Virus record (IMG/VR): IMGVR_UViG_3300030104_001062
Coordinates: 1-53,834 of that record
Origin: a virus
Direction: 5' to 3' (one strand)
DNA: 53,834 nucleotides
A model generated the notes under the pieces. The model did not search any database. It saw nothing but the letters and a program-made list of their open reading frames with translations, and was not told where the DNA came from. The position numbers were made by a program, and so were the translations under genes. Positions within the stretch are counted from its first letter, which is position 1. Every line of letters begins with the position of its first letter. Shown here one piece after another: positions 1-53,834 of the stretch.

Positions 1-100
1 ACGTTTTTACGATTTGAACAAGCAAACATAATTCTTGAATCAGGAGATATTTTTAAAGCACAGGCAAGTGCTGGAAATGATTTACATGTTTCACTATTCA
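1..100. repeat. Terminal overlap, left copy
   Basis: Bases 1-100 match 53735-53834 except at base 99 (C here, T at 53833), a silent change in a Phe codon. The repeat lies inside a coding frame, so it is more likely an assembly overlap of a circular or terminally redundant genome than a T7-style non-coding terminal repeat. Confidence 0.85.
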
Positions 101-129
101 TAGAAGAACACTATGATCCAAGTAGGTAA
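1..129 (+). CDS. C-terminal part of a 116-residue small beta-rich virion protein (split by the window ends)
   Basis: Frame 1 is open from the first base to a TAA at 127-129 and gives 42 residues ending EEHYDPSR. The same frame begins with an ATG at 53513 and runs off the right end; joining the two parts at the repeated ends gives one 116-residue protein. It is rich in Ser, Ala, Thr and short beta-like stretches. Small proteins of this build commonly sit beside tail fibres in marine phages, so I infer a tail or fibre accessory role. The fibre gene starts 3 bases after the stop. No enzymatic motif is visible. Confidence 0.75.
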   Translation, partial: TFLRFEQANIILESGDIFKAQASAGNDLHVSLFIEEHYDPSR

Positions 130-132
130 TGA

Positions 133-2850
133 ATGGCTTTAGTTTTAGCTGACAGAGTAAAAGAAACAACCACAACAAGTGGAACAGGAACATATACTCT
201 TGCAGGATCTATTACTGGATTTCAATCTTTTGGAGATGGGGTTGGTAATGGAAATACAACATACTATACGTGTACAGATGGAAGTAGTTTTGAAATTGGT
301 ATAGGAACATACACTGCTTCAGGATCAACGCTTGCTCGTACAACTATACTTAAAAGCACCAATTCAAATAGTGCTGTTGATTGGGGAAGCACTACTAAAG
401 ATATATTTGTTACATACCCTGCTGATAAGGCAGTATTTAAAGATGCAAGTGGTAATTTAGCTGGACTTGGAACAGCTGCAGTATTGGATACTGGAATATC
501 AAATACTAACATTCCAAAATTTACGAGTGGTGTTGCTGACAATGATTTTCTTAAAGTTGATGGAACAACTATTGAAGGTCGTTCTGCAAGTGAAGTATTG
601 AGTGACATTGGGGGGCAAGCATCTTTAACGTTTGGAATTAGTGATACCAATGCAGTTAAAGTAGATAGTGGATCTGTAGCTGATGATGAGTACGCAAGAT
701 TTACAGCCAATGGGCTAGAAAGTCGAAGCACCTCCGAAGTTCTTTCAGATATTGGTGGACAAGCATCCTTGACATTTGGGATTAGTAACACCAATGCAGT
801 TAAAGTAGATAGTGCTTCAGTTGCAGACGATGAGTACGCAAGATTTACAGCTAGTGGGTTGGAGAGTAGGAGTACCTCTGAAGTATTAAGTGACATAGGT
901 GGACAAGCATCTTTGACATTTGGAATTAGTAACACCAATGCAGTTAAAATAGATAGTGCTTCAGTTGCAGACGATGAGTACGCAAGATTTACAGCCAATG
1001 GGCTAGAAAGTCGAAGCACTTCAGAAGTTCTTAGTGACATAGGTGGACAAGCATCTTTGACATTTGGAATTAGTAACACCAATGCAGTTAAAATAGATAG
1101 TGGATCTGTAGCTGATGATGAGTATGCTAGGTTTACATCTAATGGGTTAGAAAGTCGAAGCACTTCAGAAGTTCTTAGTGACATTGGTGGACAAGCATCT
1201 TTAACGTTTGGCATATCAAATACTAACGCTGTAAAAATAGATAGTGGATCTGTAGCTGATGATGAGTATGCTAGGTTTACTGCAGATGGACTAGAAAGCC
1301 GAAGCACCTCTGAAGTATTAAGTGATATTGGAGGACAAGCTTCTCTTACTTTTGGAATATCCAATACTAACGCTGTAAAAATAGACAGTGCTTCCGTTGC
1401 AGACGATGAGTATGCTAGGTTTACTGCAGATGGATTAGAAAGCAGAAGCACATCCGAAGTTCTTTCAGATATTGGTGGACAAGCATCCTTGACATTTGGG
1501 ATTAGTAATACTAATATTCCTATTTTTACAACAGGTGTTGTAGACGATGATTTTCTTAAAGTAGCAGGAACATCTATAGAGGGTCGTAGTGCATCAGAAG
1601 TTCTTAGTGATATTGGTGGACAAGCATCTTTAACATTTGGGATTAGTAATACTAACGCTGTGAAGATAGACAGTGCTTCAGTTGCAGACGATGAGTATGC
1701 TCGATTTACAGCTAACGGATTAGAAAGCAGAAGCACATCCGAAGTTCTTAGTGATATTGGTGGTCAGGCTGCACTTACATTTGGAAAGTCGGATACAAAT
1801 GCGTTAAAACTTGAAGAAGCTGTGTCAACAAATGACATACTATTAGCAGGTTCAAGTAATGTTAAAGGCAGAACATACGCTGAACTTAAATCAGATTTAT
1901 CGTTAAATAACGTAGAAAATACAGCAATTAGCACTTTTGCTGGATCATCAAATATTACTACTGTAGGAACTTTAGCACAAGATTTAACTATAGCTTCTAC
2001 TGATACTGGAGCAGGGGATGGTCCATCTTTAATCTTGTATAGAAATTCCTCAAGTCCAGATGATGCTGATGATATTGGACAAATATTTTTTAGAAGCAGA
2101 AATGATAATTCACAAGACGTAGAATATGCTAGAATAGGTGCAGAACATTTAGATGTTTCAGATGGAACTGAAGATGGAAAACTTGTTTTTCAAGTAATGC
2201 AAGGTGGTTCATTGCAAAGTAGAGTGGATTTTAGAGGTGGGCAAAACACAAGATTTTTTAATCAAGATGTTGAACTTAGTGATGGTGTTGACTTAATATT
2301 TGAAGGTGCGACAGGTAACGACTTTGAAACAACTTTAACTGTAACTGACCCAACAGCCGATAGAACCATAACGCTTCCTAATACAACTGGAACAGTTATG
2401 ACTTCTCTTTACGCTAGTTATTTTGACAGTTCTGGGGGTACAGATATTAACGATGGAGCAACCGTTGCTCTAAACCAAACAAGAATAGAAAGTGATGCTT
2501 CAGTATTTGGTCTTAGTTCTGGTGAAGTGACTGTTGACTTTGCAGGTAAGTTTATGATTACTTATGATTGTACTACAGTAATTGAATCAGGGGGAGGAAC
2601 TTCTAGAAGTGAAGTAAAGGTAGTGTTGCAAGAATACAATGGCTCTTCTTGGTCAGATATTGATGGAACAGTATCTTATACTTATAACAGAACCAATAAT
2701 ATTGGTGAAGCAACATGTACTTGTACAATAATTCATAGTGTAACGAGTGGTTATAAATATAAAATTCTTGCAGATAGAGAAAGTGGAACTTCTAATGTAA
2801 CTACTACACCTCATGGATCAAGGTTAACCTTTATGTTGGTAGGACTTTAA
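133..2850 (+). CDS. Repeat-built tail fibre protein (905 aa)
   Basis: Probable receptor-binding or side-fibre protein. The N-terminus (about 1-120) has the Thr/Gly/Ser-rich fold often seen at the attachment end of marine phage fibres. Residues about 126-555 are nine tandem units of 47-48 residues with the core [17 protein letters not shown]; seven carry [10 protein letters not shown] and two (the first and the eighth) carry a variant with FLKV and EGRSASEV. Residues about 620-760 resemble a beta-helical fibre shaft, and the last 120 or so (from [12 protein letters not shown]) look like a jelly-roll tip. The stop overlaps the next start as TAATG. The long open frame on the opposite strand is a by-product of the repeats. 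The fibre role is inferred from repeats and position; no host receptor can be named. Confidence 0.8.
508..1797 (+). repeat. Nine tandem 141/144-bp repeats inside the fibre gene
   Basis: Repeat units begin at 508 (141 bp), then at 649, 793 and so on with a 144-bp period, and end near 1797 where the frame changes to non-repeated sequence (NALKLEEA). The two variant 47-residue units, at 508 and about 1510, share the motif [17 protein letters not shown] and interrupt the regular series. DNA identity between neighbouring units is high, with mostly silent third-base differences, which suggests recent unit duplication or exchange. Confidence 0.9.
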
Positions 2851-3341
2851 TGTTTGGACATTCACCTCTTTCTGAAGTTCCGTTTTCAACACCTGTTCGG
2901 TTTATTGTATTAGAGTTTAGAACTAGACGACTTAGTGCTAGATCAGGGTTTAAAAGATTTGATTCAGATGCACGACCAACACACCGACAAGTTGTATTTG
3001 TTGCACAAGAATTAGCAAGATTAGCAAAAGTAACAAGAGAAGCAGAAAAAAAAGTATACGTAGTACAAGAACATATACGAAAAGCATATGTTAGTAGGGA
3101 ACATAGCAGAGTTGCAACAGTGGCACAAGAACCTGCAAGAAAAGCAGGAGTAAGTTTAGATACACAAAATGCTGCAATACTTGTTCCACAGGATACACGT
3201 AGAGTTGCAATAGTTGCAAAAGAACAAAGAAGAATGTTGTTTATTGGAGAAGAAATACAAAGAAAAACTTTTGTTGCAAAAGAACCTGATAGAATTACAA
3301 AAGTATTTAAAGAAACCCCAAGAGTTGTAAAGGTAGCATAG
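2850..3341 (+). CDS. Ten-residue-repeat protein next to the fibre (163 aa)
   Basis: I do not recognise a named family. The start codon overlaps the fibre stop (TAATG), so translation is probably coupled. From about residue 45 the protein is a run of degenerate ten-residue units of the form V-x-V-x-x-E-x-x-R-x (for example VATVAQEPAR, VAIVAKEQRR, TFVAKEPDRI). Regular alternation of Val/Ala with Glu and Arg suggests stacked beta strands or a solenoid with charged edges. Placed between a fibre gene and tail genes, it may be a tail or fibre connector. It is strongly basic. Function unknown. Confidence 0.7.
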   Translation: MFGHSPLSEVPFSTPVRFIVLEFRTRRLSARSGFKRFDSDARPTHRQVVFVAQELARLAKVTREAEKKVYVVQEHIRKAYVSREHSRVATVAQEPARKAGVSLDTQNAAILVPQDTRRVAIVAKEQRRMLFIGEEIQRKTFVAKEPDRITKVFKETPRVVKVA

Positions 3342-3342
3342 T

Positions 3343-3684
3343 ATGGCATTAAAATGGCCCGATAAAGACCCAGATGAAAGACTTGATTATACTGTTGATT
3401 GGTCAAGATATTTAGACACGTTAACAATATCAAGTGTTCAATGGACACACATTCAAGCAGACGGAACAGAATCTTCTGCGTTAAGTGCATCTAGCACAGT
3501 AAATGGAATGACAGTACAAGCCGTATCAAATACGACTACAACAGCTTCTATCGTTCTTAGTGGGGGAACAGTAAACACAGAAACAAAGTTTGTATGTCAA
3601 ATTACAACAAACACTAACTCAGCTACAGGTGCTGCTGTAGTTACCAAACGAGTAATTAACCTAACAGTTAGAGAGAGAGTCTAA
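3343..3684 (+). CDS. Small beta-sandwich tail-associated protein (113 aa)
   Basis: Starts one base after the previous stop and ends in an overlap with the adaptor gene (TAATG). The N-terminus (WPDKDPDERLDYTVDWSRYL) is a motif seen in small virion proteins of many tailed phages, where 'DPDE..DY..DW' precedes an Ig-like beta sandwich. The rest alternates Thr, Ser and Val strands and ends RVINLTVRERV, consistent with a beta-sandwich edge strand. It probably decorates the tail or neck. No enzyme motif is present. Family assignment is by pattern only. Confidence 0.65.
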   Translation: MALKWPDKDPDERLDYTVDWSRYLDTLTISSVQWTHIQADGTESSALSASSTVNGMTVQAVSNTTTTASIVLSGGTVNTETKFVCQITTNTNSATGAAVVTKRVINLTVRERV

Positions 3685-4364
3685 TGGCATATAATTTTTT
3701 AGAACTTGTTAATGCAGTTGCACGAAGACTAAACGAAACAGAACTTACATCAAGTAACTTTGCCACAGCAACAGGATTTTATGCACAAATTAAAGATGCT
3801 GTAAATTCATCAATACGAGATTTAAATCTTCACCATGAATACTGGCCCTATAACCATAATTCAGAAAGTATTACATTAACAGCAGGAGTAACACGTTACC
3901 CCATTCCTGCTGATGCTAAATTTGTAGATTATAATAATTTTAGATTAGAAAGAGATACTAGCGTTGATATAGGTGCAGCTAGACGGTTAGAGCAAATTAC
4001 ATATAATGAATACATAGATACATATGTTGACCAAGAAAATGAAACAGATACATCAAAAGGTGCGGCAACAACTAACGTATTTAAAACGTTAGATAACTCT
4101 TTTGGGGTTGTGCCAATGCCTGATAAAGCGTATACTATAACATATGAGTATTTTAATTTTCCTGTAGATTTAAATTTATACACAGATGTTCCTAGTGTTC
4201 CAGAAAGATTTAAATTTGTAATTACAGATGGTGCTATGTACCACGCTTATATGTTTAGAGATAATATAGAAATGGGGCAACTCGCATTTAAAAAATTTGA
4301 AGATGGAATGAAATACATGCGTAAACTACTTGTTAATGAAAACGTTTATTTGAGAGCTACATAA
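3684..4364 (+). CDS. Head-tail adaptor / tail tubular protein A-like (226 aa)
   Basis: Opens with a helical N-terminal segment (NFLELVNAVARRLNETEL) followed by a helix containing AVNSSIRDLN and a beta part (LTAGVTRYPIPADA). This matches the usual layout of podovirus adaptor proteins (T7 gp11 or SU10 adaptor type), which form a dodecameric ring below the portal. Its length of 226 aa is close to the family's roughly 200. It lies directly upstream of a nozzle-like gene, the same order as T7 gp11-gp12. It overlaps that neighbour by one base (TAATG). Assignment rests on fold-like pattern and gene order. Confidence 0.65.
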   Translation: MAYNFLELVNAVARRLNETELTSSNFATATGFYAQIKDAVNSSIRDLNLHHEYWPYNHNSESITLTAGVTRYPIPADAKFVDYNNFRLERDTSVDIGAARRLEQITYNEYIDTYVDQENETDTSKGAATTNVFKTLDNSFGVVPMPDKAYTITYEYFNFPVDLNLYTDVPSVPERFKFVITDGAMYHAYMFRDNIEMGQLAFKKFEDGMKYMRKLLVNENVYLRAT

Positions 4365-6190
4365 TGCCTGATCGTTGGCAAACATATCCATTAGAGTTTA
4401 AAGGGGGTCTAATAACTAATCTATCCCCTCTACAGCATGGAACGGCTGCTCCCGGATCAGCACGAACACTAACTAACTTTGAACCATCTATTGAGGGTGG
4501 GTATAGAAGAATTGAAGGGTTTTCAAAGTATAACAGTAACGCTGTTACAGGAACAAGTGGGAGTGACTTATTAGGGTTGGGTCGTTTTAGAGGAAGCACA
4601 ATAGTAGCTAGACCACAAGACTCTGGAGCACCACGATTGTACCTTGTAACAACGTCAGGGTCACATACAGATTTATCTACATCTGTTCAATTACATTCTA
4701 GTGCAAGTCGTGTAAGATTTGCAAACTTTAATTTTGATGGGGATGCAGATTTAATTATTGTAGATGGGTTTGGGTACCCTTGTGTATTAGTAGGGACAGC
4801 AGCAGGTAATTTAAGTAAGTTATCAACTCCTTCAGATATATCCGGGGCATCCCACGTTACAATATTTAAAAACTCTGTACTAATTGGAAATAATGATAAA
4901 TTAGTTTTTTCTGCTCCTTATTCAGCAACAGATTATACACCTGCAAATGGTGGTGGAGTAATTAATGTTGGAGATGACATTACTGCTTTACAGGTATTTA
5001 GAGAGCAGCTTATAATATTTTGTGAAAAAAGCATTTTTAGATTAACAGGATCTAGTTTTGCTGATTTTGCGTTGCAACCAATCGCTACTGGAGTGGGTTG
5101 CTTAAATGGAGATACAGTACAAGAAGTTGGTGGAGATATAGTTTTCTTATCTCAAGATAGTATTCGATCTTTATCTGCAACAGATAAGATAGGAGATTTT
5201 AATTTAGCTTCTGCATCAAAAACTATACAGGATGATTTTTCGGCTTTTATTCAAAACCACCAATTTTTTTCAAGTCTAGTTATCCCATCAAAAACACAAT
5301 ACAGAATATTTGGCTATTCAGCTAGTATTACAGAAGCTAACGCTCAAGGATTTATAGGTACTCAAGTTATAGGGCAAAGTGGTGTAGAATTTCATTGGGC
5401 AAAAACTAGGGGCATACAAGCAAGAGTTACTGCAGACTCTATTGATTCTGGAAAAGAAACTGCTGTATTTGGAAATAAAGATGGTTATATTTATAAAATG
5501 GAAGAAGGTAACGATTTTGATGGGGGTAACATAGAAGCTACTTTTGCAACTCCTTACTTTCCTTTAACTGATCCACGAACACGAAAAACAATCTACAAAG
5601 CAATATTATACACAGATCCTCAAGGATCATTTAGCACAGATTTTAATTTAAAGTTTGATCTTGCAGAAGCTGGAATTATACAACCTAGTACAATATCACT
5701 TTCTAATGCATCGTCATCAGGGGGAATTAGTTTGTATGGGTCAACAAGTGCAAGATATGCACATGGAGGATTACTTAACGGTGCTAAGTCTAGTGGTGAT
5801 AGTTCAGGAATAGCTGTAGACACTTTATCTTTTGGAGCAGGAGATGGGTTAATCGTAGGTGATCAATTTAAATTTGATAATAATAGTCAAGTTTATGAAA
5901 TAACAGCTATTAGTAGTGCTGTTTCTGGTAGTGCAGGTAGTGCAACAGCTACAGTAACAGTTAACCCTAATTTAGTTGAAGACGTAGCTAACAACCAACA
6001 TTTTAGTTTTGTAAAATTTGCAGGTGGCTTATCCTCAGTTTTTAGTGGAGATAGTCTTAAAAAAGTATTTGAAACACAAACAGTAGGATCAGGATTTTTA
6101 GTATCCATGTCTTTTTCGGCAGATTCAACTGATCCACCCTATTCTTTTGATGCAGCGTCAATTGAGTATGGTCAATATGGGAGAAGATAA
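4364..6190 (+). CDS. Tail nozzle / tail tubular protein B-like (608 aa)
   Basis: Long beta-rich protein beginning WQTYPLEFKGGLITN, which resembles the N-termini of podovirus nozzle proteins ('..GGL.TN.SPLQ.G...PGSA..L.NFE'). It has many repeated strands typical of beta-propeller nozzle proteins (T7 gp12 is about 790 aa). It probably forms the tapered tail tip through which DNA leaves. It is preceded by the adaptor and followed after 2 bases by the second fibre gene. No catalytic motif is visible. Identification is by N-terminal pattern and operon order. Confidence 0.65.
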   Translation: MPDRWQTYPLEFKGGLITNLSPLQHGTAAPGSARTLTNFEPSIEGGYRRIEGFSKYNSNAVTGTSGSDLLGLGRFRGSTIVARPQDSGAPRLYLVTTSGSHTDLSTSVQLHSSASRVRFANFNFDGDADLIIVDGFGYPCVLVGTAAGNLSKLSTPSDISGASHVTIFKNSVLIGNNDKLVFSAPYSATDYTPANGGGVINVGDDITALQVFREQLIIFCEKSIFRLTGSSFADFALQPIATGVGCLNGDTVQEVGGDIVFLSQDSIRSLSATDKIGDFNLASASKTIQDDFSAFIQNHQFFSSLVIPSKTQYRIFGYSASITEANAQGFIGTQVIGQSGVEFHWAKTRGIQARVTADSIDSGKETAVFGNKDGYIYKMEEGNDFDGGNIEATFATPYFPLTDPRTRKTIYKAILYTDPQGSFSTDFNLKFDLAEAGIIQPSTISLSNASSSGGISLYGSTSARYAHGGLLNGAKSSGDSSGIAVDTLSFGAGDGLIVGDQFKFDNNSQVYEITAISSAVSGSAGSATATVTVNPNLVEDVANNQHFSFVKFAGGLSSVFSGDSLKKVFETQTVGSGFLVSMSFSADSTDPPYSFDAASIEYGQYGRR

Positions 6191-6192
6191 AA

Positions 6193-9100
6193 ATGGGAAG
6201 TGAATACACTAGAAATGACTCAGCTAATAATATAGCTGATGGAAACGTCATAAGTGCTGCCGATCTTGATGGAGAGTTTGAAAAACTGGTTACTGCGTTT
6301 ACAGCAGGAACTGGGCATAGCCACGATGGAACAACAGCAGAAGGTGGCTATATAACAAAACTATTGGGTACAGCTATTACAATTGGTGATGGTACAGCAG
6401 GTACAGATATAGCTGTTACATTTGATGGAGAAACAAATGATGGCACATTGACATGGATGGAAGACGAAGCACGTTTTGATTTTGCTAATAAAGTTAAAAT
6501 AGTAGATGCTACGGATGTAGATGTAGCTGATACTTCTGTAGGGTCTTTAGTTACAAATGGGGGGTTAGTTGTAACAAAAGATTTGCTTGTTGGAGATGAT
6601 ATATTTTTAGATTCAGATAGTTCTGTTGTAAAGTTTGGTGCTGATCAAGATATAACACTTACTCATGCAGCCGACACATCTTTAACGCTAGGTGGAGCAG
6701 GGAGTACAACTGGGTTAATAATTAATAATACAGCCACAGACGGTGATCCATTTTTAGCTTTTGCTTTGTCTGGAACACAGACATTTACTATGGGCATTGA
6801 AGATGGGGATAGTGATAAGTTTAAGATAGGCACAAGTGCAATAGGCACAAGCACCATACTTACCCTAACAAGCGATGACATGATTTTGGCTGACGATTTA
6901 AGTTTACAATCAGATGGAGCTATTCTTAATTTTGGTGCAGACGATGATATTTCAGTTACTCATACTGCTGACACATCTTTAACGTTAGGTGGAGCAGGGA
7001 GTACAACTGGGTTAATAATTAATAATACAGCCACAGACGGTGATCCCTTTTTAGCTTTTGCTTTGTCTGGAACACAGACATTTACTATGGGCATTGAAGA
7101 TGGGGATAGTGATAAGTTTAAAATAGGAACAACTGCAATAGGTACAGGCACGATACTTACTTTGACAGGAGATGATGTAATTTTAGCTGATGATCTAAGT
7201 TTACAATCAGATGGAGCTATTCTTAATTTTGGTGCAGACGATGATATTTCAGTTACTCATACTGCTGACACATCTTTAACAGTAGGTGGAGCAGGTAGCA
7301 CAACTGGGGTAATAATAAACAATACTGCTAGTGATGGTGATCCATTTTTAGCTTTTGCCTTGTCTGGAACACAAACATTTACTATGGGCGTAGAGGATGG
7401 AGACAGTGATAAGTTTAAAATAGGAACAACTGCAATAGGTACAAGCACCATACTTACCCTAACAGGCGATGACATGATTTTGGCTGACGATTTAAGTTTA
7501 CAATCAGATAGTGCCCTACTTAATTTTGGTGCAGATGACGATATAACTTTAACTCACACTGCTGATACATCTTTGACATTAGGTGGAGCAGGAGGAACAA
7601 CAGGGTTAATAGTTAATAATACTGCAGGGGATGGAGATCCTTTTTTAGCTTTTGCATTAAGTGGCACACAGACATTTACTATGGGTGTTGATGATGGAGA
7701 TAGTGATAAGTTTAAAATAGGAACAAGTGCAATAGGCACAAACACACGACTTACTATCGATTCAAGTGGAAACTCGGAATTTGGGGGGGATATTACAGCT
7801 AAAACAGGAGATGGTGCTATTCTAGCATTACAAACATCCCTTGATACTGTTATAGATGGATCTGTTTTAGGAACAATTCAATTTACAGCACCTGAAGAAG
7901 CTAGTGACACTGATTCTAGAGAAATTGCAGCTGAAATAGCTGCCGTAGCTGAAGAAGCTTTTTCAACAACATCAAATGCAACAGAACTAGTCTTTAAAAC
8001 AGGTGCATCTGAAGCCGCATCATCTAAAATGGTGTTGTCCAGTACAGGAATTTTATCTGTAAACGGTGGGGTTATTCCAACATCTGCTGACGGAGCAGCA
8101 TTAGGATCTGCAACTAAAGAATGGTCTGATCTTTATTTAGCTGATAGTGGAGTTATTTATTTTGGTGATGACCAAGATACAACTCTTACACACACTGATG
8201 GTACAGGACTAACTCTTAATAGTACAAATAAATTAAACTTTGGGGATACTGGAACTTTTATTAATCAAAGCACAGATGGACAGCTTGATATAGATGCTGA
8301 TACTGAATTAGAATTGACTGCACCTACAGTAGATATTGCAGCTTCAACTGCTGTTACTATAGCAACACCTTCATTAATTATTACAGATAACACAACTGAT
8401 GAACCTATTGTGCAAATTAAAAACACTCATAACGGCACAACAGCAGGTGAGTTACGATTTGTCATGGACAAAGGATCTGCAGGTGCTGATGGAGATGATC
8501 TTGGAACAATATCATTTTATGGAGATGACTCTGGTCAAAATCAAACAGCTTTTGCAAAAATAGTTGGTGAGGTATCAGAATCTGCTGACACAGATGAAGC
8601 AGGTAAACTTTCTTTTTTTGTTGCTGAAAGTGATGGCACAAATACAGCTTTAACAGCAGGTTTAGTTATCGAAGGTGAACACGCTACAGATGGTGAGGTT
8701 GATGTAACAATCGGTGCAGGTGCTGCATCAACAACAGCCGTTACAGGAAAATTAACTGTTGGAGGTACATCTACTTTTACTGGTGCTGTAACTGGCACTA
8801 CCATGACTCTTCTTACTACAACTACAGTTTCTTCTGCTTCACCACAAGCAAATGTAACTTTTGATTCGTCTTTAATTACTGATGACTATATGGATTACAA
8901 AATTGTATTTAGAAATGTTAGTTCAGTAACTGATGGTCAAGACCTTTATCTTCAGCCATCAATAGATAATGGTTCTAATTATAATCTTACAATCGAACAG
9001 TATAAATTCTACCACGATTTAATATCAGATGCTAGTGGGTCGGCAACAGCTCCTAATGATGAGAGTCGTTTTTATATAATGGCTTCACTTTCAAATACGG

Positions 9101-9348
9101 CAAACGAAGGGACTAATGGAGTTATTGAACTTGTGGGTTTAAGACAGACTACTACAAGTAATAAAGGAATATTTTGGAACGCAATGGGTGGTATTTCAAT
9201 ATGGAATAATCACAATGATGGTAATGAATATTGGTGGAATGGTGGTGGTAAAATAATAACTACAGGTGCAGTAAATAATTTAAAGTTAGTTTTGGAAAGT
9301 GGTAATATTAAACAAGGTACATTTTCACTATATGGGATAAAATTGTAA
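6193..9348 (+). CDS. Second repeat-built tail fibre protein (1051 aa)
   Basis: Large fibre. The N-terminal region includes a GHSHDG motif (His42, Ser43, His44), a His-x-His pattern known in phage fibres for metal coordination. Residues about 141-521 contain four near-identical 99-residue units, each with LGGAGSTTGLIINNTA, DGDPFLAFALSGTQTF and SDDMILADDLSLQSD-like blocks. The middle carries fibre-shaft segments (for example TSADGAALGSATKEWSDLYL), and the last 180 residues form a distinct C-terminal domain ending FSLYGIKL. The stop overlaps the assembly-chaperone gene. Two fibres of different repeat type suggest a two-component adsorption apparatus. Confidence 0.8.
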   Translation: MGSEYTRNDSANNIADGNVISAADLDGEFEKLVTAFTAGTGHSHDGTTAEGGYITKLLGTAITIGDGTAGTDIAVTFDGETNDGTLTWMEDEARFDFANKVKIVDATDVDVADTSVGSLVTNGGLVVTKDLLVGDDIFLDSDSSVVKFGADQDITLTHAADTSLTLGGAGSTTGLIINNTATDGDPFLAFALSGTQTFTMGIEDGDSDKFKIGTSAIGTSTILTLTSDDMILADDLSLQSDGAILNFGADDDISVTHTADTSLTLGGAGSTTGLIINNTATDGDPFLAFALSGTQTFTMGIEDGDSDKFKIGTTAIGTGTILTLTGDDVILADDLSLQSDGAILNFGADDDISVTHTADTSLTVGGAGSTTGVIINNTASDGDPFLAFALSGTQTFTMGVEDGDSDKFKIGTTAIGTSTILTLTGDDMILADDLSLQSDSALLNFGADDDITLTHTADTSLTLGGAGGTTGLIVNNTAGDGDPFLAFALSGTQTFTMGVDDGDSDKFKIGTSAIGTNTRLTIDSSGNSEFGGDITAKTGDGAILALQTSLDTVIDGSVLGTIQFTAPEEASDTDSREIAAEIAAVAEEAFSTTSNATELVFKTGASEAASSKMVLSSTGILSVNGGVIPTSADGAALGSATKEWSDLYLADSGVIYFGDDQDTTLTHTDGTGLTLNSTNKLNFGDTGTFINQSTDGQLDIDADTELELTAPTVDIAASTAVTIATPSLIITDNTTDEPIVQIKNTHNGTTAGELRFVMDKGSAGADGDDLGTISFYGDDSGQNQTAFAKIVGEVSESADTDEAGKLSFFVAESDGTNTALTAGLVIEGEHATDGEVDVTIGAGAASTTAVTGKLTVGGTSTFTGAVTGTTMTLLTTTTVSSASPQANVTFDSSLITDDYMDYKIVFRNVSSVTDGQDLYLQPSIDNGSNYNLTIEQYKFYHDLISDASGSATAPNDESRFYIMASLSNTANEGTNGVIELVGLRQTTTSNKGIFWNAMGGISIWNNHNDGNEYWWNGGGKIITTGAVNNLKLVLESGNIKQGTFSLYGIKL
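6613..7757 (+). repeat. Tandem 297-bp repeats in the second fibre gene
   Basis: Matching codons (Thr of TSLTLGG/TSLTVGG) fall at 6676, 6973, 7270 and 7567, exactly 297 bp apart. The first half-unit begins about 6613 and the last unit is truncated near 7757, where the sequence turns into SSGNSEFGG. Units 1 and 2 are almost identical at the DNA level. Confidence 0.9.
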
Positions 9349-9632
9349 TGAAAAAAAATGTTAATGGTGTTGAAATTGAAATGACTGCTGAAGAAATAGC
9401 AGTAAGACAAGCTGAAGAAAAAGCAAGTCAAGCAAAACAACCAGAGAAAAGAATGGCTTGGTTAAGACACATAAGAAATAATTTGTTAAAAGAAACAGAT
9501 TGGATGGGTAATTCTGATGTTACCATGAGTAATGATTGGAAGGTATACAGACAAGCGTTGCGAGACATTACTAAAACAGAGCCAGTAGATATGGCTTTGA
9601 GTAATATAACTTTTCCAACAAAACCAAGTTAA
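9348..9632 (+). CDS. Phage tail assembly chaperone-like protein (94 aa)
   Basis: The C-terminal half shows the hallmark of the Phage_tail_APC family: an Arg-x-x-Leu-Leu segment followed by TDW (RNNLLKETDW), then a Trp-containing stretch and YRQALRDI. Such small proteins follow fibre genes in many phages and assist fibre folding or attachment. The N-terminus is Glu/Ala/Lys-rich and helical (MTAEEIAVRQAEEKASQAK). The start overlaps the fibre stop (TAATG), which fits translational coupling. Good motif match, but partner and mechanism are inferred. Confidence 0.75.
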   Translation: MKKNVNGVEIEMTAEEIAVRQAEEKASQAKQPEKRMAWLRHIRNNLLKETDWMGNSDVTMSNDWKVYRQALRDITKTEPVDMALSNITFPTKPS

Positions 9633-9634
9633 TT

Positions 9635-9865
9635 ATGGAAATAAACCCAATACTATTCTGGAATGGAATACTTACAGTAGTTATAGCACCTGCTATATGG
9701 GTATTTCGTGGCATGTTTATGGAAGTAAAACGATTGGATATACTTCTTAATAAAACACGAGAAGAGTATGCCAAGCGTGATGATGTTAAAGAAGATATGC
9801 ATACAGTAATGGATGCACTAAAAAGACTAGAAGATAAATTAGACAAGATACTGATTGGTAAATGA
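9635..9865 (+). CDS. Small membrane protein with coiled-coil tail (76 aa)
   Basis: Begins 2 bases after the chaperone stop. One hydrophobic segment (residues about 7-25, ILFWNGILTVVIAPAIWVF) is followed by a charged helix with heptad-like Leu/Val spacing (VKRLDILL ... LKRLEDKLDKIL). A single N-terminal membrane helix plus a coiled coil resembles small accessory or spanin-like membrane proteins in marine phages, but no family can be fixed. It may act in ejection or lysis. Its end overlaps the most upstream possible start of the next gene. Confidence 0.6.
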   Translation: MEINPILFWNGILTVVIAPAIWVFRGMFMEVKRLDILLNKTREEYAKRDDVKEDMHTVMDALKRLEDKLDKILIGK

Positions 9866-11732
9866 TGTGGCTCAAAAGTTTAACACAAACATTAGTGGTA
9901 ATGTAAGTGGAGGTAGTGTAAAAACAGATGCTGAAAAAGAAGCCGATCAAGAAGCTCGTGCAAGAGAAGCACAAGCCAAAACCAAAGCCAAAGTTGATGC
10001 AGAAGCAAAAAAGAAAGTTGATGCAGAAGCAAAAAAGAAAGCTGATGCAGAAGCAAAGAAACAAAAACAAAAAAGTGTACAGGAAGTAAACATGGCAGAA
10101 ATAGAAAACGCACCAAGTCCTTTAGACGAAGCACAATATGCAAAGATGCAGGAATTAGCTAACGCTAACCCTAATTTAAGCATAAAAGAACTTGTTGCAA
10201 AATCAGATGAATTTATTGGTACAGATCCTACGACTATGAAAAACTATCTGGTCAATGCAGGAGTAGACATTGAAGCAGACACTGTTGGTGGTGTGGACAT
10301 GGTTAGTTTAAAAAATGCTACTTCTGCTCCTGTTGTTGATCCTAATCTTGTTTCTGATAAAGTTAAAGATAAAAATATTGAAGCGGCCAAAGGAGAAGTA
10401 TCTAAAGAGGTTGGCGAAGAACAAATTAATCTCAACCAAGAACAACTATACGCAAAAGAACAAACAGGCGAAGCTGCACAAATTACAGGTAACACAAAAC
10501 GAGAAGTTACTGAGGGTGAGTTTGTAACTGGAGCAACAGCTACTCCAGAAGAATTATCCGAAATAAATATGGTTGCCGCAACGGCTGAACCATCAGATCG
10601 TGCAACTACACGAGGGCAACTTGCTCTTATGGAAAAAGATTTTGAAGGGGGCAAAATACCTTCATACGTTGCAGGACAAATGAGAATGGCAAATGCTGTG
10701 ATGCAACGAAGAGGTATATCAGCATCTTCAATTGCTGGGCAAGCTGTTATGCAAGCAGCTCTAGAAGGCAGTGTACAAATAGCGATGGCTGATGCTAAAG
10801 CATTTCAAACATTTGAATTAGCTAGTCTTAGTAACAGACAACAATCGGCTGTTCTTAACGCACAGATACGTGCTAAGATACTTGGTCAAGAACTTACTAA
10901 TAGACAACAGGCTGCCGTTATAAATGCCGCAAGAGTAACTGAAGCAAACAATATGACATTTACTGCTGAACAACGTGTTATGTTGGAAAACTCAAAGATG
11001 ATGCAACAGATGAACCTTGCTAATCTTAACACTAAACAACAAACAGCCCTTGCTAATGCAGCTACATTTGCAAATATGGAAAAAGCTAATTTAGATGCAC
11101 GGATGACTGCACAAGTTACAAATGCACAAAACTTTTTAAAAATGGATTTAGCAAATTTAAGTAATGAGCAACAAGCTCGTACTCTTGAATATCAATCAAC
11201 TATTCAAGCTTTATTTTCAGATCAGGCCGCAACAAATGCTGCTGAACAGTTTAACGCAAAAAGCCAAATGCAAGTTGATCAATTTTATACAGAGTTAAAC
11301 ACACAGATTGAACAAGCTAATGCAACACGAAATGCAAACATGGAACAGTTTAACGTAAATCAAAAAAATGCAATGAAGCAATACAATGAAACAATGAAAT
11401 TAAACAGAGAAAAGTTTAATGTAAATGCTCGTTTACAAATTGATCAATCAAATGTAGAATGGAGAAGACAGATAAATACAGCAAATACGGCTGAACAAAA
11501 CGCTACAAATAGATTAGTGTATCAATCTCTTACAAATCAAACAACACAAGCACAAAACAATTTGTGGAATTTTTATAGAGATTCGGCTTCGTGGTTAATG
11601 ACAACAGCCGAAAATAGAGAACAAAGATCTCACGATGCTGCTATGTTGGCCGCCCAACTATCAGGAAATAAAGATTTGTATAGAACAGAGTTTTTAAACA
11701 ACTTGCTTTTAGAAGTAGGTATGAATTTATAG
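9855..11732 (+). CDS. Large helical virion (ejection core?) protein, 625 aa
   Basis: The start is uncertain. The open frame can begin at TTG 9855 or GTG 9867, whereas ATG 10092 has a much better ribosome site (AGGAAG, 5-base spacing) and would give 546 aa. The N-terminal 80 codons encode Ala/Lys/Glu repeats (KVDAEAKKK). The body is almost wholly helical, with a recurring Leu/Asn/Arg-Gln-Gln-x-Ala pattern about every 30-40 residues (SLSNRQQSAVLNAQ, ELTNRQQAAVINAA, NLNTKQQTALANAA, NLSNEQQARTLEYQ). This is a possible internal virion protein that unfolds and refolds during ejection. It precedes other large virion genes. No enzyme motif is seen. Confidence 0.65.
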   Translation: MVNDVAQKFNTNISGNVSGGSVKTDAEKEADQEARAREAQAKTKAKVDAEAKKKVDAEAKKKADAEAKKQKQKSVQEVNMAEIENAPSPLDEAQYAKMQELANANPNLSIKELVAKSDEFIGTDPTTMKNYLVNAGVDIEADTVGGVDMVSLKNATSAPVVDPNLVSDKVKDKNIEAAKGEVSKEVGEEQINLNQEQLYAKEQTGEAAQITGNTKREVTEGEFVTGATATPEELSEINMVAATAEPSDRATTRGQLALMEKDFEGGKIPSYVAGQMRMANAVMQRRGISASSIAGQAVMQAALEGSVQIAMADAKAFQTFELASLSNRQQSAVLNAQIRAKILGQELTNRQQAAVINAARVTEANNMTFTAEQRVMLENSKMMQQMNLANLNTKQQTALANAATFANMEKANLDARMTAQVTNAQNFLKMDLANLSNEQQARTLEYQSTIQALFSDQAATNAAEQFNAKSQMQVDQFYTELNTQIEQANATRNANMEQFNVNQKNAMKQYNETMKLNREKFNVNARLQIDQSNVEWRRQINTANTAEQNATNRLVYQSLTNQTTQAQNNLWNFYRDSASWLMTTAENREQRSHDAAMLAAQLSGNKDLYRTEFLNNLLLEVGMNL

Positions 11733-11740
11733 GATAACAT

Positions 11741-12151
11741 ATGTTAGGAAATTTAATAAAATTATTTGTAGGAGCTAACTTAGCATCAACAGGAGCATCT
11801 TACATGTTAGGACCAGAGAACATGCTAACTAAAAGTATGGGGAAATTAACAGGATCATTTTTAGGCATGGGTTCTAGTTCATCGTCTACCAATAGAAGCG
11901 ATTTAAAATACGTTTCAAAAGTTGAACCTCAAGAAATTAAATTGTCTGGGGCTAGTAGTGTAGGAACAGCAAAACCTAGTTTATCTTCTGCAACCCAACC
12001 TAGTCAATTTCCAATGGGTTATAAAAGTAAGTTAAATATATCTCCTGAAGTTAGACGACTTTTGCAAGATGTAAATGATGGCATGGTAGGAAATCAAAAT
12101 ATTCGATTATCTTTATACCAAACACCAGAAAATAAAATAGATGTGGGGTAA
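11741..12151 (+). CDS. Hypothetical protein of the ejection module (136 aa)
   Basis: Preceded by AGGATAACAT before the ATG. The N-terminus is weakly hydrophobic (MLGNLIKLFVGANLASTGASYML) and could be a signal-like or membrane-touching helix. A Ser-rich linker (GSSSSSTN) leads to a polar C-terminal half. No family is recognised. It sits between two core-protein candidates in a tightly spaced run, so a minor virion role is inferred. Confidence 0.55.
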   Translation: MLGNLIKLFVGANLASTGASYMLGPENMLTKSMGKLTGSFLGMGSSSSSTNRSDLKYVSKVEPQEIKLSGASSVGTAKPSLSSATQPSQFPMGYKSKLNISPEVRRLLQDVNDGMVGNQNIRLSLYQTPENKIDVG

Positions 12152-12157
12152 ATAATA

Positions 12158-12766
12158 ATGGTAGCACGAGATAGAAGTCTTGAAGAAGAACGAGAGGAAA
12201 TAGCAAGAAGTGTTGTAGATGAGGGTATTCTTGAAACTCCAGACCAGTTAAATGGTCTTTCTTCTATTCCGGGATTTGGTATGACACAACCAAAAGGAAA
12301 ATGGGCATGGGAAAATCCACCACAATTTTCTGATCCTAATGATGCAATAGACGCTATTGTAGAAAAATTTGATGAAGAACCTACAAAATCTAATTTATTA
12401 AAAGTAATTCTTGCAGGGGTATCTGTAGAAGAAATAATTAACACTACAGTTATGAATGGATTTACAGAAGGTAAATTTACTCCAGACGTTGCAGAACTTA
12501 TAAAACCAGCGTTAACTGTAAAACTTTTAACAATGGCTCAAGAGAAAGATGTTCCTGTTCGTATGTTTGTAGATCAAGTAGATTCTGGTGAAATGGAAGA
12601 TGAACAATTATTTAGAATAATGCAGGAAAGAAATCCTACTATGTTTAAAGAATTATCTGAAAAAATAAATGAAGAAATACGAATGGGAACTCAACCTGCT
12701 CCACCATCACCACAACCTAAACCTTCTCCAATAAGTGAAAACAGTTTTTTAAATATAGGTAATTAA
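12158..12766 (+). CDS. Hypothetical helical protein (202 aa)
   Basis: Starts 6 bases after the previous stop. It is acidic, with an Arg/Glu-rich N-terminus (RDRSLEEEREEIARSV), a probable helical middle (IDAIVEKFDEE, IKPALTVKLLTMAQ) and a Pro-rich tail (APPSPQPKPSP). It may be an internal virion or tail-tube protein that accompanies the two giant proteins downstream. I recognise no domain; only synteny supports a structural role. Confidence 0.55.
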   Translation: MVARDRSLEEEREEIARSVVDEGILETPDQLNGLSSIPGFGMTQPKGKWAWENPPQFSDPNDAIDAIVEKFDEEPTKSNLLKVILAGVSVEEIINTTVMNGFTEGKFTPDVAELIKPALTVKLLTMAQEKDVPVRMFVDQVDSGEMEDEQLFRIMQERNPTMFKELSEKINEEIRMGTQPAPPSPQPKPSPISENSFLNIGN

Positions 12767-12768
12767 AT

Positions 12769-15700
12769 ATGTCAGTAAATCCAATAGATGTTTTTACCAT
12801 TTTACTTTCAGGTAAAAAAATAAAAGAATCAAAAGATGCAAAAAAACTTGCAGCAGCAGAGTTAGAATATGATCAGTGGCTAGACAAACAAGAGTATTTG
12901 CAAGACCAAAGAGAAAGTTATGATGCTACAAAAAGAAAAATTAAAATTGAAGATGAAAAAAGAAAACGTATAGACGATTTTAATTTTAAAATGAAAACAA
13001 AGCCTATTGAATCTCAAGTTGAGTTTGGTGTTAAAGCTAGAGAAGAAGGTCTTGGTGGACTTTCTCAAGATAGATTTGGAAATCCTTTGCCTTTTGATGT
13101 ATTTAGTCAACGTGTTAATCAAGCACGAACACAAAAAAAATTACGAGATAAACTTAAATCAGAAAAACAATCTTTTCTTCAAACACAAAACTTAGAACAA
13201 AGTGATCTTGCACTACGAACAGCTACAATCCAAGCTCAGAATAAAGCAGAAGCAACATTTGCTGAACAAGGTTATGGAAATTTAAAAACTGAAGATATGA
13301 GTTTTAACGACTTTGCCATAGCAGTTAAAACTGCTAAAGAAAAAGATGCATTAGCTGCAACCAGTGCTGAAGAAAGACAAAAGGTAATAGAAAAATATGT
13401 AGGTATGGGGTATGGAAATTTTCTAAAAGATGAAAATGGTAATGATCGCTCATATGAAGATTTTATAAAATTAGCCGTAGAACAAGAACAAACAGACATT
13501 CTCAAAAGAAAAAAGCAGCAGTTTACACAAGAAAAAGAAATAAGTGCAAAGTTTGAAACTAAAAAAAGAGAAGCTGTAAGAGAAGAAAGTCTTAGAGAAT
13601 TAGCTTTTAAATATGGAATTAATCCAGATGATGAAATTGCTTACGATGGCACAGATATTTGGAAAGATGATCTTCAGAAAAAACTTCAAGGTATGGAAGA
13701 AAATTTAACTTTTGAAGAAAAGAGCAGTTTAAATTTATTAAATGAAGTAAATAAAACAAATAAACTTAATGAAATAGCATCTACTTTTGAAAAAGTAAAA
13801 AATACTGACTACACTTTGTTTAAAGATATAGAAGGAGTAACACCTTTTGTAATGCCTAAAAAGGTTGCAGGTACAAAAACTTCAGAAACAGATAGACTAA
13901 GGCTTATGGATGCATGGGGATATAAAAATTTTGATAATGTAGCACGAGCTACTAATGGGTTAAAAAATTCTGATATGGTTAGGTTTATACATGAATTTAA
14001 TAACGCTTATCGAAATACACTAACAGAAAAAACTAAAGTAACAGAAAAGGGAATATTTAAACCAACATCTCTTGGGGTATCTTTTCTTTCATCTCATCCG
14101 TATTTTAGACAAATAATAAAAAGACAGCATAACAAAGTCTTTAATATTGGTAACTTAATGAAAGAAGGAGCTTTACTTAAAGCAATAGGATCAAGTCGAG
14201 TTATACCTTCATCTGATGTTGCACAAGTAACTGACCCAAAAACAATGGAAACTGAGAGTGGTATTATAATAAATTGGACAAAGGGAACTCCTGAAGAACA
14301 AAATGCGTATGCTCAAATAATGAATGAACTAGACAAAAATAGAGGTTTTGAAGGAGATGAAGAAGCTCTTTTAATTGCTATGTCGAGTTATGTTGGTACG
14401 AAATTAATTAACGGTAAGCGTGTTCCTGATTTATCTGTACCTAAATTTTATGCATCTATGCTTGACAAAGGTTTTACGATGACTCAAATGAGACAATACG
14501 ATCCTAATCAAAAAACAGATAATGATGGTCTTATTACGTATAATCACAGTCTTACCGAAGAAATAACTAGAACAGCTAATGAAACTTTTTCAAGCCCATT
14601 ACCATTTATTATGGCTTTATCTGTAACTGCTAAAGCTAATGACACAGGACTACTTGGTATTAGTCCTAGTGAATACGCTGAACAACAAGGTGTTAAGCTT
14701 GATGCTTTGTATAAACAAAACTTTGATGCAAATGATTTAATAAACGATGCAGATGCAGCTTTACGTACTCTTACTAATGATGATTTAGAAGAATTAAGAG
14801 AGCTTAATTTAAGAAATGGAATTTTATTACAGAATAATGGGGTTTTTATTGAATCTGATCCAGACCAATCAAGTGAGTTATTTGGTGCTCCATTAAGTAC
14901 CTACGGTACTATTTTTAGTACATTAGGGGATCAGGTTAGTGCTGCTATAAAAACAGGCAAAAATATGGCTGGCATAGAAGATAGCACAATTGGTGGAGCA
15001 ATTATTGCACAGTATGATAAATTAGACGGTAAAAACAGACGTTGGTCATCTTACCAAGATGATGTTAACCCAAAGACAAAGCGAACGTTTTTAGAAGAAG
15101 AAGCTGCAAGAAGGGGCATGGATGTAAATTCTTTTTTAAAGGCAGAAGAACGAGCTAGACAACAAAACATGAAAGACTTAGCTGCAGCTCAAGCAACACT
15201 TAATGATCCAAATGCTAAACAAGATTCAATAGTTGCCGCAAGAAGACAATTTTTTGCTTTTACTATGGCATACAAGCTTGCTTCCTTATTACAGGGAGGA
15301 ACAGGTGGTCGAACAATTTCTGACCAAGACGTACAAAACATGTTTAGAGTGCTATCTCAAGATTCTTTAACAGACTCACGTAAATATGGTGAGTCTATGT
15401 TAAACATAAAAAGAATGGCTAAAAATGCTTTAGAAGTTAACCAGATGGTTCAAATTGGTTTAGGTATAGGTAGTAATGGGGAAACTCCAAACAGACCTTT
15501 GTTTGTTGCAGCACAACATTATAAAGCTTTTCATGCAGGAACATTTACACCAACGTATAACAATGTTGTAAATTTTATTAGGTATGGAAATCCAACAGAA
15601 AAAGGTTTCAATTCGGAACAAAACGCTGTAGATGCATCAGGTATAAACAAAACACAACAATTTATGAAAAGACGAATCTACCCAGATAATGTACCTTCAA

Positions 15701-15855
15701 AAGCTGTAGATAAATTGTTTAATGAACCAACTGAACAGATGCTTCAATTTTACATACAAAAATATGGAGAAGATAAAGTTCCAAAGGGATTTACTGTAAT
15801 AAATCCTCCAACACCAGAAGAACAAATTAACCAAGCAGCAGGGATGTCTTTGTAA
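12769..15855 (+). CDS. Giant internal virion protein candidate (1028 aa)
   Basis: Lies 2 bases after the previous gene and overlaps the next by one base (TAATG). The N-terminal 110 residues are highly charged and helical (Lys/Glu-rich). Two related segments around residues 160-230 contain GYGN (EQGYGNLKTEDMSFNDFAIA and MGYGNFLKDENGNDRSYEDF), an internal duplication. The remainder is helical without visible catalytic motifs. Proteins above 1,000 aa at this position in podovirus genomes are normally ejection proteins comparable in role to T7 gp15 and gp16; that is inference from length and order. Confidence 0.6.
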   Translation: MSVNPIDVFTILLSGKKIKESKDAKKLAAAELEYDQWLDKQEYLQDQRESYDATKRKIKIEDEKRKRIDDFNFKMKTKPIESQVEFGVKAREEGLGGLSQDRFGNPLPFDVFSQRVNQARTQKKLRDKLKSEKQSFLQTQNLEQSDLALRTATIQAQNKAEATFAEQGYGNLKTEDMSFNDFAIAVKTAKEKDALAATSAEERQKVIEKYVGMGYGNFLKDENGNDRSYEDFIKLAVEQEQTDILKRKKQQFTQEKEISAKFETKKREAVREESLRELAFKYGINPDDEIAYDGTDIWKDDLQKKLQGMEENLTFEEKSSLNLLNEVNKTNKLNEIASTFEKVKNTDYTLFKDIEGVTPFVMPKKVAGTKTSETDRLRLMDAWGYKNFDNVARATNGLKNSDMVRFIHEFNNAYRNTLTEKTKVTEKGIFKPTSLGVSFLSSHPYFRQIIKRQHNKVFNIGNLMKEGALLKAIGSSRVIPSSDVAQVTDPKTMETESGIIINWTKGTPEEQNAYAQIMNELDKNRGFEGDEEALLIAMSSYVGTKLINGKRVPDLSVPKFYASMLDKGFTMTQMRQYDPNQKTDNDGLITYNHSLTEEITRTANETFSSPLPFIMALSVTAKANDTGLLGISPSEYAEQQGVKLDALYKQNFDANDLINDADAALRTLTNDDLEELRELNLRNGILLQNNGVFIESDPDQSSELFGAPLSTYGTIFSTLGDQVSAAIKTGKNMAGIEDSTIGGAIIAQYDKLDGKNRRWSSYQDDVNPKTKRTFLEEEAARRGMDVNSFLKAEERARQQNMKDLAAAQATLNDPNAKQDSIVAARRQFFAFTMAYKLASLLQGGTGGRTISDQDVQNMFRVLSQDSLTDSRKYGESMLNIKRMAKNALEVNQMVQIGLGIGSNGETPNRPLFVAAQHYKAFHAGTFTPTYNNVVNFIRYGNPTEKGFNSEQNAVDASGINKTQQFMKRRIYPDNVPSKAVDKLFNEPTEQMLQFYIQKYGEDKVPKGFTVINPPTPEEQINQAAGMSL

Positions 15856-18800
15856 TGGCAGATAACATAACTAACCCATTTGACGAATTTGATGAAAAAG
15901 ATACAGTTGTTACTCGTAACCCTTTTGACAATCTTGATTCTGAACAAAAATCATCTGTTGCAGACAAATTAGAACAAAAAATTAAAAAGTCAACTCTTAA
16001 AAGAGAAGAGTCTTTACTTAAAGAACCTATAGAAAAAATAGCTGGAACTGCTAAGAGTACAGTTTTTGATGCTACTGGGGATGTATACACTAAAGTAGCT
16101 CCTCAGTCTTTGCAGTATAAAACTGCAATAGAATATGATGAAAGAGGGCAACCTATTGTTAAAGAAGGTAGAGTAATTCCTGAAGTTTCTATATTTGAAG
16201 AGCCCACAGTTAAACAATATTTTAATGATCCTAAAAAAGAAAAAGAATTAAACAACGTTTTAAAAGGATATGTTACAGCATCAGGAACAGCTATATATTG
16301 GGATGAAAAACAAAAAAAAGAATTTCCAACAGCAAGAGAATTTTTAAAAGATGCTGAACAATTAAGTCCACGCTCATTACTTTTTGCTGAACCTTTTGAA
16401 GCTTATGATTTAGATTATACTGATGTAATAAAAAAGTATACTGAACTTCCAGAAGATAAAAAGGGATTTCAACTTAGCCGTTTACAGTTTTCAGATTATA
16501 AACAAGAACCTTTTACTATTGGGTCAATGCTTCCGGGAACTGAAAGATTTGGTGGAGCGTTAGTTAAAGATACTGTTGATTACGTTAAAGATACTATGGG
16601 GGTAAAAGACACTCAAACATTAGCTGTCATAGCTAAGATGACAGAGAGTGGTGAAATTGCAGGAAGAAGAGCTATATCAGGATTGTATACAACTGTTAAA
16701 TTTTTAACAGCAGATGCAGCAGTTTTTATGGCTAGAACAACACAAAGTCTTATGAATTATAATGAAACTAGACAATTTGTACCCTACAGTTCTGACATAG
16801 AAAGAAAAATATTTAATGACAGATGGCTTGCTGGATCAGCAGCAGATTTTAGAAAAAGATTGTTAGTGGCAGGTATATCTCCTATATATGCAACACAAGA
16901 GTTTGCAGAAAAACTATTGGCTTTTAGTCCGACTATTGCTGACAGAGGACTTAAAGTTGCTATTGATGTAAAGGGTTTTACTGCAGCACTTGGAATGAAA
17001 ATGACATCTAGTGCCAACGCAGCCTTTATTGATTTTACAAATTTTGTAAAGGCAAGACCTAAGATGTTTAAAATGGATGCTGATGGAAAGATGGTAAAGG
17101 GCACATATGAAGAAGCTATAACAGCATATAAGAAACAAAGAGGAGAATACGCTGATAATTTAATGGGTAGGTTTTTAGATAATTTACAAACCGATAAATT
17201 GGTAAGAGGATTTGAACTTAATCTTGCAAAGCTACCAGTTGAAAAAAGAAAAATAGTTCAATATAATAGAAAACTATTAGCAGAACTTACACAAGAAAGA
17301 GACAGACTTAAAAATTTAGAAAAAATAAATACATACAATAAAAGATATGGACTAGAGGGCAAGCTTCCTGCTAACTACGATAAAGATATAATTGATATTA
17401 ACAGAGCAATAGCTCAACAAAGGATTGCTACATCTGTTGCAGAAAGCACAAGTGGCACTGCTAAATGGGTCAGAGAATTAAATTCTGCAGATGCTGGTTT
17501 TGTTTTATACGGAACATCACTAGGTCAACTTAATCAAAATTTAAATGGAGATCCTTTATTTGGAGAGTTTGCAGGGTATACATATGCAATGGGAGAACTC
17601 TTATCAAAAGGAACTCGATTTGAAAAGTTTCCATTTATAGTAGCAGGAAGTGTAAAAGCTGGAGCTAGAGCAGTTGAAAACTTAACGTTAAAAACACTTG
17701 AGTTATATACTGGCAAAGGAACATTTTTAGATCCAAAACTTACTGCAAAAGGTAGTGAAGATATAATTGATCTTGCTAACACAGTTAAAACATTAAGTCC
17801 TCAAGCTCAGACATATGTAGAAGAACGTGTAGCTGGATTTAAAATTGTTATGGATGATTTAATTAGCAAAGATGTTAACCCAGATGTATTAAAGCCTACA
17901 CTAGCAAAACTATCTGGTTTAGCAGCCGTAGAAGCATTTGAAATGGGTGTAAGATCTGAAATGTATGCTTCAAGAACTTTTGATTCAGATGTTATAGCTT
18001 CATTGCAGGATGCAACAAATACGAAAAAAGAAATAGTAAATGAGTTAAAAAAATTATCTATGGGTTTTACAGATAATATGCCTGAAGCAGGAATGGCAGA
18101 TTTAGTTACTAAATTTAGAGTTAATATAAGTGATGCTCTTAAAAGTATAGAAAAAGATATAAAAGAAAGTGATATCCTATATAAAGAATATAAAAACTTA
18201 CAATTAAACTTTTTAGCCGATGAATATGTGTCTCCTGTAAAAGGAGAAGATTCAGCAAGAATAGTAAAAAAAATAAATGACATAACGGATGGAGAACCTT
18301 TACCTATATCTATGTTAGATACTGTTACAGTTATGACAAAAGATAAAAAAACAAGGTTAATTCAAGAATTAAATACTGAAGCCATTAGAAGTGAAACAGA
18401 AAAACTTACAACAAAAATACAATCATCAATAAAATTAAATAAAAATATAGAATTTAAAGAAAATGACGATGTAACTAGAGCCGTTACTGAAAGAGTGCTA
18501 GAATCCCAAAGAGAAATTTTACAAATTAATGGATCAAGGGGATATAAAATTATGGATAACGATCCTAAATTGGGTTTAGCAAAAACAGATGCCACTAATT
18601 TATTTAATAGTGTATTTGATGACGTAACAAGCATATCAGGAAAAGCTAGAAAATTTAATGAAGCAACAATGAAAGAATCAGATTCGTCTGGTTTAATTAA
18701 AATATTTGATGCTGCTGCAAATAAAATGTTACTTAACAAACTAACTCCAGAAGAAATAGCTGATCTTAGAGGAGCAATGAAAGCAGATGGATATGACAGG

Positions 18801-20696
18801 TTTAGTCCTGCTTTTATGTTACACTACAGTAATGAAATACAAAAAACTGCTGGCAACCCAGTTCTTCCTTTTAATTTAGGGTTTGAAGAATCAGCCCAAA
18901 TTAAATCTGCTTTAACACGAATACGAAATTCATATGAGTTTCAAGCACAGAATGGAAATACAGCAGCTGGAGCTAGAGCGAGAGCATACGCTGAGTATAC
19001 AAATGCGGCCAGAAATCTTTTTAAAAATTTTAAAAGTCCAAAAGGAATAACTTTAACAGGGCTTGATGAGAAGTTAGCTAAAGCTGATGCAATTTACAAA
19101 ACAGAGTATGCAGATAAATTTTTTGATAATGACCTTGCAAAAAACTTAACGTATGAAAGAAAATTTGGATACAGAGATCCAGTTAAAGAAAATGAATTTA
19201 TATCACAACCAACAACAGCTCATCCAGAAGCAAAAAAATATGTAAAGAATAGTAATACTTGGTTTAACCTCAACAAATTATCTACTGACTCAGATGCATC
19301 TTCAAATTTAAATGCTGATATTTTAAGAATGTTTGGTAAAAGAAATGAAAAAGGTCAAAATGTAATATCGGCAGAAGATAACCCAGATTTAGTAGCTCTT
19401 AGTAAGCATTTAACAACAGAGTGGATTTTAAAACAACTTACAAAACGTAACGTAAATGGTAAGCTTAGTGATGTTGCAGTCAACACTCCTGAATTTATGG
19501 CTAAATTAGAGAACATACAAAGGGCTTTTGCTACAGGCGATGGCAAATATTTGTTTTCAGTTGATGAGTTTTTTGATATAAATGGTCCATTTGGTTTTCA
19601 TGCTGCACGACAAAATCAAAAAGAAATAGACTCTATAGCAACTGATAGTGAAGTTATTTTAAAAAATGCATTTGATAAAAGTAAAGCAAATAAAGACCAC
19701 TTAGCACGTATAGATAAAATAAATGAAAATCAAGCTTTAATATTCAATGCTAAAAAAGAATGGAAATTAGCTAGTGATATATACGATGATCTAGTCATAA
19801 TGAGAAACACAGATATAGGGGAATTTAAAAAAGCTTTTATAGCTAATAATAAAGGAGTAAAAGCCGAAGAGGTTGATGGTGCTTTACGTTATATAATAGC
19901 AAAACATATAAATGAAGAAGTCTTTCAAGTATCAAAAGAATTAGAGGTATTTCCAGCAGATCAGTTTGGTCAATTAGCAAGACAAGTACAAGATGTTGAT
20001 TTTGAAAAACTTAGAGAAATGATAACTAAAGATGAAAGAGGTCCTGCATTAAAAGAAATATTAGGAGATAATCATTACAATGCCCTATTAAGCATTAGCC
20101 GATATATGGAATTAACAAAGATGCGACAGGATAAAATTCAAGTAATGGGTATCCCACGATCGTTATCTGTTGAAAGTTGGATTAGTAGAATATACAGTAT
20201 TAATCGTGGTGTTGTTTCTCCTAAATATGTTGCAACAGAAGCAGCATTGCAACAAGCAAGGAAGAAAAATATAAGTACGCTTGAAGCTATTATTGCAGAT
20301 CCAGATGCTGCAGAACTTTTTGCAAAAATTATATTAGAGCAAAAACCATTAGAAGAACAATTAGGAAAAAGATTGTTTGGAGCAATAGCTTTTCATTTTA
20401 GTTACTCAGCTTCTAGAGTTGGGTGGAAAGATTATATTATAGAGGGTGGAGATGCACAATTACAAAAAGTAAAATACCAAGCAGCTCAAGTTATTCCAGA
20501 TGCTATTCAGCCTGAATTTTTAACACCTACCAATGCTATGGATAAACAGATGAAAGAACTACAGTTTCTTAAAACTAGAAATCCTAAAAAGCTTTGGGGA
20601 AAAGGAACACCATTTAGTAATTATGCTGCATGGAAAAAAGCACAACCAGAATACAGAACTTCAACATATTTAAATAATAAACAATATACAAATTAA
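15855..20696 (+). CDS. Giant internal virion / ejection protein candidate (1613 aa)
   Basis: The largest gene in the window, starting in a TAATG overlap. The N-terminus has two short NPFD repeats (NPFDEFDEKD, NPFDNLDSEQ). It is mostly helical and Lys/Glu-rich, with several weakly hydrophobic stretches (about 255-300, and 575-605 around FAGYTYAMGELL). I could find neither a lytic transglycosylase motif nor a protease signature. By size and place at the end of the tail module it parallels T7 gp16, which forms the ejectosome channel, but that comparison rests on position only. The next gene follows after 11 bases. Confidence 0.6.
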   Translation: MADNITNPFDEFDEKDTVVTRNPFDNLDSEQKSSVADKLEQKIKKSTLKREESLLKEPIEKIAGTAKSTVFDATGDVYTKVAPQSLQYKTAIEYDERGQPIVKEGRVIPEVSIFEEPTVKQYFNDPKKEKELNNVLKGYVTASGTAIYWDEKQKKEFPTAREFLKDAEQLSPRSLLFAEPFEAYDLDYTDVIKKYTELPEDKKGFQLSRLQFSDYKQEPFTIGSMLPGTERFGGALVKDTVDYVKDTMGVKDTQTLAVIAKMTESGEIAGRRAISGLYTTVKFLTADAAVFMARTTQSLMNYNETRQFVPYSSDIERKIFNDRWLAGSAADFRKRLLVAGISPIYATQEFAEKLLAFSPTIADRGLKVAIDVKGFTAALGMKMTSSANAAFIDFTNFVKARPKMFKMDADGKMVKGTYEEAITAYKKQRGEYADNLMGRFLDNLQTDKLVRGFELNLAKLPVEKRKIVQYNRKLLAELTQERDRLKNLEKINTYNKRYGLEGKLPANYDKDIIDINRAIAQQRIATSVAESTSGTAKWVRELNSADAGFVLYGTSLGQLNQNLNGDPLFGEFAGYTYAMGELLSKGTRFEKFPFIVAGSVKAGARAVENLTLKTLELYTGKGTFLDPKLTAKGSEDIIDLANTVKTLSPQAQTYVEERVAGFKIVMDDLISKDVNPDVLKPTLAKLSGLAAVEAFEMGVRSEMYASRTFDSDVIASLQDATNTKKEIVNELKKLSMGFTDNMPEAGMADLVTKFRVNISDALKSIEKDIKESDILYKEYKNLQLNFLADEYVSPVKGEDSARIVKKINDITDGEPLPISMLDTVTVMTKDKKTRLIQELNTEAIRSETEKLTTKIQSSIKLNKNIEFKENDDVTRAVTERVLESQREILQINGSRGYKIMDNDPKLGLAKTDATNLFNSVFDDVTSISGKARKFNEATMKESDSSGLIKIFDAAANKMLLNKLTPEEIADLRGAMKADGYDRFSPAFMLHYSNEIQKTAGNPVLPFNLGFEESAQIKSALTRIRNSYEFQAQNGNTAAGARARAYAEYTNAARNLFKNFKSPKGITLTGLDEKLAKADAIYKTEYADKFFDNDLAKNLTYERKFGYRDPVKENEFISQPTTAHPEAKKYVKNSNTWFNLNKLSTDSDASSNLNADILRMFGKRNEKGQNVISAEDNPDLVALSKHLTTEWILKQLTKRNVNGKLSDVAVNTPEFMAKLENIQRAFATGDGKYLFSVDEFFDINGPFGFHAARQNQKEIDSIATDSEVILKNAFDKSKANKDHLARIDKINENQALIFNAKKEWKLASDIYDDLVIMRNTDIGEFKKAFIANNKGVKAEEVDGALRYIIAKHINEEVFQVSKELEVFPADQFGQLARQVQDVDFEKLREMITKDERGPALKEILGDNHYNALLSISRYMELTKMRQDKIQVMGIPRSLSVESWISRIYSINRGVVSPKYVATEAALQQARKKNISTLEAIIADPDAAELFAKIILEQKPLEEQLGKRLFGAIAFHFSYSASRVGWKDYIIEGGDAQLQKVKYQAAQVIPDAIQPEFLTPTNAMDKQMKELQFLKTRNPKKLWGKGTPFSNYAAWKKAQPEYRTSTYLNNKQYTN

Positions 20697-20707
20697 ACGG
20701 AGAAACT

Positions 20708-20902
20708 ATGAAGACTTATTATAACGGCCCAAGACAAAGAATGAACTATGGTGGTATGAGTATGGGAACAACTCTTGGTAGCACTATGGGACAAAAAAAT
20801 CAAATGGCATCTAGTCGTATGCAAACAATGAAAGCAAACAACCCAATGAACCAACAACCCACGATGATGATGTATGGTGGTAAAAAATCTAAGAAAAAGT
20901 AG
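20708..20902 (+). CDS. Small Met/Gly/Lys-rich protein (64 aa)
   Basis: A ribosome site ACGGAGAAACT precedes the ATG. Low-complexity composition: many Met, Gly, Asn and Gln, a YNGPRQRMNYGGMSMG start and a basic KKSKKK tail. It is the last gene of the long rightward unit and ends immediately before hairpins. Similar short Met/Gly-rich proteins occur in marine phages without known role; a nucleic-acid-binding or virion-filling role is a guess. Confidence 0.55.
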   Translation: MKTYYNGPRQRMNYGGMSMGTTLGSTMGQKNQMASSRMQTMKANNPMNQQPTMMMYGGKKSKKK

Positions 20903-20921
20903 ACTTTACTAAAAAAAGTCT
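20901..20921 (+). terminator. Short AT-rich hairpin at end of late unit
   Basis: Arms AGACTTT (20901-20907) and AAAGTCT (20915-20921) form a 7-bp stem with a 7-base loop starting inside the stop codon of the 64-aa gene. On the minus strand it is followed by few Ts, so termination would be weak. Confidence 0.4.
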
Positions 20922-20935
20922 CTATATAAACGTGC

Positions 20936-20998
20936 TGAGAGGGGTAGAACTATAGTCTCTGGTGTAATCATACCTGAGAAATAGCTCTACCCCTCTCA
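20936..20998. terminator. Long imperfect hairpin between convergent operons
   Basis: A perfect 13-bp outer stem (20936-20948 with 20986-20998) encloses further pairings: CTAT/ATAG (50-53 with 81-84), TCTC/GAGA (56-59 with 76-79) and GGTGT/ATACC (61-65 with 70-74) around an AATC loop. Together that is about 26 bp with tiny internal loops. It lies exactly where rightward late and leftward replication transcripts converge. Only TCTTTT follows on the plus side. It is a probable bidirectional terminator, but it could also be an RNase III site or the core of a small RNA. Confidence 0.6.
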
Positions 20999-21012
20999 AT
21001 CTTTTAAAAACG

Positions 21013-21192
21013 CTACTGCTTCGGTTTGTCCGATTTTAACTGGTCAAGTTCCTTTTTTAACTGTACATTTTCATTTAATAACCCAGCAAACACATTTAAC
21101 AATGTTACTTTCTCTTCTGAACCTATAATCATAGCTTTTATATCATTATAAGTCATATTGGGTTTTACTTTTTCTGCTTTTTCTTTAGCCAT
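21013..21192 (-). CDS. Hypothetical small helical protein (59 aa)
   Basis: Chosen start is the ATG at 21192, preceded by GAGGTG at a good distance; upstream codons overlap the preceding gene and lack a ribosome site. Lys/Glu-rich N-terminus (MAKEKAEKVKPNMTYNDIK) and a leucine-patterned C-terminal helix (LLNENVQLKKELDQLKS) that could form a coiled coil. Last gene of the leftward operon. No function can be assigned. Confidence 0.55.
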   Translation of the reverse strand: MAKEKAEKVKPNMTYNDIKAMIIGSEEKVTLLNVFAGLLNENVQLKKELDQLKSDKPKQ

Positions 21193-21199
21193 GTTCACC

Positions 21200-21424
21200 T
21201 CAGTGTGTATATATTGATGATTTGTTAAGCATCTCATCGCCTGTTGTTTTTAAGTAACGGACAAGAGATGCAAGTTTAAATGTGCCTTCGTATTGTGGAA
21301 GACCATGCTCCATAACCCTGATCAATTCTTCTGGGTTTACAGATTCCATACGTATATCAACTTTACCATCTTGGTTGAGATACGCTTTAAATGAAAATAG
21401 TTCTGCTAATTTATTCTGTGCCAT
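21200..21424 (-). CDS. Hypothetical protein (74 aa)
   Basis: Overlaps the 3' end of the upstream nuclease gene by 14 bases. Mixed alpha/beta composition, beginning MAQNKLAELFSFKAYLNQDG and ending in a helix with Lys and Thr. No motif is recognised. Its place in the nucleotide/nuclease end of the replication operon suggests an accessory role only. Confidence 0.55.
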   Translation of the reverse strand: MAQNKLAELFSFKAYLNQDGKVDIRMESVNPEELIRVMEHGLPQYEGTFKLASLVRYLKTTGDEMLNKSSIYTH

Positions 21425-21896
21425 GTACTGTGTCCAACTGATGTATCTTTACATTATAGCAGTCAGCTTTAAATCTAAATTTATTATCAGGATCTAGCTC
21501 ACCTTTTTTATGGTGTTTTGCTTTTTTAAAATAATCATCTTTCATTATCTTTCCCAATATCCACGCTTTAGAAAAATCGTTTAGTACACGAACAAACACA
21601 TACATATCACATTTTTGTTTTGTGCCATGTGCAGCAATACTACAGTCGTAGTTTGATTTGGGTTCAGAGTTGCAACGTTTTGTTTTGACATCTATCTTGT
21701 TGCCAACTTTATCGACTATATCATAATCATAGGTATTCTGTTCTTTTGCTTTGATGTAGTCCGTTACAACTATCTCTCCGATAAACCCTGCAAGGTTGCC
21801 CCCACCATTCGTAATAGAGTTTGCTATGCGACCCATATCAATGGCTTTCTTTCTTGCCCTAATAAATTGATCACCAGAAACTTCTAATTCTATCAT
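21411..21896 (-). CDS. Predicted PD-(D/E)xK-type nuclease (161 aa)
   Basis: Likely metal-dependent DNA endonuclease. Visible core: a helix with Glu (GFIGEIVVTDYI), then a strand pair DYDIVDKVGNKIDVKTK, where I-D-V-K-T-K gives the D-x-K active-site pattern typical of restriction-endonuclease-fold enzymes. Its length fits small phage or resolvase-like nucleases. The start overlaps the reductase stop by 4 bases (ATGA). It may take part in host DNA breakdown that feeds the neighbouring ribonucleotide reductase; this is inference. The upstream acidic residue of the motif is not certain by eye. Confidence 0.55.
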   Translation of the reverse strand: MIELEVSGDQFIRARKKAIDMGRIANSITNGGGNLAGFIGEIVVTDYIKAKEQNTYDYDIVDKVGNKIDVKTKRCNSEPKSNYDCSIAAHGTKQKCDMYVFVRVLNDFSKAWILGKIMKDDYFKKAKHHKKGELDPDNKFRFKADCYNVKIHQLDTVHGTE

Positions 21897-23827
21897 GCAA
21901 CTTCTCCAATATCAACAACTTCACAAGCATCTGCAGTACACGCTAATTCTCGACTTCCTGTTGTGCTATCCTCTTTTTCATATACGGATAATTTGCTAAA
22001 GTCAATTTCTTTTGGTGTCTTTAATAACATAGATGCATACTCTCCTCTTCCACAATCTTGATAAGGTGCTTGTTGATAGACGTGATCATCATATGGTAAG
22101 AAAGATATACCTGATATTATATCAAAATTATCATATACCCACGCACCTACATTCATCCACTCATCTTCTTTCACTGTTACAGTTATGGATGGTTTGTGTT
22201 CACACCACGTTTCTGCATATATCTTCCACAATTCTAGTTGTTCAATAGCTGATATATTTTTTCGTACAATAGCATTTTTTGGTGACATTGTAGGAAATGA
22301 AAATATTGTTGTGTACTCAGGTTTTACTACATCAGGTTCGTTTATTACTCCCTCATCTTTCATAAGTTTTGTAAGAGGATCATTGTTATCTGCTCTTACT
22401 GTTCGTATGTAATACTCACTATGTCTTGCATGTATGCCACTTGCAGAGTTAGTCAGTTGCGACACAGTACCTGAGGGTTTGACACAAGTTATCGCTGCAC
22501 TCTGAGGGATACCCAGTAGTTTTGCATACTCTTGATTTGTAAGGACTGCTTCTTCCTTCATTTCTTTTAGCCATCGTGTAGAGTCTGTAGTTTTTGATAA
22601 AACTGGATGATCCATGATACCAGTTAATGATACTCCTAATAATCTTTCTTCCTCTGTGTTCTGTTTCCATACCTTCCTCAAGTATTTAAAGTTAGTTAAA
22701 GTTGATTGAAATGTTCCAAGTATCGTAGCCATACGAACTTTCTTCTTTAGTGTTTGCAGTGTATCATCACTACGAACTATAACTTCAGACAAGTTGCAAA
22801 ACTGATAAGGTCTAAGTATTATTTCAGAACATGGGTTTGTACCCCATGCATGTCCTGTTTCTCTTCTTCCGTTTTTTGCAACTTGCTTGTCTGATGCTTC
22901 ACGATTAAACATACCACGCTCACCAGACTTTGATTCATACAGAGATACCCATTCACGCATAAACGTACCCATCTCTGGTTTATTCTTGTAGGATACACTA
23001 TTATTCGCTAAAGAACGTTGTTTTTCTGTGTCATACCAATTACCAGATTTAGCGTGTCGCATTTGATCATCACCAAGATTAGATAAACTAATTAGTGCAG
23101 ATCTTCTAACCCCACCAACTACAACTACTTGCCCAACCTTGCACATAATATCGTGACATTCTATTGGATATAGTTTGCGGCCACTAGCTTTTTTAAACGT
23201 ATTTACTGTAAAATCAAATAGCTCAACTAATGGTTCAGCACCAGATGCTCTACCCCCCATAACTTTTAGTTTTGCTCCTGCAGGGCGAACTAACGACACA
23301 TCCCATGTAGGTATCTGTCCAGAGTAAAGTAATGCGACTAGCTCTTTATAGGCTTTTGCCCATCCCATTCGACTATCTGCAACGCTTATAATTGTATTGC
23401 TTCGATGAAAGTTTTCAGCAATAATTGGTAGTTTGTCTACATTTTCTCGTTCTACTGAGAACCCAACACCTGTCCCACACATAAGTATATACATGCACTC
23501 ATCAAAAGCTCTAGGATGATCAACAGGAATATAACTACAGTTGTATCCACAGATGTTATCTCTGGTTAGTGCTTCCCCGGCAGTCATCATTGCTCGCATA
23601 GATGGCATTATCTTTAGTTCTAATATGTGGTTTCTAAGTGACGAATACAAGCCTATGTTGTGTCCATCTATATCAAAGTTATGCTCATTTTTTATATGAC
23701 TTGATACGTAACTTAAATATCTGTCTACTGTTTCATCCCAATCTTCTCGCCTTTTATCTTCTTCGTTCCATCGTGCGTATCGTGATTTATGTATAAAATC
23801 TTGATAAGGTGTTGGTAAATTTTTCAT
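21893..23827 (-). CDS. nrdJ: Adenosylcobalamin-dependent (class II) ribonucleotide reductase
   Basis: Reduces ribonucleotides to deoxyribonucleotides in the cytoplasm, supplying replication. At 644 aa it has the monomeric class II (RTPR-like) layout: YQDFIHKSRYARW at the N-terminus, GYNCSYIPVDHPRAF with the substrate-side cysteine, the glycine-rich GTGVGFSVERENV, the radical-cysteine loop NPCSEIILRPYQFCNLSEV and a C-terminal redox pair C-x4-C (ACTADACE). No NrdB partner or glutaredoxin is seen nearby. Overlaps DUF3310 upstream and the nuclease downstream by 4 bases. The need for cobalamin points to a host that makes or imports B12. Confidence 0.92.
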   Translation of the reverse strand: MKNLPTPYQDFIHKSRYARWNEEDKRREDWDETVDRYLSYVSSHIKNEHNFDIDGHNIGLYSSLRNHILELKIMPSMRAMMTAGEALTRDNICGYNCSYIPVDHPRAFDECMYILMCGTGVGFSVERENVDKLPIIAENFHRSNTIISVADSRMGWAKAYKELVALLYSGQIPTWDVSLVRPAGAKLKVMGGRASGAEPLVELFDFTVNTFKKASGRKLYPIECHDIMCKVGQVVVVGGVRRSALISLSNLGDDQMRHAKSGNWYDTEKQRSLANNSVSYKNKPEMGTFMREWVSLYESKSGERGMFNREASDKQVAKNGRRETGHAWGTNPCSEIILRPYQFCNLSEVIVRSDDTLQTLKKKVRMATILGTFQSTLTNFKYLRKVWKQNTEEERLLGVSLTGIMDHPVLSKTTDSTRWLKEMKEEAVLTNQEYAKLLGIPQSAAITCVKPSGTVSQLTNSASGIHARHSEYYIRTVRADNNDPLTKLMKDEGVINEPDVVKPEYTTIFSFPTMSPKNAIVRKNISAIEQLELWKIYAETWCEHKPSITVTVKEDEWMNVGAWVYDNFDIISGISFLPYDDHVYQQAPYQDCGRGEYASMLLKTPKEIDFSKLSVYEKEDSTTGSRELACTADACEVVDIGEVA

Positions 23828-24084
23828 GCCCTTTCATTTCCTTTCAGTTCTTGTTCCATTTTTATTTCTATTAATTTTTGCAGATACCATTCTGCTTTTT
23901 TTAAATCTTCTACGGCATTGTTCTTGTATCTGTATCTCCACAGATATTTAATTACTACTCCTTGTAGGTAATATTCAAACCCACTGTTTGTTGCTGATTC
24001 GATAGCATCAATACATTCTATTTTATTTTGATTGTAGTGGGGGGGTTGATTAACCATATCTTTCATTTTAAATTCATCTTTCAT
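23824..24084 (-). CDS. DUF3310 family protein (86 aa)
   Basis: Matches the small DUF3310 pattern: a Pro-Pro-His-Tyr start (VNQPPHYNQNKIECIDAIES), a central Y-x-x-G-x-x-I-K-Y-L-W-R-Y segment and a final helix with ED-L-K-K-A-x-W-Y-L. The family is common in phages beside nucleotide-metabolism genes and has been suggested to be nucleotide-related, but the activity is unproven. Four-base overlaps with both neighbours indicate coupled translation with nrdJ. ATG 24066 is an alternative start. Confidence 0.75.
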   Translation of the reverse strand: MKDEFKMKDMVNQPPHYNQNKIECIDAIESATNSGFEYYLQGVVIKYLWRYRYKNNAVEDLKKAEWYLQKLIEIKMEQELKGNERA

Positions 24085-24377
24085 TGTTTTTTCCCAAAAT
24101 CTACTTTTATTACATTATCTTCCACAGGTGCAAATTCTCTATTCTTAATACGAACCATTCCCATTTTTAAAATCATATTTAAATCTATATCAACCATCTC
24201 TAATATTCCTTCTTGTGCTATTGCTGCTGAACATGGATTCTTATCATCATGTACTCCTGTAGTATCATATGCAGTAAGTGTAAAGGAGTCTTCATCTACT
24301 TTGTTTAATATAATATAATATCTATCGGGCAGTAAAGTTAATTTTTCTATTTGTCTTTCTTTTTCTCCATCACTCAT
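24081..24377 (-). CDS. Hypothetical protein (98 aa)
   Basis: Overlaps both neighbours by a few bases. Acidic, mixed alpha/beta (YYIILNKVDEDSFTLTAYDT, then a helix MILKMGMV and the tail VIKVDFGKKQ). No motif is recognised. Its position between the resolvase-like gene and DUF3310 suggests an accessory replication protein. Confidence 0.55.
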   Translation of the reverse strand: MSDGEKERQIEKLTLLPDRYYIILNKVDEDSFTLTAYDTTGVHDDKNPCSAAIAQEGILEMVDIDLNMILKMGMVRIKNREFAPVEDNVIKVDFGKKQ

Positions 24378-24735
24378 TTTTCAACCACTCTCTTGGTACA
24401 GCTTTTTCTGCCCATTCAAATCCATGTCTGTTACACCAATCACCATATGTTGTATTACTGTTTTTGTAAAGTTTATTTTTTGCATTTCCAAAAACAAATC
24501 GAATATCACACTCTGGATGTTGTTGTTTTATCAAAATCATCTTAGATCTGTCTTCTCGTGTTAACCTGCCTTTTGCTTCTATGTATATGTCTGTTTCTGG
24601 TATGTAGAAGTCTGGAGTGTAGTGTCTAACTTTAGGAACGTAAGGCAACCTGATTGTTTCGTACTTAAATTTGCCACCTTCTTGTGCCATCTTAACGGCT
24701 AATATTTTTTCAAATTGTGATCTATATACTGGCAT
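24370..24735 (-). CDS. T7 endonuclease I-like Holliday junction resolvase (121 aa)
   Basis: Cleaves branched DNA (junctions and replication intermediates) and may help degrade host DNA. Catalytic pattern as in T7 gp3: Glu9 (SQFEKIL), Asp42 (YTPDFYIP), Glu53 and Lys55 (IYIEAKGR); the 11- and 2-residue spacings are near the T7 values of 10 and 2. Further family features are LPYVP, DIRFVF and TTYGDWCNRHGF. The start at 24735 was chosen because it forms a TAATG overlap with the upstream gene and has GGAGAC 8 bases upstream; the frame is open 44 codons further but that part overlaps the neighbour. T7 gp3 is 149 aa, so this is a compact version. Confidence 0.85.
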   Translation of the reverse strand: MPVYRSQFEKILAVKMAQEGGKFKYETIRLPYVPKVRHYTPDFYIPETDIYIEAKGRLTREDRSKMILIKQQHPECDIRFVFGNAKNKLYKNSNTTYGDWCNRHGFEWAEKAVPREWLKNE

Positions 24736-25118
24736 TACGAAAATGTCTCCTTTATGTAGTTCATTCTTGTTGTTAACATCTTTGCCACTTCTGGGGAGTG
24801 TTTTTCTAAATTCTCTAGCTCTCTTTGAAATGGTGTAATTGGAAGACATATAATAGTTTGACTCCATAATTTTTGTTGTATATCTTTAAATTGTTTTAAG
24901 AGAGTTGCCTTATCTCGTGATTGTGTATCAGAGATTAGATGTCCTTTGGCCGCATAGTTTTCTCGCAACGTTACTGGTATGCCTTTAAGATGTCCTCTCA
25001 ACACTGCTAACATCCTACCCCCACCCATTTCTTTACGTGACTCTACATACATACAAGCCATATGAGGGTTCAACGATATGAACTCAATATCATAATCGTT
25101 TGTGTATACTAATGACAT
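24735..25118 (-). CDS. Hypothetical replication-operon protein (127 aa)
   Basis: Start at ATG 25118 in a TAATG overlap with the Cas4-like gene, with AAGGAG 6 bases upstream. Mixed fold beginning MSLVYTNDYDIEFISLNPHM, with a glycine cluster (EMGGGRMLAVL) and a helical C-terminus. No enzyme motif is certain. Flanked by two nucleases, it may modify or assist DNA processing. The last codon overlaps the resolvase start. Confidence 0.6.
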   Translation of the reverse strand: MSLVYTNDYDIEFISLNPHMACMYVESRKEMGGGRMLAVLRGHLKGIPVTLRENYAAKGHLISDTQSRDKATLLKQFKDIQQKLWSQTIICLPITPFQRELENLEKHSPEVAKMLTTRMNYIKETFS

Positions 25119-25993
25119 TACAAACTCCTTTGTACGTACCGAGTGTACCAAATCTGTGGTGGAGACTTTGCCTTTGATGTAATCTTGTTTTCAAGTCTAG
25201 CATCTTCCCAACAATGTTTTTTATACTCACAGAAAGAACACAACTTAGGCATCAGTCTGTTTTTAGTTCGGACTATTTCACCATCTTTTCTGTAAGTTTC
25301 CCAATCATCTTTTAGTTTTGCCTTTTTAAAGTCTGCTTTCTTAACAACTTTAACGATGTTATCAGCCTGTTGCAAAACTCTTTTTCTTTCACTTATATCC
25401 TCTGGTGCATCAACAACAGCCCATTCACCTGTGGACTTATTAATTACAATCCAACCACCAAACGGCATATTGTTTGCTTCGCCATACAGATGTCCTTGTA
25501 CTATGTATCCAAATGGATCATCTTCCTTTATCTTATCATATCCGTTTTTAAATTTTTGATCAAAAGAAAAGGGGGATGCTGATTTAATGTCCCAAACTTT
25601 TTTTGTTCCATCTTCATCTAAGATAACATCTAATGTTCCTTTTATGTTTTCTTTATCCAATACAATAGAACATGGCTTTTGTTCACCCACAACTTTTATT
25701 CCTGCAGCTTTAATAACAAGCATAGCAACTGCTTCAATTAAATCACCAAACAGGAAACGCATTATATCGTTGTAGGAACTCTCTTTAGGACAATCTTGCA
25801 TACTAAGTATCTGTTGACAGACAGGTCTACCTATGCCAGACATTCTTAGTTTAGCACCTTCTCGTCTATTAAATTGTTTTTTTATTGCAGTTTCGCAAGA
25901 ATCTTTGAACTCTTGGATAAGATGATCAGGGAGTTTAACTTCTCCCTGACCAGCTTTGTCTAAAAACTCCTGTATACTAACTAGCAACAGCAT
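25118..25993 (-). CDS. Cas4/RecB-like PD-(D/E)xK exonuclease with Fe-S cysteines (291 aa)
   Basis: Probable exonuclease that processes DNA ends, filling the slot of T7 gp6. With the 25993 start: GDLIEA (Glu87), GTLDVILD (Asp122), WDIKS (Asp135, Lys137) and YIVQGHLYG (Gln166) form the RecB-type core. Cys59 (GRPVC) plus the C-terminal C-x2-C-x5-C (Cys252, 255, 261) match the four cysteines of the iron-sulphur cluster in Cas4 and AddB. The start is uncertain: ATG 26032 adds 13 residues but overlaps the upstream gene by 56 bases, against 17 here, and neither start has a strong ribosome site. No Cas genes or CRISPR arrays are nearby, so it is a phage recombination/replication nuclease. Confidence 0.8.
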   Translation of the reverse strand: MLLLVSIQEFLDKAGQGEVKLPDHLIQEFKDSCETAIKKQFNRREGAKLRMSGIGRPVCQQILSMQDCPKESSYNDIMRFLFGDLIEAVAMLVIKAAGIKVVGEQKPCSIVLDKENIKGTLDVILDEDGTKKVWDIKSASPFSFDQKFKNGYDKIKEDDPFGYIVQGHLYGEANNMPFGGWIVINKSTGEWAVVDAPEDISERKRVLQQADNIVKVVKKADFKKAKLKDDWETYRKDGEIVRTKNRLMPKLCSFCEYKKHCWEDARLENKITSKAKSPPQIWYTRYVQRSL

Positions 25994-26789
25994 CGAAGTC
26001 TTTGGAAAGGTCTGAATCTTCTTCAGATACATTACCTTTTAAAGCTTCGTTGTACTGCTTCATAACGTTAACATTTGCAGCATCAATGGTATCTTTGAAC
26101 ATTCTGATTAAAGTTTTATCCTCATCGGATAGAGAAGTCAAAGACTTACCTTCAGTTGGTACAGGTACAAAAAATGTAACTGAACCTTTCTTCATTTTAG
26201 ACGTTTTTAAATCAATCCAAATTCTTTGCATGATTTTTTTCTGTTTGTTTAGTCCTGTAATAAAATTGTTTATAGGCATAAACCCAGATTTCTTAAAGTA
26301 ACTGACAATAGGCAGGTTATCTATCTCCACATCATTGCCATCAGCATCTTTCATTTTGCCAGATAACACTCCGTAAATAACTTGATTACACGTGACTGCT
26401 TTAGATGTAATCAGTCGAGGATCATCATCTGGTAAAGTTTCTGCTTCTTCTTTCGCTAGACGACCACATTTGTTGCCACCTATCGTGTCTGCAAAGTCTC
26501 CAGACAGACTTGCTTTTTGAACAGAATTACAAATGGGTTTCCCCTCATCTGCATCAAAAAGCGACCACATGAACGATCTCATAAATACACGTAATTTAAT
26601 CTCTGGGGCATATAAATATCGTCCATCATACCAGACTCTCCAATCACCCTTTTTTAGAGTTTGTCCAGTATCAGTTTCGGTTTCGTAGTTAATAGCCAGT
26701 TTGGACAACTCACTTTTAACTTGTCCATCATCCTGACCTGTTAGTTGCATCAGAGCTTGATCATCATCATTTTCTAATGCTTCGACCAT
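25977..26789 (-). CDS. Putative single-stranded DNA-binding protein (270 aa, possibly 283)
   Basis: Lies between polymerase and exonuclease, the position taken by gp2.5-type SSB in many podoviruses. It ends in an acidic tail (VSEEDSDLSKDFDAVAS), the interaction tail typical of SSBs. Aromatic and basic strands (DWRVWYDGRYLYAPEIKLR) could contact DNA. No OB-fold signature can be proved by eye. The ATG at 26789 has no ribosome site. A strong AAAAGGAG (26844-26837) stands 8 bases before an in-frame ATA at 26828, which would add 13 residues reading NNLATINDQFGK. The true start may therefore be non-AUG. Confidence 0.5.
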   Translation of the reverse strand: MVEALENDDDQALMQLTGQDDGQVKSELSKLAINYETETDTGQTLKKGDWRVWYDGRYLYAPEIKLRVFMRSFMWSLFDADEGKPICNSVQKASLSGDFADTIGGNKCGRLAKEEAETLPDDDPRLITSKAVTCNQVIYGVLSGKMKDADGNDVEIDNLPIVSYFKKSGFMPINNFITGLNKQKKIMQRIWIDLKTSKMKKGSVTFFVPVPTEGKSLTSLSDEDKTLIRMFKDTIDAANVNVMKQYNEALKGNVSEEDSDLSKDFDAVAS

Positions 26790-26863
26790 CTTACCAAATT
26801 GGTCATTTATTGTTGCTAAATTATTTATTTTAATTTCTCCTTTTAAGAAAGTTAGCGATAAAT

Positions 26864-28402
26864 TTATTCTACAGGATAAACAACGTTGGTGTCAAGCCAA
26901 TTCTCACCTTTTTTTATTTCTATTTCAACAGGCATTAAGTAATTGATTTTGTAACGTTTTTTAAGATCGGCCGCAACACCCAGCATGGAAACTTTTAAAA
27001 TTTCTATCACATGTAGTTCTTCATCTGGATGACAATCAACTACGATTGAGTCGTGTACCGTATTACAAATTATAGATTTATATGGTCTTAATCTTTTCTC
27101 TAATTCGACTAAACAACAGGGCAAAATATCAGCCGTTGCAAATCCTTGAACAGGGTAATTACAGATAGCAGTTCTGTTTGTTGCAGTACCCCATTTTGTC
27201 CATTGTGTATCCGGGAAACAGTATCTGCGACCAGAGGGCAGTATGATTTGTTTTGTTTGTACGGCTTCTTTCTGCAGGTCTTCGTGCCAATCTGTTACAC
27301 CTTCATACTTTTTCTTAAACGCTCTGTAATATTTTTGTTGTTCAGGTGTACCTGTAGTGCCACCGTACAATGGTTTGAATGTATCTGCTTTTGCCGTTTG
27401 TCTATCACAACCAATGACAGACGCTGTATATGAATGTACATCTACACCTTCTTTTACATCTTTATATATTTGCGAATCATTTGCCAAAAACCCTGCAACT
27501 CTAAACTCCAACTGTGAATAATCACCTTCAATAATTGACCCACCCTCAAACCTACTCTCCACAACTTTCCGTATACGAAACGTAGATCCACGTGGCATGT
27601 TCTGAAAATTTGGGTTTCTTGACGATAGACGACCTGTAGCAGTAATGCACTGCATAAATTCTGGATGTATATAACTATTCTCATCAACATTGTTTTCCAT
27701 TCCTTCTACAAATGTACTAAGGTATGTACGCAAAGCTGAATACCTTACATACAACTCAACAAACTCTTTTGCTTCACCTTTTAAAGATGACAACATACTT
27801 TCAAGAGTTGTCTTATCTGTTTTAAATCCTGCTTGTGCAACATCCTTAGTGTTTCTTGGTACGATGCGTAATCCTGCAACTTGTTTACTTTGAGAGTATA
27901 CAACACCTGTCGCATTACAATTCTTACACAATCTATTTGCTTTGCCTAACTCTCCACTCTTAAGTCTAAATCTTTGTCGACCTTCACCTTCACATGTACC
28001 ACATTGATACCCTGTTGTCTTTGTAATTATCTGTGTGTTATTTCTTATGGTTGCGGCAAAATTAGTTTTTGACATTGGCTTACGCATCTTTACTTTCTTA
28101 GTTGCACCACGCATCTCATGCCCAATGTTAAATAGTCTTGCCCATGTTTCTTTGTTGTTTATCTTTCGTGAATAAAACAACATAGACCTATCATCTGCAC
28201 TGTTTAAATTTATTGGTGTGTCGCCCATAACATTACTTACTAATTCTTTTAGACGTTTGTCTATTGTCGTTAGCTCGTGTTCATATTCGTTGCGTATATC
28301 ATTTAATGTCTCTAGGTTTATTTTTATTCCTGCATGTTCTATCTTTGCAAGAACGTCTGTCATATCAAGCGACAAACGCAGTGTCGGCAATAGTTTCTTC
28401 AT
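26864..28402 (-). CDS. polA: Family A DNA polymerase, polymerase domain with DnaJ-like zinc finger (512 aa)
   Basis: Replicative polymerase. With the 28402 start: palm motif A DYSQLEF (Asp294), finger motif B with Arg334, Lys338, Phe342 and Tyr346 (RQTAKADTFKPLYGG), motif C VHDS (His450, Asp451). Inserted at about 134-166 is a zinc-finger pair CxxCxGxG and CxxCxxxG like the central domain of DnaJ, a trait reported for the HMO-2011 polymerase. The 3'-5' exonuclease domain is missing here and is encoded by the upstream gene, which overlaps by 38 bases in another frame. Start chosen because GAGGAG lies 10 bases upstream and MKKLLPTLRLSLD resembles the natural linker; ATG 28363, just after the exonuclease stop, is an alternative. 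Confidence 0.88.
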   Translation of the reverse strand: MKKLLPTLRLSLDMTDVLAKIEHAGIKINLETLNDIRNEYEHELTTIDKRLKELVSNVMGDTPINLNSADDRSMLFYSRKINNKETWARLFNIGHEMRGATKKVKMRKPMSKTNFAATIRNNTQIITKTTGYQCGTCEGEGRQRFRLKSGELGKANRLCKNCNATGVVYSQSKQVAGLRIVPRNTKDVAQAGFKTDKTTLESMLSSLKGEAKEFVELYVRYSALRTYLSTFVEGMENNVDENSYIHPEFMQCITATGRLSSRNPNFQNMPRGSTFRIRKVVESRFEGGSIIEGDYSQLEFRVAGFLANDSQIYKDVKEGVDVHSYTASVIGCDRQTAKADTFKPLYGGTTGTPEQQKYYRAFKKKYEGVTDWHEDLQKEAVQTKQIILPSGRRYCFPDTQWTKWGTATNRTAICNYPVQGFATADILPCCLVELEKRLRPYKSIICNTVHDSIVVDCHPDEELHVIEILKVSMLGVAADLKKRYKINYLMPVEIEIKKGENWLDTNVVYPVE

Positions 28403-28943
28403 CTCCAAATAACTCCTCAAATGTTGTGCCAAAGGCTTCTAATTGTTTTAAAGCAACTTGCTCTGTTGCTTCAACGTCTGACCGACCATACTCTTCAATT
28501 ATGTCGTAAGGTATCTCATAGAATGTTTTACCATCTTTTAAATATCCGTCAACAAGACTTTTCTTTTTTAATGCTCCATACTTTTCAGCTACGAGTTGTA
28601 ATCCTAAACTCCAACGTCTAGAGGATGAAAGGATGTATTCAGCAACCATAGTATCATAAAGGTGATTATTATATACAAACCCACAATCACGTAGCCAAGT
28701 AATATCGAACTTGATATTGTGACCAATGAGGACATCAACGTTGTCCAAAGATTCTTGCAATAATTCTTTAGCCTTGAAGTCAGGTTTACGAACAGAATGA
28801 TTAAAGCATAAGTAAGAGGTAAAGCTATCCATGTACTTATAGCCAACGCTAACGAGTTTGTTGCCAAAATAAGGTAAGGGAGTGTGTCCACCATTAGTCT
28901 TCTCCTTGTGTGTTGTTTCTACGTCTAGTGTCATGTAAATCAT
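28365..28943 (-). CDS. DnaQ-like 3'-5' proofreading exonuclease, split from DNA polymerase (192 aa)
   Basis: Contains all three exonuclease motifs: Exo I LDVET (Asp7, Glu9 with the 28943 start), Exo II IGHNIKFD (Asp80) and Exo III YGRSDVEAT (Tyr152, Asp156). It corresponds to the N-terminal proofreading domain of family A phage polymerases, but a TGA at 28365-28367 ends it before the polymerase domain, which continues in the +1 frame. The two products may associate, or ribosomal frameshifting may fuse them. Start chosen at MIYMTLDVETT; ATG 28973 adds ten basic residues that overlap a small basic reading frame. Confidence 0.82.
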   Translation of the reverse strand: MIYMTLDVETTHKEKTNGGHTPLPYFGNKLVSVGYKYMDSFTSYLCFNHSVRKPDFKAKELLQESLDNVDVLIGHNIKFDITWLRDCGFVYNNHLYDTMVAEYILSSSRRWSLGLQLVAEKYGALKKKSLVDGYLKDGKTFYEIPYDIIEEYGRSDVEATEQVALKQLEAFGTTFEELFGDEETIADTAFVA

Positions 28944-29019
28944 ATTTTTTTTGTCTCTCTTTCTTTTTATCATACTTCTTTTTATCTGGCATTATTCTAC
29001 GTCTATTGTGTGCCATCAT
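28894..29019 (-). CDS. Tiny highly basic reading frame (41 aa)
   Basis: Starts 8 bases after the HNH stop and overlaps the exonuclease start. The encoded peptide is extremely rich in Lys, Arg and Asp (NRRRIMPDKKKYDKKKERQ), with no hydrophobic core. It has no ribosome site; a tandem ATGATG is the only start. It may be a real nucleic-acid-binding peptide or a chance frame in an A-rich region. Confidence 0.3.
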   Translation of the reverse strand: MMAHNRRRIMPDKKKYDKKKERQKKYDLHDTRRRNNTQGED

Positions 29020-29026
29020 TAGTAGT

Positions 29027-29377
29027 CTAGCTATTGGGTTTATCTTTTGCATTTTTACGAGGTCCTGATGAAACTAATTTATTTTGTCTTTGATATTCTG
29101 AGTGTACTGCATGACAGTTAGCACAAAGAACTCTACACTTTCTCATTTCTTTTTTTATAGCTTCTATTGAGTAATTATTCATCCTGCTAATAATTTTAAA
29201 TTTAGTTTTAGGATCTATGTGATCAAACTGTAAAGCACATGCATGTTTTCTATAACCACATAATTCACAACCCAAAAAAAGTTTTACTCGTTTGATAAAT
29301 CTTTTTCTATGCAAACTTGTATTCTTTTTAGATAACTGTTTTTTCTTTTTAGTTGACTCTTTAATAATACACTCCAT
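29027..29377 (-). CDS. HNH endonuclease (116 aa)
   Basis: Shows the zinc-bound HNH fold: GCELCG, then LQFDHIDPKTK (His of the first H), and CRVLCANCHAVHS with the second cysteine pair and final His. The N-terminus is a Lys-rich DNA-binding arm. Free-standing HNH enzymes of this size in phage replication operons are often homing endonucleases. Its insertion between helicase and exonuclease, with a 17-base overlap onto the helicase end, fits a selfish element that settled in the operon. A role in packaging is less likely because HNH packaging partners sit beside terminase. Confidence 0.8.
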   Translation of the reverse strand: MECIIKESTKKKKQLSKKNTSLHRKRFIKRVKLFLGCELCGYRKHACALQFDHIDPKTKFKIISRMNNYSIEAIKKEMRKCRVLCANCHAVHSEYQRQNKLVSSGPRKNAKDKPNS

Positions 29378-30590
29378 GTTCTACATCTATATTACAATTC
29401 AACATACCATGCCAACCATTTATTTTATTTTTTGATATACAGATATGTCGCACTATATTCTCAACTTCACTTGAGCCTGTTTTACCTATGCCCACTATTA
29501 CATCTGCTTCTCCTGCTTTGCCTGTCTTACTATTGTCAAGCATTGCATAGTCAATGAAAGCACGATCATGTGCTTCATAACTTGCTTGGGAAACTGCCCA
29601 CAATAAAAGATTTCCACGTTTTGCAACTTCTCTAGCAAGTATGTAAATCTCTTTCAATCGTTCATCCCCACGACCAAACTCACCACGCACCTTAAACTTA
29701 TCCAACTGATCACAAAACATTATGTCAGGCTTGTTCAACTGTGCATAGTCGTTTACCTCTTCAATAGATGTTCCAACTGAATCCATAATCCGTAGGTATG
29801 GCTTTATTTCTTTTCTGTACAGTTCAATATACTTCTCACGATCTGTATTTAGTTCTTGTTTTGTCACGTTAAAATAACTTTGTATAATTCGTAATTTTAT
29901 GTTTACGGCAGGTTCTTCGTTAGCCCAGTACACGACTAATCTTTTCTGTCGTATGTAACTGGCACATAAGAAAGCACAGAATGTCGTCTTACCTACTTCT
30001 GGTCTGGCAAATATAATACCTAAGTTACCCCTCCACATACCTTGCAGCACATCACTAATGATGCCCCAATCAAATGGAAAATCAGGCTGTCCAGCACCAT
30101 GATCAAGCAACTCTCCAAGATCCATGTCAACTTCAGTATATGTCGTTTTGTTTTCCATGCGACCATCTTCAACTGTATCTATAATGCGTTGCAATTCACC
30201 AAAGTCTTCATCCTGTCCTGTAAATATGGATATGGCTTTCTCACCAATGATCCTTGCTCTGTCACGCAACCAAAAGTTTTTGACTATATCCATTTGTAAG
30301 TCGTGGTTGTTTGCATCAGGTGGTAGTGAATCAACTACAAGAGATAGTTCTTTCTTTGAGGAAGATGGCATAGCAGGATGTTTGTCAACATGCAATGCAA
30401 ACAATTCATCTTTTGTCAGGTCTTTCTCATAGTTTGTATGTGCAAATGAAATACTTCTGAACAATTCTTTTAACTGTCCAGAAAACATTTCGTCATCAAG
30501 TATGTTTTTTACTTTGTTGAAAAAGTCATGGTTTAAACAAAACCCTATGACCTTATGATCAATTGATATGTTTTCTAATGATTCGTTCAC
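29361..30590 (-). CDS. DnaB-like replicative helicase (409 aa)
   Basis: Hexameric 5'-3' fork helicase candidate. Walker A is ARPEVGKTT (about 195-203) and Walker B DIMFCD (289-294); motif H3-like WAVSQAS and a late arginine-finger region DNSKTGKAGEADVIVG follow. The N-terminal 150 residues are a reduced DnaB-type domain for primase contact. There is no zinc/TOPRIM primase domain in this chain; the primase is the gene upstream, overlapping by 32 bases, unlike the fused T7 gp4. The ATP-binding motifs are clear. Confidence 0.85.
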   Translation of the reverse strand: MNESLENISIDHKVIGFCLNHDFFNKVKNILDDEMFSGQLKELFRSISFAHTNYEKDLTKDELFALHVDKHPAMPSSSKKELSLVVDSLPPDANNHDLQMDIVKNFWLRDRARIIGEKAISIFTGQDEDFGELQRIIDTVEDGRMENKTTYTEVDMDLGELLDHGAGQPDFPFDWGIISDVLQGMWRGNLGIIFARPEVGKTTFCAFLCASYIRQKRLVVYWANEEPAVNIKLRIIQSYFNVTKQELNTDREKYIELYRKEIKPYLRIMDSVGTSIEEVNDYAQLNKPDIMFCDQLDKFKVRGEFGRGDERLKEIYILAREVAKRGNLLLWAVSQASYEAHDRAFIDYAMLDNSKTGKAGEADVIVGIGKTGSSEVENIVRHICISKNKINGWHGMLNCNIDVEHGVYY

Positions 30591-31359
30591 GTTCGTTATC
30601 CTTTAAGTTTTTCAGATCATCTGTTAATATTGCAACTTTGCAGTTCACATAATGTGAAATCTTTTTTGTCATCTCCATTGCCTTGAGTGTTGCATCTTTG
30701 TCAAGTGCAACTACTGCATTTTTATATTTCTTAATAATGTCAACATGTTGTTGCAACAAGTTAGTTCCCATCAATGCTAATGTCGAAACTTTGTCAGCTA
30801 TACTACACGCAGATGGGCAATCTTCTACAATAAAAATATTGTCACTATTATTGTGTATATGAAATCCAAAGTTTGTCTTTCCGTATCTATACCACTTTGG
30901 CTTTTTGTCAGCTAATGTTCTCCCTATTGCATCAACTACCCTACCCTTGTCCTTTACAAGAAATGTCACCCTATCGAAACGAATGTCATACATAATGTCA
31001 GCACGATTGTCCAAGTACGCTTGATACGAATTAACTGAACGTACATAGTCAATAGCCTTTTGATTACGTGATAAAGGAACAAAGGTAGTTGGTAGTTGAA
31101 ACTCAATAGAAGGAGTATGTTTTATACTTGGCTTTAACTTCTTTTCAAACACCATACGAGAGTTAGTTTTTGTCAGCCTTTTGCCTGTCACACCTTTGAC
31201 ATCACAATCAGCATAAAAACAATTGTACATTCTCTCATAACCATTGTCACTAACGCTTAAAGTATTCTTCTTATGACACGATGGACAATCTATTCTTAAT
31301 CGCCCATTGGGTTGCAAAGCTAAATCTTCAATAAATGTTTTCACCCAAGTATAACTCAT
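30559..31359 (-). CDS. DNA primase with zinc-binding and TOPRIM domains (266 aa)
   Basis: Makes RNA primers for lagging-strand synthesis. A zinc ribbon at the N-terminus has CPSC and, after about 18 residues, NCFYADC. The TOPRIM core shows FIVEDCPSACSIAD with the conserved Glu and AVVALDKDATLKA with the Asp-x-Asp pair. First gene of the leftward operon. The start is ambiguous: ATG 31383 adds MLWFSFDF, while ATG 31359 gives the more natural MSYTWVKTFIED. Neither has a ribosome site, and 31359 lies about 8 bases after a possible -10 element, so the mRNA may be leaderless. Confidence 0.82.
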   Translation of the reverse strand: MSYTWVKTFIEDLALQPNGRLRIDCPSCHKKNTLSVSDNGYERMYNCFYADCDVKGVTGKRLTKTNSRMVFEKKLKPSIKHTPSIEFQLPTTFVPLSRNQKAIDYVRSVNSYQAYLDNRADIMYDIRFDRVTFLVKDKGRVVDAIGRTLADKKPKWYRYGKTNFGFHIHNNSDNIFIVEDCPSACSIADKVSTLALMGTNLLQQHVDIIKKYKNAVVALDKDATLKAMEMTKKISHYVNCKVAILTDDLKNLKDNERERIIRKHIN

Positions 31360-31366
31360 AAAATCA

Positions 31367-31395
31367 AAACTAAACCATAACAAAAACTATGTCAA
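31367..31395 (-). promoter_or_regulatory. Candidate leftward early promoter
   Basis: On the minus strand TTGACA (31395-31390) is followed after 17 bases by TAGTTT (31372-31367). The -35 is perfect and the -10 weak (3 of 6). It would start RNA close to ATG 31359 of the primase gene. It is the only promoter-like sequence upstream of the compact leftward operon that I could find. Confidence 0.45.
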
Positions 31396-31432
31396 ATAAT
31401 TTTTTTTTATTTTTTTGTTGACAGATAGTTTT
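31383..31432. repeat. Inverted repeat carrying both early -35 elements
   Basis: The arms AAAACTATGTCAA (31383-31395) and TTGACAGATAGTTTT (31418-31432) are inverted copies apart from a 2-base insertion. They enclose 22 bases made almost only of A and T. Each arm carries a TTGACA facing outward. The AT tract could also aid melting as an origin. Confidence 0.65.
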
Positions 31433-31445
31433 CTATGCTTATTAT
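31418..31445 (+). promoter_or_regulatory. Rightward early promoter
   Basis: Perfect TTGACA (31418-31423), 16-base spacer, TATTAT (31440-31445). The transcript should begin near 31452 and enter the gene starting at 31489. Sigma70-type, which suits a phage without its own RNA polymerase. Confidence 0.7.
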
Positions 31446-31488
31446 CATAGTTCAGAGGTTCAACCCACTAGTAAAGAAAGGAAGGTCT

Positions 31489-32127
31489 ATGACCCAATAT
31501 TATAGTAATACTAAAGAAAACTATGTAAATATAAATGATATGCATCATCAACACGTTTGGTATGCATTTAAAAAACTTTGTGATCGATTAGAAGAATTAG
31601 AAATGTCTAAAAAGATATGGAGTAATTCTTTTGATTCGACAACAACAGAGTATATTCGTAAAGATGTATACAAAATGTTGTTCGATAAGTGTGAACGACA
31701 AGATAATACAATCAAACATCTTTTAAATGAGAATAGCAAACTAAAGAAAAAATTTGATAATGCCATATCCGAATTGTTTGAGAATAGCAAACTAAAGAGA
31801 AATGCTAATTCCAAATCTGTATTTAAATTAGAGAAAGAAGTGTCTAGATTAAAAGAACAGATCAATCGTATGTATAAAGATCAAAAACATAAAGGACATC
31901 GATATGCATTTTCTAATATTCCCAATGATGATAATGGTCAATCGCTTGTAAAGGCAATGAGGTTTTATTTAAATAAAGAAACTTATTCTATGCGAGTAAG
32001 AGGACAATACTTAGATAAGTCTAAATTAGAGAGAGGAGAAAGTTGGAAAACGTATGATGATGGTCAACCATTAAGTAAGTCTAAATGTATCCGTCTGTAT
32101 ATAGATAAGAAAAGGGAGAGTGCATAA
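31489..32127 (+). CDS. Hypothetical early coiled-coil protein (212 aa)
   Basis: First gene of the rightward early cluster. ATG 31489 is used because upstream in-frame starts overlap the promoter and GGAAGG lies just before this ATG. A central coiled coil (about 75-145) includes a duplicated ENSKLKK/ENSKLKR segment whose 19-bp DNA copies begin at 31729 and 31780. The C-terminus is basic (SMRVRGQYLDKSKLERGESW). No family is recognised; early position suggests host takeover or regulation, by inference only. Confidence 0.6.
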   Translation: MTQYYSNTKENYVNINDMHHQHVWYAFKKLCDRLEELEMSKKIWSNSFDSTTTEYIRKDVYKMLFDKCERQDNTIKHLLNENSKLKKKFDNAISELFENSKLKRNANSKSVFKLEKEVSRLKEQINRMYKDQKHKGHRYAFSNIPNDDNGQSLVKAMRFYLNKETYSMRVRGQYLDKSKLERGESWKTYDDGQPLSKSKCIRLYIDKKRESA

Positions 32128-32339
32128 TGGCTATGAATAAAAAAGAAAAAGAATTTATGAATAAGCTAGTTGAAGAGAATGGTAATTTTAGAAAGTTACT
32201 TAAATATACTGTTAAAGATTTAACAGATTTAGCATGGGATTATGATCGTATGTCTACGAGTGGTCAACAAACATATGATCGTTTATCTAGAATGTATGCA
32301 ATGAAATTTGAGGAGAAACGTAATGCCATATCTCAATAA
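32127..32339 (+). CDS. Hypothetical early protein (70 aa)
   Basis: Start overlaps the previous stop (TAATG), so the two genes are coupled. Helical and charged (MNKKEKEFMNKLVEENGNF, DLTDLAWDYDRM). No motif is recognised. Overlaps the next gene by 17 bases. Confidence 0.55.
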   Translation: MAMNKKEKEFMNKLVEENGNFRKLLKYTVKDLTDLAWDYDRMSTSGQQTYDRLSRMYAMKFEEKRNAISQ

Positions 32340-32535
32340 TCATTTTCATATATATGATCAGCACAAAGATTTGTCATTTCAAATCGTGGGTAAAACTAAC
32401 TTCATTAAATGGTTAAATGAATGTACGACTGAACGTTTAGTTGACTATGGTAGATATAAATACTTTACAACTTATTCAGAATTGAGTAAGTTCTTAAAAA
32501 GTAAAGGAAAGGATATAGATAATGAGAGTGTATAG
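32323..32535 (+). CDS. Hypothetical early protein (70 aa)
   Basis: ATG 32323 was chosen over 32308 because AGGAG stands 7 bases upstream. Aromatic and His-rich start (MPYLNNHFHIYDQHKDL) with a Lys-rich helix at the end. It overlaps the methyltransferase start by 14 bases, so it may be coupled to it. No function can be assigned. Confidence 0.55.
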   Translation: MPYLNNHFHIYDQHKDLSFQIVGKTNFIKWLNECTTERLVDYGRYKYFTTYSELSKFLKSKGKDIDNESV

Positions 32536-33667
32536 TGCATTTAATGGCTTTAGTGGTGCTAATGTTGCTCTAGATAGAGCAGATAGAAAAGTAACTACAT
32601 ACTTAGCTAGTGAGATAGATAAATGGTGCAATGCCGTTACTAGATACAACTACCCCAATACAAAATTTATTGGGGACATAACTAAACTTAATCCAAATAG
32701 TATAAAGGACATTGATCTGATGATCGGTGGATCGCCTTGTCAAGATGTATCCTTTAGTGGAAAAGGTAAAGGTTTAGTTGAAGGTGAACGATCTAATTTG
32801 TTCTTCGTATGGTTGGAACATCTCAAGACAATCAAACCAAAGTACTTCTTGTTGGAGAATGTCAAGATGAAAAAAGAATATCAAGATATGATTTCTGATG
32901 CTCTTGGTGTTCAGCCTATGATGATTCCGTCTAGTCTTGTAAGTGGACAAAAACGAGATCGTCTGTATTGGTTTAATTGGAAGTGTGACTTACCAAAGGA
33001 CAAAGGTATTTATCTACAAGATATAGTTGAAGATGGTGCAGTTGATAGAGATAAGTCTTTCTGTATAGATGCAAACTATTGGAAAGGTGGTAATCTTAAA
33101 TCATACTTCACAAAGAATAGACGACAGTTAGTATTTGACAATCATAGGTGTATCCAAGTCGGTGAAGCAGATATAAAAGGTTATGATGTGATCAAACGAG
33201 TGTATGCAAGAGAAGGTAAATCCCCAACTCTAACAACTATGCAAGGTGGACACAGAGAACCAAAGGTAATTTGTGGACAGATGGTAGGTCGTAAGATTAA
33301 TCCTAAAACCAATAAACGAGATGACTACAATCCTAACATTAAAACTAAACAACGTATTGAGTTGAAAGGTGATGGTAAAAGTGGTGCTTTGACAACTGTA
33401 CAGAAGGATAATCTTGTTGTTACTGATAAGTATTGGAGAGCATTAACACCTAAAGAGTGTGAACGTCTGATGACACTACCTGATGACTATACTATGTTTG
33501 GAGATTTTGAGGAAAACAACTATGCACATTACAAAGAATCTATTGGAGATGCCGATTGGTATAATGATATAAAGGACATATCCAAGACTCAACGATATCG
33601 TATGCTTGGTAATGGTTTTGTTGTTGATGTAATCGCTCACATATTAAGGAGTATGCCTAATGGCTAG
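32522..33667 (+). CDS. C5-cytosine DNA methyltransferase (381 aa)
   Basis: Transfers methyl from SAM to carbon 5 of cytosine. Motif I FNGFSGANVALDRA, motif IV GGSPCQDVSFSGKG with the catalytic Cys, motif VI LLENV, motif VIII SGQKRDRLYW and motif X YRMLGNGFVVDV are all present and in order. The region between VIII and X (including SPTLTTMQGGHREPK) should hold target recognition. No matching restriction enzyme is nearby, so the enzyme probably protects phage DNA from host restriction or marks its own genome. Overlaps neighbours on both sides. The target sequence cannot be read from the protein. Confidence 0.92.
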   Translation: MRVYSAFNGFSGANVALDRADRKVTTYLASEIDKWCNAVTRYNYPNTKFIGDITKLNPNSIKDIDLMIGGSPCQDVSFSGKGKGLVEGERSNLFFVWLEHLKTIKPKYFLLENVKMKKEYQDMISDALGVQPMMIPSSLVSGQKRDRLYWFNWKCDLPKDKGIYLQDIVEDGAVDRDKSFCIDANYWKGGNLKSYFTKNRRQLVFDNHRCIQVGEADIKGYDVIKRVYAREGKSPTLTTMQGGHREPKVICGQMVGRKINPKTNKRDDYNPNIKTKQRIELKGDGKSGALTTVQKDNLVVTDKYWRALTPKECERLMTLPDDYTMFGDFEENNYAHYKESIGDADWYNDIKDISKTQRYRMLGNGFVVDVIAHILRSMPNG

Positions 33668-33863
33668 ACCTAAGAAATTTAAAGAAGATGTCAAGATGTA
33701 CAACATAGCATTGTCAGTTAATATGTTTAAAAAATTGTCAAATATATCTTTACAAGAAACACAAAATAGTTTAGAACATATAAGTATAGCCGATCTAATA
33801 AGATCAAGTATTGAAGTGTTTGTCGAATGTTATGAAAAAGAGAATGTCAATGGGAAAAGTTAA
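33660..33863 (+). CDS. Ribbon-helix-helix-like small DNA-binding candidate (67 aa)
   Basis: Starts in an 8-base overlap with the methyltransferase end. A basic N-terminus (MARPKKFKEDVK) leads to a strand (MYNIALSV) and two helices (NMFKKLSNISLQETQN; ISIADLIRSSIEVFVECYEKE), the order expected of a ribbon-helix-helix repressor such as Arc or MetJ. It could regulate early or late promoters. The pattern is suggestive only. Confidence 0.5.
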   Translation: MARPKKFKEDVKMYNIALSVNMFKKLSNISLQETQNSLEHISIADLIRSSIEVFVECYEKENVNGKS

Positions 33864-34062
33864 AAGTATGTGTATGGATATGGAAGATAAGTATGTTGAT
33901 CTATCTATAGATAATGTCAGCGATTGTCACCATATAGAAGAGTATATAAAAAAAATGTCAGCCCATTCTCATCTGATTGATTGGAGAGATGATTGGAAAG
34001 AATGGTCACACGAAATTTTGACCGAAAATTGGAATGAGTATTGGTCGAAATACAATCCCTAA
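33850..34062 (+). CDS. Hypothetical acidic Trp-rich protein (70 aa)
   Basis: ATG 33850 has AAAGAG 7 bases upstream; ATG 33844 is an alternative, and starts further upstream overlap the previous gene more. Acidic, with many Trp residues in the C-terminal half (IDWRDDWKEWSHEILTENW). No family is recognised. The stop codon lies in the left arm of an inverted repeat. Confidence 0.5.
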   Translation: MGKVKSMCMDMEDKYVDLSIDNVSDCHHIEEYIKKMSAHSHLIDWRDDWKEWSHEILTENWNEYWSKYNP

Positions 34063-34092
34063 AAGAATTTTTTTATCCTTTCGCTTTTAGGG
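34057..34092 (+). other. Inverted repeat after the 70-aa gene
   Basis: CCCTAAAAG (34057-34065) and CTTTTAGGG (34084-34092) pair perfectly over 9 bp around an 18-base loop. The left arm contains the stop codon. No T tract follows directly, so it may stabilise mRNA or act with the terminator just downstream. Confidence 0.5.
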
Positions 34093-34100
34093 CTTGACTT

Positions 34101-34136
34101 AATAGGACTATGGAGTAATCTGTAGTCCTATTTTTT
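34101..34136 (+). terminator. Intrinsic terminator in early cluster
   Basis: Perfect 10-bp stem AATAGGACTA / TAGTCCTATT (34101-34110 with 34123-34132), 12-base loop, then a T tract. It separates the methyltransferase group from the following genes. Confidence 0.8.
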
Positions 34137-34152
34137 ATGAAAGGACAAATAG

Positions 34153-34641
34153 ATGAAACATTGGAGAACTAAAGAAGAAATGGGTGAGGGCTTTCAGTTT
34201 AATGAGAAAGACCACATGGAAAATGAATATAATTCCCTAGAAAAATTTGAAGAACATGAAAAAAATTTAATGCGAACTTTTTATCTAATTAGAGATGTTT
34301 GGACTTATAAACAATTAATTCAGTTGCGAAACGTCTTAGATGACATTATTGAAGATAAAGAAAATTCAGACGAACAGCCATTGTGTACTACTCACACATT
34401 TTATAAATGGAATGATAAAGATACTTTTGATAGTGTTCTTGAATTAGCTCAAGATGGTATTGATACAATTCACACAGAGGTTGCATTTTATAAAGATAAA
34501 GTTGTTTTAACAAAAACCGATTGTGAAATATTTGATGTCAAAAAACACATTAAAGAATTATCTTATAAAGATTTTGTTTTAATGATGAATAGGGGAAAAG
34601 AAATTGAAACAAAGTTTTATGATTGGGAGTTTGACAAATGA
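34153..34641 (+). CDS. Hypothetical early/middle protein (162 aa)
   Basis: Preceded by GAAAGGACAAATAG. Acidic N-terminal half with many Glu, then a helix (YKQLIQLRNVLDDIIEDKE) and an alpha/beta C-terminus (VVLTKTDCEIFDVKKHIKEL). No motif is recognised. The stop overlaps the zinc-ribbon gene start (ATGA). It lies just behind a terminator, so expression probably depends on read-through or an unseen promoter. Confidence 0.55.
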   Translation: MKHWRTKEEMGEGFQFNEKDHMENEYNSLEKFEEHEKNLMRTFYLIRDVWTYKQLIQLRNVLDDIIEDKENSDEQPLCTTHTFYKWNDKDTFDSVLELAQDGIDTIHTEVAFYKDKVVLTKTDCEIFDVKKHIKELSYKDFVLMMNRGKEIETKFYDWEFDK

Positions 34642-34808
34642 GTATCAAGATAGTAGACGTAACAGAAGAAGATACAATCACTTGCAATGTTTGTAACTGT
34701 ACCTTTGACACGAATGAAATTACTACTGATGATTTTTATTTTGCTTGGGACAATATAGTTTCAACAGATTGTTGTCGCAGTTGTAGTAAAAAGGAAATTG
34801 GCAAATGA
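34638..34808 (+). CDS. Small zinc-ribbon protein (56 aa)
   Basis: Four-base ATGA overlap with the previous gene. Cysteines are arranged C-x2-C-x-C near residue 16 (TCNVCNCTF) and CC-x2-C near 45 (DCCRSCSKK), a pattern for one zinc ion between two knuckles. Small zinc ribbons in phage early regions often bind host RNA polymerase or other proteins; that role is inferred. Its tight fit between neighbours with overlaps on both sides supports it as a real gene. Confidence 0.6.
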   Translation: MSIKIVDVTEEDTITCNVCNCTFDTNEITTDDFYFAWDNIVSTDCCRSCSKKEIGK

Positions 34809-35065
34809 TGAAACAATGGAGTAAACGAGATTGGGCATTGGCTAATATTCATTTTGAAAATATTGTCAGCCCAAAGCTAAATAATGTCAGCCCAAAGCTA
34901 AATAATGTCAGCCCAAAGCTTGATAGCCACAGAGCTACTGATCCTCTGTTGACCGAACTTCAAGAAATTATTTTTGATTTATATGATGAAGAAAATTTTG
35001 AATATGCCAGAAGATTAGAAGATTTTGAAATTTCTTTTATGAAATTTTTACAAAATAATATTTGA
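34805..35065 (+). CDS. Small protein with NVSPKL tandem repeats (86 aa)
   Basis: ATG 34805 overlaps the upstream stop; ATG 34808 follows at once. The N-terminal third contains three copies of (N)VSPKL encoded by perfect or near-perfect 21-bp repeats, then an acidic helical part (LTELQEIIFDLYDEENFEYARR). The repeat region is Pro/Ser-rich and probably flexible. No family is recognised. Confidence 0.55.
   Translation: MMKQWSKRDWALANIHFENIVSPKLNNVSPKLNNVSPKLDSHRATDPLLTELQEIIFDLYDEENFEYARRLEDFEISFMKFLQNNI
34862..34924 (+). repeat. Three tandem 21-bp repeats
   Basis: Units of the form A(A/T)TGTCAGCCCAAAGCTAAAT start at 34862, 34883 and 34904. The third diverges at its end. In frame they encode NVSPKLN. 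Each unit contains an AAGCT core. Confidence 0.85.
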
Positions 35066-35089
35066 CTATCTATACAGTTGTGATATTTA
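35062..35089 (+). promoter_or_regulatory. Weak promoter candidate
   Basis: TTGACT (35062-35067), 16-base spacer, TATTTA (35084-35089), placed in the 60-base gap before the next gene. The -10 match is poor. Confidence 0.3.
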
Positions 35090-35125
35090 AGTGTTGTCGT
35101 AATTTTAAAATGAAAGGAAAAAATA

Positions 35126-35380
35126 ATGACAGTCAAAATAATCTCAGATGAGTTGATCACTCAGATAAACGATCAATTAAAAACTGTAGTTACTGATGCA
35201 GTTAAAGAAGAAATTCGCAATATCGATTGGAGTGGTGAATTAGATATATATAGTCTTGTTCAAGATGAACTTCAGAATATGGATATTATGGATTATATGG
35301 ATACATCTAGCCTTGACGATAAGATCGGTGATCAGTTGGAAAGTATGCTCTCAGAATTAACAATTCAGAGGGGGCATTAA
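35126..35380 (+). CDS. Hypothetical acidic protein (84 aa)
   Basis: Clear ribosome site AAAGGA before the ATG. Strongly acidic and helical (QINDQLKTVVTDAVKEEIR, QDELQNMDIMDYMDTSSLDDK). No motif is recognised. Highly acidic small early proteins can mimic DNA, but nothing here proves that. Confidence 0.55.
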   Translation: MTVKIISDELITQINDQLKTVVTDAVKEEIRNIDWSGELDIYSLVQDELQNMDIMDYMDTSSLDDKIGDQLESMLSELTIQRGH

Positions 35381-35382
35381 TT

Positions 35383-35592
35383 ATGAATATGGTTGATATA
35401 ATTCATACTACAACTGAATTAGAAACTTTAGAAAATGATCTAACTGTTGAAGTTTCAAAATTTATTCGTGAACGTCTACAAAATTCATCACTAGATTTTA
35501 TTGGTGGTAATGGTCTAGATATTTTAATTGATACTAATATTGATATTGAAAGTATTGTATCCAAAGCTTTAATTGAAAGGAAAAATAAATGA
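35383..35592 (+). CDS. Hypothetical acidic protein (69 aa)
   Basis: Lies 2 bases after the previous gene and overlaps the DUF932 gene by 4 bases. Helical, acidic (TTTELETLENDLTVEVSKFI, then TNIDIESIVSKALIERKNK). Like its neighbour, it ends with segments reminiscent of paired short helices; the two may be distant duplicates. Function unknown. Confidence 0.55.
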   Translation: MNMVDIIHTTTELETLENDLTVEVSKFIRERLQNSSLDFIGGNGLDILIDTNIDIESIVSKALIERKNK

Positions 35593-36686
35593 GTGATCAA
35601 ATGGATATTGAAGAACTATTAACTGAAAGTGACAATGCAAATGTTACTCCATTTAAAACTAACATTCCTCCAAAGTGGTCTGTATCATTAGATGATAATG
35701 GCTATAAACAAATGCCAAATGGTGTTGAGTTTATTCATGATGATGTAAGGAATAATCGATTGTTTGAAGATGTAGGAACAGTTGAACCTACTCCATTATT
35801 TGTAGATAAACCATTTGGTGTAGGTATGGGAACAATGCAAAAAGTTGATAATTATAGAGCGTTGATTTCAACTCATACGGGTGATGTTTTAAACTGTCGA
35901 CCAATTTCAGATACTTATAAACTTGTTAATCACTCAGAATTGTTTGAAAAGCAGGGAAACCATTTGAAGGAAAATAGTGATTTGCCTTTAGATAATGTTG
36001 AAGTAATTGATCGAGTATTTGAGAATGGAAGACGTGCAACTAGAACTATTCATTTTAATGATTTAAAGATGGACGTTGGACAAAATGATCTAGTTAAGTG
36101 TCGTTTAGATGTTTTTAATTCTGTCGATATGTCGTGGGCATTCCAAGTCTTTAGTGGTGCTTATCGATCACTATGTCAAAACACTCAAGTATTTGGGGGT
36201 GAAAAAGCATACCAACAAAAGCATTTACATAGTAAGAATTTAGATGTTGATGCTTTGATGAACAATGCTCAGACTAGCTTGTCATCATGGAATAATAATA
36301 AAGAGCAGATGAAAGAGTGGAAAGTGTCACCAATTTCAGATAAACAATTTGCGACATTCTTAGCAAATACTCTATGTCAAGTTGAACGTGGTGTAGGAAG
36401 TCGTTTGGTTGCTGATAGTCAATATAAGGTCAATAATAAGTTATTGAATTTTATGACACAAATATTCCAAAAAGAAAGTCAAGATTGTGGTGCAAATATG
36501 TGGAGTGCTTATAATGCTTTGACTTATTGGTCTACTCATACTGATGCAGATTATGTCGATGTCGATGGTAAAAGTCAGCGATTGGGTGAAACAAAGTCAA
36601 AGCATACTGTGCAATTACAACGTCAAGATAAAGTCAGAAAGCTATTGTCATCTGATGCTTGGAATGAGTTGTCATTAGTTGCATAA
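35589..36686 (+). CDS. DUF932 (phage/plasmid-like) protein (365 aa)
   Basis: Fits the family of phage and plasmid proteins (DUF932; TIGR03299-type) by its order: a variable N-terminus, then NYRALISTHTGDVLNCRPISDTYKLVNHSELF, a charged beta region, CRLDVFNSVDMSWAFQVFSGAYRSLC, and a helical C-terminus with AYNALTYWSTH. Some relatives are encoded beside replication or anti-restriction genes, but the function is unknown. The start is coupled to the previous gene (ATGA) and the stop to a tiny membrane peptide (TAATG). Confidence 0.75.
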   Translation: MSDQMDIEELLTESDNANVTPFKTNIPPKWSVSLDDNGYKQMPNGVEFIHDDVRNNRLFEDVGTVEPTPLFVDKPFGVGMGTMQKVDNYRALISTHTGDVLNCRPISDTYKLVNHSELFEKQGNHLKENSDLPLDNVEVIDRVFENGRRATRTIHFNDLKMDVGQNDLVKCRLDVFNSVDMSWAFQVFSGAYRSLCQNTQVFGGEKAYQQKHLHSKNLDVDALMNNAQTSLSSWNNNKEQMKEWKVSPISDKQFATFLANTLCQVERGVGSRLVADSQYKVNNKLLNFMTQIFQKESQDCGANMWSAYNALTYWSTHTDADYVDVDGKSQRLGETKSKHTVQLQRQDKVRKLLSSDAWNELSLVA

Positions 36687-36766
36687 TGGGAGAACTTATT
36701 TCAGCAATCTATAAATTAGTTATTATATTTGTTTTAATAATTATTGTATTTCAAATATTTGGATAA
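36686..36766 (+). CDS. Tiny membrane peptide (26 aa)
   Basis: ATG overlaps the DUF932 stop (TAATG). Residues 8-25 are wholly hydrophobic (KLVIIFVLIIIVFQIF), a single membrane helix. Such coupled small membrane peptides are plausible in phages, for example for superinfection exclusion, but no homologue is recognised and it may be chance. Confidence 0.4.
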   Translation: MGELISAIYKLVIIFVLIIIVFQIFG

Positions 36767-36789
36767 TTAATTAAAAATAAAATAAATTT

Positions 36790-36820
36790 AAAGGGGGTGT
36801 ATTTACATTCCCTTTTTTTT
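36790..36820 (+). terminator. Intrinsic terminator
   Basis: A 12-bp RNA stem from 36790-36801 with 36804-36815 (AAAGGG, two G-U pairs, TGTA) followed by a T tract to 36820. Strong terminator after the DUF932 group. Confidence 0.8.
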
Positions 36821-36831
36821 GTGTCTATACT
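36802..36831 (+). promoter_or_regulatory. Promoter overlapping the terminator
   Basis: TTTACA (36802-36807), 18-base spacer, TATACT (36826-36831). The -35 sits in the right arm of the terminator. It would restart transcription for the gene at 36865. Confidence 0.5.
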
Positions 36832-36864
36832 CCTGAACAAAATAAAAACTGAAAGGTAAATAAA

Positions 36865-37125
36865 ATGAAATTTATTAAAGTACACAATATAAACAATCGA
36901 CCCAATCAATTCTTGATTGTTACTCCAGATGCTCATTACTTTCAATCATATGAAAGTTTAATCGCTATGAGAGATAATGAAGGAAAAGTATATTTAGATA
37001 AAAACTATTGGGATTATTCTAGTACAACTGGAAAGTATAGAAATATATTTTTAAATGAAAATAAACATTTGACACAGAAAAAGATTAATTCTAATGTCTA
37101 TTCATTGGTTGATTTAAACAACTAA
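36865..37125 (+). CDS. Hypothetical protein (86 aa)
   Basis: Ribosome site GAAAGGTAAATAAA before the ATG. Mixed alpha/beta (MKFIKVHNINNRPNQFLIV, YESLIAMRDNEGKVYLDKNYW), tyrosine- and asparagine-rich. First gene after a promoter-like sequence. No motif is recognised. Confidence 0.55.
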   Translation: MKFIKVHNINNRPNQFLIVTPDAHYFQSYESLIAMRDNEGKVYLDKNYWDYSSTTGKYRNIFLNENKHLTQKKINSNVYSLVDLNN

Positions 37126-37160
37126 TATTTAATTTTAACAACTTGCAAAGGATAAAACAG

Positions 37161-37406
37161 ATGCAAAAATTAATTAAAGTAAATAAATCTAATTTAGAAA
37201 ATATGATTGTTAATGAATATAAAGATTTAAATTTAATAGCTTTACAAGTAAGATCTTTAAAAATGCAAATTGAAAGTTTAAATGAATTAATTGATGCTAT
37301 GGGTATTTGTGCTTATGGAACATCTCATAAACAAGTTAAATTAAAAGATTATCAATTAGATGATAATGATAATTTTATTATTAAGACTGAAGAAAGAACA
37401 TATTAA
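37161..37406 (+). CDS. Hypothetical helical protein (81 aa)
   Basis: ATG 37161 with AAAGGA 8 bases upstream; an upstream TTG in frame at 37143 is less likely. Helical N-terminal two thirds with leucine spacing (LIALQVRSLKMQIESLNELI), perhaps a coiled coil, then a polar tail. Function unknown. Confidence 0.55.
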   Translation: MQKLIKVNKSNLENMIVNEYKDLNLIALQVRSLKMQIESLNELIDAMGICAYGTSHKQVKLKDYQLDDNDNFIIKTEERTY

Positions 37407-37407
37407 G

Positions 37408-37632
37408 ATGGCTAATGTGTTAAATTTTTCTCATGATATTGTCCATTGTTCTGCTTGTAATAAAGGTCAAGAAAGATATTTGCACGTTCAAGAGAATGGT
37501 AAATATTTATGTGTTGCTTGTTGGTTAAAAGATGCTAACAATTTTAGAGCAAATCAAAGAGTTCAAGAACAAGTTGAACAATACCAAATAGATTATAGAA
37601 CTAAATATTTTAGTGGTTCTTCAAAGTATTAA
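37408..37632 (+). CDS. Small zinc-finger protein (74 aa)
   Basis: ATG 37408 lies one base after the previous stop; earlier in-frame starts overlap that gene. Two CxxC knuckles (HCSACNKG and YLCVACW) separated by 20 or so residues make a zinc ribbon, followed by a Gln/Arg-rich helix. It may contact host transcription or nucleic acid. Last gene before a strong terminator. Confidence 0.6.
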   Translation: MANVLNFSHDIVHCSACNKGQERYLHVQENGKYLCVACWLKDANNFRANQRVQEQVEQYQIDYRTKYFSGSSKY

Positions 37633-37657
37633 TATAATATAATTTCCTCCCAAACTG

Positions 37658-37687
37658 CCCTCAGATTAATCTCTGAGGGTTTTTTTT
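37658..37687 (+). terminator. Intrinsic terminator of the rightward early cluster
   Basis: Perfect 8-bp stem CCCTCAGA / TCTGAGGG (37658-37665 with 37672-37679), 6-base loop, then eight Ts. It ends the early unit before the late promoter region. Confidence 0.88.
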
Positions 37688-37777
37688 ATGTCTAAACTAA
37701 AATATAAATATGTAATTGTATTTATTACATTGTATGTTTTAAATGCTATTTTTATAGACCTTGAAAGACAGTATTAA
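37688..37777 (+). CDS. Possible tiny membrane peptide (29 aa)
   Basis: An ATG right behind the terminator opens a 29-codon frame with a hydrophobic core (YVIVFITLYVLNAIFI) and charged ends. There is no ribosome site and no promoter between it and the terminator, so translation would need read-through. Kept only because the topology is membrane-like. Confidence 0.2.
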   Translation: MSKLKYKYVIVFITLYVLNAIFIDLERQY

Positions 37778-38040
37778 TAATTAATTGTATTGTTAATAAA
37801 AAATGTCGGTGCAAGTTTGCACATACATACATGCAAGAAAAACTATTAATACAAGTTTAGCTTGTTGCAAATCTTTATATTATCTAAATGTCTGTCATTT
37901 ATGGTTATTAATAATGGTATTTGCCTATATGTACAAAGGGTCACTGGGGGTACTCTAGCACTTGCTAGCAATCTAGGGATATTTTTTATATTTTAGGGTT
38001 ATATGTATGGAAAACTTTGCAACTCACTGAGTAGGCTCAT
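37778..38040. other. Gene-free AT-rich stretch with small palindromes
   Basis: No convincing reading frame. It holds short inverted repeats: GTGCAA/TTGCAC (37809-37822), TTGCA/TGCAA overlapping it to about 37836, and CTAGC/GCTAG (37955-37968). It could contain operators or an origin. I saw no tRNA-like cloverleaf. Confidence 0.4.
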
Positions 38041-38071
38041 AAAAAAAGCCCCATATGCAACGCATTGGGGC
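38041..38071 (-). terminator. Leftward intrinsic terminator
   Basis: On the minus strand a stem GCCCCA/TGGGGC plus ATGC/GCAT (10 bp, one bulge) with a 3-base loop is followed by seven Ts (38047-38041). Only a leftward transcript would use it; no leftward protein gene precedes it. Confidence 0.75.
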
Positions 38072-38109
38072 AACTTATTGGGTATACTATATATATCCTC
38101 GGCAGGTTC
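38041..38109 (-). ncRNA. Candidate leftward small RNA (about 69 nt)
   Basis: A minus-strand promoter (TTGACG, 17-base spacer, TATAAT) ends at 38116 and an intrinsic terminator ends at 38041, leaving a transcript of about 69 nt starting near 38109. It contains no usable reading frame. A small CCU/AGG hairpin lies at the 5' end, a UA-rich single-stranded middle follows, and the terminator hairpin forms the 3' end, the classic layout of a bacterial sRNA. I could not find an obvious target in the window. The evidence is promoter plus terminator only. Confidence 0.55.
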
Positions 38110-38115
38110 ATCTGC

Positions 38116-38144
38116 ATTATACCGTCTGAAATCAATTTCGTCAA
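38116..38144 (-). promoter_or_regulatory. Leftward sRNA promoter
   Basis: Minus strand: TTGACG (38144-38139), 17-base spacer, perfect TATAAT (38121-38116). It is the best -10 box seen in the window. Confidence 0.65.
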
Positions 38145-38150
38145 CCCCCC

Positions 38151-38179
38151 TTGACAAATTTTTTTTAAATTAGTATTAT
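38151..38179 (+). promoter_or_regulatory. Late rightward promoter
   Basis: Perfect TTGACA (38151-38156), 17-base spacer rich in T and A, TATTAT (38174-38179); a second TATTAT lies at 38187-38192. It probably drives the terminase-to-tail operon. Its -35 is only 6 bases (six Cs) from the leftward promoter's -35, so the two compete for RNA polymerase. Confidence 0.75.
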
Positions 38180-38277
38180 AAGTATGTATTATAGGTGCAA
38201 GATGTCACATTGGCACACGATATAGCTTAGTTTGCATCCAGTTCGTAGACTTACGCACCGTAATAACAGAGATTACA

Positions 38278-38679
38278 ATGAATTTATTACCAGAAAAACG
38301 CAAATCTACTAAGATTTCTGAAAAAGAAGAGCTTTTCTTACAAAACTTGTTTGAGAATGGCGGCCAAGTAGTCGCTGCAGCTGAAAATGCTGGGTACACG
38401 AAGGGTTCTGCAGGATATTTGCGAAGCAAATTAGCCGATGAGATCATAACACGGTCAAAGAACCTACTCGCTAGTGCTTCTGTAAAAGCTACCAACAGGT
38501 TAATTAGTATGATCGACACCCCACAAGTCGAAAGAGGGGATGATGTGCGTTTAAAGGCTGCTGAATCGCTGTTAAACAGAGTTGGGCTGGGTAGAGAGGA
38601 AACACATAACCATAATGTACAGGCATTACATGGAGTAGTATTGCTCCCACCTAAAAAAGGAATAGAAGTAAGTGGCTAA
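38278..38679 (+). CDS. terS: Small terminase subunit (133 aa)
   Basis: Recognises phage DNA for packaging. The N-terminal helix-turn-helix region (EEKFLQN-like EELFLQNLFENGGQVVAAAENAGYTKGSAGYL) fits the DNA-binding domain of small terminases. The middle helices (SVKATNRLISMID) and a segment with RLKAAESLLNRVGL are usual for oligomerising TerS proteins. Directly followed by the large subunit with an 8-base overlap. First gene of the late operon, about 90 bases behind the promoter. The ribosome site is weak. Confidence 0.75.
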   Translation: MNLLPEKRKSTKISEKEELFLQNLFENGGQVVAAAENAGYTKGSAGYLRSKLADEIITRSKNLLASASVKATNRLISMIDTPQVERGDDVRLKAAESLLNRVGLGREETHNHNVQALHGVVLLPPKKGIEVSG

Positions 38680-40339
38680 TAAACGTGGTCGCCCAAGAAA
38701 AGATCCTAATGCTCCGAAGGAATCTTATAACATTTCATCATTAGAACGAGCTAAAAGAGCAACTCGTAAAAAACTTGCAGCTGAAAGGCGACAAGCTAAC
38801 AAGGCTGCAAAGAAAGTACAGAAACACAGACAAAATGCTAAACGTATTGAAAACACTGCCAAGAACCTGTCTAACGGAACTTCAAAAGTTGTGGACTTGG
38901 GTGACGAACTCAATTCGTTACAACCTGTATCAGATCTGGTCGATGATCAAGAGATTATATTTAAACCTAATAATGGTCCTCAAGAAGAATTTCTATCTTC
39001 CTCTGAAGAAGATGTGTTATACGGTGGGGCTGCAGGAGGGGGCAAGTCTTTCGCTTTGCTTGTTGATCCTCTTCGTTATTGCCATAACCCTAATCATCGT
39101 GGTCTTCTCCTAAGAAGAACTCTTGATGAATTAACAGAACTAATAGACAAATCAAGACAACTATATACTAAAGCTTTTCCAAAAGCACACTTTAGAGAAT
39201 CAAAATCCACGTGGGTGTTCCCTTCTGGGGCAACGATGTGGTTTACTTATCTAGACAGAGACAAAGATGTTACTCGATTTCAGGGACAGGCTTTTAACTG
39301 GATAGGAATAGACGAAATAACACAATACCCCACACCATACGTGTGGGATTACTTGCGTTCAAGACTACGTACAACAGATGACGAACTAAGACCAAACATG
39401 TCTATGCGTTGTACTGGAAACCCCGGTGGAGTTGGAGGGTGGTGGATTAAGAAGATGTACATTGATCCACACGAATATAATAAACCTTTTCCAGCCACAG
39501 ATATAGAAACAAGAGAGCAGTTACTATACCCAGAGGGTCACGAGAAAGCAAGGCAACCGTTGTTCTACCGAAAGTTTATTCCTGCACGGTTGACCGATAA
39601 TCCCTATCTGATGCAAGATGGCAGATACGAAGCCATGCTCAGATCGCTCCCAGAAGTTGAACGGAAGAGACTTCTTGAAGGGGATTGGGATGTCGCAGAG
39701 GGAGCGGCCTTCCCAGAGTTTTCTAAACAGAAGCACGTTGTCGAGCCATTTGAAATGCCAACTAACTGGCCCAGAATACGTGCAGCGGATTATGGATACG
39801 CAAGTCCATCCTGTGTATTGTGGGGGGCTATAGATTGGGACAACAACATTTGGATCTATAAAGAACTCTACGTAAAGCAACACACAGCAGAGCAACTTGC
39901 TGACAAAATACTGGAGATGGAACAACTTGAACCCACACCACATTACTCTGTACTTGACTCATCGTGTTGGAACAAGACAGGGTTTGGTCCTTCAATTGCA
40001 GAGACTATGATGCGTTTGGGTGTGAGGTGGACACCATCCGATAGAAACAGGTTACAGGGTAAAATGGAAATACATAGACGATTAGCAGATAACCCATTGA
40101 CAAAGTTACCCAGAATCCGTATATTTAATACATGTAGTAACACAGTTAGACAACTTGCAGGAATACCGTTGTCGAAAAGTAATTCAGAAGATGTAGATAC
40201 AAAAGCAGAAGACCACGCATATGATGCGTTGCGTTATCTAGTAATGACTAGAACCAGTGGATATGCTTCAATACATAAAAGTCTACAGGGAATAAAAGAT
40301 CAAACATACCAACCAGTAAATAGTACATTTGGATATTAA
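38672..40339 (+). CDS. terL: Large terminase subunit (555 aa)
   Basis: ATP-driven packaging motor and headful or site nuclease. GTG start at 38672. Walker A YGGAAGGGKS (about 117-126), Walker B WIGIDEITQ with the catalytic Glu, and an RNase H-type nuclease domain beginning ADYGYASPSCVLWG with further acidic residues (YSVLDSSC, EDHAYDALRYL). An unusual N-terminal extension of about 90 residues is Lys/Arg-rich and starts with KRGRPRKDP, an AT-hook-like motif. It shares one base with the recombinase-like gene (TAATG). Confidence 0.92.
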   Translation: MANKRGRPRKDPNAPKESYNISSLERAKRATRKKLAAERRQANKAAKKVQKHRQNAKRIENTAKNLSNGTSKVVDLGDELNSLQPVSDLVDDQEIIFKPNNGPQEEFLSSSEEDVLYGGAAGGGKSFALLVDPLRYCHNPNHRGLLLRRTLDELTELIDKSRQLYTKAFPKAHFRESKSTWVFPSGATMWFTYLDRDKDVTRFQGQAFNWIGIDEITQYPTPYVWDYLRSRLRTTDDELRPNMSMRCTGNPGGVGGWWIKKMYIDPHEYNKPFPATDIETREQLLYPEGHEKARQPLFYRKFIPARLTDNPYLMQDGRYEAMLRSLPEVERKRLLEGDWDVAEGAAFPEFSKQKHVVEPFEMPTNWPRIRAADYGYASPSCVLWGAIDWDNNIWIYKELYVKQHTAEQLADKILEMEQLEPTPHYSVLDSSCWNKTGFGPSIAETMMRLGVRWTPSDRNRLQGKMEIHRRLADNPLTKLPRIRIFNTCSNTVRQLAGIPLSKSNSEDVDTKAEDHAYDALRYLVMTRTSGYASIHKSLQGIKDQTYQPVNSTFGY

Positions 40340-42213
40340 TGACTAAAGCTAGATTAAAAAAAGTTGATAATTTTTTAGAATTTCAAGAAAGGCTGTTTCC
40401 TGATGGAAATATTCCAACTCGTGAAGAAATTAAAAATCTTGTGCAAAGTGGGGATACCTCTGTAAGAACACATATTTTAAATAAAATGTATAGAGATGGA
40501 GTTCCAACAGATCCATTTCTTTTACTTGATGAAAGAGCAAAAGATTTTGCAAATAAATTTAATGATGCATTTGGTAAAAATACATTACAAACAGCTAAAA
40601 ACATTACAGGTGTTGTAAAAGATGTAGATAATGTACTTAAAAAAGGATTTACATTAGAAGATGATTTTATAACTGTCAAAGAAGCAGGAACATTTCCTGA
40701 AGCTGATAGAAAAGCTTTTGAAAACAGATATACTAGCACTGCAGATTTACCAAAAGGTGATGATATGCCTGTGCCAACTATAAAAGGTTCTAAAAAACTT
40801 GCAAGTGGTAAAGTTCCTAAAGGGTTATTAAAAACAGTATTGGAAGCAGTAGGAAGTATACCAGATGAAGTATTACGTGATGCCGCAATAGCAAGTTTAA
40901 TTGGGTACAGAGGAGCAGATCTTGTAGGATCTATGACAAATGAGGTCAATCCTTTAAGTGGAAATTTTGTAGCTTCTGAAGAATATCCTGCTAGACCATA
41001 TTACGATCCAAAAACAAATAGCTTAATAGCTCCAGATGTAGATATAGGAGCAGGTAGAAAAGGCAAAGATCCTCTTAAAGAGCTAGGACCTTTAATGCAA
41101 TCTATATTTGATAGAAGATTTGCAAATGCCGTAGATGGAGAATTATTTCCTGATATTGGAACAAAAGATATTTCAAATGCTTTAAATAAATATGTATTTC
41201 CAAAAATACCAAAAGAAGTATTAGCACATTTAAAGACACAACCAAGTGGCTACTCAGCTATGCGTAAAATATTTGCATCAGCCGTAGCGAATGATTTGAA
41301 CAAACCAGAAATTGCAGCTCAGTTGATGGGGCATGGAACAGGTGAATTAGGTGGGCAAAGTGTTTTAAATAAATTTTATGCTACGATTATTGATGAGGGA
41401 GGACTTCAAGCTAGAACAGATACGTTATTGCAACTTGAAAAGTTTATGGCTGATGCTTTAGGTGTAACGACTTCTGGAGAATTAGCAACTAGATTAAATT
41501 TAAAACTTGATAACCCTGATCTAAATATAACATATCCAGAGTTTGATATGGATAAACCTATACAAGGTCCTGAAGGTCAAAAGATACAGTTGAGCGAAGA
41601 AGAATTACAAGCTCAAGAACAAGAAAGAATTAAAGCTTCTCAAAAAAGAACACAGGATCAAGCTGTAGCTACTGCTGAAGGTGTTCAAAAAGAAGTGGGT
41701 ATATACAAAGGTATATCCAAAGAAGACATTGATGAAACAACTTCAAAGAAAGCGTTAGCTAAATTTAGTGAAAAAGAAAAAACAGCCGAGCTATTTAAAC
41801 AAAAAAAATTAGATGACAAAAAAACTAAACGAGATAATCTTTTTAAAAAGTTAGCAGAAATTTCAAAAAGAGATGGAATTAAAAGTGTAGCAGGATTAAT
41901 TACTGCAGGGACTGCTACAAAGATTGCGGCTGGAGTTTTGTCTGGTGGAACTGCTGCTCTACCTTTAGCGGCCGAAGCTGCGGCAGAAGTTGTACTTAGT
42001 CCTACTCCTACTGGAGAAAAAGCCATAGATCCTAAAATTGGATTAGAGTATACACAACCTGAAAGACCACCATCTGATTTTATGACTGAAGACGAAATTT
42101 TAAGTAGTTCAAGAATGGCTAAAGGGCAGTTTGAACCAGACATATTTCAACAAGCTAGATTAGATAGAAAAGCACAAAAAGATAAAATACAAAGTTTTTT
42201 AACAACCAACTAA
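40339..42213 (+). CDS. Late protein with tyrosine-recombinase-like domain (624 aa)
   Basis: Between terL and portal. Residues about 165-360 follow the catalytic domain of tyrosine recombinases: IGYRGADLVG (Arg191), a hairpin GRKGKDP (Lys241/243), ELFPDIGTKDISNALN, then GYSAMRKIFASAVAND (Arg309; the usual His is Ser306), AAQLMGHG (His332) and LNKFYATI (Tyr347). Arg309-His332 is 23 residues, as in XerD (Arg247-His270). C-terminal to it come a charged coiled-coil region (415-510) and an Ala/Gly-rich hydrophobic stretch (about 515-552, GLITAGTATKIAAGVLSGG), which looks like a membrane-active segment of an ejected protein. It may be an integrase, a resolvase or a virion-carried relic; activity is unproven. 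Confidence 0.7.
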   Translation: MTKARLKKVDNFLEFQERLFPDGNIPTREEIKNLVQSGDTSVRTHILNKMYRDGVPTDPFLLLDERAKDFANKFNDAFGKNTLQTAKNITGVVKDVDNVLKKGFTLEDDFITVKEAGTFPEADRKAFENRYTSTADLPKGDDMPVPTIKGSKKLASGKVPKGLLKTVLEAVGSIPDEVLRDAAIASLIGYRGADLVGSMTNEVNPLSGNFVASEEYPARPYYDPKTNSLIAPDVDIGAGRKGKDPLKELGPLMQSIFDRRFANAVDGELFPDIGTKDISNALNKYVFPKIPKEVLAHLKTQPSGYSAMRKIFASAVANDLNKPEIAAQLMGHGTGELGGQSVLNKFYATIIDEGGLQARTDTLLQLEKFMADALGVTTSGELATRLNLKLDNPDLNITYPEFDMDKPIQGPEGQKIQLSEEELQAQEQERIKASQKRTQDQAVATAEGVQKEVGIYKGISKEDIDETTSKKALAKFSEKEKTAELFKQKKLDDKKTKRDNLFKKLAEISKRDGIKSVAGLITAGTATKIAAGVLSGGTAALPLAAEAAAEVVLSPTPTGEKAIDPKIGLEYTQPERPPSDFMTEDEILSSSRMAKGQFEPDIFQQARLDRKAQKDKIQSFLTTN

Positions 42214-42223
42214 GGAGGGCGAC

Positions 42224-42442
42224 ATGCCACAAGGTAACTACAACTATGACGCAGGGTACATCATGAACTCAGATAAAACATCTGTTGATGACCAAATGGG
42301 AGCAAACCAATTAAATCGTGAAGGATTGCAGTTTGATACAAAAGTAACACAAGATGTCTTTACTCAAGATGCTCCAAAGCAACAGTCAAAGCCGACAGTT
42401 GAAGCATCATTGTTTGCAATGGCAGAACAACGAGATTACTAA
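42224..42442 (+). CDS. Hypothetical virion-module protein (72 aa)
   Basis: Strong ribosome site AAGGAGG 6 bases upstream. Polar, Asn/Gln/Asp-rich (NYNYDAGYIMNSDKTSVDD), ending EASLFAMAEQRDY. No motif is recognised. It stands directly before the portal gene, so a head role is likely. Strong translation signals suggest it is abundant. Confidence 0.6.
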   Translation: MPQGNYNYDAGYIMNSDKTSVDDQMGANQLNREGLQFDTKVTQDVFTQDAPKQQSKPTVEASLFAMAEQRDY

Positions 42443-42448
42443 TATATA

Positions 42449-44572
42449 ATGTCTGATAACTTTCTTGAACCAGCCGATGATGAGCAGGTAGTTGTTGCAA
42501 CCCCAGAGGATCAACTACCCGGTCTTGTTGGATATATAAAAGAAAAATTTGATGGGGCTGAGAATGGGAGATACACCCATGAACAGCGTTGGCTGACCTC
42601 GTTCAAGAACTTTAGGGGTATCTATGATTCAAGTACAACCTATAGAGAGTCAGAGCGATCACAAGTCTTTATAAAAATTACAAAGACAAAAGTGCTGGCT
42701 GCCTATGGTCAAATTGTAGATATACTTTTTGGGTCTAAGAAGTTTCCAATTACAATTGAGCCTACTCCTGTTCCTGAAGGAATAGCAGAGTTTGCACATC
42801 AAAAGACACCTCTTGATGATTCACAAGCTCCTCAAGATCCTTTTGGATATCAAGGAGATGGAAGAGAAGTTCTTCCCGGTGCAATGGAAGCTACACCTAA
42901 AAATAACGTATTAGGGGGTCTTGCTGATAAGTATGAAGGAATACCTCTTGTTGAGGGTGCTTCTAAGATTGGTGAAGTGCAAATATCTCCTGCAATGGAA
43001 TCAGCGTTAGTTCTTGAAAAACAAATACAGGATCAGTTGCTTGATACTCGTGCTGTTAACACAATGAGAGCTGCCATCTTTGAAATGGCTATGTTAGGTA
43101 CAGGTGTTGTAAAAGGACCATTTAATTTCTATAAGCGTGTTCATAAGTGGACAAAAGGCGAAGATGGGGAAAAGAAATACACACCTTACGAAAAAACTGT
43201 TCCACGTATGGAGCATGTGTCCTGTTGGGATTTCTTTCCAGATCCTACAGCAACATCTATTGATGATGCTGAATATGTAATACAAAGACATAGACTCAAT
43301 AAGTCTCAGTTTCGTGCATTAATTAATCTTCCGTTCTTTGATGCAACAGCAATTGAAAACTGTGTAGCTAAAGGTCCTAACTATGAAGACAAGTATTACG
43401 AAGATACAATACGAGAAGACGAGACAGAAGCAAACTACCGAGAAAATCGTTTTGAAGTATTAGAATACTGGGGGGTTTTAGATGCTCAACTTGCTAGAGC
43501 AACAGGTCTTGATGTAGCTAACTCAATGTCTGATCTTGAACAAGTACAGATAAATGCTTGGATCTGTAATGGCATGGTATTACGATGTGTATTAAATCCA
43601 TTTACACCTGCACGAATACCTTATCAAGTTGTTCCATACGAAGTAAATCCTTACCAGATGTTTGGTGTTGGAGTTGCAGAAAACATGGAAGATTCCCAGC
43701 TATTGATGAATGGTCACGTAAGAATGGCTATTGATAACTTAGCACTAGCAGGTAATCTTGTATTTGATGTAGATGAAGCAAGTTTAGTTCCCGGACAAAA
43801 CATGGATGTGTTTCCGGGCAAGATATTTAGAAGACAATCTGGGGTAACAGGAACAGCAATCAATGGATTAAAGTTTCCAAACACAGCACCAGAAAATTTA
43901 CAGATGTATCAAATTAGTAGGCAGTTAGCTGACGAACAAACTGGTATACCTTCTATACTACACGGACAAACAGGTGTAACAGGAACAGGAAGAACAGCTT
44001 CTGGGCTATCTATGCTGTTAGGTGGAGCAAATTTATCCATGAAAACAGTTATAAAAAACATTGATGACTATATGTTAAAGCCTGTTGGTGAAGCATACTT
44101 TCAATGGAACATGCAGTTTAATGAGTCTACCCCTGAGATACAAGGCGATTTAGAAATAAAGCCCGGTGGTACAAATTCAATAATGCAGAAAGAAGTACGA
44201 AGTCAAAGATTGACAGCGTTACTACAAACTGTAGCAAACCCAATGTTAGCACCATTTATTAAGTTGCCAAACCTAATGAGAGAACTAGCTATTGCACAGG
44301 ATATTGATCCTGATAGTCTAGTAAATAATTTAAATGAAGCAAAACTATATGCAGAACTATTAAGAGGATTACAAAATGCTCAACAAGAAGCAAGCCAGCA
44401 GTCTCAGCCCACTGGTCAACAACCAACAGGCATGGGTGGCACTGGAGGAACACCTTCAGCACCTAACAGAAATGACGGTGCAAGCGTTGATGGCAGCCCC
44501 ACTGGAGTCGGAGCTACGCCAGCTGCAGGGGAAGCTTCGTTTACTGGAAACCCTCAAGGGGTTGAAGAATGA
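42449..44572 (+). CDS. Portal protein (707 aa)
   Basis: Forms the dodecameric head vertex through which DNA passes. Follows terminase and carries podovirus portal features: an N-terminal segment KFDGAENGRYTHEQRWLTS with YRESERSQVFIKITKTKV, an internal part FEMAMLGTGVVKGPF, and a C-terminal stretch GRTASGLSMLLGGANLSMK with helix IDDYMLKPVGEAYF. The last 60 residues are Gln/Gly/Thr-rich and disordered. Length is in the range of HMO-2011-type portals by memory. Overlapping frames in the 3' end are not genes. Confidence 0.85.
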   Translation: MSDNFLEPADDEQVVVATPEDQLPGLVGYIKEKFDGAENGRYTHEQRWLTSFKNFRGIYDSSTTYRESERSQVFIKITKTKVLAAYGQIVDILFGSKKFPITIEPTPVPEGIAEFAHQKTPLDDSQAPQDPFGYQGDGREVLPGAMEATPKNNVLGGLADKYEGIPLVEGASKIGEVQISPAMESALVLEKQIQDQLLDTRAVNTMRAAIFEMAMLGTGVVKGPFNFYKRVHKWTKGEDGEKKYTPYEKTVPRMEHVSCWDFFPDPTATSIDDAEYVIQRHRLNKSQFRALINLPFFDATAIENCVAKGPNYEDKYYEDTIREDETEANYRENRFEVLEYWGVLDAQLARATGLDVANSMSDLEQVQINAWICNGMVLRCVLNPFTPARIPYQVVPYEVNPYQMFGVGVAENMEDSQLLMNGHVRMAIDNLALAGNLVFDVDEASLVPGQNMDVFPGKIFRRQSGVTGTAINGLKFPNTAPENLQMYQISRQLADEQTGIPSILHGQTGVTGTGRTASGLSMLLGGANLSMKTVIKNIDDYMLKPVGEAYFQWNMQFNESTPEIQGDLEIKPGGTNSIMQKEVRSQRLTALLQTVANPMLAPFIKLPNLMRELAIAQDIDPDSLVNNLNEAKLYAELLRGLQNAQQEASQQSQPTGQQPTGMGGTGGTPSAPNRNDGASVDGSPTGVGATPAAGEASFTGNPQGVEE

Positions 44573-44605
44573 TTATATGGCAGTACAAAAATTAAAGGAT
44601 AACGT

Positions 44606-46912
44606 ATGACAACTCTTATTCCACAAGGATTTTTTCCATTAACAGATACAGGTAACAGGTATAGTTTCTTTCATCAATTTTTTAAAGGATTGTATCCTGA
44701 AATGTATAAAGATGTGTTAAAAAATTTAGGACAAGATGTAGAATCAGAAGAAGATCCCTCACCTCCAATTCCAGTATCAACAGGTGCTGCATTACAGGAT
44801 GGCAGAGATGATGACCCATATGACAAAGCTAGACAAGATGCTTTAAGATTACAATGGATGATGGATGGCAAGTATAAAATACAAGGACAAGCTGTAACAT
44901 TAAATGTTCCTGAGTTTCCAGCAGGGCAAAAAGGACAGTCTGCTTCTATTAGTAAATTTGAAACAGGAATTGCATCTGATCCAAATATATTAAGTAGTTT
45001 ATTTGGAGGAATGACAGAAAAAGCACACGCAGCCAATATTCAAAAACTTATGGATGAAGGTGTTGGTGGAGCAGGATTAGTATGGAGTCCAACAGGGGGT
45101 TTTTCTAGTGTTTCATTAAGTGTAAACAAACGTAACTTGTTGGGAAAAGAAGTAACAACAAAAAACTTAGTGGGTAATGTTCCTGATGTGTTTATCTATG
45201 GGGATACAGTATATAATATGCAAAATCCACTTTCTAAAAAAGCATTTATAACAGCTTTTGAAAATTCATCACAAAAACGTGCTACTGAAATTAAAAAGGT
45301 AGAAAGTAAAAGACAGGGGTTAGTTAAAACTTTTGGATACTATGGGGATGACAGAGAAACTGTAGAAGGTTCTGAATATGCTACTGGTAAAGCTTCTTTT
45401 GAAAAAATGAAAAAAGAAAGAGGGTTTAGTGCTGATGCTCAATATTTTGGATCAGAAGGAATGGGGGATGCATATGAAAGAACTCCAGAAGGTGTACAAT
45501 CTGCTGCAGGGTTAACTGCTGAACAAAAACAAAGTGCATCAGATGCGGCACGTGATGACAGAGAGCGAGAAAGAGCAGAAAATCAAGCTAAACAGGATGC
45601 AGCAAATATTTCTGATAAACAAGCTTCAGAATTTGCATCAGGAACACAATCAGACGTTGACCAAATGGCAAAAGATTTTGGGTATAACACTGGTGGTTTT
45701 ATAGGTGGAATGAACCCAGATCAAGTAACAGACGCACAAACTGTAGCTGACGATTACCCAATAGATTCTGATGATGGCGACTTTATGATTAATGCCGCAG
45801 CAATTGAAAGAGATCCACAGATGTTTAATGAAATTATATCTCAAGGATTGCAGAAGGCACGAGAAAAAGGAGTTGACGTAGGAGACATTTCAGGAGTTGG
45901 TATGGATGGGTCTGGGGATGTACTAGCATCAAAAGGAGAGTTCCTTGTTAAAAAACCTCTTGCTGAAACCATAGGGTATGATGCGTTAAATCAATTTAAT
46001 GATCAAGGCAAACCAGAGGTTGACAGACGAGTTGCAGCATCAGGTGGATTTTTAGATGGATACGCAAATGGTGGAGATATATCATTACCTGTATCAAAAC
46101 CAAATCGTGATCCAGATATTGTTAGATTTTATAATAGCATAAAAGATAGATTTAAAGGATCAGAGGAAGCTAGAAAAAAGACAGATGAAATTATTAGTAA
46201 CTTTCCTGAAGAAAAATTATTAGCTTTACTGTCTATTACTGAAGCGAGTAAACTAGGAGATAGAGGTATGGAAGCTGTAATGCACGTTGTTAATAACCGT
46301 GCAAAATCAGATTATAGAAACTTTGGTAAATTAAATTCTGTTGCAGATGTCTTGTTGCAAAAAACTGGTAAAGGAGCATATGAATTTACTGGTTTAGAAA
46401 TTAGTGGTAGAGATGAAAAGTATGATCTTAGAGTACAATTATCAGAATTGTTATCAAGAGCAGGTGGGTTAAAAGAATTTGATAGACAAGTAGAAGTTGC
46501 AAAAAAAGTATTAGCTGGAACAAAAAGAGATTTTACAAAAGGATCTTTATTCTTTTGGAATCCAGACACCTCAGATATAAGCCCTGTTGGACTTAGTAAA
46601 GAAGAATTTGAAGAAAAAGTGCAAGCAGGAGAATATTTAATAACAGAGAACATTGAAGGTTCTACAGGTAGACACGAGCATATTCGCCCTGCTGATATAC
46701 CTGAAACAGAATACCCAGAAGAATCTTTTTTAAGATCTGTAGAAACAAAAAAACGAGCGTCTAATCAATTAAAAATAGCAGAAGATAATAAGATGTCTCG
46801 ATTTACTGAGAGATTAGAACCTCTTCCTGAACCTGAAGGGTTGTCCCAAAAAACATTTTTAGGGAACATACTTAGTCAGGGAGTTAAACCTCAAATGGGA
46901 AGAAGGAACTAA
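44606..46912 (+). CDS. Virion protein with SleB-like cell-wall hydrolase domain (768 aa)
   Basis: Starts behind AAAGGATAACGT. The N-terminal two thirds are polar and helical with Gly/Asp-rich linkers. Residues about 495-660 resemble the SleB/CwlJ hydrolase fold: LLSITEASKLGDRGMEAVMHVVNNR gives the catalytic Glu546 and the V-x-N-N-R signature, followed by VADVLLQKTGKGAYEF and an alternating helical end. Such a domain in a structural protein would open peptidoglycan during entry. It is distinct from the lysozyme at 52072. The tail ends in a Pro-rich stretch. Confidence 0.6.
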   Translation: MTTLIPQGFFPLTDTGNRYSFFHQFFKGLYPEMYKDVLKNLGQDVESEEDPSPPIPVSTGAALQDGRDDDPYDKARQDALRLQWMMDGKYKIQGQAVTLNVPEFPAGQKGQSASISKFETGIASDPNILSSLFGGMTEKAHAANIQKLMDEGVGGAGLVWSPTGGFSSVSLSVNKRNLLGKEVTTKNLVGNVPDVFIYGDTVYNMQNPLSKKAFITAFENSSQKRATEIKKVESKRQGLVKTFGYYGDDRETVEGSEYATGKASFEKMKKERGFSADAQYFGSEGMGDAYERTPEGVQSAAGLTAEQKQSASDAARDDRERERAENQAKQDAANISDKQASEFASGTQSDVDQMAKDFGYNTGGFIGGMNPDQVTDAQTVADDYPIDSDDGDFMINAAAIERDPQMFNEIISQGLQKAREKGVDVGDISGVGMDGSGDVLASKGEFLVKKPLAETIGYDALNQFNDQGKPEVDRRVAASGGFLDGYANGGDISLPVSKPNRDPDIVRFYNSIKDRFKGSEEARKKTDEIISNFPEEKLLALLSITEASKLGDRGMEAVMHVVNNRAKSDYRNFGKLNSVADVLLQKTGKGAYEFTGLEISGRDEKYDLRVQLSELLSRAGGLKEFDRQVEVAKKVLAGTKRDFTKGSLFFWNPDTSDISPVGLSKEEFEEKVQAGEYLITENIEGSTGRHEHIRPADIPETEYPEESFLRSVETKKRASNQLKIAEDNKMSRFTERLEPLPEPEGLSQKTFLGNILSQGVKPQMGRRN

Positions 46913-46952
46913 AAAACGTAGCTACCTGCAATAAAGCAGCCCTACATTACCG

Positions 46953-46982
46953 AGCAGCCACCCCAAGCCATGTGGCACTGCT
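46953..46982 (+). other. Hairpin upstream of scaffold gene
   Basis: AGCAGCCAC (46953-46961) pairs with GTGG plus CTGCT (46972-46982, CA bulge). It lies in a GC-rich 85-base gap directly before the scaffold ribosome site. It may set the relative levels of the head proteins. Confidence 0.4.
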
Positions 46983-46997
46983 AGAAGGAGAATTATC

Positions 46998-47879
46998 ATG
47001 GCAAAGAAACCAAGCGGCCACAGAGCTAATAAACACAATGATTCCTTTGGAACTATAAATGACGAAAACCTGTACAGAAACGCATACCGTAAAGACGTTT
47101 ACAAAGATGACGATGATGAACAGGAAGTAGAAGCATCCCCTGCAGAAGAAGCAGCTACGGTGCAACAAAATACAAGTTTCGTTGAGTCAAAACAATCTGA
47201 CGAAGTTGACTTTAAAAAAAGATATGATGACCTTAAAAAGCATTATGACCAAAAACTTGATACATGGAAGTCTGAAAAAAGCGAATTAGAAAACGCTATA
47301 AAGAACTCCGTAGCTCAAAATACTAATGTTCAAATGCCTAAAACTCCAGAAGAATTGGAGCAATTTAAGACTGAGTATCCAGATGTGTATGCAGTTGTAC
47401 AAACTGTTGCCCATCAACAAGCTGAAGAAAAATCAAAAGATCTTCATAAAGAGTTGGAAACAATTCGTGAACGTGAAAGGAATTTGGTTGTTCAGAAAGC
47501 TTACGAAGAACTTCTAAGAAAACATTCTGATTTTGATGAAATTAGAAAAGACAAAAACTTTCTAAGTTGGTTGGAAACTCAACCTGCATCTCTTGCAGAT
47601 GGTATCTATAAAAACAACACTGATGCATTATGGGCATCAAGAGTTATAGACCTTTACAAAGCAGATGCTGGCATAGGTAAAAAATCAAAAGCAACAAAGC
47701 CAACAGCGGCATCAGCGATAACCCCTGCACAAGCAAGGGAAGTAAACGTTAATTCCAATGGTGGCAAACGTGTATGGAAAGCTTCTGAAATTGCTAAACT
47801 AAAAAGTCAAGAATTTGAACGTTTTGAAAAAGATATTGATATAGCTAGAATAGAAGGTCGTATTGATTTTAATTCTTAA
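46998..47879 (+). CDS. Scaffolding protein (293 aa)
   Basis: Good ribosome site GAAGGAG upstream. Directly precedes the capsid gene, as scaffolds do. Highly charged and helical: an acidic N-terminal third (YKDDDDEQEVEASPAEE), a coiled-coil middle (KKRYDDLKKHYDQKLDTWKSEK; AHQQAEEKSKDLHKELETIR) and a basic C-terminal segment (GKKSKATKPTAAS ... WKASEIAKLKSQEFERFEK) that would bind the capsid lattice. Length is typical of podovirus scaffolds. It is expected to be lost from mature heads. Confidence 0.8.
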   Translation: MAKKPSGHRANKHNDSFGTINDENLYRNAYRKDVYKDDDDEQEVEASPAEEAATVQQNTSFVESKQSDEVDFKKRYDDLKKHYDQKLDTWKSEKSELENAIKNSVAQNTNVQMPKTPEELEQFKTEYPDVYAVVQTVAHQQAEEKSKDLHKELETIRERERNLVVQKAYEELLRKHSDFDEIRKDKNFLSWLETQPASLADGIYKNNTDALWASRVIDLYKADAGIGKKSKATKPTAASAITPAQAREVNVNSNGGKRVWKASEIAKLKSQEFERFEKDIDIARIEGRIDFNS

Positions 47880-47912
47880 TTTAAAACTTTAACTAAATAA
47901 AGGAGAAGCGTA

Positions 47913-48878
47913 ATGGCTTTTACTACATCAGCAGGATATGGTAACCTGCCTAGTGGTAATTTTACACCGTCTATATTTAGTCAAAAAGTTCTTAAATTCT
48001 TTCGCAGAGCATCGGTTGTAGAGGACATTACCAATACAGACTATGCTGGGGAAATTGAGAACTTTGGTGACACGGTTAATATTATCAAAGAACCTACAAT
48101 CACAGTATCCTCGTATCAAAGGGGTGCAGTGGTTAACCCACAAGACTTGGCTGACGATCAAATTAGTATGGTTGTTGACCAAGCAAACGCATTTGCGTTT
48201 AAAATTGACGACATCGAAGAACGTCAGTCACATGTTAATTTTGAAGCACTCGCTACCTCATCAGGTGCGTATTCTTTAAAGAGAGCATATGATGCTAACG
48301 TTCTCGACTTAATGGCGACTAACGCTGGAATATCTAGTGAAACTGATGCTGCAACTGCAACTGTTGCAGGACTAGGAACATTAGGTGGTGTGTTAGACCT
48401 TACAGAAGATGGCGATGTAGCTATGAATCTACTAACTAAGATGGCTAGAGCATTAGACGACCAAAGTATTCCAGAGGAAAACAGATGGTTTGTCGGTCCT
48501 CCAATTTTTTATGAAATTCTTCATAAAGCTGCGGCAAAACTTTCTGCAGTTAACATAACTGGGGATGCTGCTTCACCATTAAGAAACGGTATGGTCGCTC
48601 CACAAAAAATTGCTGGATTTACATGCTATAAGACTACAGCATTAAATTCAAGTGGTGGTACTGATCAAGTTACTTTAACAGGTTTAGCTACAGACGGCAA
48701 CGAGCATGCTGTTTTGGCTGGGCATATTTCATCAACTGCTACAGCATCTCACATTGCTAAAACAGAGGTAGTTAGATCTACTGAATCTTTTAGTGACGTT
48801 GTGAGAGGATTACACGTTTTTGGTCGTAAAGTTTTAAGACCAGAAGCTATAGTTCGTGCTGCAGTTAAGTGTAACTAA
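47913..48878 (+). CDS. Major capsid protein (321 aa)
   Basis: Strong ribosome site AAAGGAGAAGCGT. Follows scaffold, has no cysteine-rich or enzyme motifs, and begins with an N-arm (MAFTTSAGYGNLPSGNFTP) then FSQKVLKFFRRASVVEDITNTDY. The central sequence DAFAFKIDD-like AFAFKIDDIEERQSHVNFEAL and helix SLKRAYDANVLDLM fit the spine helix and P-domain of HK97-fold coats. It ends with a strand and RVVRPEAI-like VLRPEAIVRAAVK. The fold is inferred; identity is fairly secure by position. Confidence 0.85.
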   Translation: MAFTTSAGYGNLPSGNFTPSIFSQKVLKFFRRASVVEDITNTDYAGEIENFGDTVNIIKEPTITVSSYQRGAVVNPQDLADDQISMVVDQANAFAFKIDDIEERQSHVNFEALATSSGAYSLKRAYDANVLDLMATNAGISSETDAATATVAGLGTLGGVLDLTEDGDVAMNLLTKMARALDDQSIPEENRWFVGPPIFYEILHKAAAKLSAVNITGDAASPLRNGMVAPQKIAGFTCYKTTALNSSGGTDQVTLTGLATDGNEHAVLAGHISSTATASHIAKTEVVRSTESFSDVVRGLHVFGRKVLRPEAIVRAAVKCN

Positions 48879-48893
48879 GGGGAGGATTAACTT

Positions 48894-49370
48894 ATGGCTA
48901 CATATAATAACACCTTAACTGGTGGTGGCACTACAGGTCACATAGCTGACGCTGCTAAAGCTTACGTTAGAACTTCTAAAGTTTGGGATACTGCTGATGG
49001 TGGTACAGGTGGAGATGTTGTTCAAATGATGGACATCCCTGCTGACACTATGATTATCGGTGGATGCCTTGAAGTTCTTGAAGCTAGAGGTAACGGACAG
49101 ATAACTTTGGATCTAGGATATACTGGTGGAGATGTTGATACATTTATTGATGGATCAGCATGTGCTGCTGGATTTTCACCTTTCCTAAACGCTGCAGTTG
49201 GAGCATCTGGGTCAAACCCAAAGATGTTGACTTCTGCAGATACTATTGATGCACTCATCCTTGATGGTGGATCAACTGGGGAAAGTGCATTACGTTTCCG
49301 TATTCACGTTGTAATGTGTGACGTTTCCAAAAACCCAGTAGAATCTGCTACAGTTTCAACTGGTACATAA
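48894..49370 (+). CDS. Head decoration / stabilising protein candidate (158 aa)
   Basis: Directly after the capsid gene with ribosome site GGGGAGG. Beta-rich with many Gly and Ala (TYNNTLTGGGTTGHIAD; VDTFIDGSACAAGFSPF). Position, size and beta content fit a capsid cement protein or a head structural partner. No family is certain. Ends just before a hairpin. Confidence 0.6.
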   Translation: MATYNNTLTGGGTTGHIADAAKAYVRTSKVWDTADGGTGGDVVQMMDIPADTMIIGGCLEVLEARGNGQITLDLGYTGGDVDTFIDGSACAAGFSPFLNAAVGASGSNPKMLTSADTIDALILDGGSTGESALRFRIHVVMCDVSKNPVESATVSTGT

Positions 49371-49381
49371 TAACTTTTTAT

Positions 49382-49407
49382 GAGGGGGCAGGGTAACTTG
49401 CCCCTTC
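49382..49407 (+). terminator. Hairpin after the capsid cassette
   Basis: GAGGGGGCA (49382-49390) pairs with TGCCCCTTC (49399-49407) over 9 bp including one G-U, with an 8-base loop. There is no long T tract, so it may act as a partial terminator or an mRNA 3' stabiliser that keeps capsid mRNA abundant. Confidence 0.55.
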
Positions 49408-49428
49408 TAACTTTAACAAGGAAGTTAA

Positions 49429-50058
49429 ATGTTACTTCAATTATTAACTCCAGAAGAGGTAGACTTCTGTGTCAAAAATAGCTGCCAAATGGAAGATGGC
49501 TCAAAATCTAAGCCACTCACAGGATCAAAGAATAACAAAGAATCAACAAACATGCCTGATAAGGTACGTGAGTTAATAACACAAAGGATATATAATAATC
49601 CGTTTGTTGATGCAGTAATAAACCCTACAAAAGTATCGGTAAATTTTTATAACCAATATAATGAAGGGGGACATTATGATAAACATATAGATAACTTCAA
49701 AGCTGAACCTAAAATAAATAATACATATTTTGACTATGGGTTTTCTATATGCTTAAATAGTGATTACGATGGTGGAGAATTTATTGTTGATAATGAAATA
49801 GGTCAGATACCCTATAAGTTACAAGCAGGACAAGTTCTTTTCTTTCCTATAATATACGCTCACACAGTTGCACCAATTAAAAAGGGAGTGCGAAAAGCAG
49901 TTATAGGTTGGATGTCTACTAACGTAACATACGAACAAACTTATATATTGCGTAACATATATGATGTTAATATGCATTTTGTAAAAGAAAATAATAATGA
50001 AATGGCTGTAAAGTCTACTTTAACACAAAACTATTTAAAAAAGTTATGGGGAAAATAA
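49429..50058 (+). CDS. 2OG-Fe(II) oxygenase (PKHD/prolyl hydroxylase-like, 209 aa)
   Basis: Iron- and 2-oxoglutarate-dependent hydroxylase family. Iron ligands appear as GHYDKHIDN (His86, Asp88) and YAHTVAPI (His145), with Arg155 (KKGVRKAVIG) for 2-oxoglutarate, and the strand FSICLNSDYDGGEF is usual for the fold. Marine phages often encode this enzyme next to structural genes; substrates are unknown (nucleic acid or protein side chain). The final 40 residues are a helical extension. Confidence 0.85.
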   Translation: MLLQLLTPEEVDFCVKNSCQMEDGSKSKPLTGSKNNKESTNMPDKVRELITQRIYNNPFVDAVINPTKVSVNFYNQYNEGGHYDKHIDNFKAEPKINNTYFDYGFSICLNSDYDGGEFIVDNEIGQIPYKLQAGQVLFFPIIYAHTVAPIKKGVRKAVIGWMSTNVTYEQTYILRNIYDVNMHFVKENNNEMAVKSTLTQNYLKKLWGK

Positions 50059-50064
50059 CTTAAA

Positions 50065-50244
50065 TTGATCTGGGTTTTAATAGTATTTTTAATAGGAACA
50101 GATGTAAAAGAAGAAATATATTTTCAAGACTTAGATACTTGTTTAGAATATTCTAATAAAGTACAAAATCAAAACAACCATCAAAGAGTTGCAGGGGATG
50201 AAATATATATTAAAACTTATTGCGTTCCTAAAAAAACAGATTAA
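50065..50244 (+). CDS. Small secreted/membrane protein, TTG start (59 aa)
   Basis: A reading frame from TTG 50065 (no ATG available) fills the gap after the oxygenase. An N-terminal hydrophobic segment (IWVLIVFLIG) is followed by a soluble part with two Cys (DTCLEYSNKV; KTYCVPKK). The arrangement matches the 69-aa gene at 50828: hydrophobic start, then Cys-x-E-Y-x-x-KV, then a second Cys. The two look like paralogues, which supports it as a real gene with an unusual start. Confidence 0.5.
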   Translation: MIWVLIVFLIGTDVKEEIYFQDLDTCLEYSNKVQNQNNHQRVAGDEIYIKTYCVPKKTD

Positions 50245-50287
50245 AAAAGAAGAAGATAAAGTTCCAAAATATTTAAAGGGAAAATAA
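50198..50287 (+). CDS. Tiny basic reading frame coupled to the next gene (29 aa)
   Basis: ATG 50198 follows a GGGG sequence, and its stop overlaps the next ATG (TAATG). Basic peptide with a short hydrophobic start (MKYILKLIAFLKKQIKKEE). It overlaps the end of the 59-aa frame. It may merely couple translation; the evidence is limited. Confidence 0.3.
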   Translation: MKYILKLIAFLKKQIKKEEDKVPKYLKGK

Positions 50288-50577
50288 TGGCATCTAAAAA
50301 AGGCGACATGAAGGGTCACACCATTGGTGGAGGACACAAGCGACCTACTAAAGCAGGTGCTGGAATGACTAAAAAAGGTGTTGCAAAATACCGAAGAGAT
50401 AACCCCGGAAGTAAACTTAAAACAGCCGTTACAGGCAAAGTTAAAAAGGGAAGTAAGGATGCAAAGCGTAGGAAATCATATTGTGCTAGATCTGCAGGAC
50501 AAATGAAAAAGTTTCCTAAAGCTGCGAAAAACCCTAACAGCAGATTAAGACAAGCACGAAGGAGATGGAAGTGTTAA
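50287..50577 (+). CDS. Very basic marine-phage small protein (96 aa)
   Basis: Rich in Lys, Arg and Gly: GHKRPTKAGAGMTKKGVAKY, NPGSKLKTAVTGKVKKGS, then RKSYCARSAGQMKKF and a final RRRWKC. This arrangement is widespread in marine phages and is recognised from their late regions, but no function has been shown that I know of. Strong charge suggests DNA binding inside the head. Overlaps the next gene by 13 bases. Confidence 0.7.
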   Translation: MASKKGDMKGHTIGGGHKRPTKAGAGMTKKGVAKYRRDNPGSKLKTAVTGKVKKGSKDAKRRKSYCARSAGQMKKFPKAAKNPNSRLRQARRRWKC

Positions 50578-50828
50578 AAAAAGTACCAGCTAAAAATAAA
50601 GGTTTATCAAAATTACCAACACCAGTTAGAAATAAAATGGGATTTAAAAAAAAGGGGGGCGAAGTTGCACCTAAAAAAATGAAGGGTGGAGGTTTGTATG
50701 CCAATATTCACGCTAAGAAAAAAAGAATTGCAGCAGGAAGTGGTGAAAAAATGAGAAAGCCCGGAAGTAAGGGTGCTCCTACTGCCGCAAACTTTAAAAG
50801 AGCGGCTAAAACTGCTAAGAAAAAATAA
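50565..50828 (+). CDS. Second very basic small protein (87 aa)
   Basis: Begins inside the end of the 96-aa gene behind GAAGGAG. Contains the block GLYANIHAKKKRIAAGSGEK followed by MRKPGSKGAPTAANF, a pattern I recognise from many marine phage late regions. Probably a virion nucleoid-associated protein; function unknown. Stop overlaps the next ATG (TAATG). Confidence 0.7.
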   Translation: MEVLKKVPAKNKGLSKLPTPVRNKMGFKKKGGEVAPKKMKGGGLYANIHAKKKRIAAGSGEKMRKPGSKGAPTAANFKRAAKTAKKK

Positions 50829-51037
50829 TGTGGATTCCAGTAATAACAATACTATGGGCATTAGGTGATAATGCTACATGGGTAAACTTTCCAATGGTCA
50901 ATTTTCCATTTACTTCATCTGATAATTGTTACGAGTATGTAGCAAAAGTAAGATCTAGTATAACACAAGATCCTCAATATTTAAATGGATATAGCACCTG
51001 TGTATACATAGGCGAACCAAAAGGAGAAAATACATAG
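50828..51037 (+). CDS. Small secreted/periplasmic candidate (69 aa)
   Basis: An N-terminal hydrophobic segment (MWIPVITILWALGD) suggests a signal anchor, and the rest has two Cys (DNCYEYVAKV; STCVYIGEP) that could form a disulfide in the periplasm. Related to the 59-aa frame at 50065. It stands just ahead of the holin candidate, so a lysis or envelope role is possible. TAATG coupling upstream; one-base overlap downstream. Confidence 0.55.
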   Translation: MWIPVITILWALGDNATWVNFPMVNFPFTSSDNCYEYVAKVRSSITQDPQYLNGYSTCVYIGEPKGENT

Positions 51038-51420
51038 TGTTTCAAGCATTGATAGGACCTATATCTGAACTTGCAGGATCGTTTATGCAAGGACAAATTA
51101 ATAAACAAAAAGCAAAAGCTACATTAGCACAAACTAAAGCTGAAGCAGAAGCAGAGATAATGAAAACTGCGGCCACACATGATTCAAAGTGGGAAATCAT
51201 TATGGCACAAGGCACTCAAAACAGTTTTAAAGATGAACTGGTTACAATCGTTATACTGATTCCAACAATTTTAGTATTTATTCCCGGAATGGAAGATGTG
51301 GTTAAGAATGGCTTTGCTAGACTTAACGAGTTGCCAGAGTGGTATACTTACTTGTTGTTTTTAACAGTCTCTGCTGCGTTAGGCATAAGAGGACTAGATA
51401 AATTTAAAGGTAAAAAATGA
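51037..51420 (+). CDS. Holin candidate (127 aa)
   Basis: GTG start at 51037. A helical, charged N-terminal half (KQKAKATLAQTKAEAEAEIM) precedes two hydrophobic segments (ELVTIVILIPTILVFIP and WYTYLLFLTVSAALGI) and a basic tail (DKFKGKK). This topology resembles a marine-phage holin-like family (holin with 2-3 TM). Gene order with lysozyme 0.7 kb downstream supports a lysis role. A direct holin assignment is not proven. Confidence 0.6.
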   Translation: MFQALIGPISELAGSFMQGQINKQKAKATLAQTKAEAEAEIMKTAATHDSKWEIIMAQGTQNSFKDELVTIVILIPTILVFIPGMEDVVKNGFARLNELPEWYTYLLFLTVSAALGIRGLDKFKGKK

Positions 51421-51566
51421 GTTTAACTAAAAACCAAAAAACTATTATGAAGAAACATAGTAAGCACCATACAAAAAAACACATGAAAGAAATGACTAAA
51501 AGTATGAAAAAGGGTAAAACTTTTACACAGGCACATAAAAAAGCCATGAAGAAAGTTGGAAAATAG
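51417..51566 (+). CDS. Short His/Lys-rich basic protein (49 aa)
   Basis: ATGA overlap at 51417-51420 with the holin candidate stop, and its TAG shares a base with the next GTG. Extremely rich in Lys, His and Met (MKKHSKHHTKKHMKEM ... FTQAHKKAMKKVGK). This peptide pattern recurs in marine phages. It probably binds DNA or RNA. Tight coupling on both sides supports it as real. Confidence 0.65.
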   Translation: MSLTKNQKTIMKKHSKHHTKKHMKEMTKSMKKGKTFTQAHKKAMKKVGK

Positions 51567-51817
51567 TGGCATGTAAGTGTGGAAAAGAGACATGTGAGTG
51601 TTCACAGGATTTAATCCCTGATAAAGTAGCATATCAAACAAACAAACGGAGAATGGCTTGGGTTTTAATTATACTTATGGGTATTACAACTATACTGACT
51701 TTAGCTTTCCCAGACAGGCTATCAGAAGCAGAGAGTATCCTCATGACACAATATATAAGTATGTGTGGCTTAGTAGGGGCATATTTTGGTTTTAGTGCAA
51801 TAAGTGGAAGAAAATAA
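51566..51817 (+). CDS. Two-TM membrane protein with Cys-rich start (83 aa)
   Basis: GTG start at 51566 overlapping the previous stop. The N-terminus CKCGKETCEC has four cysteines in ten residues, perhaps a metal site. Two hydrophobic segments follow (MAWVLIILMGITTILTLAF; MTQYISMCGLVGAYFGF). It may be a holin partner or pinholin-like protein; the family is unassigned. Confidence 0.55.
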   Translation: MACKCGKETCECSQDLIPDKVAYQTNKRRMAWVLIILMGITTILTLAFPDRLSEAESILMTQYISMCGLVGAYFGFSAISGRK

Positions 51818-51823
51818 TGAACT

Positions 51824-52072
51824 ATGGAAGGCATATTACAATATTGGGAACAACTAATATTTTTTCTAGGTGCTTTAGTTGTAGCTGTTAAGTTACACAC
51901 TGAAGTAACTACATTAAGAAAAGATGTTGATAAATTAGAAGAAGATTGTAAAAGTGCTAATGAAAAAATACAAACTAATTTTGTAAGTTCTGTAAGAACT
52001 GAAAGTGCTGTAAAAGAAACAGAAAAAAAGATAGAGTCTTTATTTATATTACATAATAAAAAGGAACAATAG
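51824..52072 (+). CDS. Single-TM coiled-coil protein, spanin-like candidate (82 aa)
   Basis: Hydrophobic residues 8-22 (WEQLIFFLGALVVAV) then a helix with heptad Leu/Val (EVTTLRKDVDKLEEDCKSAN) typical of inner-membrane spanins. Immediately upstream of lysozyme, the usual place for lysis accessories. No outer-membrane lipoprotein partner was found, so the spanin role is tentative. Confidence 0.5.
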   Translation: MEGILQYWEQLIFFLGALVVAVKLHTEVTTLRKDVDKLEEDCKSANEKIQTNFVSSVRTESAVKETEKKIESLFILHNKKEQ

Positions 52073-52530
52073 TGGAAACAATAATAGATAGATTACGTGT
52101 AGAATTAGAACAAGATGAGGGTTGCAAATATCACATATATTTAGATCACTTAGGTTTACCTACGGCAGGTATTGGACATTTGCTTAAAGGCACAGATCCA
52201 GAATACAATAAATCTGTAGGCACAGTTATAAGTAAAGAACGAGTGGATGAGTGGTTTGAACAAGACATACAAACTACACTTAATGATTGCAAAAAAGTAT
52301 TTGATGATTGGGATTCCATGAATGAGGAAGTAAGACTAATATGTTGCAATATGATGTTTAATCTAGGCTACCCAAGATTTTGCAAATTTAAGCTTATGAT
52401 ACAGGCTATAAAAGATGGTGATTACATCGAAGCAGCGAATCAAATGAAAGATTCAAGATGGTACAAACAAGTAACAAACAGGGCAGACAGACTAATAAGC
52501 CGAATGAAAGCTGTACCTTTACAAAAATAG
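52072..52530 (+). CDS. Endolysin, T4-type lysozyme (GH24, 152 aa)
   Basis: Cleaves peptidoglycan between N-acetylmuramic acid and N-acetylglucosamine at lysis. GTG start at 52072. The catalytic triad pattern is E-x8-D-x5-T in QDEGCKYHIYLDHLGLPTAG, followed by IGHLL, all as in T4 lysozyme. The C-terminus has NMMFNLG and a DSRWYKQV-containing helix with RADRLISRM. No signal peptide is present, so release needs a holin. Length is typical. Confidence 0.93.
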   Translation: METIIDRLRVELEQDEGCKYHIYLDHLGLPTAGIGHLLKGTDPEYNKSVGTVISKERVDEWFEQDIQTTLNDCKKVFDDWDSMNEEVRLICCNMMFNLGYPRFCKFKLMIQAIKDGDYIEAANQMKDSRWYKQVTNRADRLISRMKAVPLQK

Positions 52531-52628
52531 AACTTATTAAACAAAAAGATAGGGAGAGACACAAACTAATATTGTCTCAATATTTTAAACCAAGAGACAA
52601 AAAATTTAAAGGGTATACACATGATTGA
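52458..52628 (+). CDS. Overlapping reading frame bridging lysozyme and next gene (56 aa)
   Basis: ATG 52458 opens in another frame within the lysozyme 3' end and continues across the 90-base gap, stopping 8 bases inside the next gene. The product is basic and polar (CTFTKIELIKQKDRERHKL, then LSQYFKPRDKKFKGYTHD). It fills an otherwise empty gap in a compact operon, which supports it, but the ribosome site is poor. Confidence 0.4.
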   Translation: MVQTSNKQGRQTNKPNESCTFTKIELIKQKDRERHKLILSQYFKPRDKKFKGYTHD

Positions 52629-53100
52629 TCCGATCACGTTGTCCGCTGCTGTTAGTGGAGCAACGGCCGCCTATAACGGCATAAAAAAAGCCATTATGAT
52701 GGGTAAAGAAATTGAAGATTTAGGATCACAGTTATCTACATGGATGTCTGCTGTAAGCGATGTAGATAACATTCACAAAAATGCAAATAGCCCTTCAACG
52801 TTTGATAGACTATTTAACGGCTCAATTGAACAAGTTGCAATGGAGTCTTTCGCAAGTAAGAAGAAACTTGCAAAACAAAGAGAAGAACTTAAAAATTTCT
52901 TGGTGGCACACTACGGAACACAAGCATGGGATGATTTACTACGTGAAGAAGGTCGTATAAGACGTGTTAGAAAAGAAATTGTATATGCTAGAGAAGAAAA
53001 AAACAGACAAATAAGAGACTACACAATTATGGGTATAGCTTCTTTAGTTGGTTTTAGTGCTTTAGGGTGGATGCTCTGGATCGTAAGTCGTTCTATCTAG
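52621..53100 (+). CDS. Lysis-region protein with C-terminal TM helix (159 aa)
   Basis: Helical protein, hydrophobic N-terminal segment (PITLSAAVSGATAAYNGI), a charged coiled-coil centre (ASKKKLAKQREELKNFL, REEGRIRRVRKEIVYAREEKNRQ) and a C-terminal membrane helix (MGIASLVGFSALGWMLWIV). It is a familiar marine-phage late protein of unknown function; a tail-anchored coiled coil suggests work at the inner membrane. Overlaps the next gene by 34 bases. Confidence 0.6.
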   Translation: MIDPITLSAAVSGATAAYNGIKKAIMMGKEIEDLGSQLSTWMSAVSDVDNIHKNANSPSTFDRLFNGSIEQVAMESFASKKKLAKQREELKNFLVAHYGTQAWDDLLREEGRIRRVRKEIVYAREEKNRQIRDYTIMGIASLVGFSALGWMLWIVSRSI

Positions 53101-53369
53101 CTTTACTAACAATGCTTGTTGTTATGTACTTATTTGTGGGTATAGTTAGTGCAAAAAAAATAACAACTTGTAGATTAGCAAGTCAAATATTAGGGAATAA
53201 TCAACGTGTATGTGTATATAGTGGAGCAAATAACACTCAGTACAGAGAGTATATTCCGTATGATGCTGGAGAGTGTCCAAGAGAGTATCAATGCCCTTAC
53301 CGACCAAATGAAAAACCCTTTGATATAAAGAGTGTTGTACGCAGCATAAAAGAACAGTTTACAAAATAG
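53067..53369 (+). CDS. Membrane-anchored Cys-rich protein (100 aa)
   Basis: Starts inside the previous gene behind AGGGTGG. One TM segment (YLALLTMLVVMYLFVGIV) leads to a likely periplasmic domain with four Cys (TTCRLAS, RVCVYS, GECPREYQCPY) that could form two disulfides. The overlapping reading frames resemble nested spanin genes, but no lipobox is seen. A start at ATG 53112 is also possible. Confidence 0.5.
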   Translation: MDALDRKSFYLALLTMLVVMYLFVGIVSAKKITTCRLASQILGNNQRVCVYSGANNTQYREYIPYDAGECPREYQCPYRPNEKPFDIKSVVRSIKEQFTK

Positions 53370-53391
53370 GTAATTATATGTATACTAAAAT

Positions 53392-53538
53392 ATGGAACAG
53401 TTTTGTAAAGATGCTCAAGAATTTGCTATAAAGAAAGCAAAAGATGAACAGCAAAAAGTTGAAATTAAAAAAAGTTTTAAAGATATATTTAAAACATTAG
53501 AAAAATTAAAACATGACAGAAAAATCAAAACGACTTAG
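53392..53538 (+). CDS. Small charged helical protein (48 aa)
   Basis: ATG 53392 opens a frame that overlaps the next start by 26 bases. Composition is Lys/Glu/Gln-rich with a leucine-spaced helix (DIFKTLEKLKHDRKIK). The ribosome site is weak. It fills the gap between two genes, so it is plausible. Confidence 0.4.
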   Translation: MEQFCKDAQEFAIKKAKDEQQKVEIKKSFKDIFKTLEKLKHDRKIKTT

Positions 53539-53834
53539 GAATGTTTTTGTAGCTCTAGGAGATACACTCTTAACGTCTGTTTATACTTGTCCTAGTAATT
53601 TTATTGGTGTTATAAAAGAAGTTATAGTCTGTAACGTAGATGGATCAGCAAGTGCTGACATTACTTTGCAAATTACAGATAGTTCTGCAAGTGCTACTTT
53701 TAGTTTGGCTTCAACTAAAGCTGTAGCACAAGATACGTTTTTACGATTTGAACAAGCAAACATAATTCTTGAATCAGGAGATATTTTTAAAGCACAGGCA
53801 AGTGCTGGAAATGATTTACATGTTTCACTATTTA
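53513..53834 (+). CDS. N-terminal part of the 116-aa beta-rich virion protein (continues at base 1)
   Basis: ATG 53513 starts a protein beginning MTEKSKRLRNVFVALGD, rich in Ser, Thr and Val strands (LTSVYTCPSNFIGVIKEVIV, ADITLQITDSSASATF). It is open to the window end; 74 codons before the repeated end join to the 42 codons at the left end. The pattern of a short polar start and alternating strands resembles small proteins associated with marine-phage tail fibres. No function is proven. Confidence 0.75.
   Translation, partial: MTEKSKRLRNVFVALGDTLLTSVYTCPSNFIGVIKEVIVCNVDGSASADITLQITDSSASATFSLASTKAVAQDTFLRFEQANIILESGDIFKAQASAGNDLHVSLF
53735..53834. repeat. Terminal overlap, right copy
   Basis: Same 100 bases as 1-100 with T at 53833 instead of C. 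See the left copy. It shows that the sequence is a closed circle or terminally redundant molecule of about 53,734 unique bases. Confidence 0.85.

Follow-up and report, generated by a model that had tools for sequence, protein, structure and literature searches.

A family A DNA polymerase encoded as separate exonuclease and polymerase genes in an uncultured lineage related to the HMO-2011-type marine phages

The E. coli replicase Pol III carries polymerase activity and proofreading on two subunits, alpha (DnaE) and the exonuclease epsilon (DnaQ). Its likeness to the system described here is functional only; Pol III belongs to family C, and the catalytic core is unrelated. Stand-alone proofreading exonucleases of phages are found in PHROG 192 and 403 ('DNA polymerase exonuclease subunit'), which matched the exonuclease of this study at E values of about 3e-7 and represent different families. 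In the T4-type phages 25 and 44RR the replicative polymerase is split into gp43A and gp43B, and the two chains of phage 25 were reported to co-purify and to be active (PMC2988022). That polymerase belongs to family B, and its split is associated either with a homing endonuclease or with a spacer that is not translated (PMC2988022). A marine family A polymerase in two genes has been described in the MEP401-type OM43 phages (Zobellviridae), where the authors proposed an intron (PMC10580990). The MEP401-type exonuclease is 37% identical to the one described here; there, however, the polymerase domain itself is interrupted, its two parts being separated by a small gene, and it has no zinc-knuckle insertion (PMC10580990). 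The polymerases of the HMO-2011-type phages (HMO-2011, HTVC033P and the CRP phages; PMC9038755) are alike in exonuclease, in a thumb insertion with two CxxC pairs and in polymerase. Their replication genes follow the same order as in the present DNA, and the polymerase part is 38-45% identical, but in all isolates of this type examined the polymerase is one gene, whereas the clade reported here has two. Split phage polymerases are already known elsewhere, and the split at the exonuclease/polymerase border is a new variant, of which no account was found in the mostly open-access literature searched.

The DNA examined was a window of 53,834 nt, IMG/VR virus record IMGVR_UViG_3300030104_001062. 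Its replication genes lie on the complementary strand, where a Toprim primase gene (30559..31383; PF13155, E 1e-4) stands upstream of a DnaB-type helicase gene (29361..30590; PF03796, E 2e-9), the upstream neighbour of the polymerase locus. The 3'-5' exonuclease gene (28365..28973, complementary strand) is of the DEDDy type and matched Pfam PF01612 (DNA_pol_A_exo1) with E 1e-9. Its product has 202 aa if read from the ATG at 28973 or 192 aa from that at 28943, and the relatives favour 28943. It ends at a TGA (28365..28367, same strand), before which the three proofreading motifs of the original prediction, DVETT, GHNIKFD and YGRSD, are present. The family A polymerase gene (26864..28402, complementary strand) encodes a 512-aa chain running from thumb to palm (PF00476, DNA_pol_A, E 2e-50), from which the exonuclease domain is absent, the exonuclease being a separate gene throughout the split clade. 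The polymerase frame is +1 relative to the exonuclease and is open from further upstream; its best start is the ATG at 28402. Read from the sequence, the two genes overlap by 38 bases (28365..28402), and a ribosome binding site, GAGGAG (28413..28418), precedes the polymerase start within the exonuclease gene, both on the complementary strand. The predicted arrangement of two genes, 38-base overlap, +1 frame and own ribosome site could thus be confirmed.

A first scan returned 80 relatives at 63-97% identity; both genes were visible in 77, and all 77 were split with the polymerase in the +1 frame. Further scans were centred on HTVC033P, on HMO-2011 and on two split members that are divergent. 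Among the matches listed, 392 records comprised 221 split, 164 fused and 7 without exonuclease. The split layout was seen in every listed related record showing both genes (221/221), and the fused polymerase in every listed record around HTVC033P, HMO-2011 and two Roseobacter isolates (164/164). At the seven loci without exonuclease the contig begins there; elsewhere the exonuclease always adjoins the polymerase. The scans share records, and the distinct polymerases among the matches listed numbered 108 split and 143 fused. Full-length members in the surroundings of CRP-235 likewise had one ORF. A DNA pattern spanning the junction was found in at least 147 places, of which 144 were judgeable and all 144 split. 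Scans and DNA pattern together yielded at least about 160 distinct split polymerases from many metagenomes, and other assemblies with 88-99% identity over 300 nt at the junction had the two-gene layout as well. Among the relatives, the single-gene version was found in other subgroups.

Quick maximum-likelihood trees of the polymerases placed the split forms in one clade (SH-aLRT 100), with fused forms across the branch. The neighbour of this clade in the quick trees was the HTVC033P subgroup (support 92 and 88), to which it appears, with moderate support, to be sister. The window polymerase falls among the HMO-2011-type polymerases, its nearest isolate being HTVC033P at 45% identity. It shares their family A domain, their DnaJ-like insertion with two CxxC pairs and their position in the trees; the exonuclease is not in the same polypeptide, so that the window clade represents a split form of the HMO-2011-type family and not a typical member. 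The split is the derived state, because relatives outside the clade are fused. The comparison shows two genes that go back to one origin and have long been maintained, with their active sites intact. Every split sequence is a metagenomic contig. A nucleotide search of 50,697 phage records matched HTVC033P alone, at 65% across one third of the query sequence, and hence that collection holds no isolate of the split clade. A host search in bacterial genomes gave only three distant matches (23-33% identity), which were uninformative. The clade is an extensive lineage of marine bacterial viruses that have yet to be brought into culture.

Conservation at the junction was assessed by counting start positions from the conserved LLPTL at the beginning of the polymerase. 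Of the 108 split polymerases, 107 had a start codon within codons -5 to -2, which was ATG in 91 of them, and the remaining one had it at codon 0. A start codon at the domain border was thus present in 108/108 split versus 1/143 fused polymerases. Upstream of the start, the split relatives carry a ribosome site of the GAGGAG, GAGGAA or AAGGAG type, with a median duplex energy of -6.2 kcal/mol across the 108, compared with -2.8 at random places in the same genes and -1.5 at the equivalent position of fused relatives. Site variability by codon position followed the exonuclease frame before the border and the polymerase frame after it. The polymerase codon lying over the exonuclease stop was CTT in all 75 cases of Leu (CTT makes up 21% of Leu codons overall) and TTT in all 23 cases of Phe (TTT, 61% overall), counts that are phylogenetically non-independent yet span the clade. 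This choice among synonymous polymerase codons keeps the exonuclease TGA. Members without a TGA at the usual place have another stop close by and are still split. The overlap measured 8-68 bases across the 108 distinct split relatives. It was only 8 bases long in L324 (GTGAGTAG) and about 11 in L484. The genes of L557 and L574 overlap by 4 bases (ATGA), so that the polymerase is read there in the other frame.

Both chains retain their active sites. Among 24 aligned split-clade exonucleases, D7, E9, D80, Y152 and D156 were invariant, and so were the DEDDy signatures Exo I DxE, Exo II Nx3D and Exo III YxxxD. Polymerase motifs A, B and C were matched in 108/108 distinct split polymerases. An AlphaFold model of the window polymerase (mean pLDDT 78.5) was compared by VIA-align with Bst polymerase (2hvh; Z 27.5, residues 461-876), Klenow (8oo6; Z 25.8, 520-928) and T7 gp5 (1tk0; Z 24.6, 207-704). 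The model matches Klenow from residue 520, the domain border, and corresponds to the polymerase part without exonuclease. For a model of exonuclease and polymerase in one chain, the structure of the naturally fused relative L118 was predicted (pLDDT 79.3, pTM 0.73). Its two domains jointly superpose on Bst polymerase (Z 29.3, rmsd 3.3 over 513 residues), and at the position of the split border the chain forms a short loop that links the final helix of the exonuclease to the opening helix of the polymerase. A cut in this loop would keep both domains whole, making reassembly plausible, although the model itself is of a single fused chain. The exonuclease tail within the overlap shows little conservation and is missing in L324, so it is not likely to be the joining element.

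The replicative family A polymerase of the split lineage is therefore very probably made as two proteins, the exonuclease being produced separately and the chains rejoining non-covalently as a Klenow-like proofreading replicase. With its catalytic residues intact, the product of the upstream gene is predicted to be an active 3'-5' proofreading exonuclease. The polymerase, comprising thumb with zinc insertion, fingers and palm, would be translated as a separate product of the message that also encodes the exonuclease, since its ribosome site and start are found close to where the exonuclease gene ends; its translation is probably coupled to that of the exonuclease. Two chains arising through internal initiation are the most likely mode of expression, judging from the junction sequences. 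The chains would then come together without a covalent link, arranged like Klenow as in the fused-relative model, to act as a proofreading replicase.

Separate genes permit independent fates, and free DEDDy exonucleases exist; the exonuclease could accordingly be in the course of being lost or serve another purpose, with a polymerase that works without proofreading. This is an unlikely though not negligible explanation, as the exonuclease stands beside the polymerase wherever a locus has sufficient flanking sequence, its catalytic residues do not vary and its stop is under selection.

The original prediction had left a choice between two reassembling subunits and a frameshift producing a fused form. 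A programmed +1 frameshift in the overlap, yielding a fused polymerase beside or in place of the two chains, would agree with the +1 frame found in almost all members and with the maintained TGA. The junctions nevertheless make it quite unlikely. The stop follows a codon that is not slippery and that varies, most often GCT but also GTT, ATT, ACT, TCT and others; the stop may be TGA, TAG or TAA, and its position shifts between members. No conserved slippery codon and stop context was found across the clade. The short overlaps of L324 and L484 and the ATGA overlaps of L557 and L574 are further obstacles, and a conserved ribosome site and start would be superfluous. RNA structure at the window junction was ordinary (z 0.03), with none above shuffles in the window and L013; the L557 junction, which differs from the window's, gave z -2.5. 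One conserved +1 slip cannot fit the varied stops and overlaps and the ATGA cases, while two genes can. Of the two options, frameshifting therefore found no support and the two subunits fared better; a fused product may still be made rarely.

Although single-gene relatives exist, a one-base sequencing or assembly error that broke a single gene is extremely improbable and, as far as the relatives can tell, excluded in practice, because the two-gene layout recurs across the whole set of distinct split sequences from many metagenomes, with codon-level selection acting on both starts and stops.

Two other causes of the split were considered and rejected. An inserted intron or homing element does not explain the split, as the genes overlap with nothing between them; no Rfam match was found at 26500-30700. 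An HNH endonuclease gene (29027-29377, complementary strand; PHROG 2255, E 9e-27) lies between helicase and exonuclease, upstream of the latter. Of 83 split loci that show the helicase, just 37 contain a relative of this gene; the others and HTVC033P lack one, and the gene is therefore not required for the split.

The window polymerase also carries a C4 zinc-knuckle part resembling the DnaJ central domain (27895..28003, complementary strand; two Cys pairs, residues 134-169). Its knuckles read CGTCEGEG (CxxCxGxG) and CKNCNATG, the second thus being CxxCxxTG, and the C4 pattern was present in 108/108 distinct split polymerases. In the window the match to Pfam DnaJ_CXXCXGXG was weak (E 0.004, 17.7 bits); that in HTVC033P was stronger (E 9e-6, 26.3 bits), and both lay below the cut-off of 32.7. 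When E. coli Pol I and T7 gp5 are aligned to it, the window polymerase shows an inserted stretch of roughly 110 residues in its thumb, to which the knuckles belong. The two knuckles of the original prediction are present, with one correction of their place: they lie inside the thumb and not between the exonuclease and the polymerase domain. The insertion occupies the thumb region where T7 gp5 has its thioredoxin-binding segment. From this position one may guess at a contribution to processivity or at contact with a partner in replication. A thumb insertion with zinc knuckles also occurs in fused HMO-2011-type polymerases (PMC9038755). Being common to fused and split forms, it did not arise with the split. 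For the same reason, and because of its location in the thumb, the suggestion that the zinc finger helps the chains to reassemble was not upheld, and the insertion was rejected as a joining device.

Several other genes of the window could be described. Two genes downstream of the polymerase (25977-26789 and 25118-26032, complementary strand) included one without any Pfam match and one with a very weak PD-(D/E)XK nuclease match; by position only, ssDNA-binding and recombination functions are possible. A B12-dependent (class II) ribonucleotide reductase is encoded at 21893-23827 on the complementary strand, unlike in the HTVC033P subgroup, where ribonucleotide reductase was reported not to be found (PMC9038755). 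A C-5 cytosine DNA methyltransferase (32522-33667; PF00145, E 2e-36) lies on the forward strand, opposite to the replication genes, and a 2OG-Fe(II) oxygenase gene (49429-50058, forward strand) stands among structural genes. The forward-strand genes 133-2850 and 6193-9348 encode long proteins in which nearly identical repeats of about 45-60 residues recur many times; from their translations, inspected by eye, these are likely tail or fibre proteins.

More tentatively, the lineage may possess a family A replicase that naturally consists of two subunits. Its proofreading chain would be detachable, so that the dose and the presence of this chain at the primer end could be set independently of the polymerase, and the zinc-bearing thumb of the polymerase may replace an external processivity factor; we regard this extended reading as possible, though somewhat doubtful. 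In Pol I-type enzymes, proofreading and synthesis are by textbook account combined in one chain and have been separated artificially in the laboratory. Here, evolution cut exactly at the domain border and retained both halves. The survey of HMO-2011-type phages required polymerases of >540 aa and a coverage of at least 80% (PMC9038755). The 512-aa chain of the window fails the length filter, so the diversity and abundance of the group may be underestimated, and surveys filtering on full-length polymerases would tend to miss the split lineage. Family A proofreading in trans, and its effect on phage mutation rate, are now directly testable.

Follow-up and report, generated by a model that had tools for sequence, protein, structure and literature searches.

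Sequence evidence for a conserved, short leftward transcription unit divergent from the late promoter in a sub-lineage of marine phages

Introduction

What might a leftward promoter and a leftward terminator be doing in a gap between two rightward phage genes, with no leftward protein gene between them? The question arises in a viral DNA of 53,834 nucleotides (IMG/VR record IMGVR_UViG_3300030104_001062, positions 1 to 53,834; this whole stretch is called the window below), where a preliminary description had proposed a small regulatory RNA made before or during the late switch. Among isolates, the closest relatives of the window's terminase come from HMO-2011-type phages, which are described as ocean-dominant and broadly distributed (PMC9038755); its large subunit is ≈48 to 55% identical to those of HMO-2011, the CRP roseophages, and the HTVC pelagiphages. 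Our literature searches found no prior description of such a leftward unit, and in the papers covered by our term searches neither promoters nor non-coding RNAs nor intergenic control elements are mentioned.

A leftward cluster (31,383–21,411) encodes a DNA polymerase A, a DnaB-like helicase, a Toprim-domain protein, an endonuclease I, and a ribonucleotide reductase, and rightward genes, a DNA methyltransferase among them, fill 31,435 to 37,632. A second divergent region (31,383–31,445), with an 11/12 rightward promoter at 31,418, separates the leftward replication cluster from the rightward small genes. The next rightward gene after the gap, terS, opens a set that we take as the late genes, among them terminase and portal-position genes and other large ones.

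Results

A leftward promoter and terminator in the window

The elements of the leftward unit are as follows.

38,139–38,144, minus strand: −35 box of the leftward promoter, TTGACG (direct reading and promoter scan)
38,116–38,121, minus strand: −10 box of the leftward promoter, TATAAT (direct reading and promoter scan)
38,102–38,115, minus strand: dyad GCAG-ATGAAC-CTGC, directly past the −10 box and over the predicted start; probable operator
38,041–38,109, minus strand: predicted leftward RNA of 69 nt, its start inferred, with no complete reading frame
38,041–38,071, minus strand: intrinsic terminator, a 24-nt hairpin and seven Ts

Direct reading of the minus strand confirmed the promoter, with a 17-nt spacer and a scan score of 11 of 12 consensus positions, and the GC-rich hairpin GCCCCAATGCGTTGCATATGGGGC (38,071–38,048) that runs into TTTTTTT (38,047–38,041). 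Transcription from σ70 promoters starts ≈7 nt past the −10 box, and placing the start accordingly at 38,109 yields a transcript of 69 nt, the length that the preliminary description had expected, with no complete reading frame. The fold of this predicted RNA is the terminator stem (minimum free energy −17.7 kcal/mol, z −1.63). Both flanking genes point rightward, and no leftward protein gene lies in the gap, as had been claimed: one ends at 37,632 and is followed by a rightward terminator (37,657–37,680), and the next starts at 38,278. A leader of a leftward protein gene was thus rejected, there being no such gene downstream, as was a cis-antisense RNA, since no annotated or predicted mRNA in the gene list overlaps 38,041–38,109. 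A single promoter match is nonetheless weak evidence, and the window alone cannot decide: sites matching at 9/12 positions occur at shuffle level (62 versus 64.2 expected), and those at ≥11/12 are only threefold enriched (nine versus ≈3 in shuffles, maximum seven).

Conservation of the unit among relatives

The preliminary description had staked its RNA gene on the conservation of promoter and hairpin, and we looked for both in relatives fetched by terS (48) or by the large-subunit gene terL (80). As anchor for the promoter we used a profile of a 73-bp AT-rich block downstream of the leftward unit (described below), so that sequences were not picked by the promoter itself; the profile was trained on 29 promoter-collected sequences, and most of the 130 loci that it found lay outside that set. 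Among the 78 distinct block-anchored sequences with ≥250 nt upstream, 77 carry a leftward promoter of ≥10/12 upstream of the block, compared with eight of 78 mononucleotide-shuffled copies. This test reports one site per sequence, which in a few cases is another nearby site that scores equally well or better; the leftward unit can still be seen in those relatives in other parts of the analysis. The TTGAC of the −35 box is kept in nearly all block-anchored relatives, and the −10 box reads TACAAT in most close relatives, compared with TATAAT in the window. Conservation in sequences anchored in this way makes the evidence for the promoter strong, beyond that of a single match in the window.

Terminators tell a related story on one strand only. 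A leftward terminator is recognizable less than 200 nt from the −10 box in 23 of 49 distinct relatives, 58 to 144 nt past it, versus none of 49 on the opposite strand and zero to two of 49 in shuffles; the remaining 26 have no recognizable terminator within that distance, and the short length of the transcript is kept in about half of the lineages. Roughly ten of these terminators are non-homologous to one another (those of L034, L063, L069, L070, L087, L094, L111, L125, L141, and the window's clade), and the RNA body is likewise non-homologous between lineages, with recurrence limited to the promoter, the dyad over the start, and a few G+C-rich bases of CCGGG type just past it. A second hairpin often seen just downstream (CCGGGG..CCCC) was discarded, because its energy does not exceed that of the swap control (−5.96 versus −5.79 kcal/mol). 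Terminators confined to one strand yet unrelated in sequence indicate that evolution has preserved, or restored several times, a short leftward transcript of changing sequence. We are therefore confident, from these sequence comparisons, that the leftward transcription unit is real and under selection.

Four cultured pelagiphages, HTVC033P, HTVC103P, HTVC104P, and HTVC115P, have the leftward promoter upstream of terS, with a recognizable terminator in HTVC115P only. In HTVC115P (L141; MN698247.1) the promoter, TTGACA-16-TATAAT, matches at 12/12 positions with 16-nt spacing, an unrelated leftward terminator follows ≈86 nt on, and the record annotates no RNA there.

A covarying dyad over the start site

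Covariation among relatives, which the preliminary description had suggested as a check, is found at the dyad. Its arms vary (GGGT/ACCC, CGGAG/CTCCG, GGGC/GCCC, GAGG/CCTC, and others) and stay complementary, with a mean arm of 3.31 nt over 35 distinct versions versus 1.72 nt when arms are swapped between relatives (maximum mean arm 2.51 nt in 1000 trials). The symmetry overlaps the promoter, as would be expected of the operator of a dimeric repressor. In HTVC103P a similar dyad (CAGG-AGTA-CCTG) sits in the promoter spacer, and in L032 and L121, read by eye, one overlaps the −10 box; such shifts fit an operator rather than a transcribed hairpin. Given a start ≈7 nt past the −10 box, the left arm would moreover remain untranscribed, and we rejected a hairpin at the 5′-end of the RNA as the main reading on both grounds. 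The dyad is thus best read as a probable protein-binding operator whose specificity has drifted. As a genome-wide repeated site it was rejected: there is one exact copy, and the near matches (19 versus 1.9 expected) lie almost entirely inside genes, which makes coding bias the likelier cause of their excess.

A divergent late promoter with a structured leader

On the other side of the leftward promoter lie the elements of late expression.

38,151–38,179, plus strand: divergent late promoter TTGACA-17-TATTAT (promoter scan)
38,187–38,265, plus strand: structured leader of the late (terS) mRNA, with 23 nested pairs
38,278–38,679, plus strand: terS, small terminase subunit gene, first of the late set (gene list)

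We named terS by its position before the large terminase gene, which resembles the place of annotated small subunits in HTVC phages; its product has no PHROG match. The two promoters stand back to back, with 6 bp between their −35 boxes in the window, so that the suspected tie of the leftward unit to late control is upheld at the level of layout.

The leader is itself conserved as structure. In 13 relatives the helix keeps 96% of its 23 pairs, and eight pairs are changed on both sides, compared with 3.3 expected in column shuffles, none of 500 of which is as high; sliding the 3′ side by one to three columns lowers pairing to 29 to 42%. Among 27 leaders, many of them far more divergent, the long-range 5′–3′ helix scores 7.57 versus 5.45 in swaps (maximum 5.96 in 200). 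The leader has no Rfam family match in the window or 19 relatives. Its long helix is also present where another small gene replaces terS downstream, so that the leader goes with the promoter and not with terS, and our guess is a role in antitermination or in mRNA stability for the long late operon.

Back-to-back promoters with a dyad at one of them invite the reading of an early–late switch, in which the leftward promoter and its operator compete or interfere with the late promoter, a phage regulator flips the two, and the RNA is a by-product kept harmless by its terminator. The pairing of both promoters in almost every block-anchored relative and the dyad over the leftward start site agree with it. 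The distance between the promoters, however, varies from 5 to 62 bp, which speaks against a fixed geometry of competition, and the conserved block beyond the RNA is left unexplained; we regard a switch of this kind as possible. Spurious divergent transcription driven by promoter symmetry was rejected, since the promoters are separate from each other, at a distance that differs between relatives.

The RNA sequence and its candidate targets

The preliminary description had read the unit as a regulatory RNA. What stands of this is a selected leftward transcription unit; an RNA that acts through its sequence is not supported, since the body varies between lineages and the target prediction proposed against phage mRNAs came out empty, pairing of the leftward RNA with phage mRNA starts being no better than that of shuffled RNA. 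No Rfam 15 family is matched at gathering score by the window or 19 relatives, all matches being sub-threshold. A trans-acting RNA of 69 nt that pairs with phage or host mRNAs would nonetheless fit the promoter–terminator layout and the size of the phage small RNAs λ OOP and P22 sar, and the terminator hairpin is well conserved inside the window's own clade (exact in 14 viral stretches). Set against these points are the persistence of promoter and shortness while the body changes, the failure of any phage mRNA start to pair better than with shuffled RNA, and the want of a cis overlap; we consider such an RNA unlikely, as it would be expected to conserve a seed or body together with a target. 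Because the unit is conserved while its RNA sequence changes freely, what counts is probably that the unit is transcribed, more than which sequence the RNA has.

An AT-rich block beyond the terminator

Leftward transcription would end before the stretch that is best conserved among all non-coding sequence aligned here.

37,938–38,010, minus strand: AT-rich block of 73 bp with an inverted repeat, origin-like (function inferred); found in 130 loci

The block is kept even where TerS identity falls to 47%. Of 77 relatives, 31 have exact direct repeats of ≥9 nt in the interval from promoter to block; by a shuffle test of the longest such repeat, 31 of 77 have one that at most one of 20 shuffles matches (about 4–8 expected). 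An AT-rich block with repeats adjoins the leftward unit in relatives; the window itself retains no clear iterons or direct repeats in this interval. GC skew along the window tracks gene orientation and shows no switch at 38 kb. We read the block as a putative replication-origin-like site. A loose pattern search of 16 related isolate genomes, HMO-2011 and CRP isolates among them, did not recover the block; in most of these genomes terS sits inside a gene cluster, and the leftward unit would therefore belong to a sub-lineage.

A position upstream of terS also recalls packaging sites. λ cos sits upstream of the λ small-subunit gene, and block and repeats could by analogy form a cos or pac site bound by TerS, leftward transcription either affecting packaging or being incidental. 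In L043, however, the block and the divergent promoters lie ≈2.5 kb upstream of terS, which speaks against a site bound by TerS and in favor of a control or origin region that is independent of it. Several lineages, moreover, have another small gene between block and terS; a packaging site is accordingly improbable. Least credible of all is a chance coincidence of promoter and hairpin in an AT-rich gap, for which the shuffle-level frequency of 9/12 sites could be cited, and which the strand-specific conservation of promoters and terminators renders very remote.

A separate element was noted in this region of other phages. The 17-mer AACTGTTCTTAGTATAG occurs in 69 viral stretches, often in the same intergenic region as the block, and is absent from the window; its carriers include L160, L192, L206, L161, and L168, sometimes with tandem variants just before a start codon, and it looks like the promoters used by T7-like single-subunit RNA polymerases. 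L206 has an additional copy of the AACTGTT module ≈7 kb upstream of the block, at about the position expected for the region at 31,383–31,445.

Discussion

A proposed mechanism

From the promoter, the terminator, the conservation of both, the covarying dyad, and the conserved block, all of them features of the sequence, we infer transcription of the RNA, the role of the dyad as an operator and of the block as an origin, and the direction in which the unit would act. We tentatively favor, ahead of the divergent switch and then of the trans-acting RNA, a short transcription unit that is repressible, is linked to an origin or a switch, and would work like λ pO/OOP without being homologous to it. 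A strong σ70-type promoter that diverges from the late promoter would give a short leftward transcript, terminated short of the AT-rich block; a phage regulator would probably bind the start-site dyad and so switch the promoter. Short, terminated transcription beside the block might then modulate melting or the loading of an initiator at the origin-like site, and termination would stop RNA polymerase from entering the block or the convergent early genes.

In favor of this origin- or switch-linked unit we count the promoter in 77 of 78 relatives, the one-strand, non-homologous terminators, the dyad that covaries and shifts, the retention of the block at 47% TerS identity, the direct repeats in 31 of 77 relatives, the phage's own DNA polymerase, helicase, and Toprim-domain protein, and the precedent of λ pO. 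Against it we count the 26 of 49 relatives with no recognizable terminator within 200 nt, the want of clear iterons in the window, the GC skew with no switch at 38 kb, and the HMO-2011 and CRP isolates, with terS inside a gene cluster and no block by pattern search. More speculative, and doubtful in our view, is a wider reading of the intergenic region, in this abundant lineage of marine phages, as an RNA-centered control hub not described before, in which the repressible, terminated leftward transcript governs the adjacent replication origin and the new structured leader of the late mRNA may act in antitermination or processivity for the late operon.

Whatever its mechanism, a conserved divergent control region, with a dyad and an origin-like block next to a short predicted RNA and a structured late leader, offers precise coordinates at which to look for the start of replication and the late switch in a widespread group of marine phages. 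Since HTVC115P is cultured and has both the leftward promoter and a terminator, the unit can be tested in culture.

Comparison with known phage systems

Three phage systems invite comparison. P22 sar RNA, of 68/69 nt (PMC12197685), is a phage RNA of equal size; it differs in pairing with ant mRNA, whereas the leftward RNA overlaps no mRNA and our search for phage targets gave none. The layout of the promoters recalls that of φ29 A2c/A3, where a leftward promoter likewise stands back to back with a rightward late promoter near a protein-binding dyad (putative here). In φ29, protein p4 turns one of these divergent promoters off and the other on, and the leftward one drives an early protein operon, in contrast to the short non-coding RNA predicted here.

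The closest functional parallel, by analogy, would be λ pO. Judged by its sequence, the leftward unit is of the OOP/pO type in having a short predicted RNA with its own promoter and intrinsic terminator. It differs in that OOP (77 nt) is antisense to the lysogeny gene cII, whereas no gene lies opposite 38,041–38,109 and no sequence kinship was found; the leftward promoter here is, furthermore, divergent from a late promoter, and the origin here is a putative one. OOP RNA is not a primer of λ replication, yet the pO promoter matters in its control (reviewed in PMC12197685), and replication is impaired in λ with no functional pO, apparently through stronger pR transcription (PMC3985674). Both systems place a strong promoter and a short, terminated RNA (predicted here) near a replication control region (a putative one here), and in λ the promoter matters for replication beyond the RNA that it makes.

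Follow-up and report, generated by a model that had tools for sequence, protein, structure and literature searches.

The window analysed here, a 53,834-nt and apparently complete virus genome (IMG/VR record IMGVR_UViG_3300030104_001062), encodes between its large terminase and portal genes a protein, X, with a domain strongly supported as a tyrosine recombinase. All members of an uncultivated clade of bacterial viruses carry X. What the computation shows is homology to recombinases, invariance of catalytic residues, selection against change, a fixed slot, hypervariability and a shared tail motif. An earlier note, made from the letters of this DNA, had proposed the recombinase domain; the clade-wide constancy of X, its hypervariability and the tail motif that it has in common with other proteins go beyond that note. 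Taken as a whole, our best explanation is an active, late, virion-loaded recombinase delivered with the DNA, its target specificity exchanged between strains, and we give it about an even chance of being correct.

A fixed slot between terminase and portal

The genes around X and their putative promoter are as follows.

38151..38179, + strand: sigma-70-like promoter, TTGACA-17-TATTAT (11/12 consensus match, conserved in 4 genomes)
38672..40339, + strand: large terminase subunit, TerL (phrog_979, 4.8e-63)
40339..42213, + strand: X, a 624-aa tyrosine-recombinase-like protein (ORF)
42224..42442, + strand: small protein of 72 aa between X and portal, conserved in six relatives (60-90% identity)
42449..44572, + strand: portal protein (phrog_332, 1.1e-71; phrog_1216 portal, 1.4e-31; portal in HMO-2011-type phages)
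44606..46912, + strand: 768-aa protein with a cell-wall hydrolase domain (PF07486, 9.7e-8)

The X ORF lies between TerL and portal, as the earlier note had read the order of genes; the 72-aa ORF stands just before the portal gene. The start of X overlaps the stop of TerL by one base (TAATG). X is not accompanied by an attachment site, as that note had remarked; the gene abuts its neighbours and leaves no room for an adjacent attP. The promoter sits in a conserved non-coding stretch 5' of TerS and likely drives TerS-TerL-X-portal; promoter-like sites as a class were not enriched.

A large ORF (530-790 aa) occupied the TerL-portal slot in all 107 related IMG/VR contigs that carry both flanking genes, and these ORFs form one family. 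When the search was started from X itself, 76/76 loci showed the same slot. A search of the window turned up no tyrosine recombinase other than X, nor was a second recombinase found in the X-bearing genomes searched. The virus shows features of HMO-2011-type phages, namely homologues of their TerL, portal, P22-like coat and RNR, and a DnaJ-like zinc motif in the DNA polymerase (CGTCEGEG ... CKNC).

Tyrosine recombinase domain of X

The two N-terminal regions of X and the catalytic residues, with their conservation among 109 divergent X proteins, are listed below.

40339..40743, + strand: N-terminal helical region, aa 1-135 (all-helical in the full-length AF2 model, with block pLDDT mostly 70-95)
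40744..41514, + strand: catalytic domain, aa 136-392 (AF2 domain model, PDB ranking, hhalign to canonical recombinases)
40909..40911, + strand: Arg I, R191 (YRG); 109/109
41059..41061, + strand: beta-hairpin Lys, K241 (GRKGK); Lys at most 4 residues from this column in 109/109
41263..41265, + strand: Arg II, R309; Arg in 109/109
41332..41334, + strand: box-III His, H332 (LMGHG); His 52, Arg 55, Ser 2 of 109
41377..41379, + strand: nucleophile Tyr, Y347 (NKFYA); 109/109

The window protein (P0001) alone gave no match in Pfam, PHROGs, PDB or the phage collection, and homologues were therefore reached via the flanking genes. A profile of 105 X proteins matched XerA-like (1.8e-9), Int (2.4e-8) and XerD (1e-5) entries of the PDB, and one homologue (L005) passed Pfam Phage_integrase PF00589 (29.5 vs 27.1 bits) and matched a PHROG integrase at 1.2e-14. 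Restricted to the P0001 clade, the profile matched nothing but coiled coils in the PDB. Aligned with hhalign, this clade scored 82% (1e-5) against canonical recombinases and the other X proteins 97% (5.5e-11); the P0001 domain matched the other X proteins at 98.4% (6e-15), and controls gave 0.1-0.2%.

The full-length AlphaFold model of X had a pLDDT of 66, below 50 in the active-site region, with weak PDB matches led by lambda Int, and was replaced by a model of the domain (pLDDT 83.5, pTM 0.83). The top 10 Foldseek matches of the domain model in the PDB were all recombinase folds, with XerA, lambda Int, FLP, P2 Int and TelA among the top matches (best E 0.21, TM about 0.3-0.5). Structure prediction, which the earlier note had suggested as a check, thus ranked recombinase folds first, at weak E-values (>0.2), and did not refute the assignment. 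The helices at aa 1-135 of the full-length model are possibly the core-binding domain.

R191, K241/K243, R309, H332 and Y347 are all where the earlier note had placed them, as are its LFP, AMRKIFAS, LMGHG and NKFYA blocks. R309 and H332 are 23 residues apart, the distance it had reported, and H332 and Y347 are 15 apart; His-to-Tyr spacing is usually shorter in XerD and lambda Int, at 9. Among the 109 X proteins the only invariant internal columns were R191, R309 and Y347 (the start Met was present in 106/109). The pattern of catalytic residues is far beyond chance. The same three columns were invariant in a separately made 51-sequence domain alignment. In a fast 105-sequence alignment R191 and R309 were invariant, and the Tyr, shifted by one residue in register, was almost so. 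The proposed conservation of Arg, His and Tyr in homologues therefore stood for both Arg and the Tyr, and for H332 in only 52 of the 109, which is no refutation. The box-II His (HxxR) is absent, being S306 in the window, as the note had seen, and Ser, Tyr, Thr, Lys or others in relatives. This His is a common but not universal feature of tyrosine recombinases, and protelomerases also vary there, so we do not take its loss to exclude X from the superfamily. At box III, where the superfamily has His or Trp, the window protein has H332.

Catalytic-domain dN/dS was 0.02-0.08 in six of the eight X pairs with informative dS, and 0.19 and 0.26 in the other two. Purifying selection was strongest on the catalytic domain in most pairs, while the tail drifts. 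It is on the invariant Arg/Arg/Tyr, the family profile matches, the fold ranking and this selection that the recombinase assignment is strongly supported.

C-terminal extension, tail motif and divergence of X

The extension of X and the proteins compared with it comprise the following features.

41596..41871, + strand: charged long-helix (coiled-coil-like) region, aa 420-511 (model helices, charge fraction)
41884..41994, + strand: Ala/Gly-rich hydrophobic stretch, aa 516-552 (hydropathy peak 1.37; SVAGLITAGTATKIAAGVL)
42190..42210, + strand: C-terminal tail QSFLTTN, a proposed docking tag with the motif [GSN]F[LIM] (motif counts in the X family)
12158..12766, + strand: p202, a core-module protein ending NSFLNIGN, tail motif as in X (motif in homologues)
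12769..20696, + strand: 1028-aa and 1613-aa proteins after p202 (ORFs)

The coiled coil and Ala/Gly-rich hydrophobic C-terminus described in the earlier note were both recovered, the former as long helices at 420-453 and 466-511 of the full-length model, and a C-terminal hydrophobic peak above 1.0 was present in 81% of X homologues. The motif [GSN]F[LIM] occurred in the last 32 aa of 75/97 X proteins against 4 expected, and in 64/69 of the set found from X itself. The first tail scan used [GS]F[LIMV], by which 73/107 X proteins carried the motif against 4.6 expected. The motif was widened after the p202 family had been seen, so the p202 counts, 20/21 homologues against 0.5 expected, are partly post hoc; in the 21st (L232) the motif precedes an extension. 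It was also found in 19/72 wall-hydrolase-type proteins against 2.4 expected, the window's 768-aa copy being without it, and it was absent from portal (0/71), TerL (0/56) and 1028-type proteins (0/21), with 1/21 in the 1613-type. The size and order of the 1028-aa and 1613-aa proteins are reminiscent of the T7 internal core.

From its occurrence in X and in a core-module protein we infer that the tail is a virion-docking tag, and X is on that ground probably packaged and delivered with the DNA. Genomic position alone places p202 in the particle, and with a motif of three residues the common partner of X and p202 could be a host or non-virion protein. A literature search, its coverage leaving out most subscription journals, found no virion-packaged phage tyrosine recombinase.

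X is hypervariable, whereas TerL and portal are not: near-identical genomes with TerL at 99% can have X at 18%. X alleles thus appear to be exchanged between near-identical genomes, and divergence alone underlies the reading of this as exchange of specificity. The type of X was coupled to the type of the neighbouring hydrolase, an effect that is real but tiny (partial r 0.10).

Candidate functions and related systems

We propose that X is a catalytically active tyrosine recombinase which, in an uncultivated clade of HMO-2011-type podoviruses, has become fixed in the late operon for packaging and portal. X would be made late with TerL and portal, as the TAATG overlap and the promoter before TerS suggest. 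Through its charged helix, Ala/Gly-rich hydrophobic stretch and [GSN]F[LIM] peptide, X would share with p202 a binding partner in the virion. Loaded into the particle, it would enter the cell with the DNA, and there cut and rejoin DNA at a specific site by Arg-Lys-Arg-(His)-Tyr chemistry. The target may most plausibly be the incoming genome, or genome and host, with a specificity that would be swapped rapidly between strains. That the whole clade has such a packaged recombinase, loaded by a tail peptide common to core proteins, acting site-specifically as the DNA enters and diversifying by exchange of alleles at one fixed place in the packaging operon, is a tentative claim, to which we give somewhat less than an even chance.

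X might instead be a late intracellular recombinase that stays out of the particle and acts during packaging, its tail tethering it to the assembly of portal and motor. It could, for example, resolve branched concatemers or multimers at or near the motor; a concatemer resolvase was among the functions offered in the earlier note. Its single slot between TerL and portal and its overlap with TerL would fit, and the tail motif could bind the prohead instead of loading cargo. However, the genome already encodes a junction resolvase, a T7-type endonuclease I, relatives without X package without it, and a housekeeping resolvase should not be hypervariable while TerL and portal are not; we consider this role unlikely. 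An ordinary lysogeny integrase in an odd place, integrating at a host attB and changing its attachment site when X is swapped, is distinctly unlikely, although the genome has no tyrosine recombinase besides X, the hypervariability of X is of a specificity type, and a tyrosine integrase occurs in lysogenic relatives such as CRP-3 (PMC9038755). No TerL of the clade was found in 84,980 cellular genomes, from which the right host strains may be absent, while the same search found at least 598 viral contigs; a plasmid search with TerL gave distant terminases only. There was no repressor-like gene among the ORFs tested, tRNA and Rfam searches revealed no tRNA and no tRNA-like attP, and the tightly packed late operon has no place for an attP beside X. 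The structural use of an exapted recombinase fold in the virion neck or core, which the earlier note had offered beside packing in the virion, is very improbable. Position in the structural module, the lost box-II His and a box-III His that is Arg in about half of the homologues favour it, but it is precisely Arg I, Arg II and Tyr that do not vary, and the Lys is kept too. Strong purifying selection on the catalytic domain in most close pairs, with the tail drifting, and catalytic residues that never change speak against a dead or exapted fold; packing in the virion gained indirect though specific support from the C-terminal motif that X has in common with a core-module protein.

Inverted-repeat and dyad searches and genome comparison revealed no DNA target site of X. 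A dyad at 37657-37680 was rejected as a terminator, and a 15-8-15 inverted repeat at 25919 lies inside a gene and within shuffled background; the latter is conserved in a relative (G001) although that genome has a different X. A virion-delivered recombinase directed at host or competitor DNA, for example that of a host plasmid, a prophage or another virus in the same cell, with an arms race driving its diversification, would agree with the docking motif, the allele exchange between near-identical genomes and the catalytic conservation. Given that these searches found no target and that the coupling to hydrolase type is weak, it is improbable, and we know of no precedent for it. A protelomerase making hairpin telomeres is scarcely credible. 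TelN and TelK, at about 630 aa, are similar to X in total size, TelA is among the structural matches, and the box-II His varies there too; against this, no telomere-like long palindrome rose above shuffled background (the best inverted repeats lay within it), the Pfam search of X gave no protelomerase family match, and the contigs are circularly closed, with starts at various genes.

A recombinase carried by every member of the clade is missed by single-sequence annotation, and a genome without a lysogeny gene should no longer be taken for one without a recombinase. If X is packaged, a DNA-rearranging enzyme would be injected with the phage genome, and the common C-terminal tail would be a simple, testable rule for proteins that enter the particle. 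Even if X acts only in the cell, a recombinase fixed in its slot yet swapped raises the question of what these viruses recombine.

X has the order and context of Arg I, Lys, Arg II, box-III His and Tyr of XerA/XerD and lambda Int (PF00589), which are its best structural matches (weak by E-value) and to which profiles relate its domain. It differs from them in the missing box-II His, longer insertions that put 50 residues between Arg I and Lys and 15 between His and Tyr, a C-terminal extension of ~280 residues and its place in a late packaging/portal operon. In the isolates HMO-2011, HTVC033P and the CRP phages, TerL and portal are not separated by a large ORF, and the p202 homologue of HMO-2011-type isolates has GLM[AS] near its C-terminus, not [GSN]F[LIM]. 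X is distinct from the separate integrase of lysogenic relatives. Roseobacter phage CRP-3, which is lysogenic, has such an integrase, gp02, a tyrosine recombinase from the same viral supergroup as X; gp02 has 357 aa without the extension and precedes the replication module, and TerL and portal are directly adjacent in CRP-3 (PMC9038755).

Like P1 Cre, X could possibly circularise an incoming, terminally redundant genome, but no lox-like site was found here. Cre is a small protein without a virion tail, and its gene lies apart from those for packaging. The N4 RNA polymerase is a phage enzyme carried in the virion, and encapsulins load cargo by C-terminal peptides. Although enzymes and peptides differ and homology is not claimed, the principle proposed for X would be the same, a short peptide at the terminus guiding a catalytic cargo into a shell of the HK97 fold.

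A conserved gene between terminase and portal

38672-40339 (+), large terminase subunit (TerL)
40339-42213 (+), X, a 624-residue tyrosine-recombinase-like protein
42449-44572 (+), portal protein
44606-46912 (+), hydrolase gene after portal, PF07486 domain

The ORF, residues and sequence blocks that an earlier note had given for X were all confirmed in the sequence. X starts on the final base of the TerL stop codon (TAATG). When 80 TerL relatives and 80 portal relatives were taken from IMG/VR, the TerL-portal gap held a large ORF of about 530-790 amino acids at 107 of 107 loci with both genes, which include overlapping pieces of one contig and thus fewer independent viruses than 107. Short overlapping ORFs were called in some of the gaps as well. 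A single family joins 124 of 125 gap ORFs. A search started from X gave 76 new loci, with TerL before and portal after in 60 and a contig end cutting 16; X was in no other genomic position at any of the 76. A well-conserved 640-base non-coding stretch before TerS (37632-38278) holds a terminator and a promoter match (TTGACA-17-TATTAT), and may contain a packaging site.

Recombinase identity and exchange of X

The window's X (P0001) used alone as query had no matches in Pfam, PHROGs, PDB or the phage collection. By homology, X is a tyrosine recombinase: a family profile of 105 members matched XerA-like 4a8e (1.8e-9), Int 6en0 (2.4e-8) and XerD (1e-5) over the catalytic domain. One X homologue passed the PF00589 cut-off and matched a PHROG integrase at 1.2e-14. 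In profile-profile comparison the P0001 clade scored 98.4% with other X, and these groups scored 82% and 97%, respectively, with canonical recombinases, active-site residues being aligned; controls (TerL, portal, reversed) gave 0.1-0.2%. With the domain alone, the small P0001 set matched canonical recombinases weakly (7%, E 0.005), so for P0001 the link is best made through its relatives. The top-ranked folds for the catalytic-domain model (pLDDT 83.5) were XerA, lambda Int, FLP, P2 Int and TelA, all at E 0.2 or worse, a ranking that is supportive and is not proof of the fold.

R191, R309 and Y347 are the only invariant columns among 109 full-length X, in alignments that span 10-20% identity and are imperfect outside the catalytic boxes. 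Close to K241 there is a Lys in every sequence. The box-II His is lost in all X and the box-III His is replaced by Arg in about half, so the chemistry may be modified. X is probably catalytically active: dN/dS of the catalytic domain was 0.02-0.08 in most close pairs (0.19 and 0.26 in two; P0001/L001 is too alike to judge), and 0.2-0.6 in the C-terminal part.

X is hypervariable: median identity was 77.5% for TerL, 74.7% for portal and 22% for X; loci L007 and L008 share 99%, 96% and 18%, respectively. The catalytic part and the tail can be exchanged independently: P0001 and L001 have identical catalytic parts and 63% identical tails, while L063 and L150 have 59% and 97%.

The C-terminal tail and proposed delivery

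12158-12766 (+), p202, adjoining two very large core-module proteins

[GSN]F[LIM] was present at the end of 75 of 97 X (4 by shuffling), typically 7 residues from the terminus; this short motif was broadened once after inspection of sequences. The same tail ends 20/21 p202 relatives (0.5 expected) and 19/72 proteins encoded after portal (2.4 expected). It was found in portal 0/71, TerL 0/56, the two large core proteins 0/21 and 1/21, and all genes of RNR loci, p202 included, 52/1079 (29 expected). Some tails are near-identical (EPNFLTMK in X, EENFMTMK in p202 relatives). We read the tail as a putative docking peptide for a common partner, presumably in the virion, given the core proteins beside p202 and the hydrolase gene following portal.

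On the best reading, X would be an active recombinase that is produced late, is taken into the particle through its tail and enters the cell with DNA. That X serves lysogeny is disfavoured, since the clade's TerL was absent from 84,980 genomes scanned, no repressor was found among the ORFs tested and no tRNA in the window, and there was no second integrase beside X. Published work classes several HMO-2011-type subgroups as obligately lytic on the ground that they showed no lysogeny gene (PMC9038755).

Viral group and comparison with isolates

24370-24867 (-), T7-type endonuclease I (PF05367, 2.7e-40)
26864-28432 and 28365-28973 (-), overlapping ORFs, apparently DNA polymerase
49429-50058, 2OG-Fe(II) oxygenase-like gene following coat (PHROG 61)

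Bases 1-98 of the 53,834-base virus record recur at 53,735-53,832, so the map is circular and probably represents a complete genome. A 905-residue tail ORF probably runs on across the junction; if so, imperfect 31-base direct repeats of period 39 (53638-53707) may be part of it. Relative to a related genome (G001), TerL and portal are 94-96% and replication genes 87-97% identical, and most tail/core proteins (133-20696) are unrelated or 25-34% identical, by sequence a whole-module swap. The oxygenase-like gene is 98% identical in G001 and was not detected in five other relatives.

The phage collection searched has no isolate of this clade. The best matches of TerL and portal are in HMO-2011-type podoviruses (47-55% identity; hosts SAR116, SAR11, Roseobacter), and a DnaJ-like zinc motif, described in the literature as a hallmark of the group (PMC9038755), is present in the polymerase. 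This enzyme appears to be divided between a polymerase ORF with a TTG start and a 3'-5' exonuclease ORF that overlaps it, whereas the HMO-2011 polymerase is a single ORF; a frameshift, a sequencing error or a true split would account for this. Unlike the window's clade, isolates HTVC033P, HTVC115P, HTVC103P, CRP-3 and HMO-2011 have no large, X-like TerL-portal ORF. In X-less isolates, GLM[AS] takes the place of [GSN]F[LIM] close to the C-terminus of the p202 homologue. The small protein before portal ends in LFAMAEQRDY, and the equivalently placed HTVC033P gp78 and gp79 have the endings FRMAEERDY and LFTMADEKDY, which makes this a second conserved C-terminal motif in the gap (42224-42442 in the window; 40218-40736 in L281).
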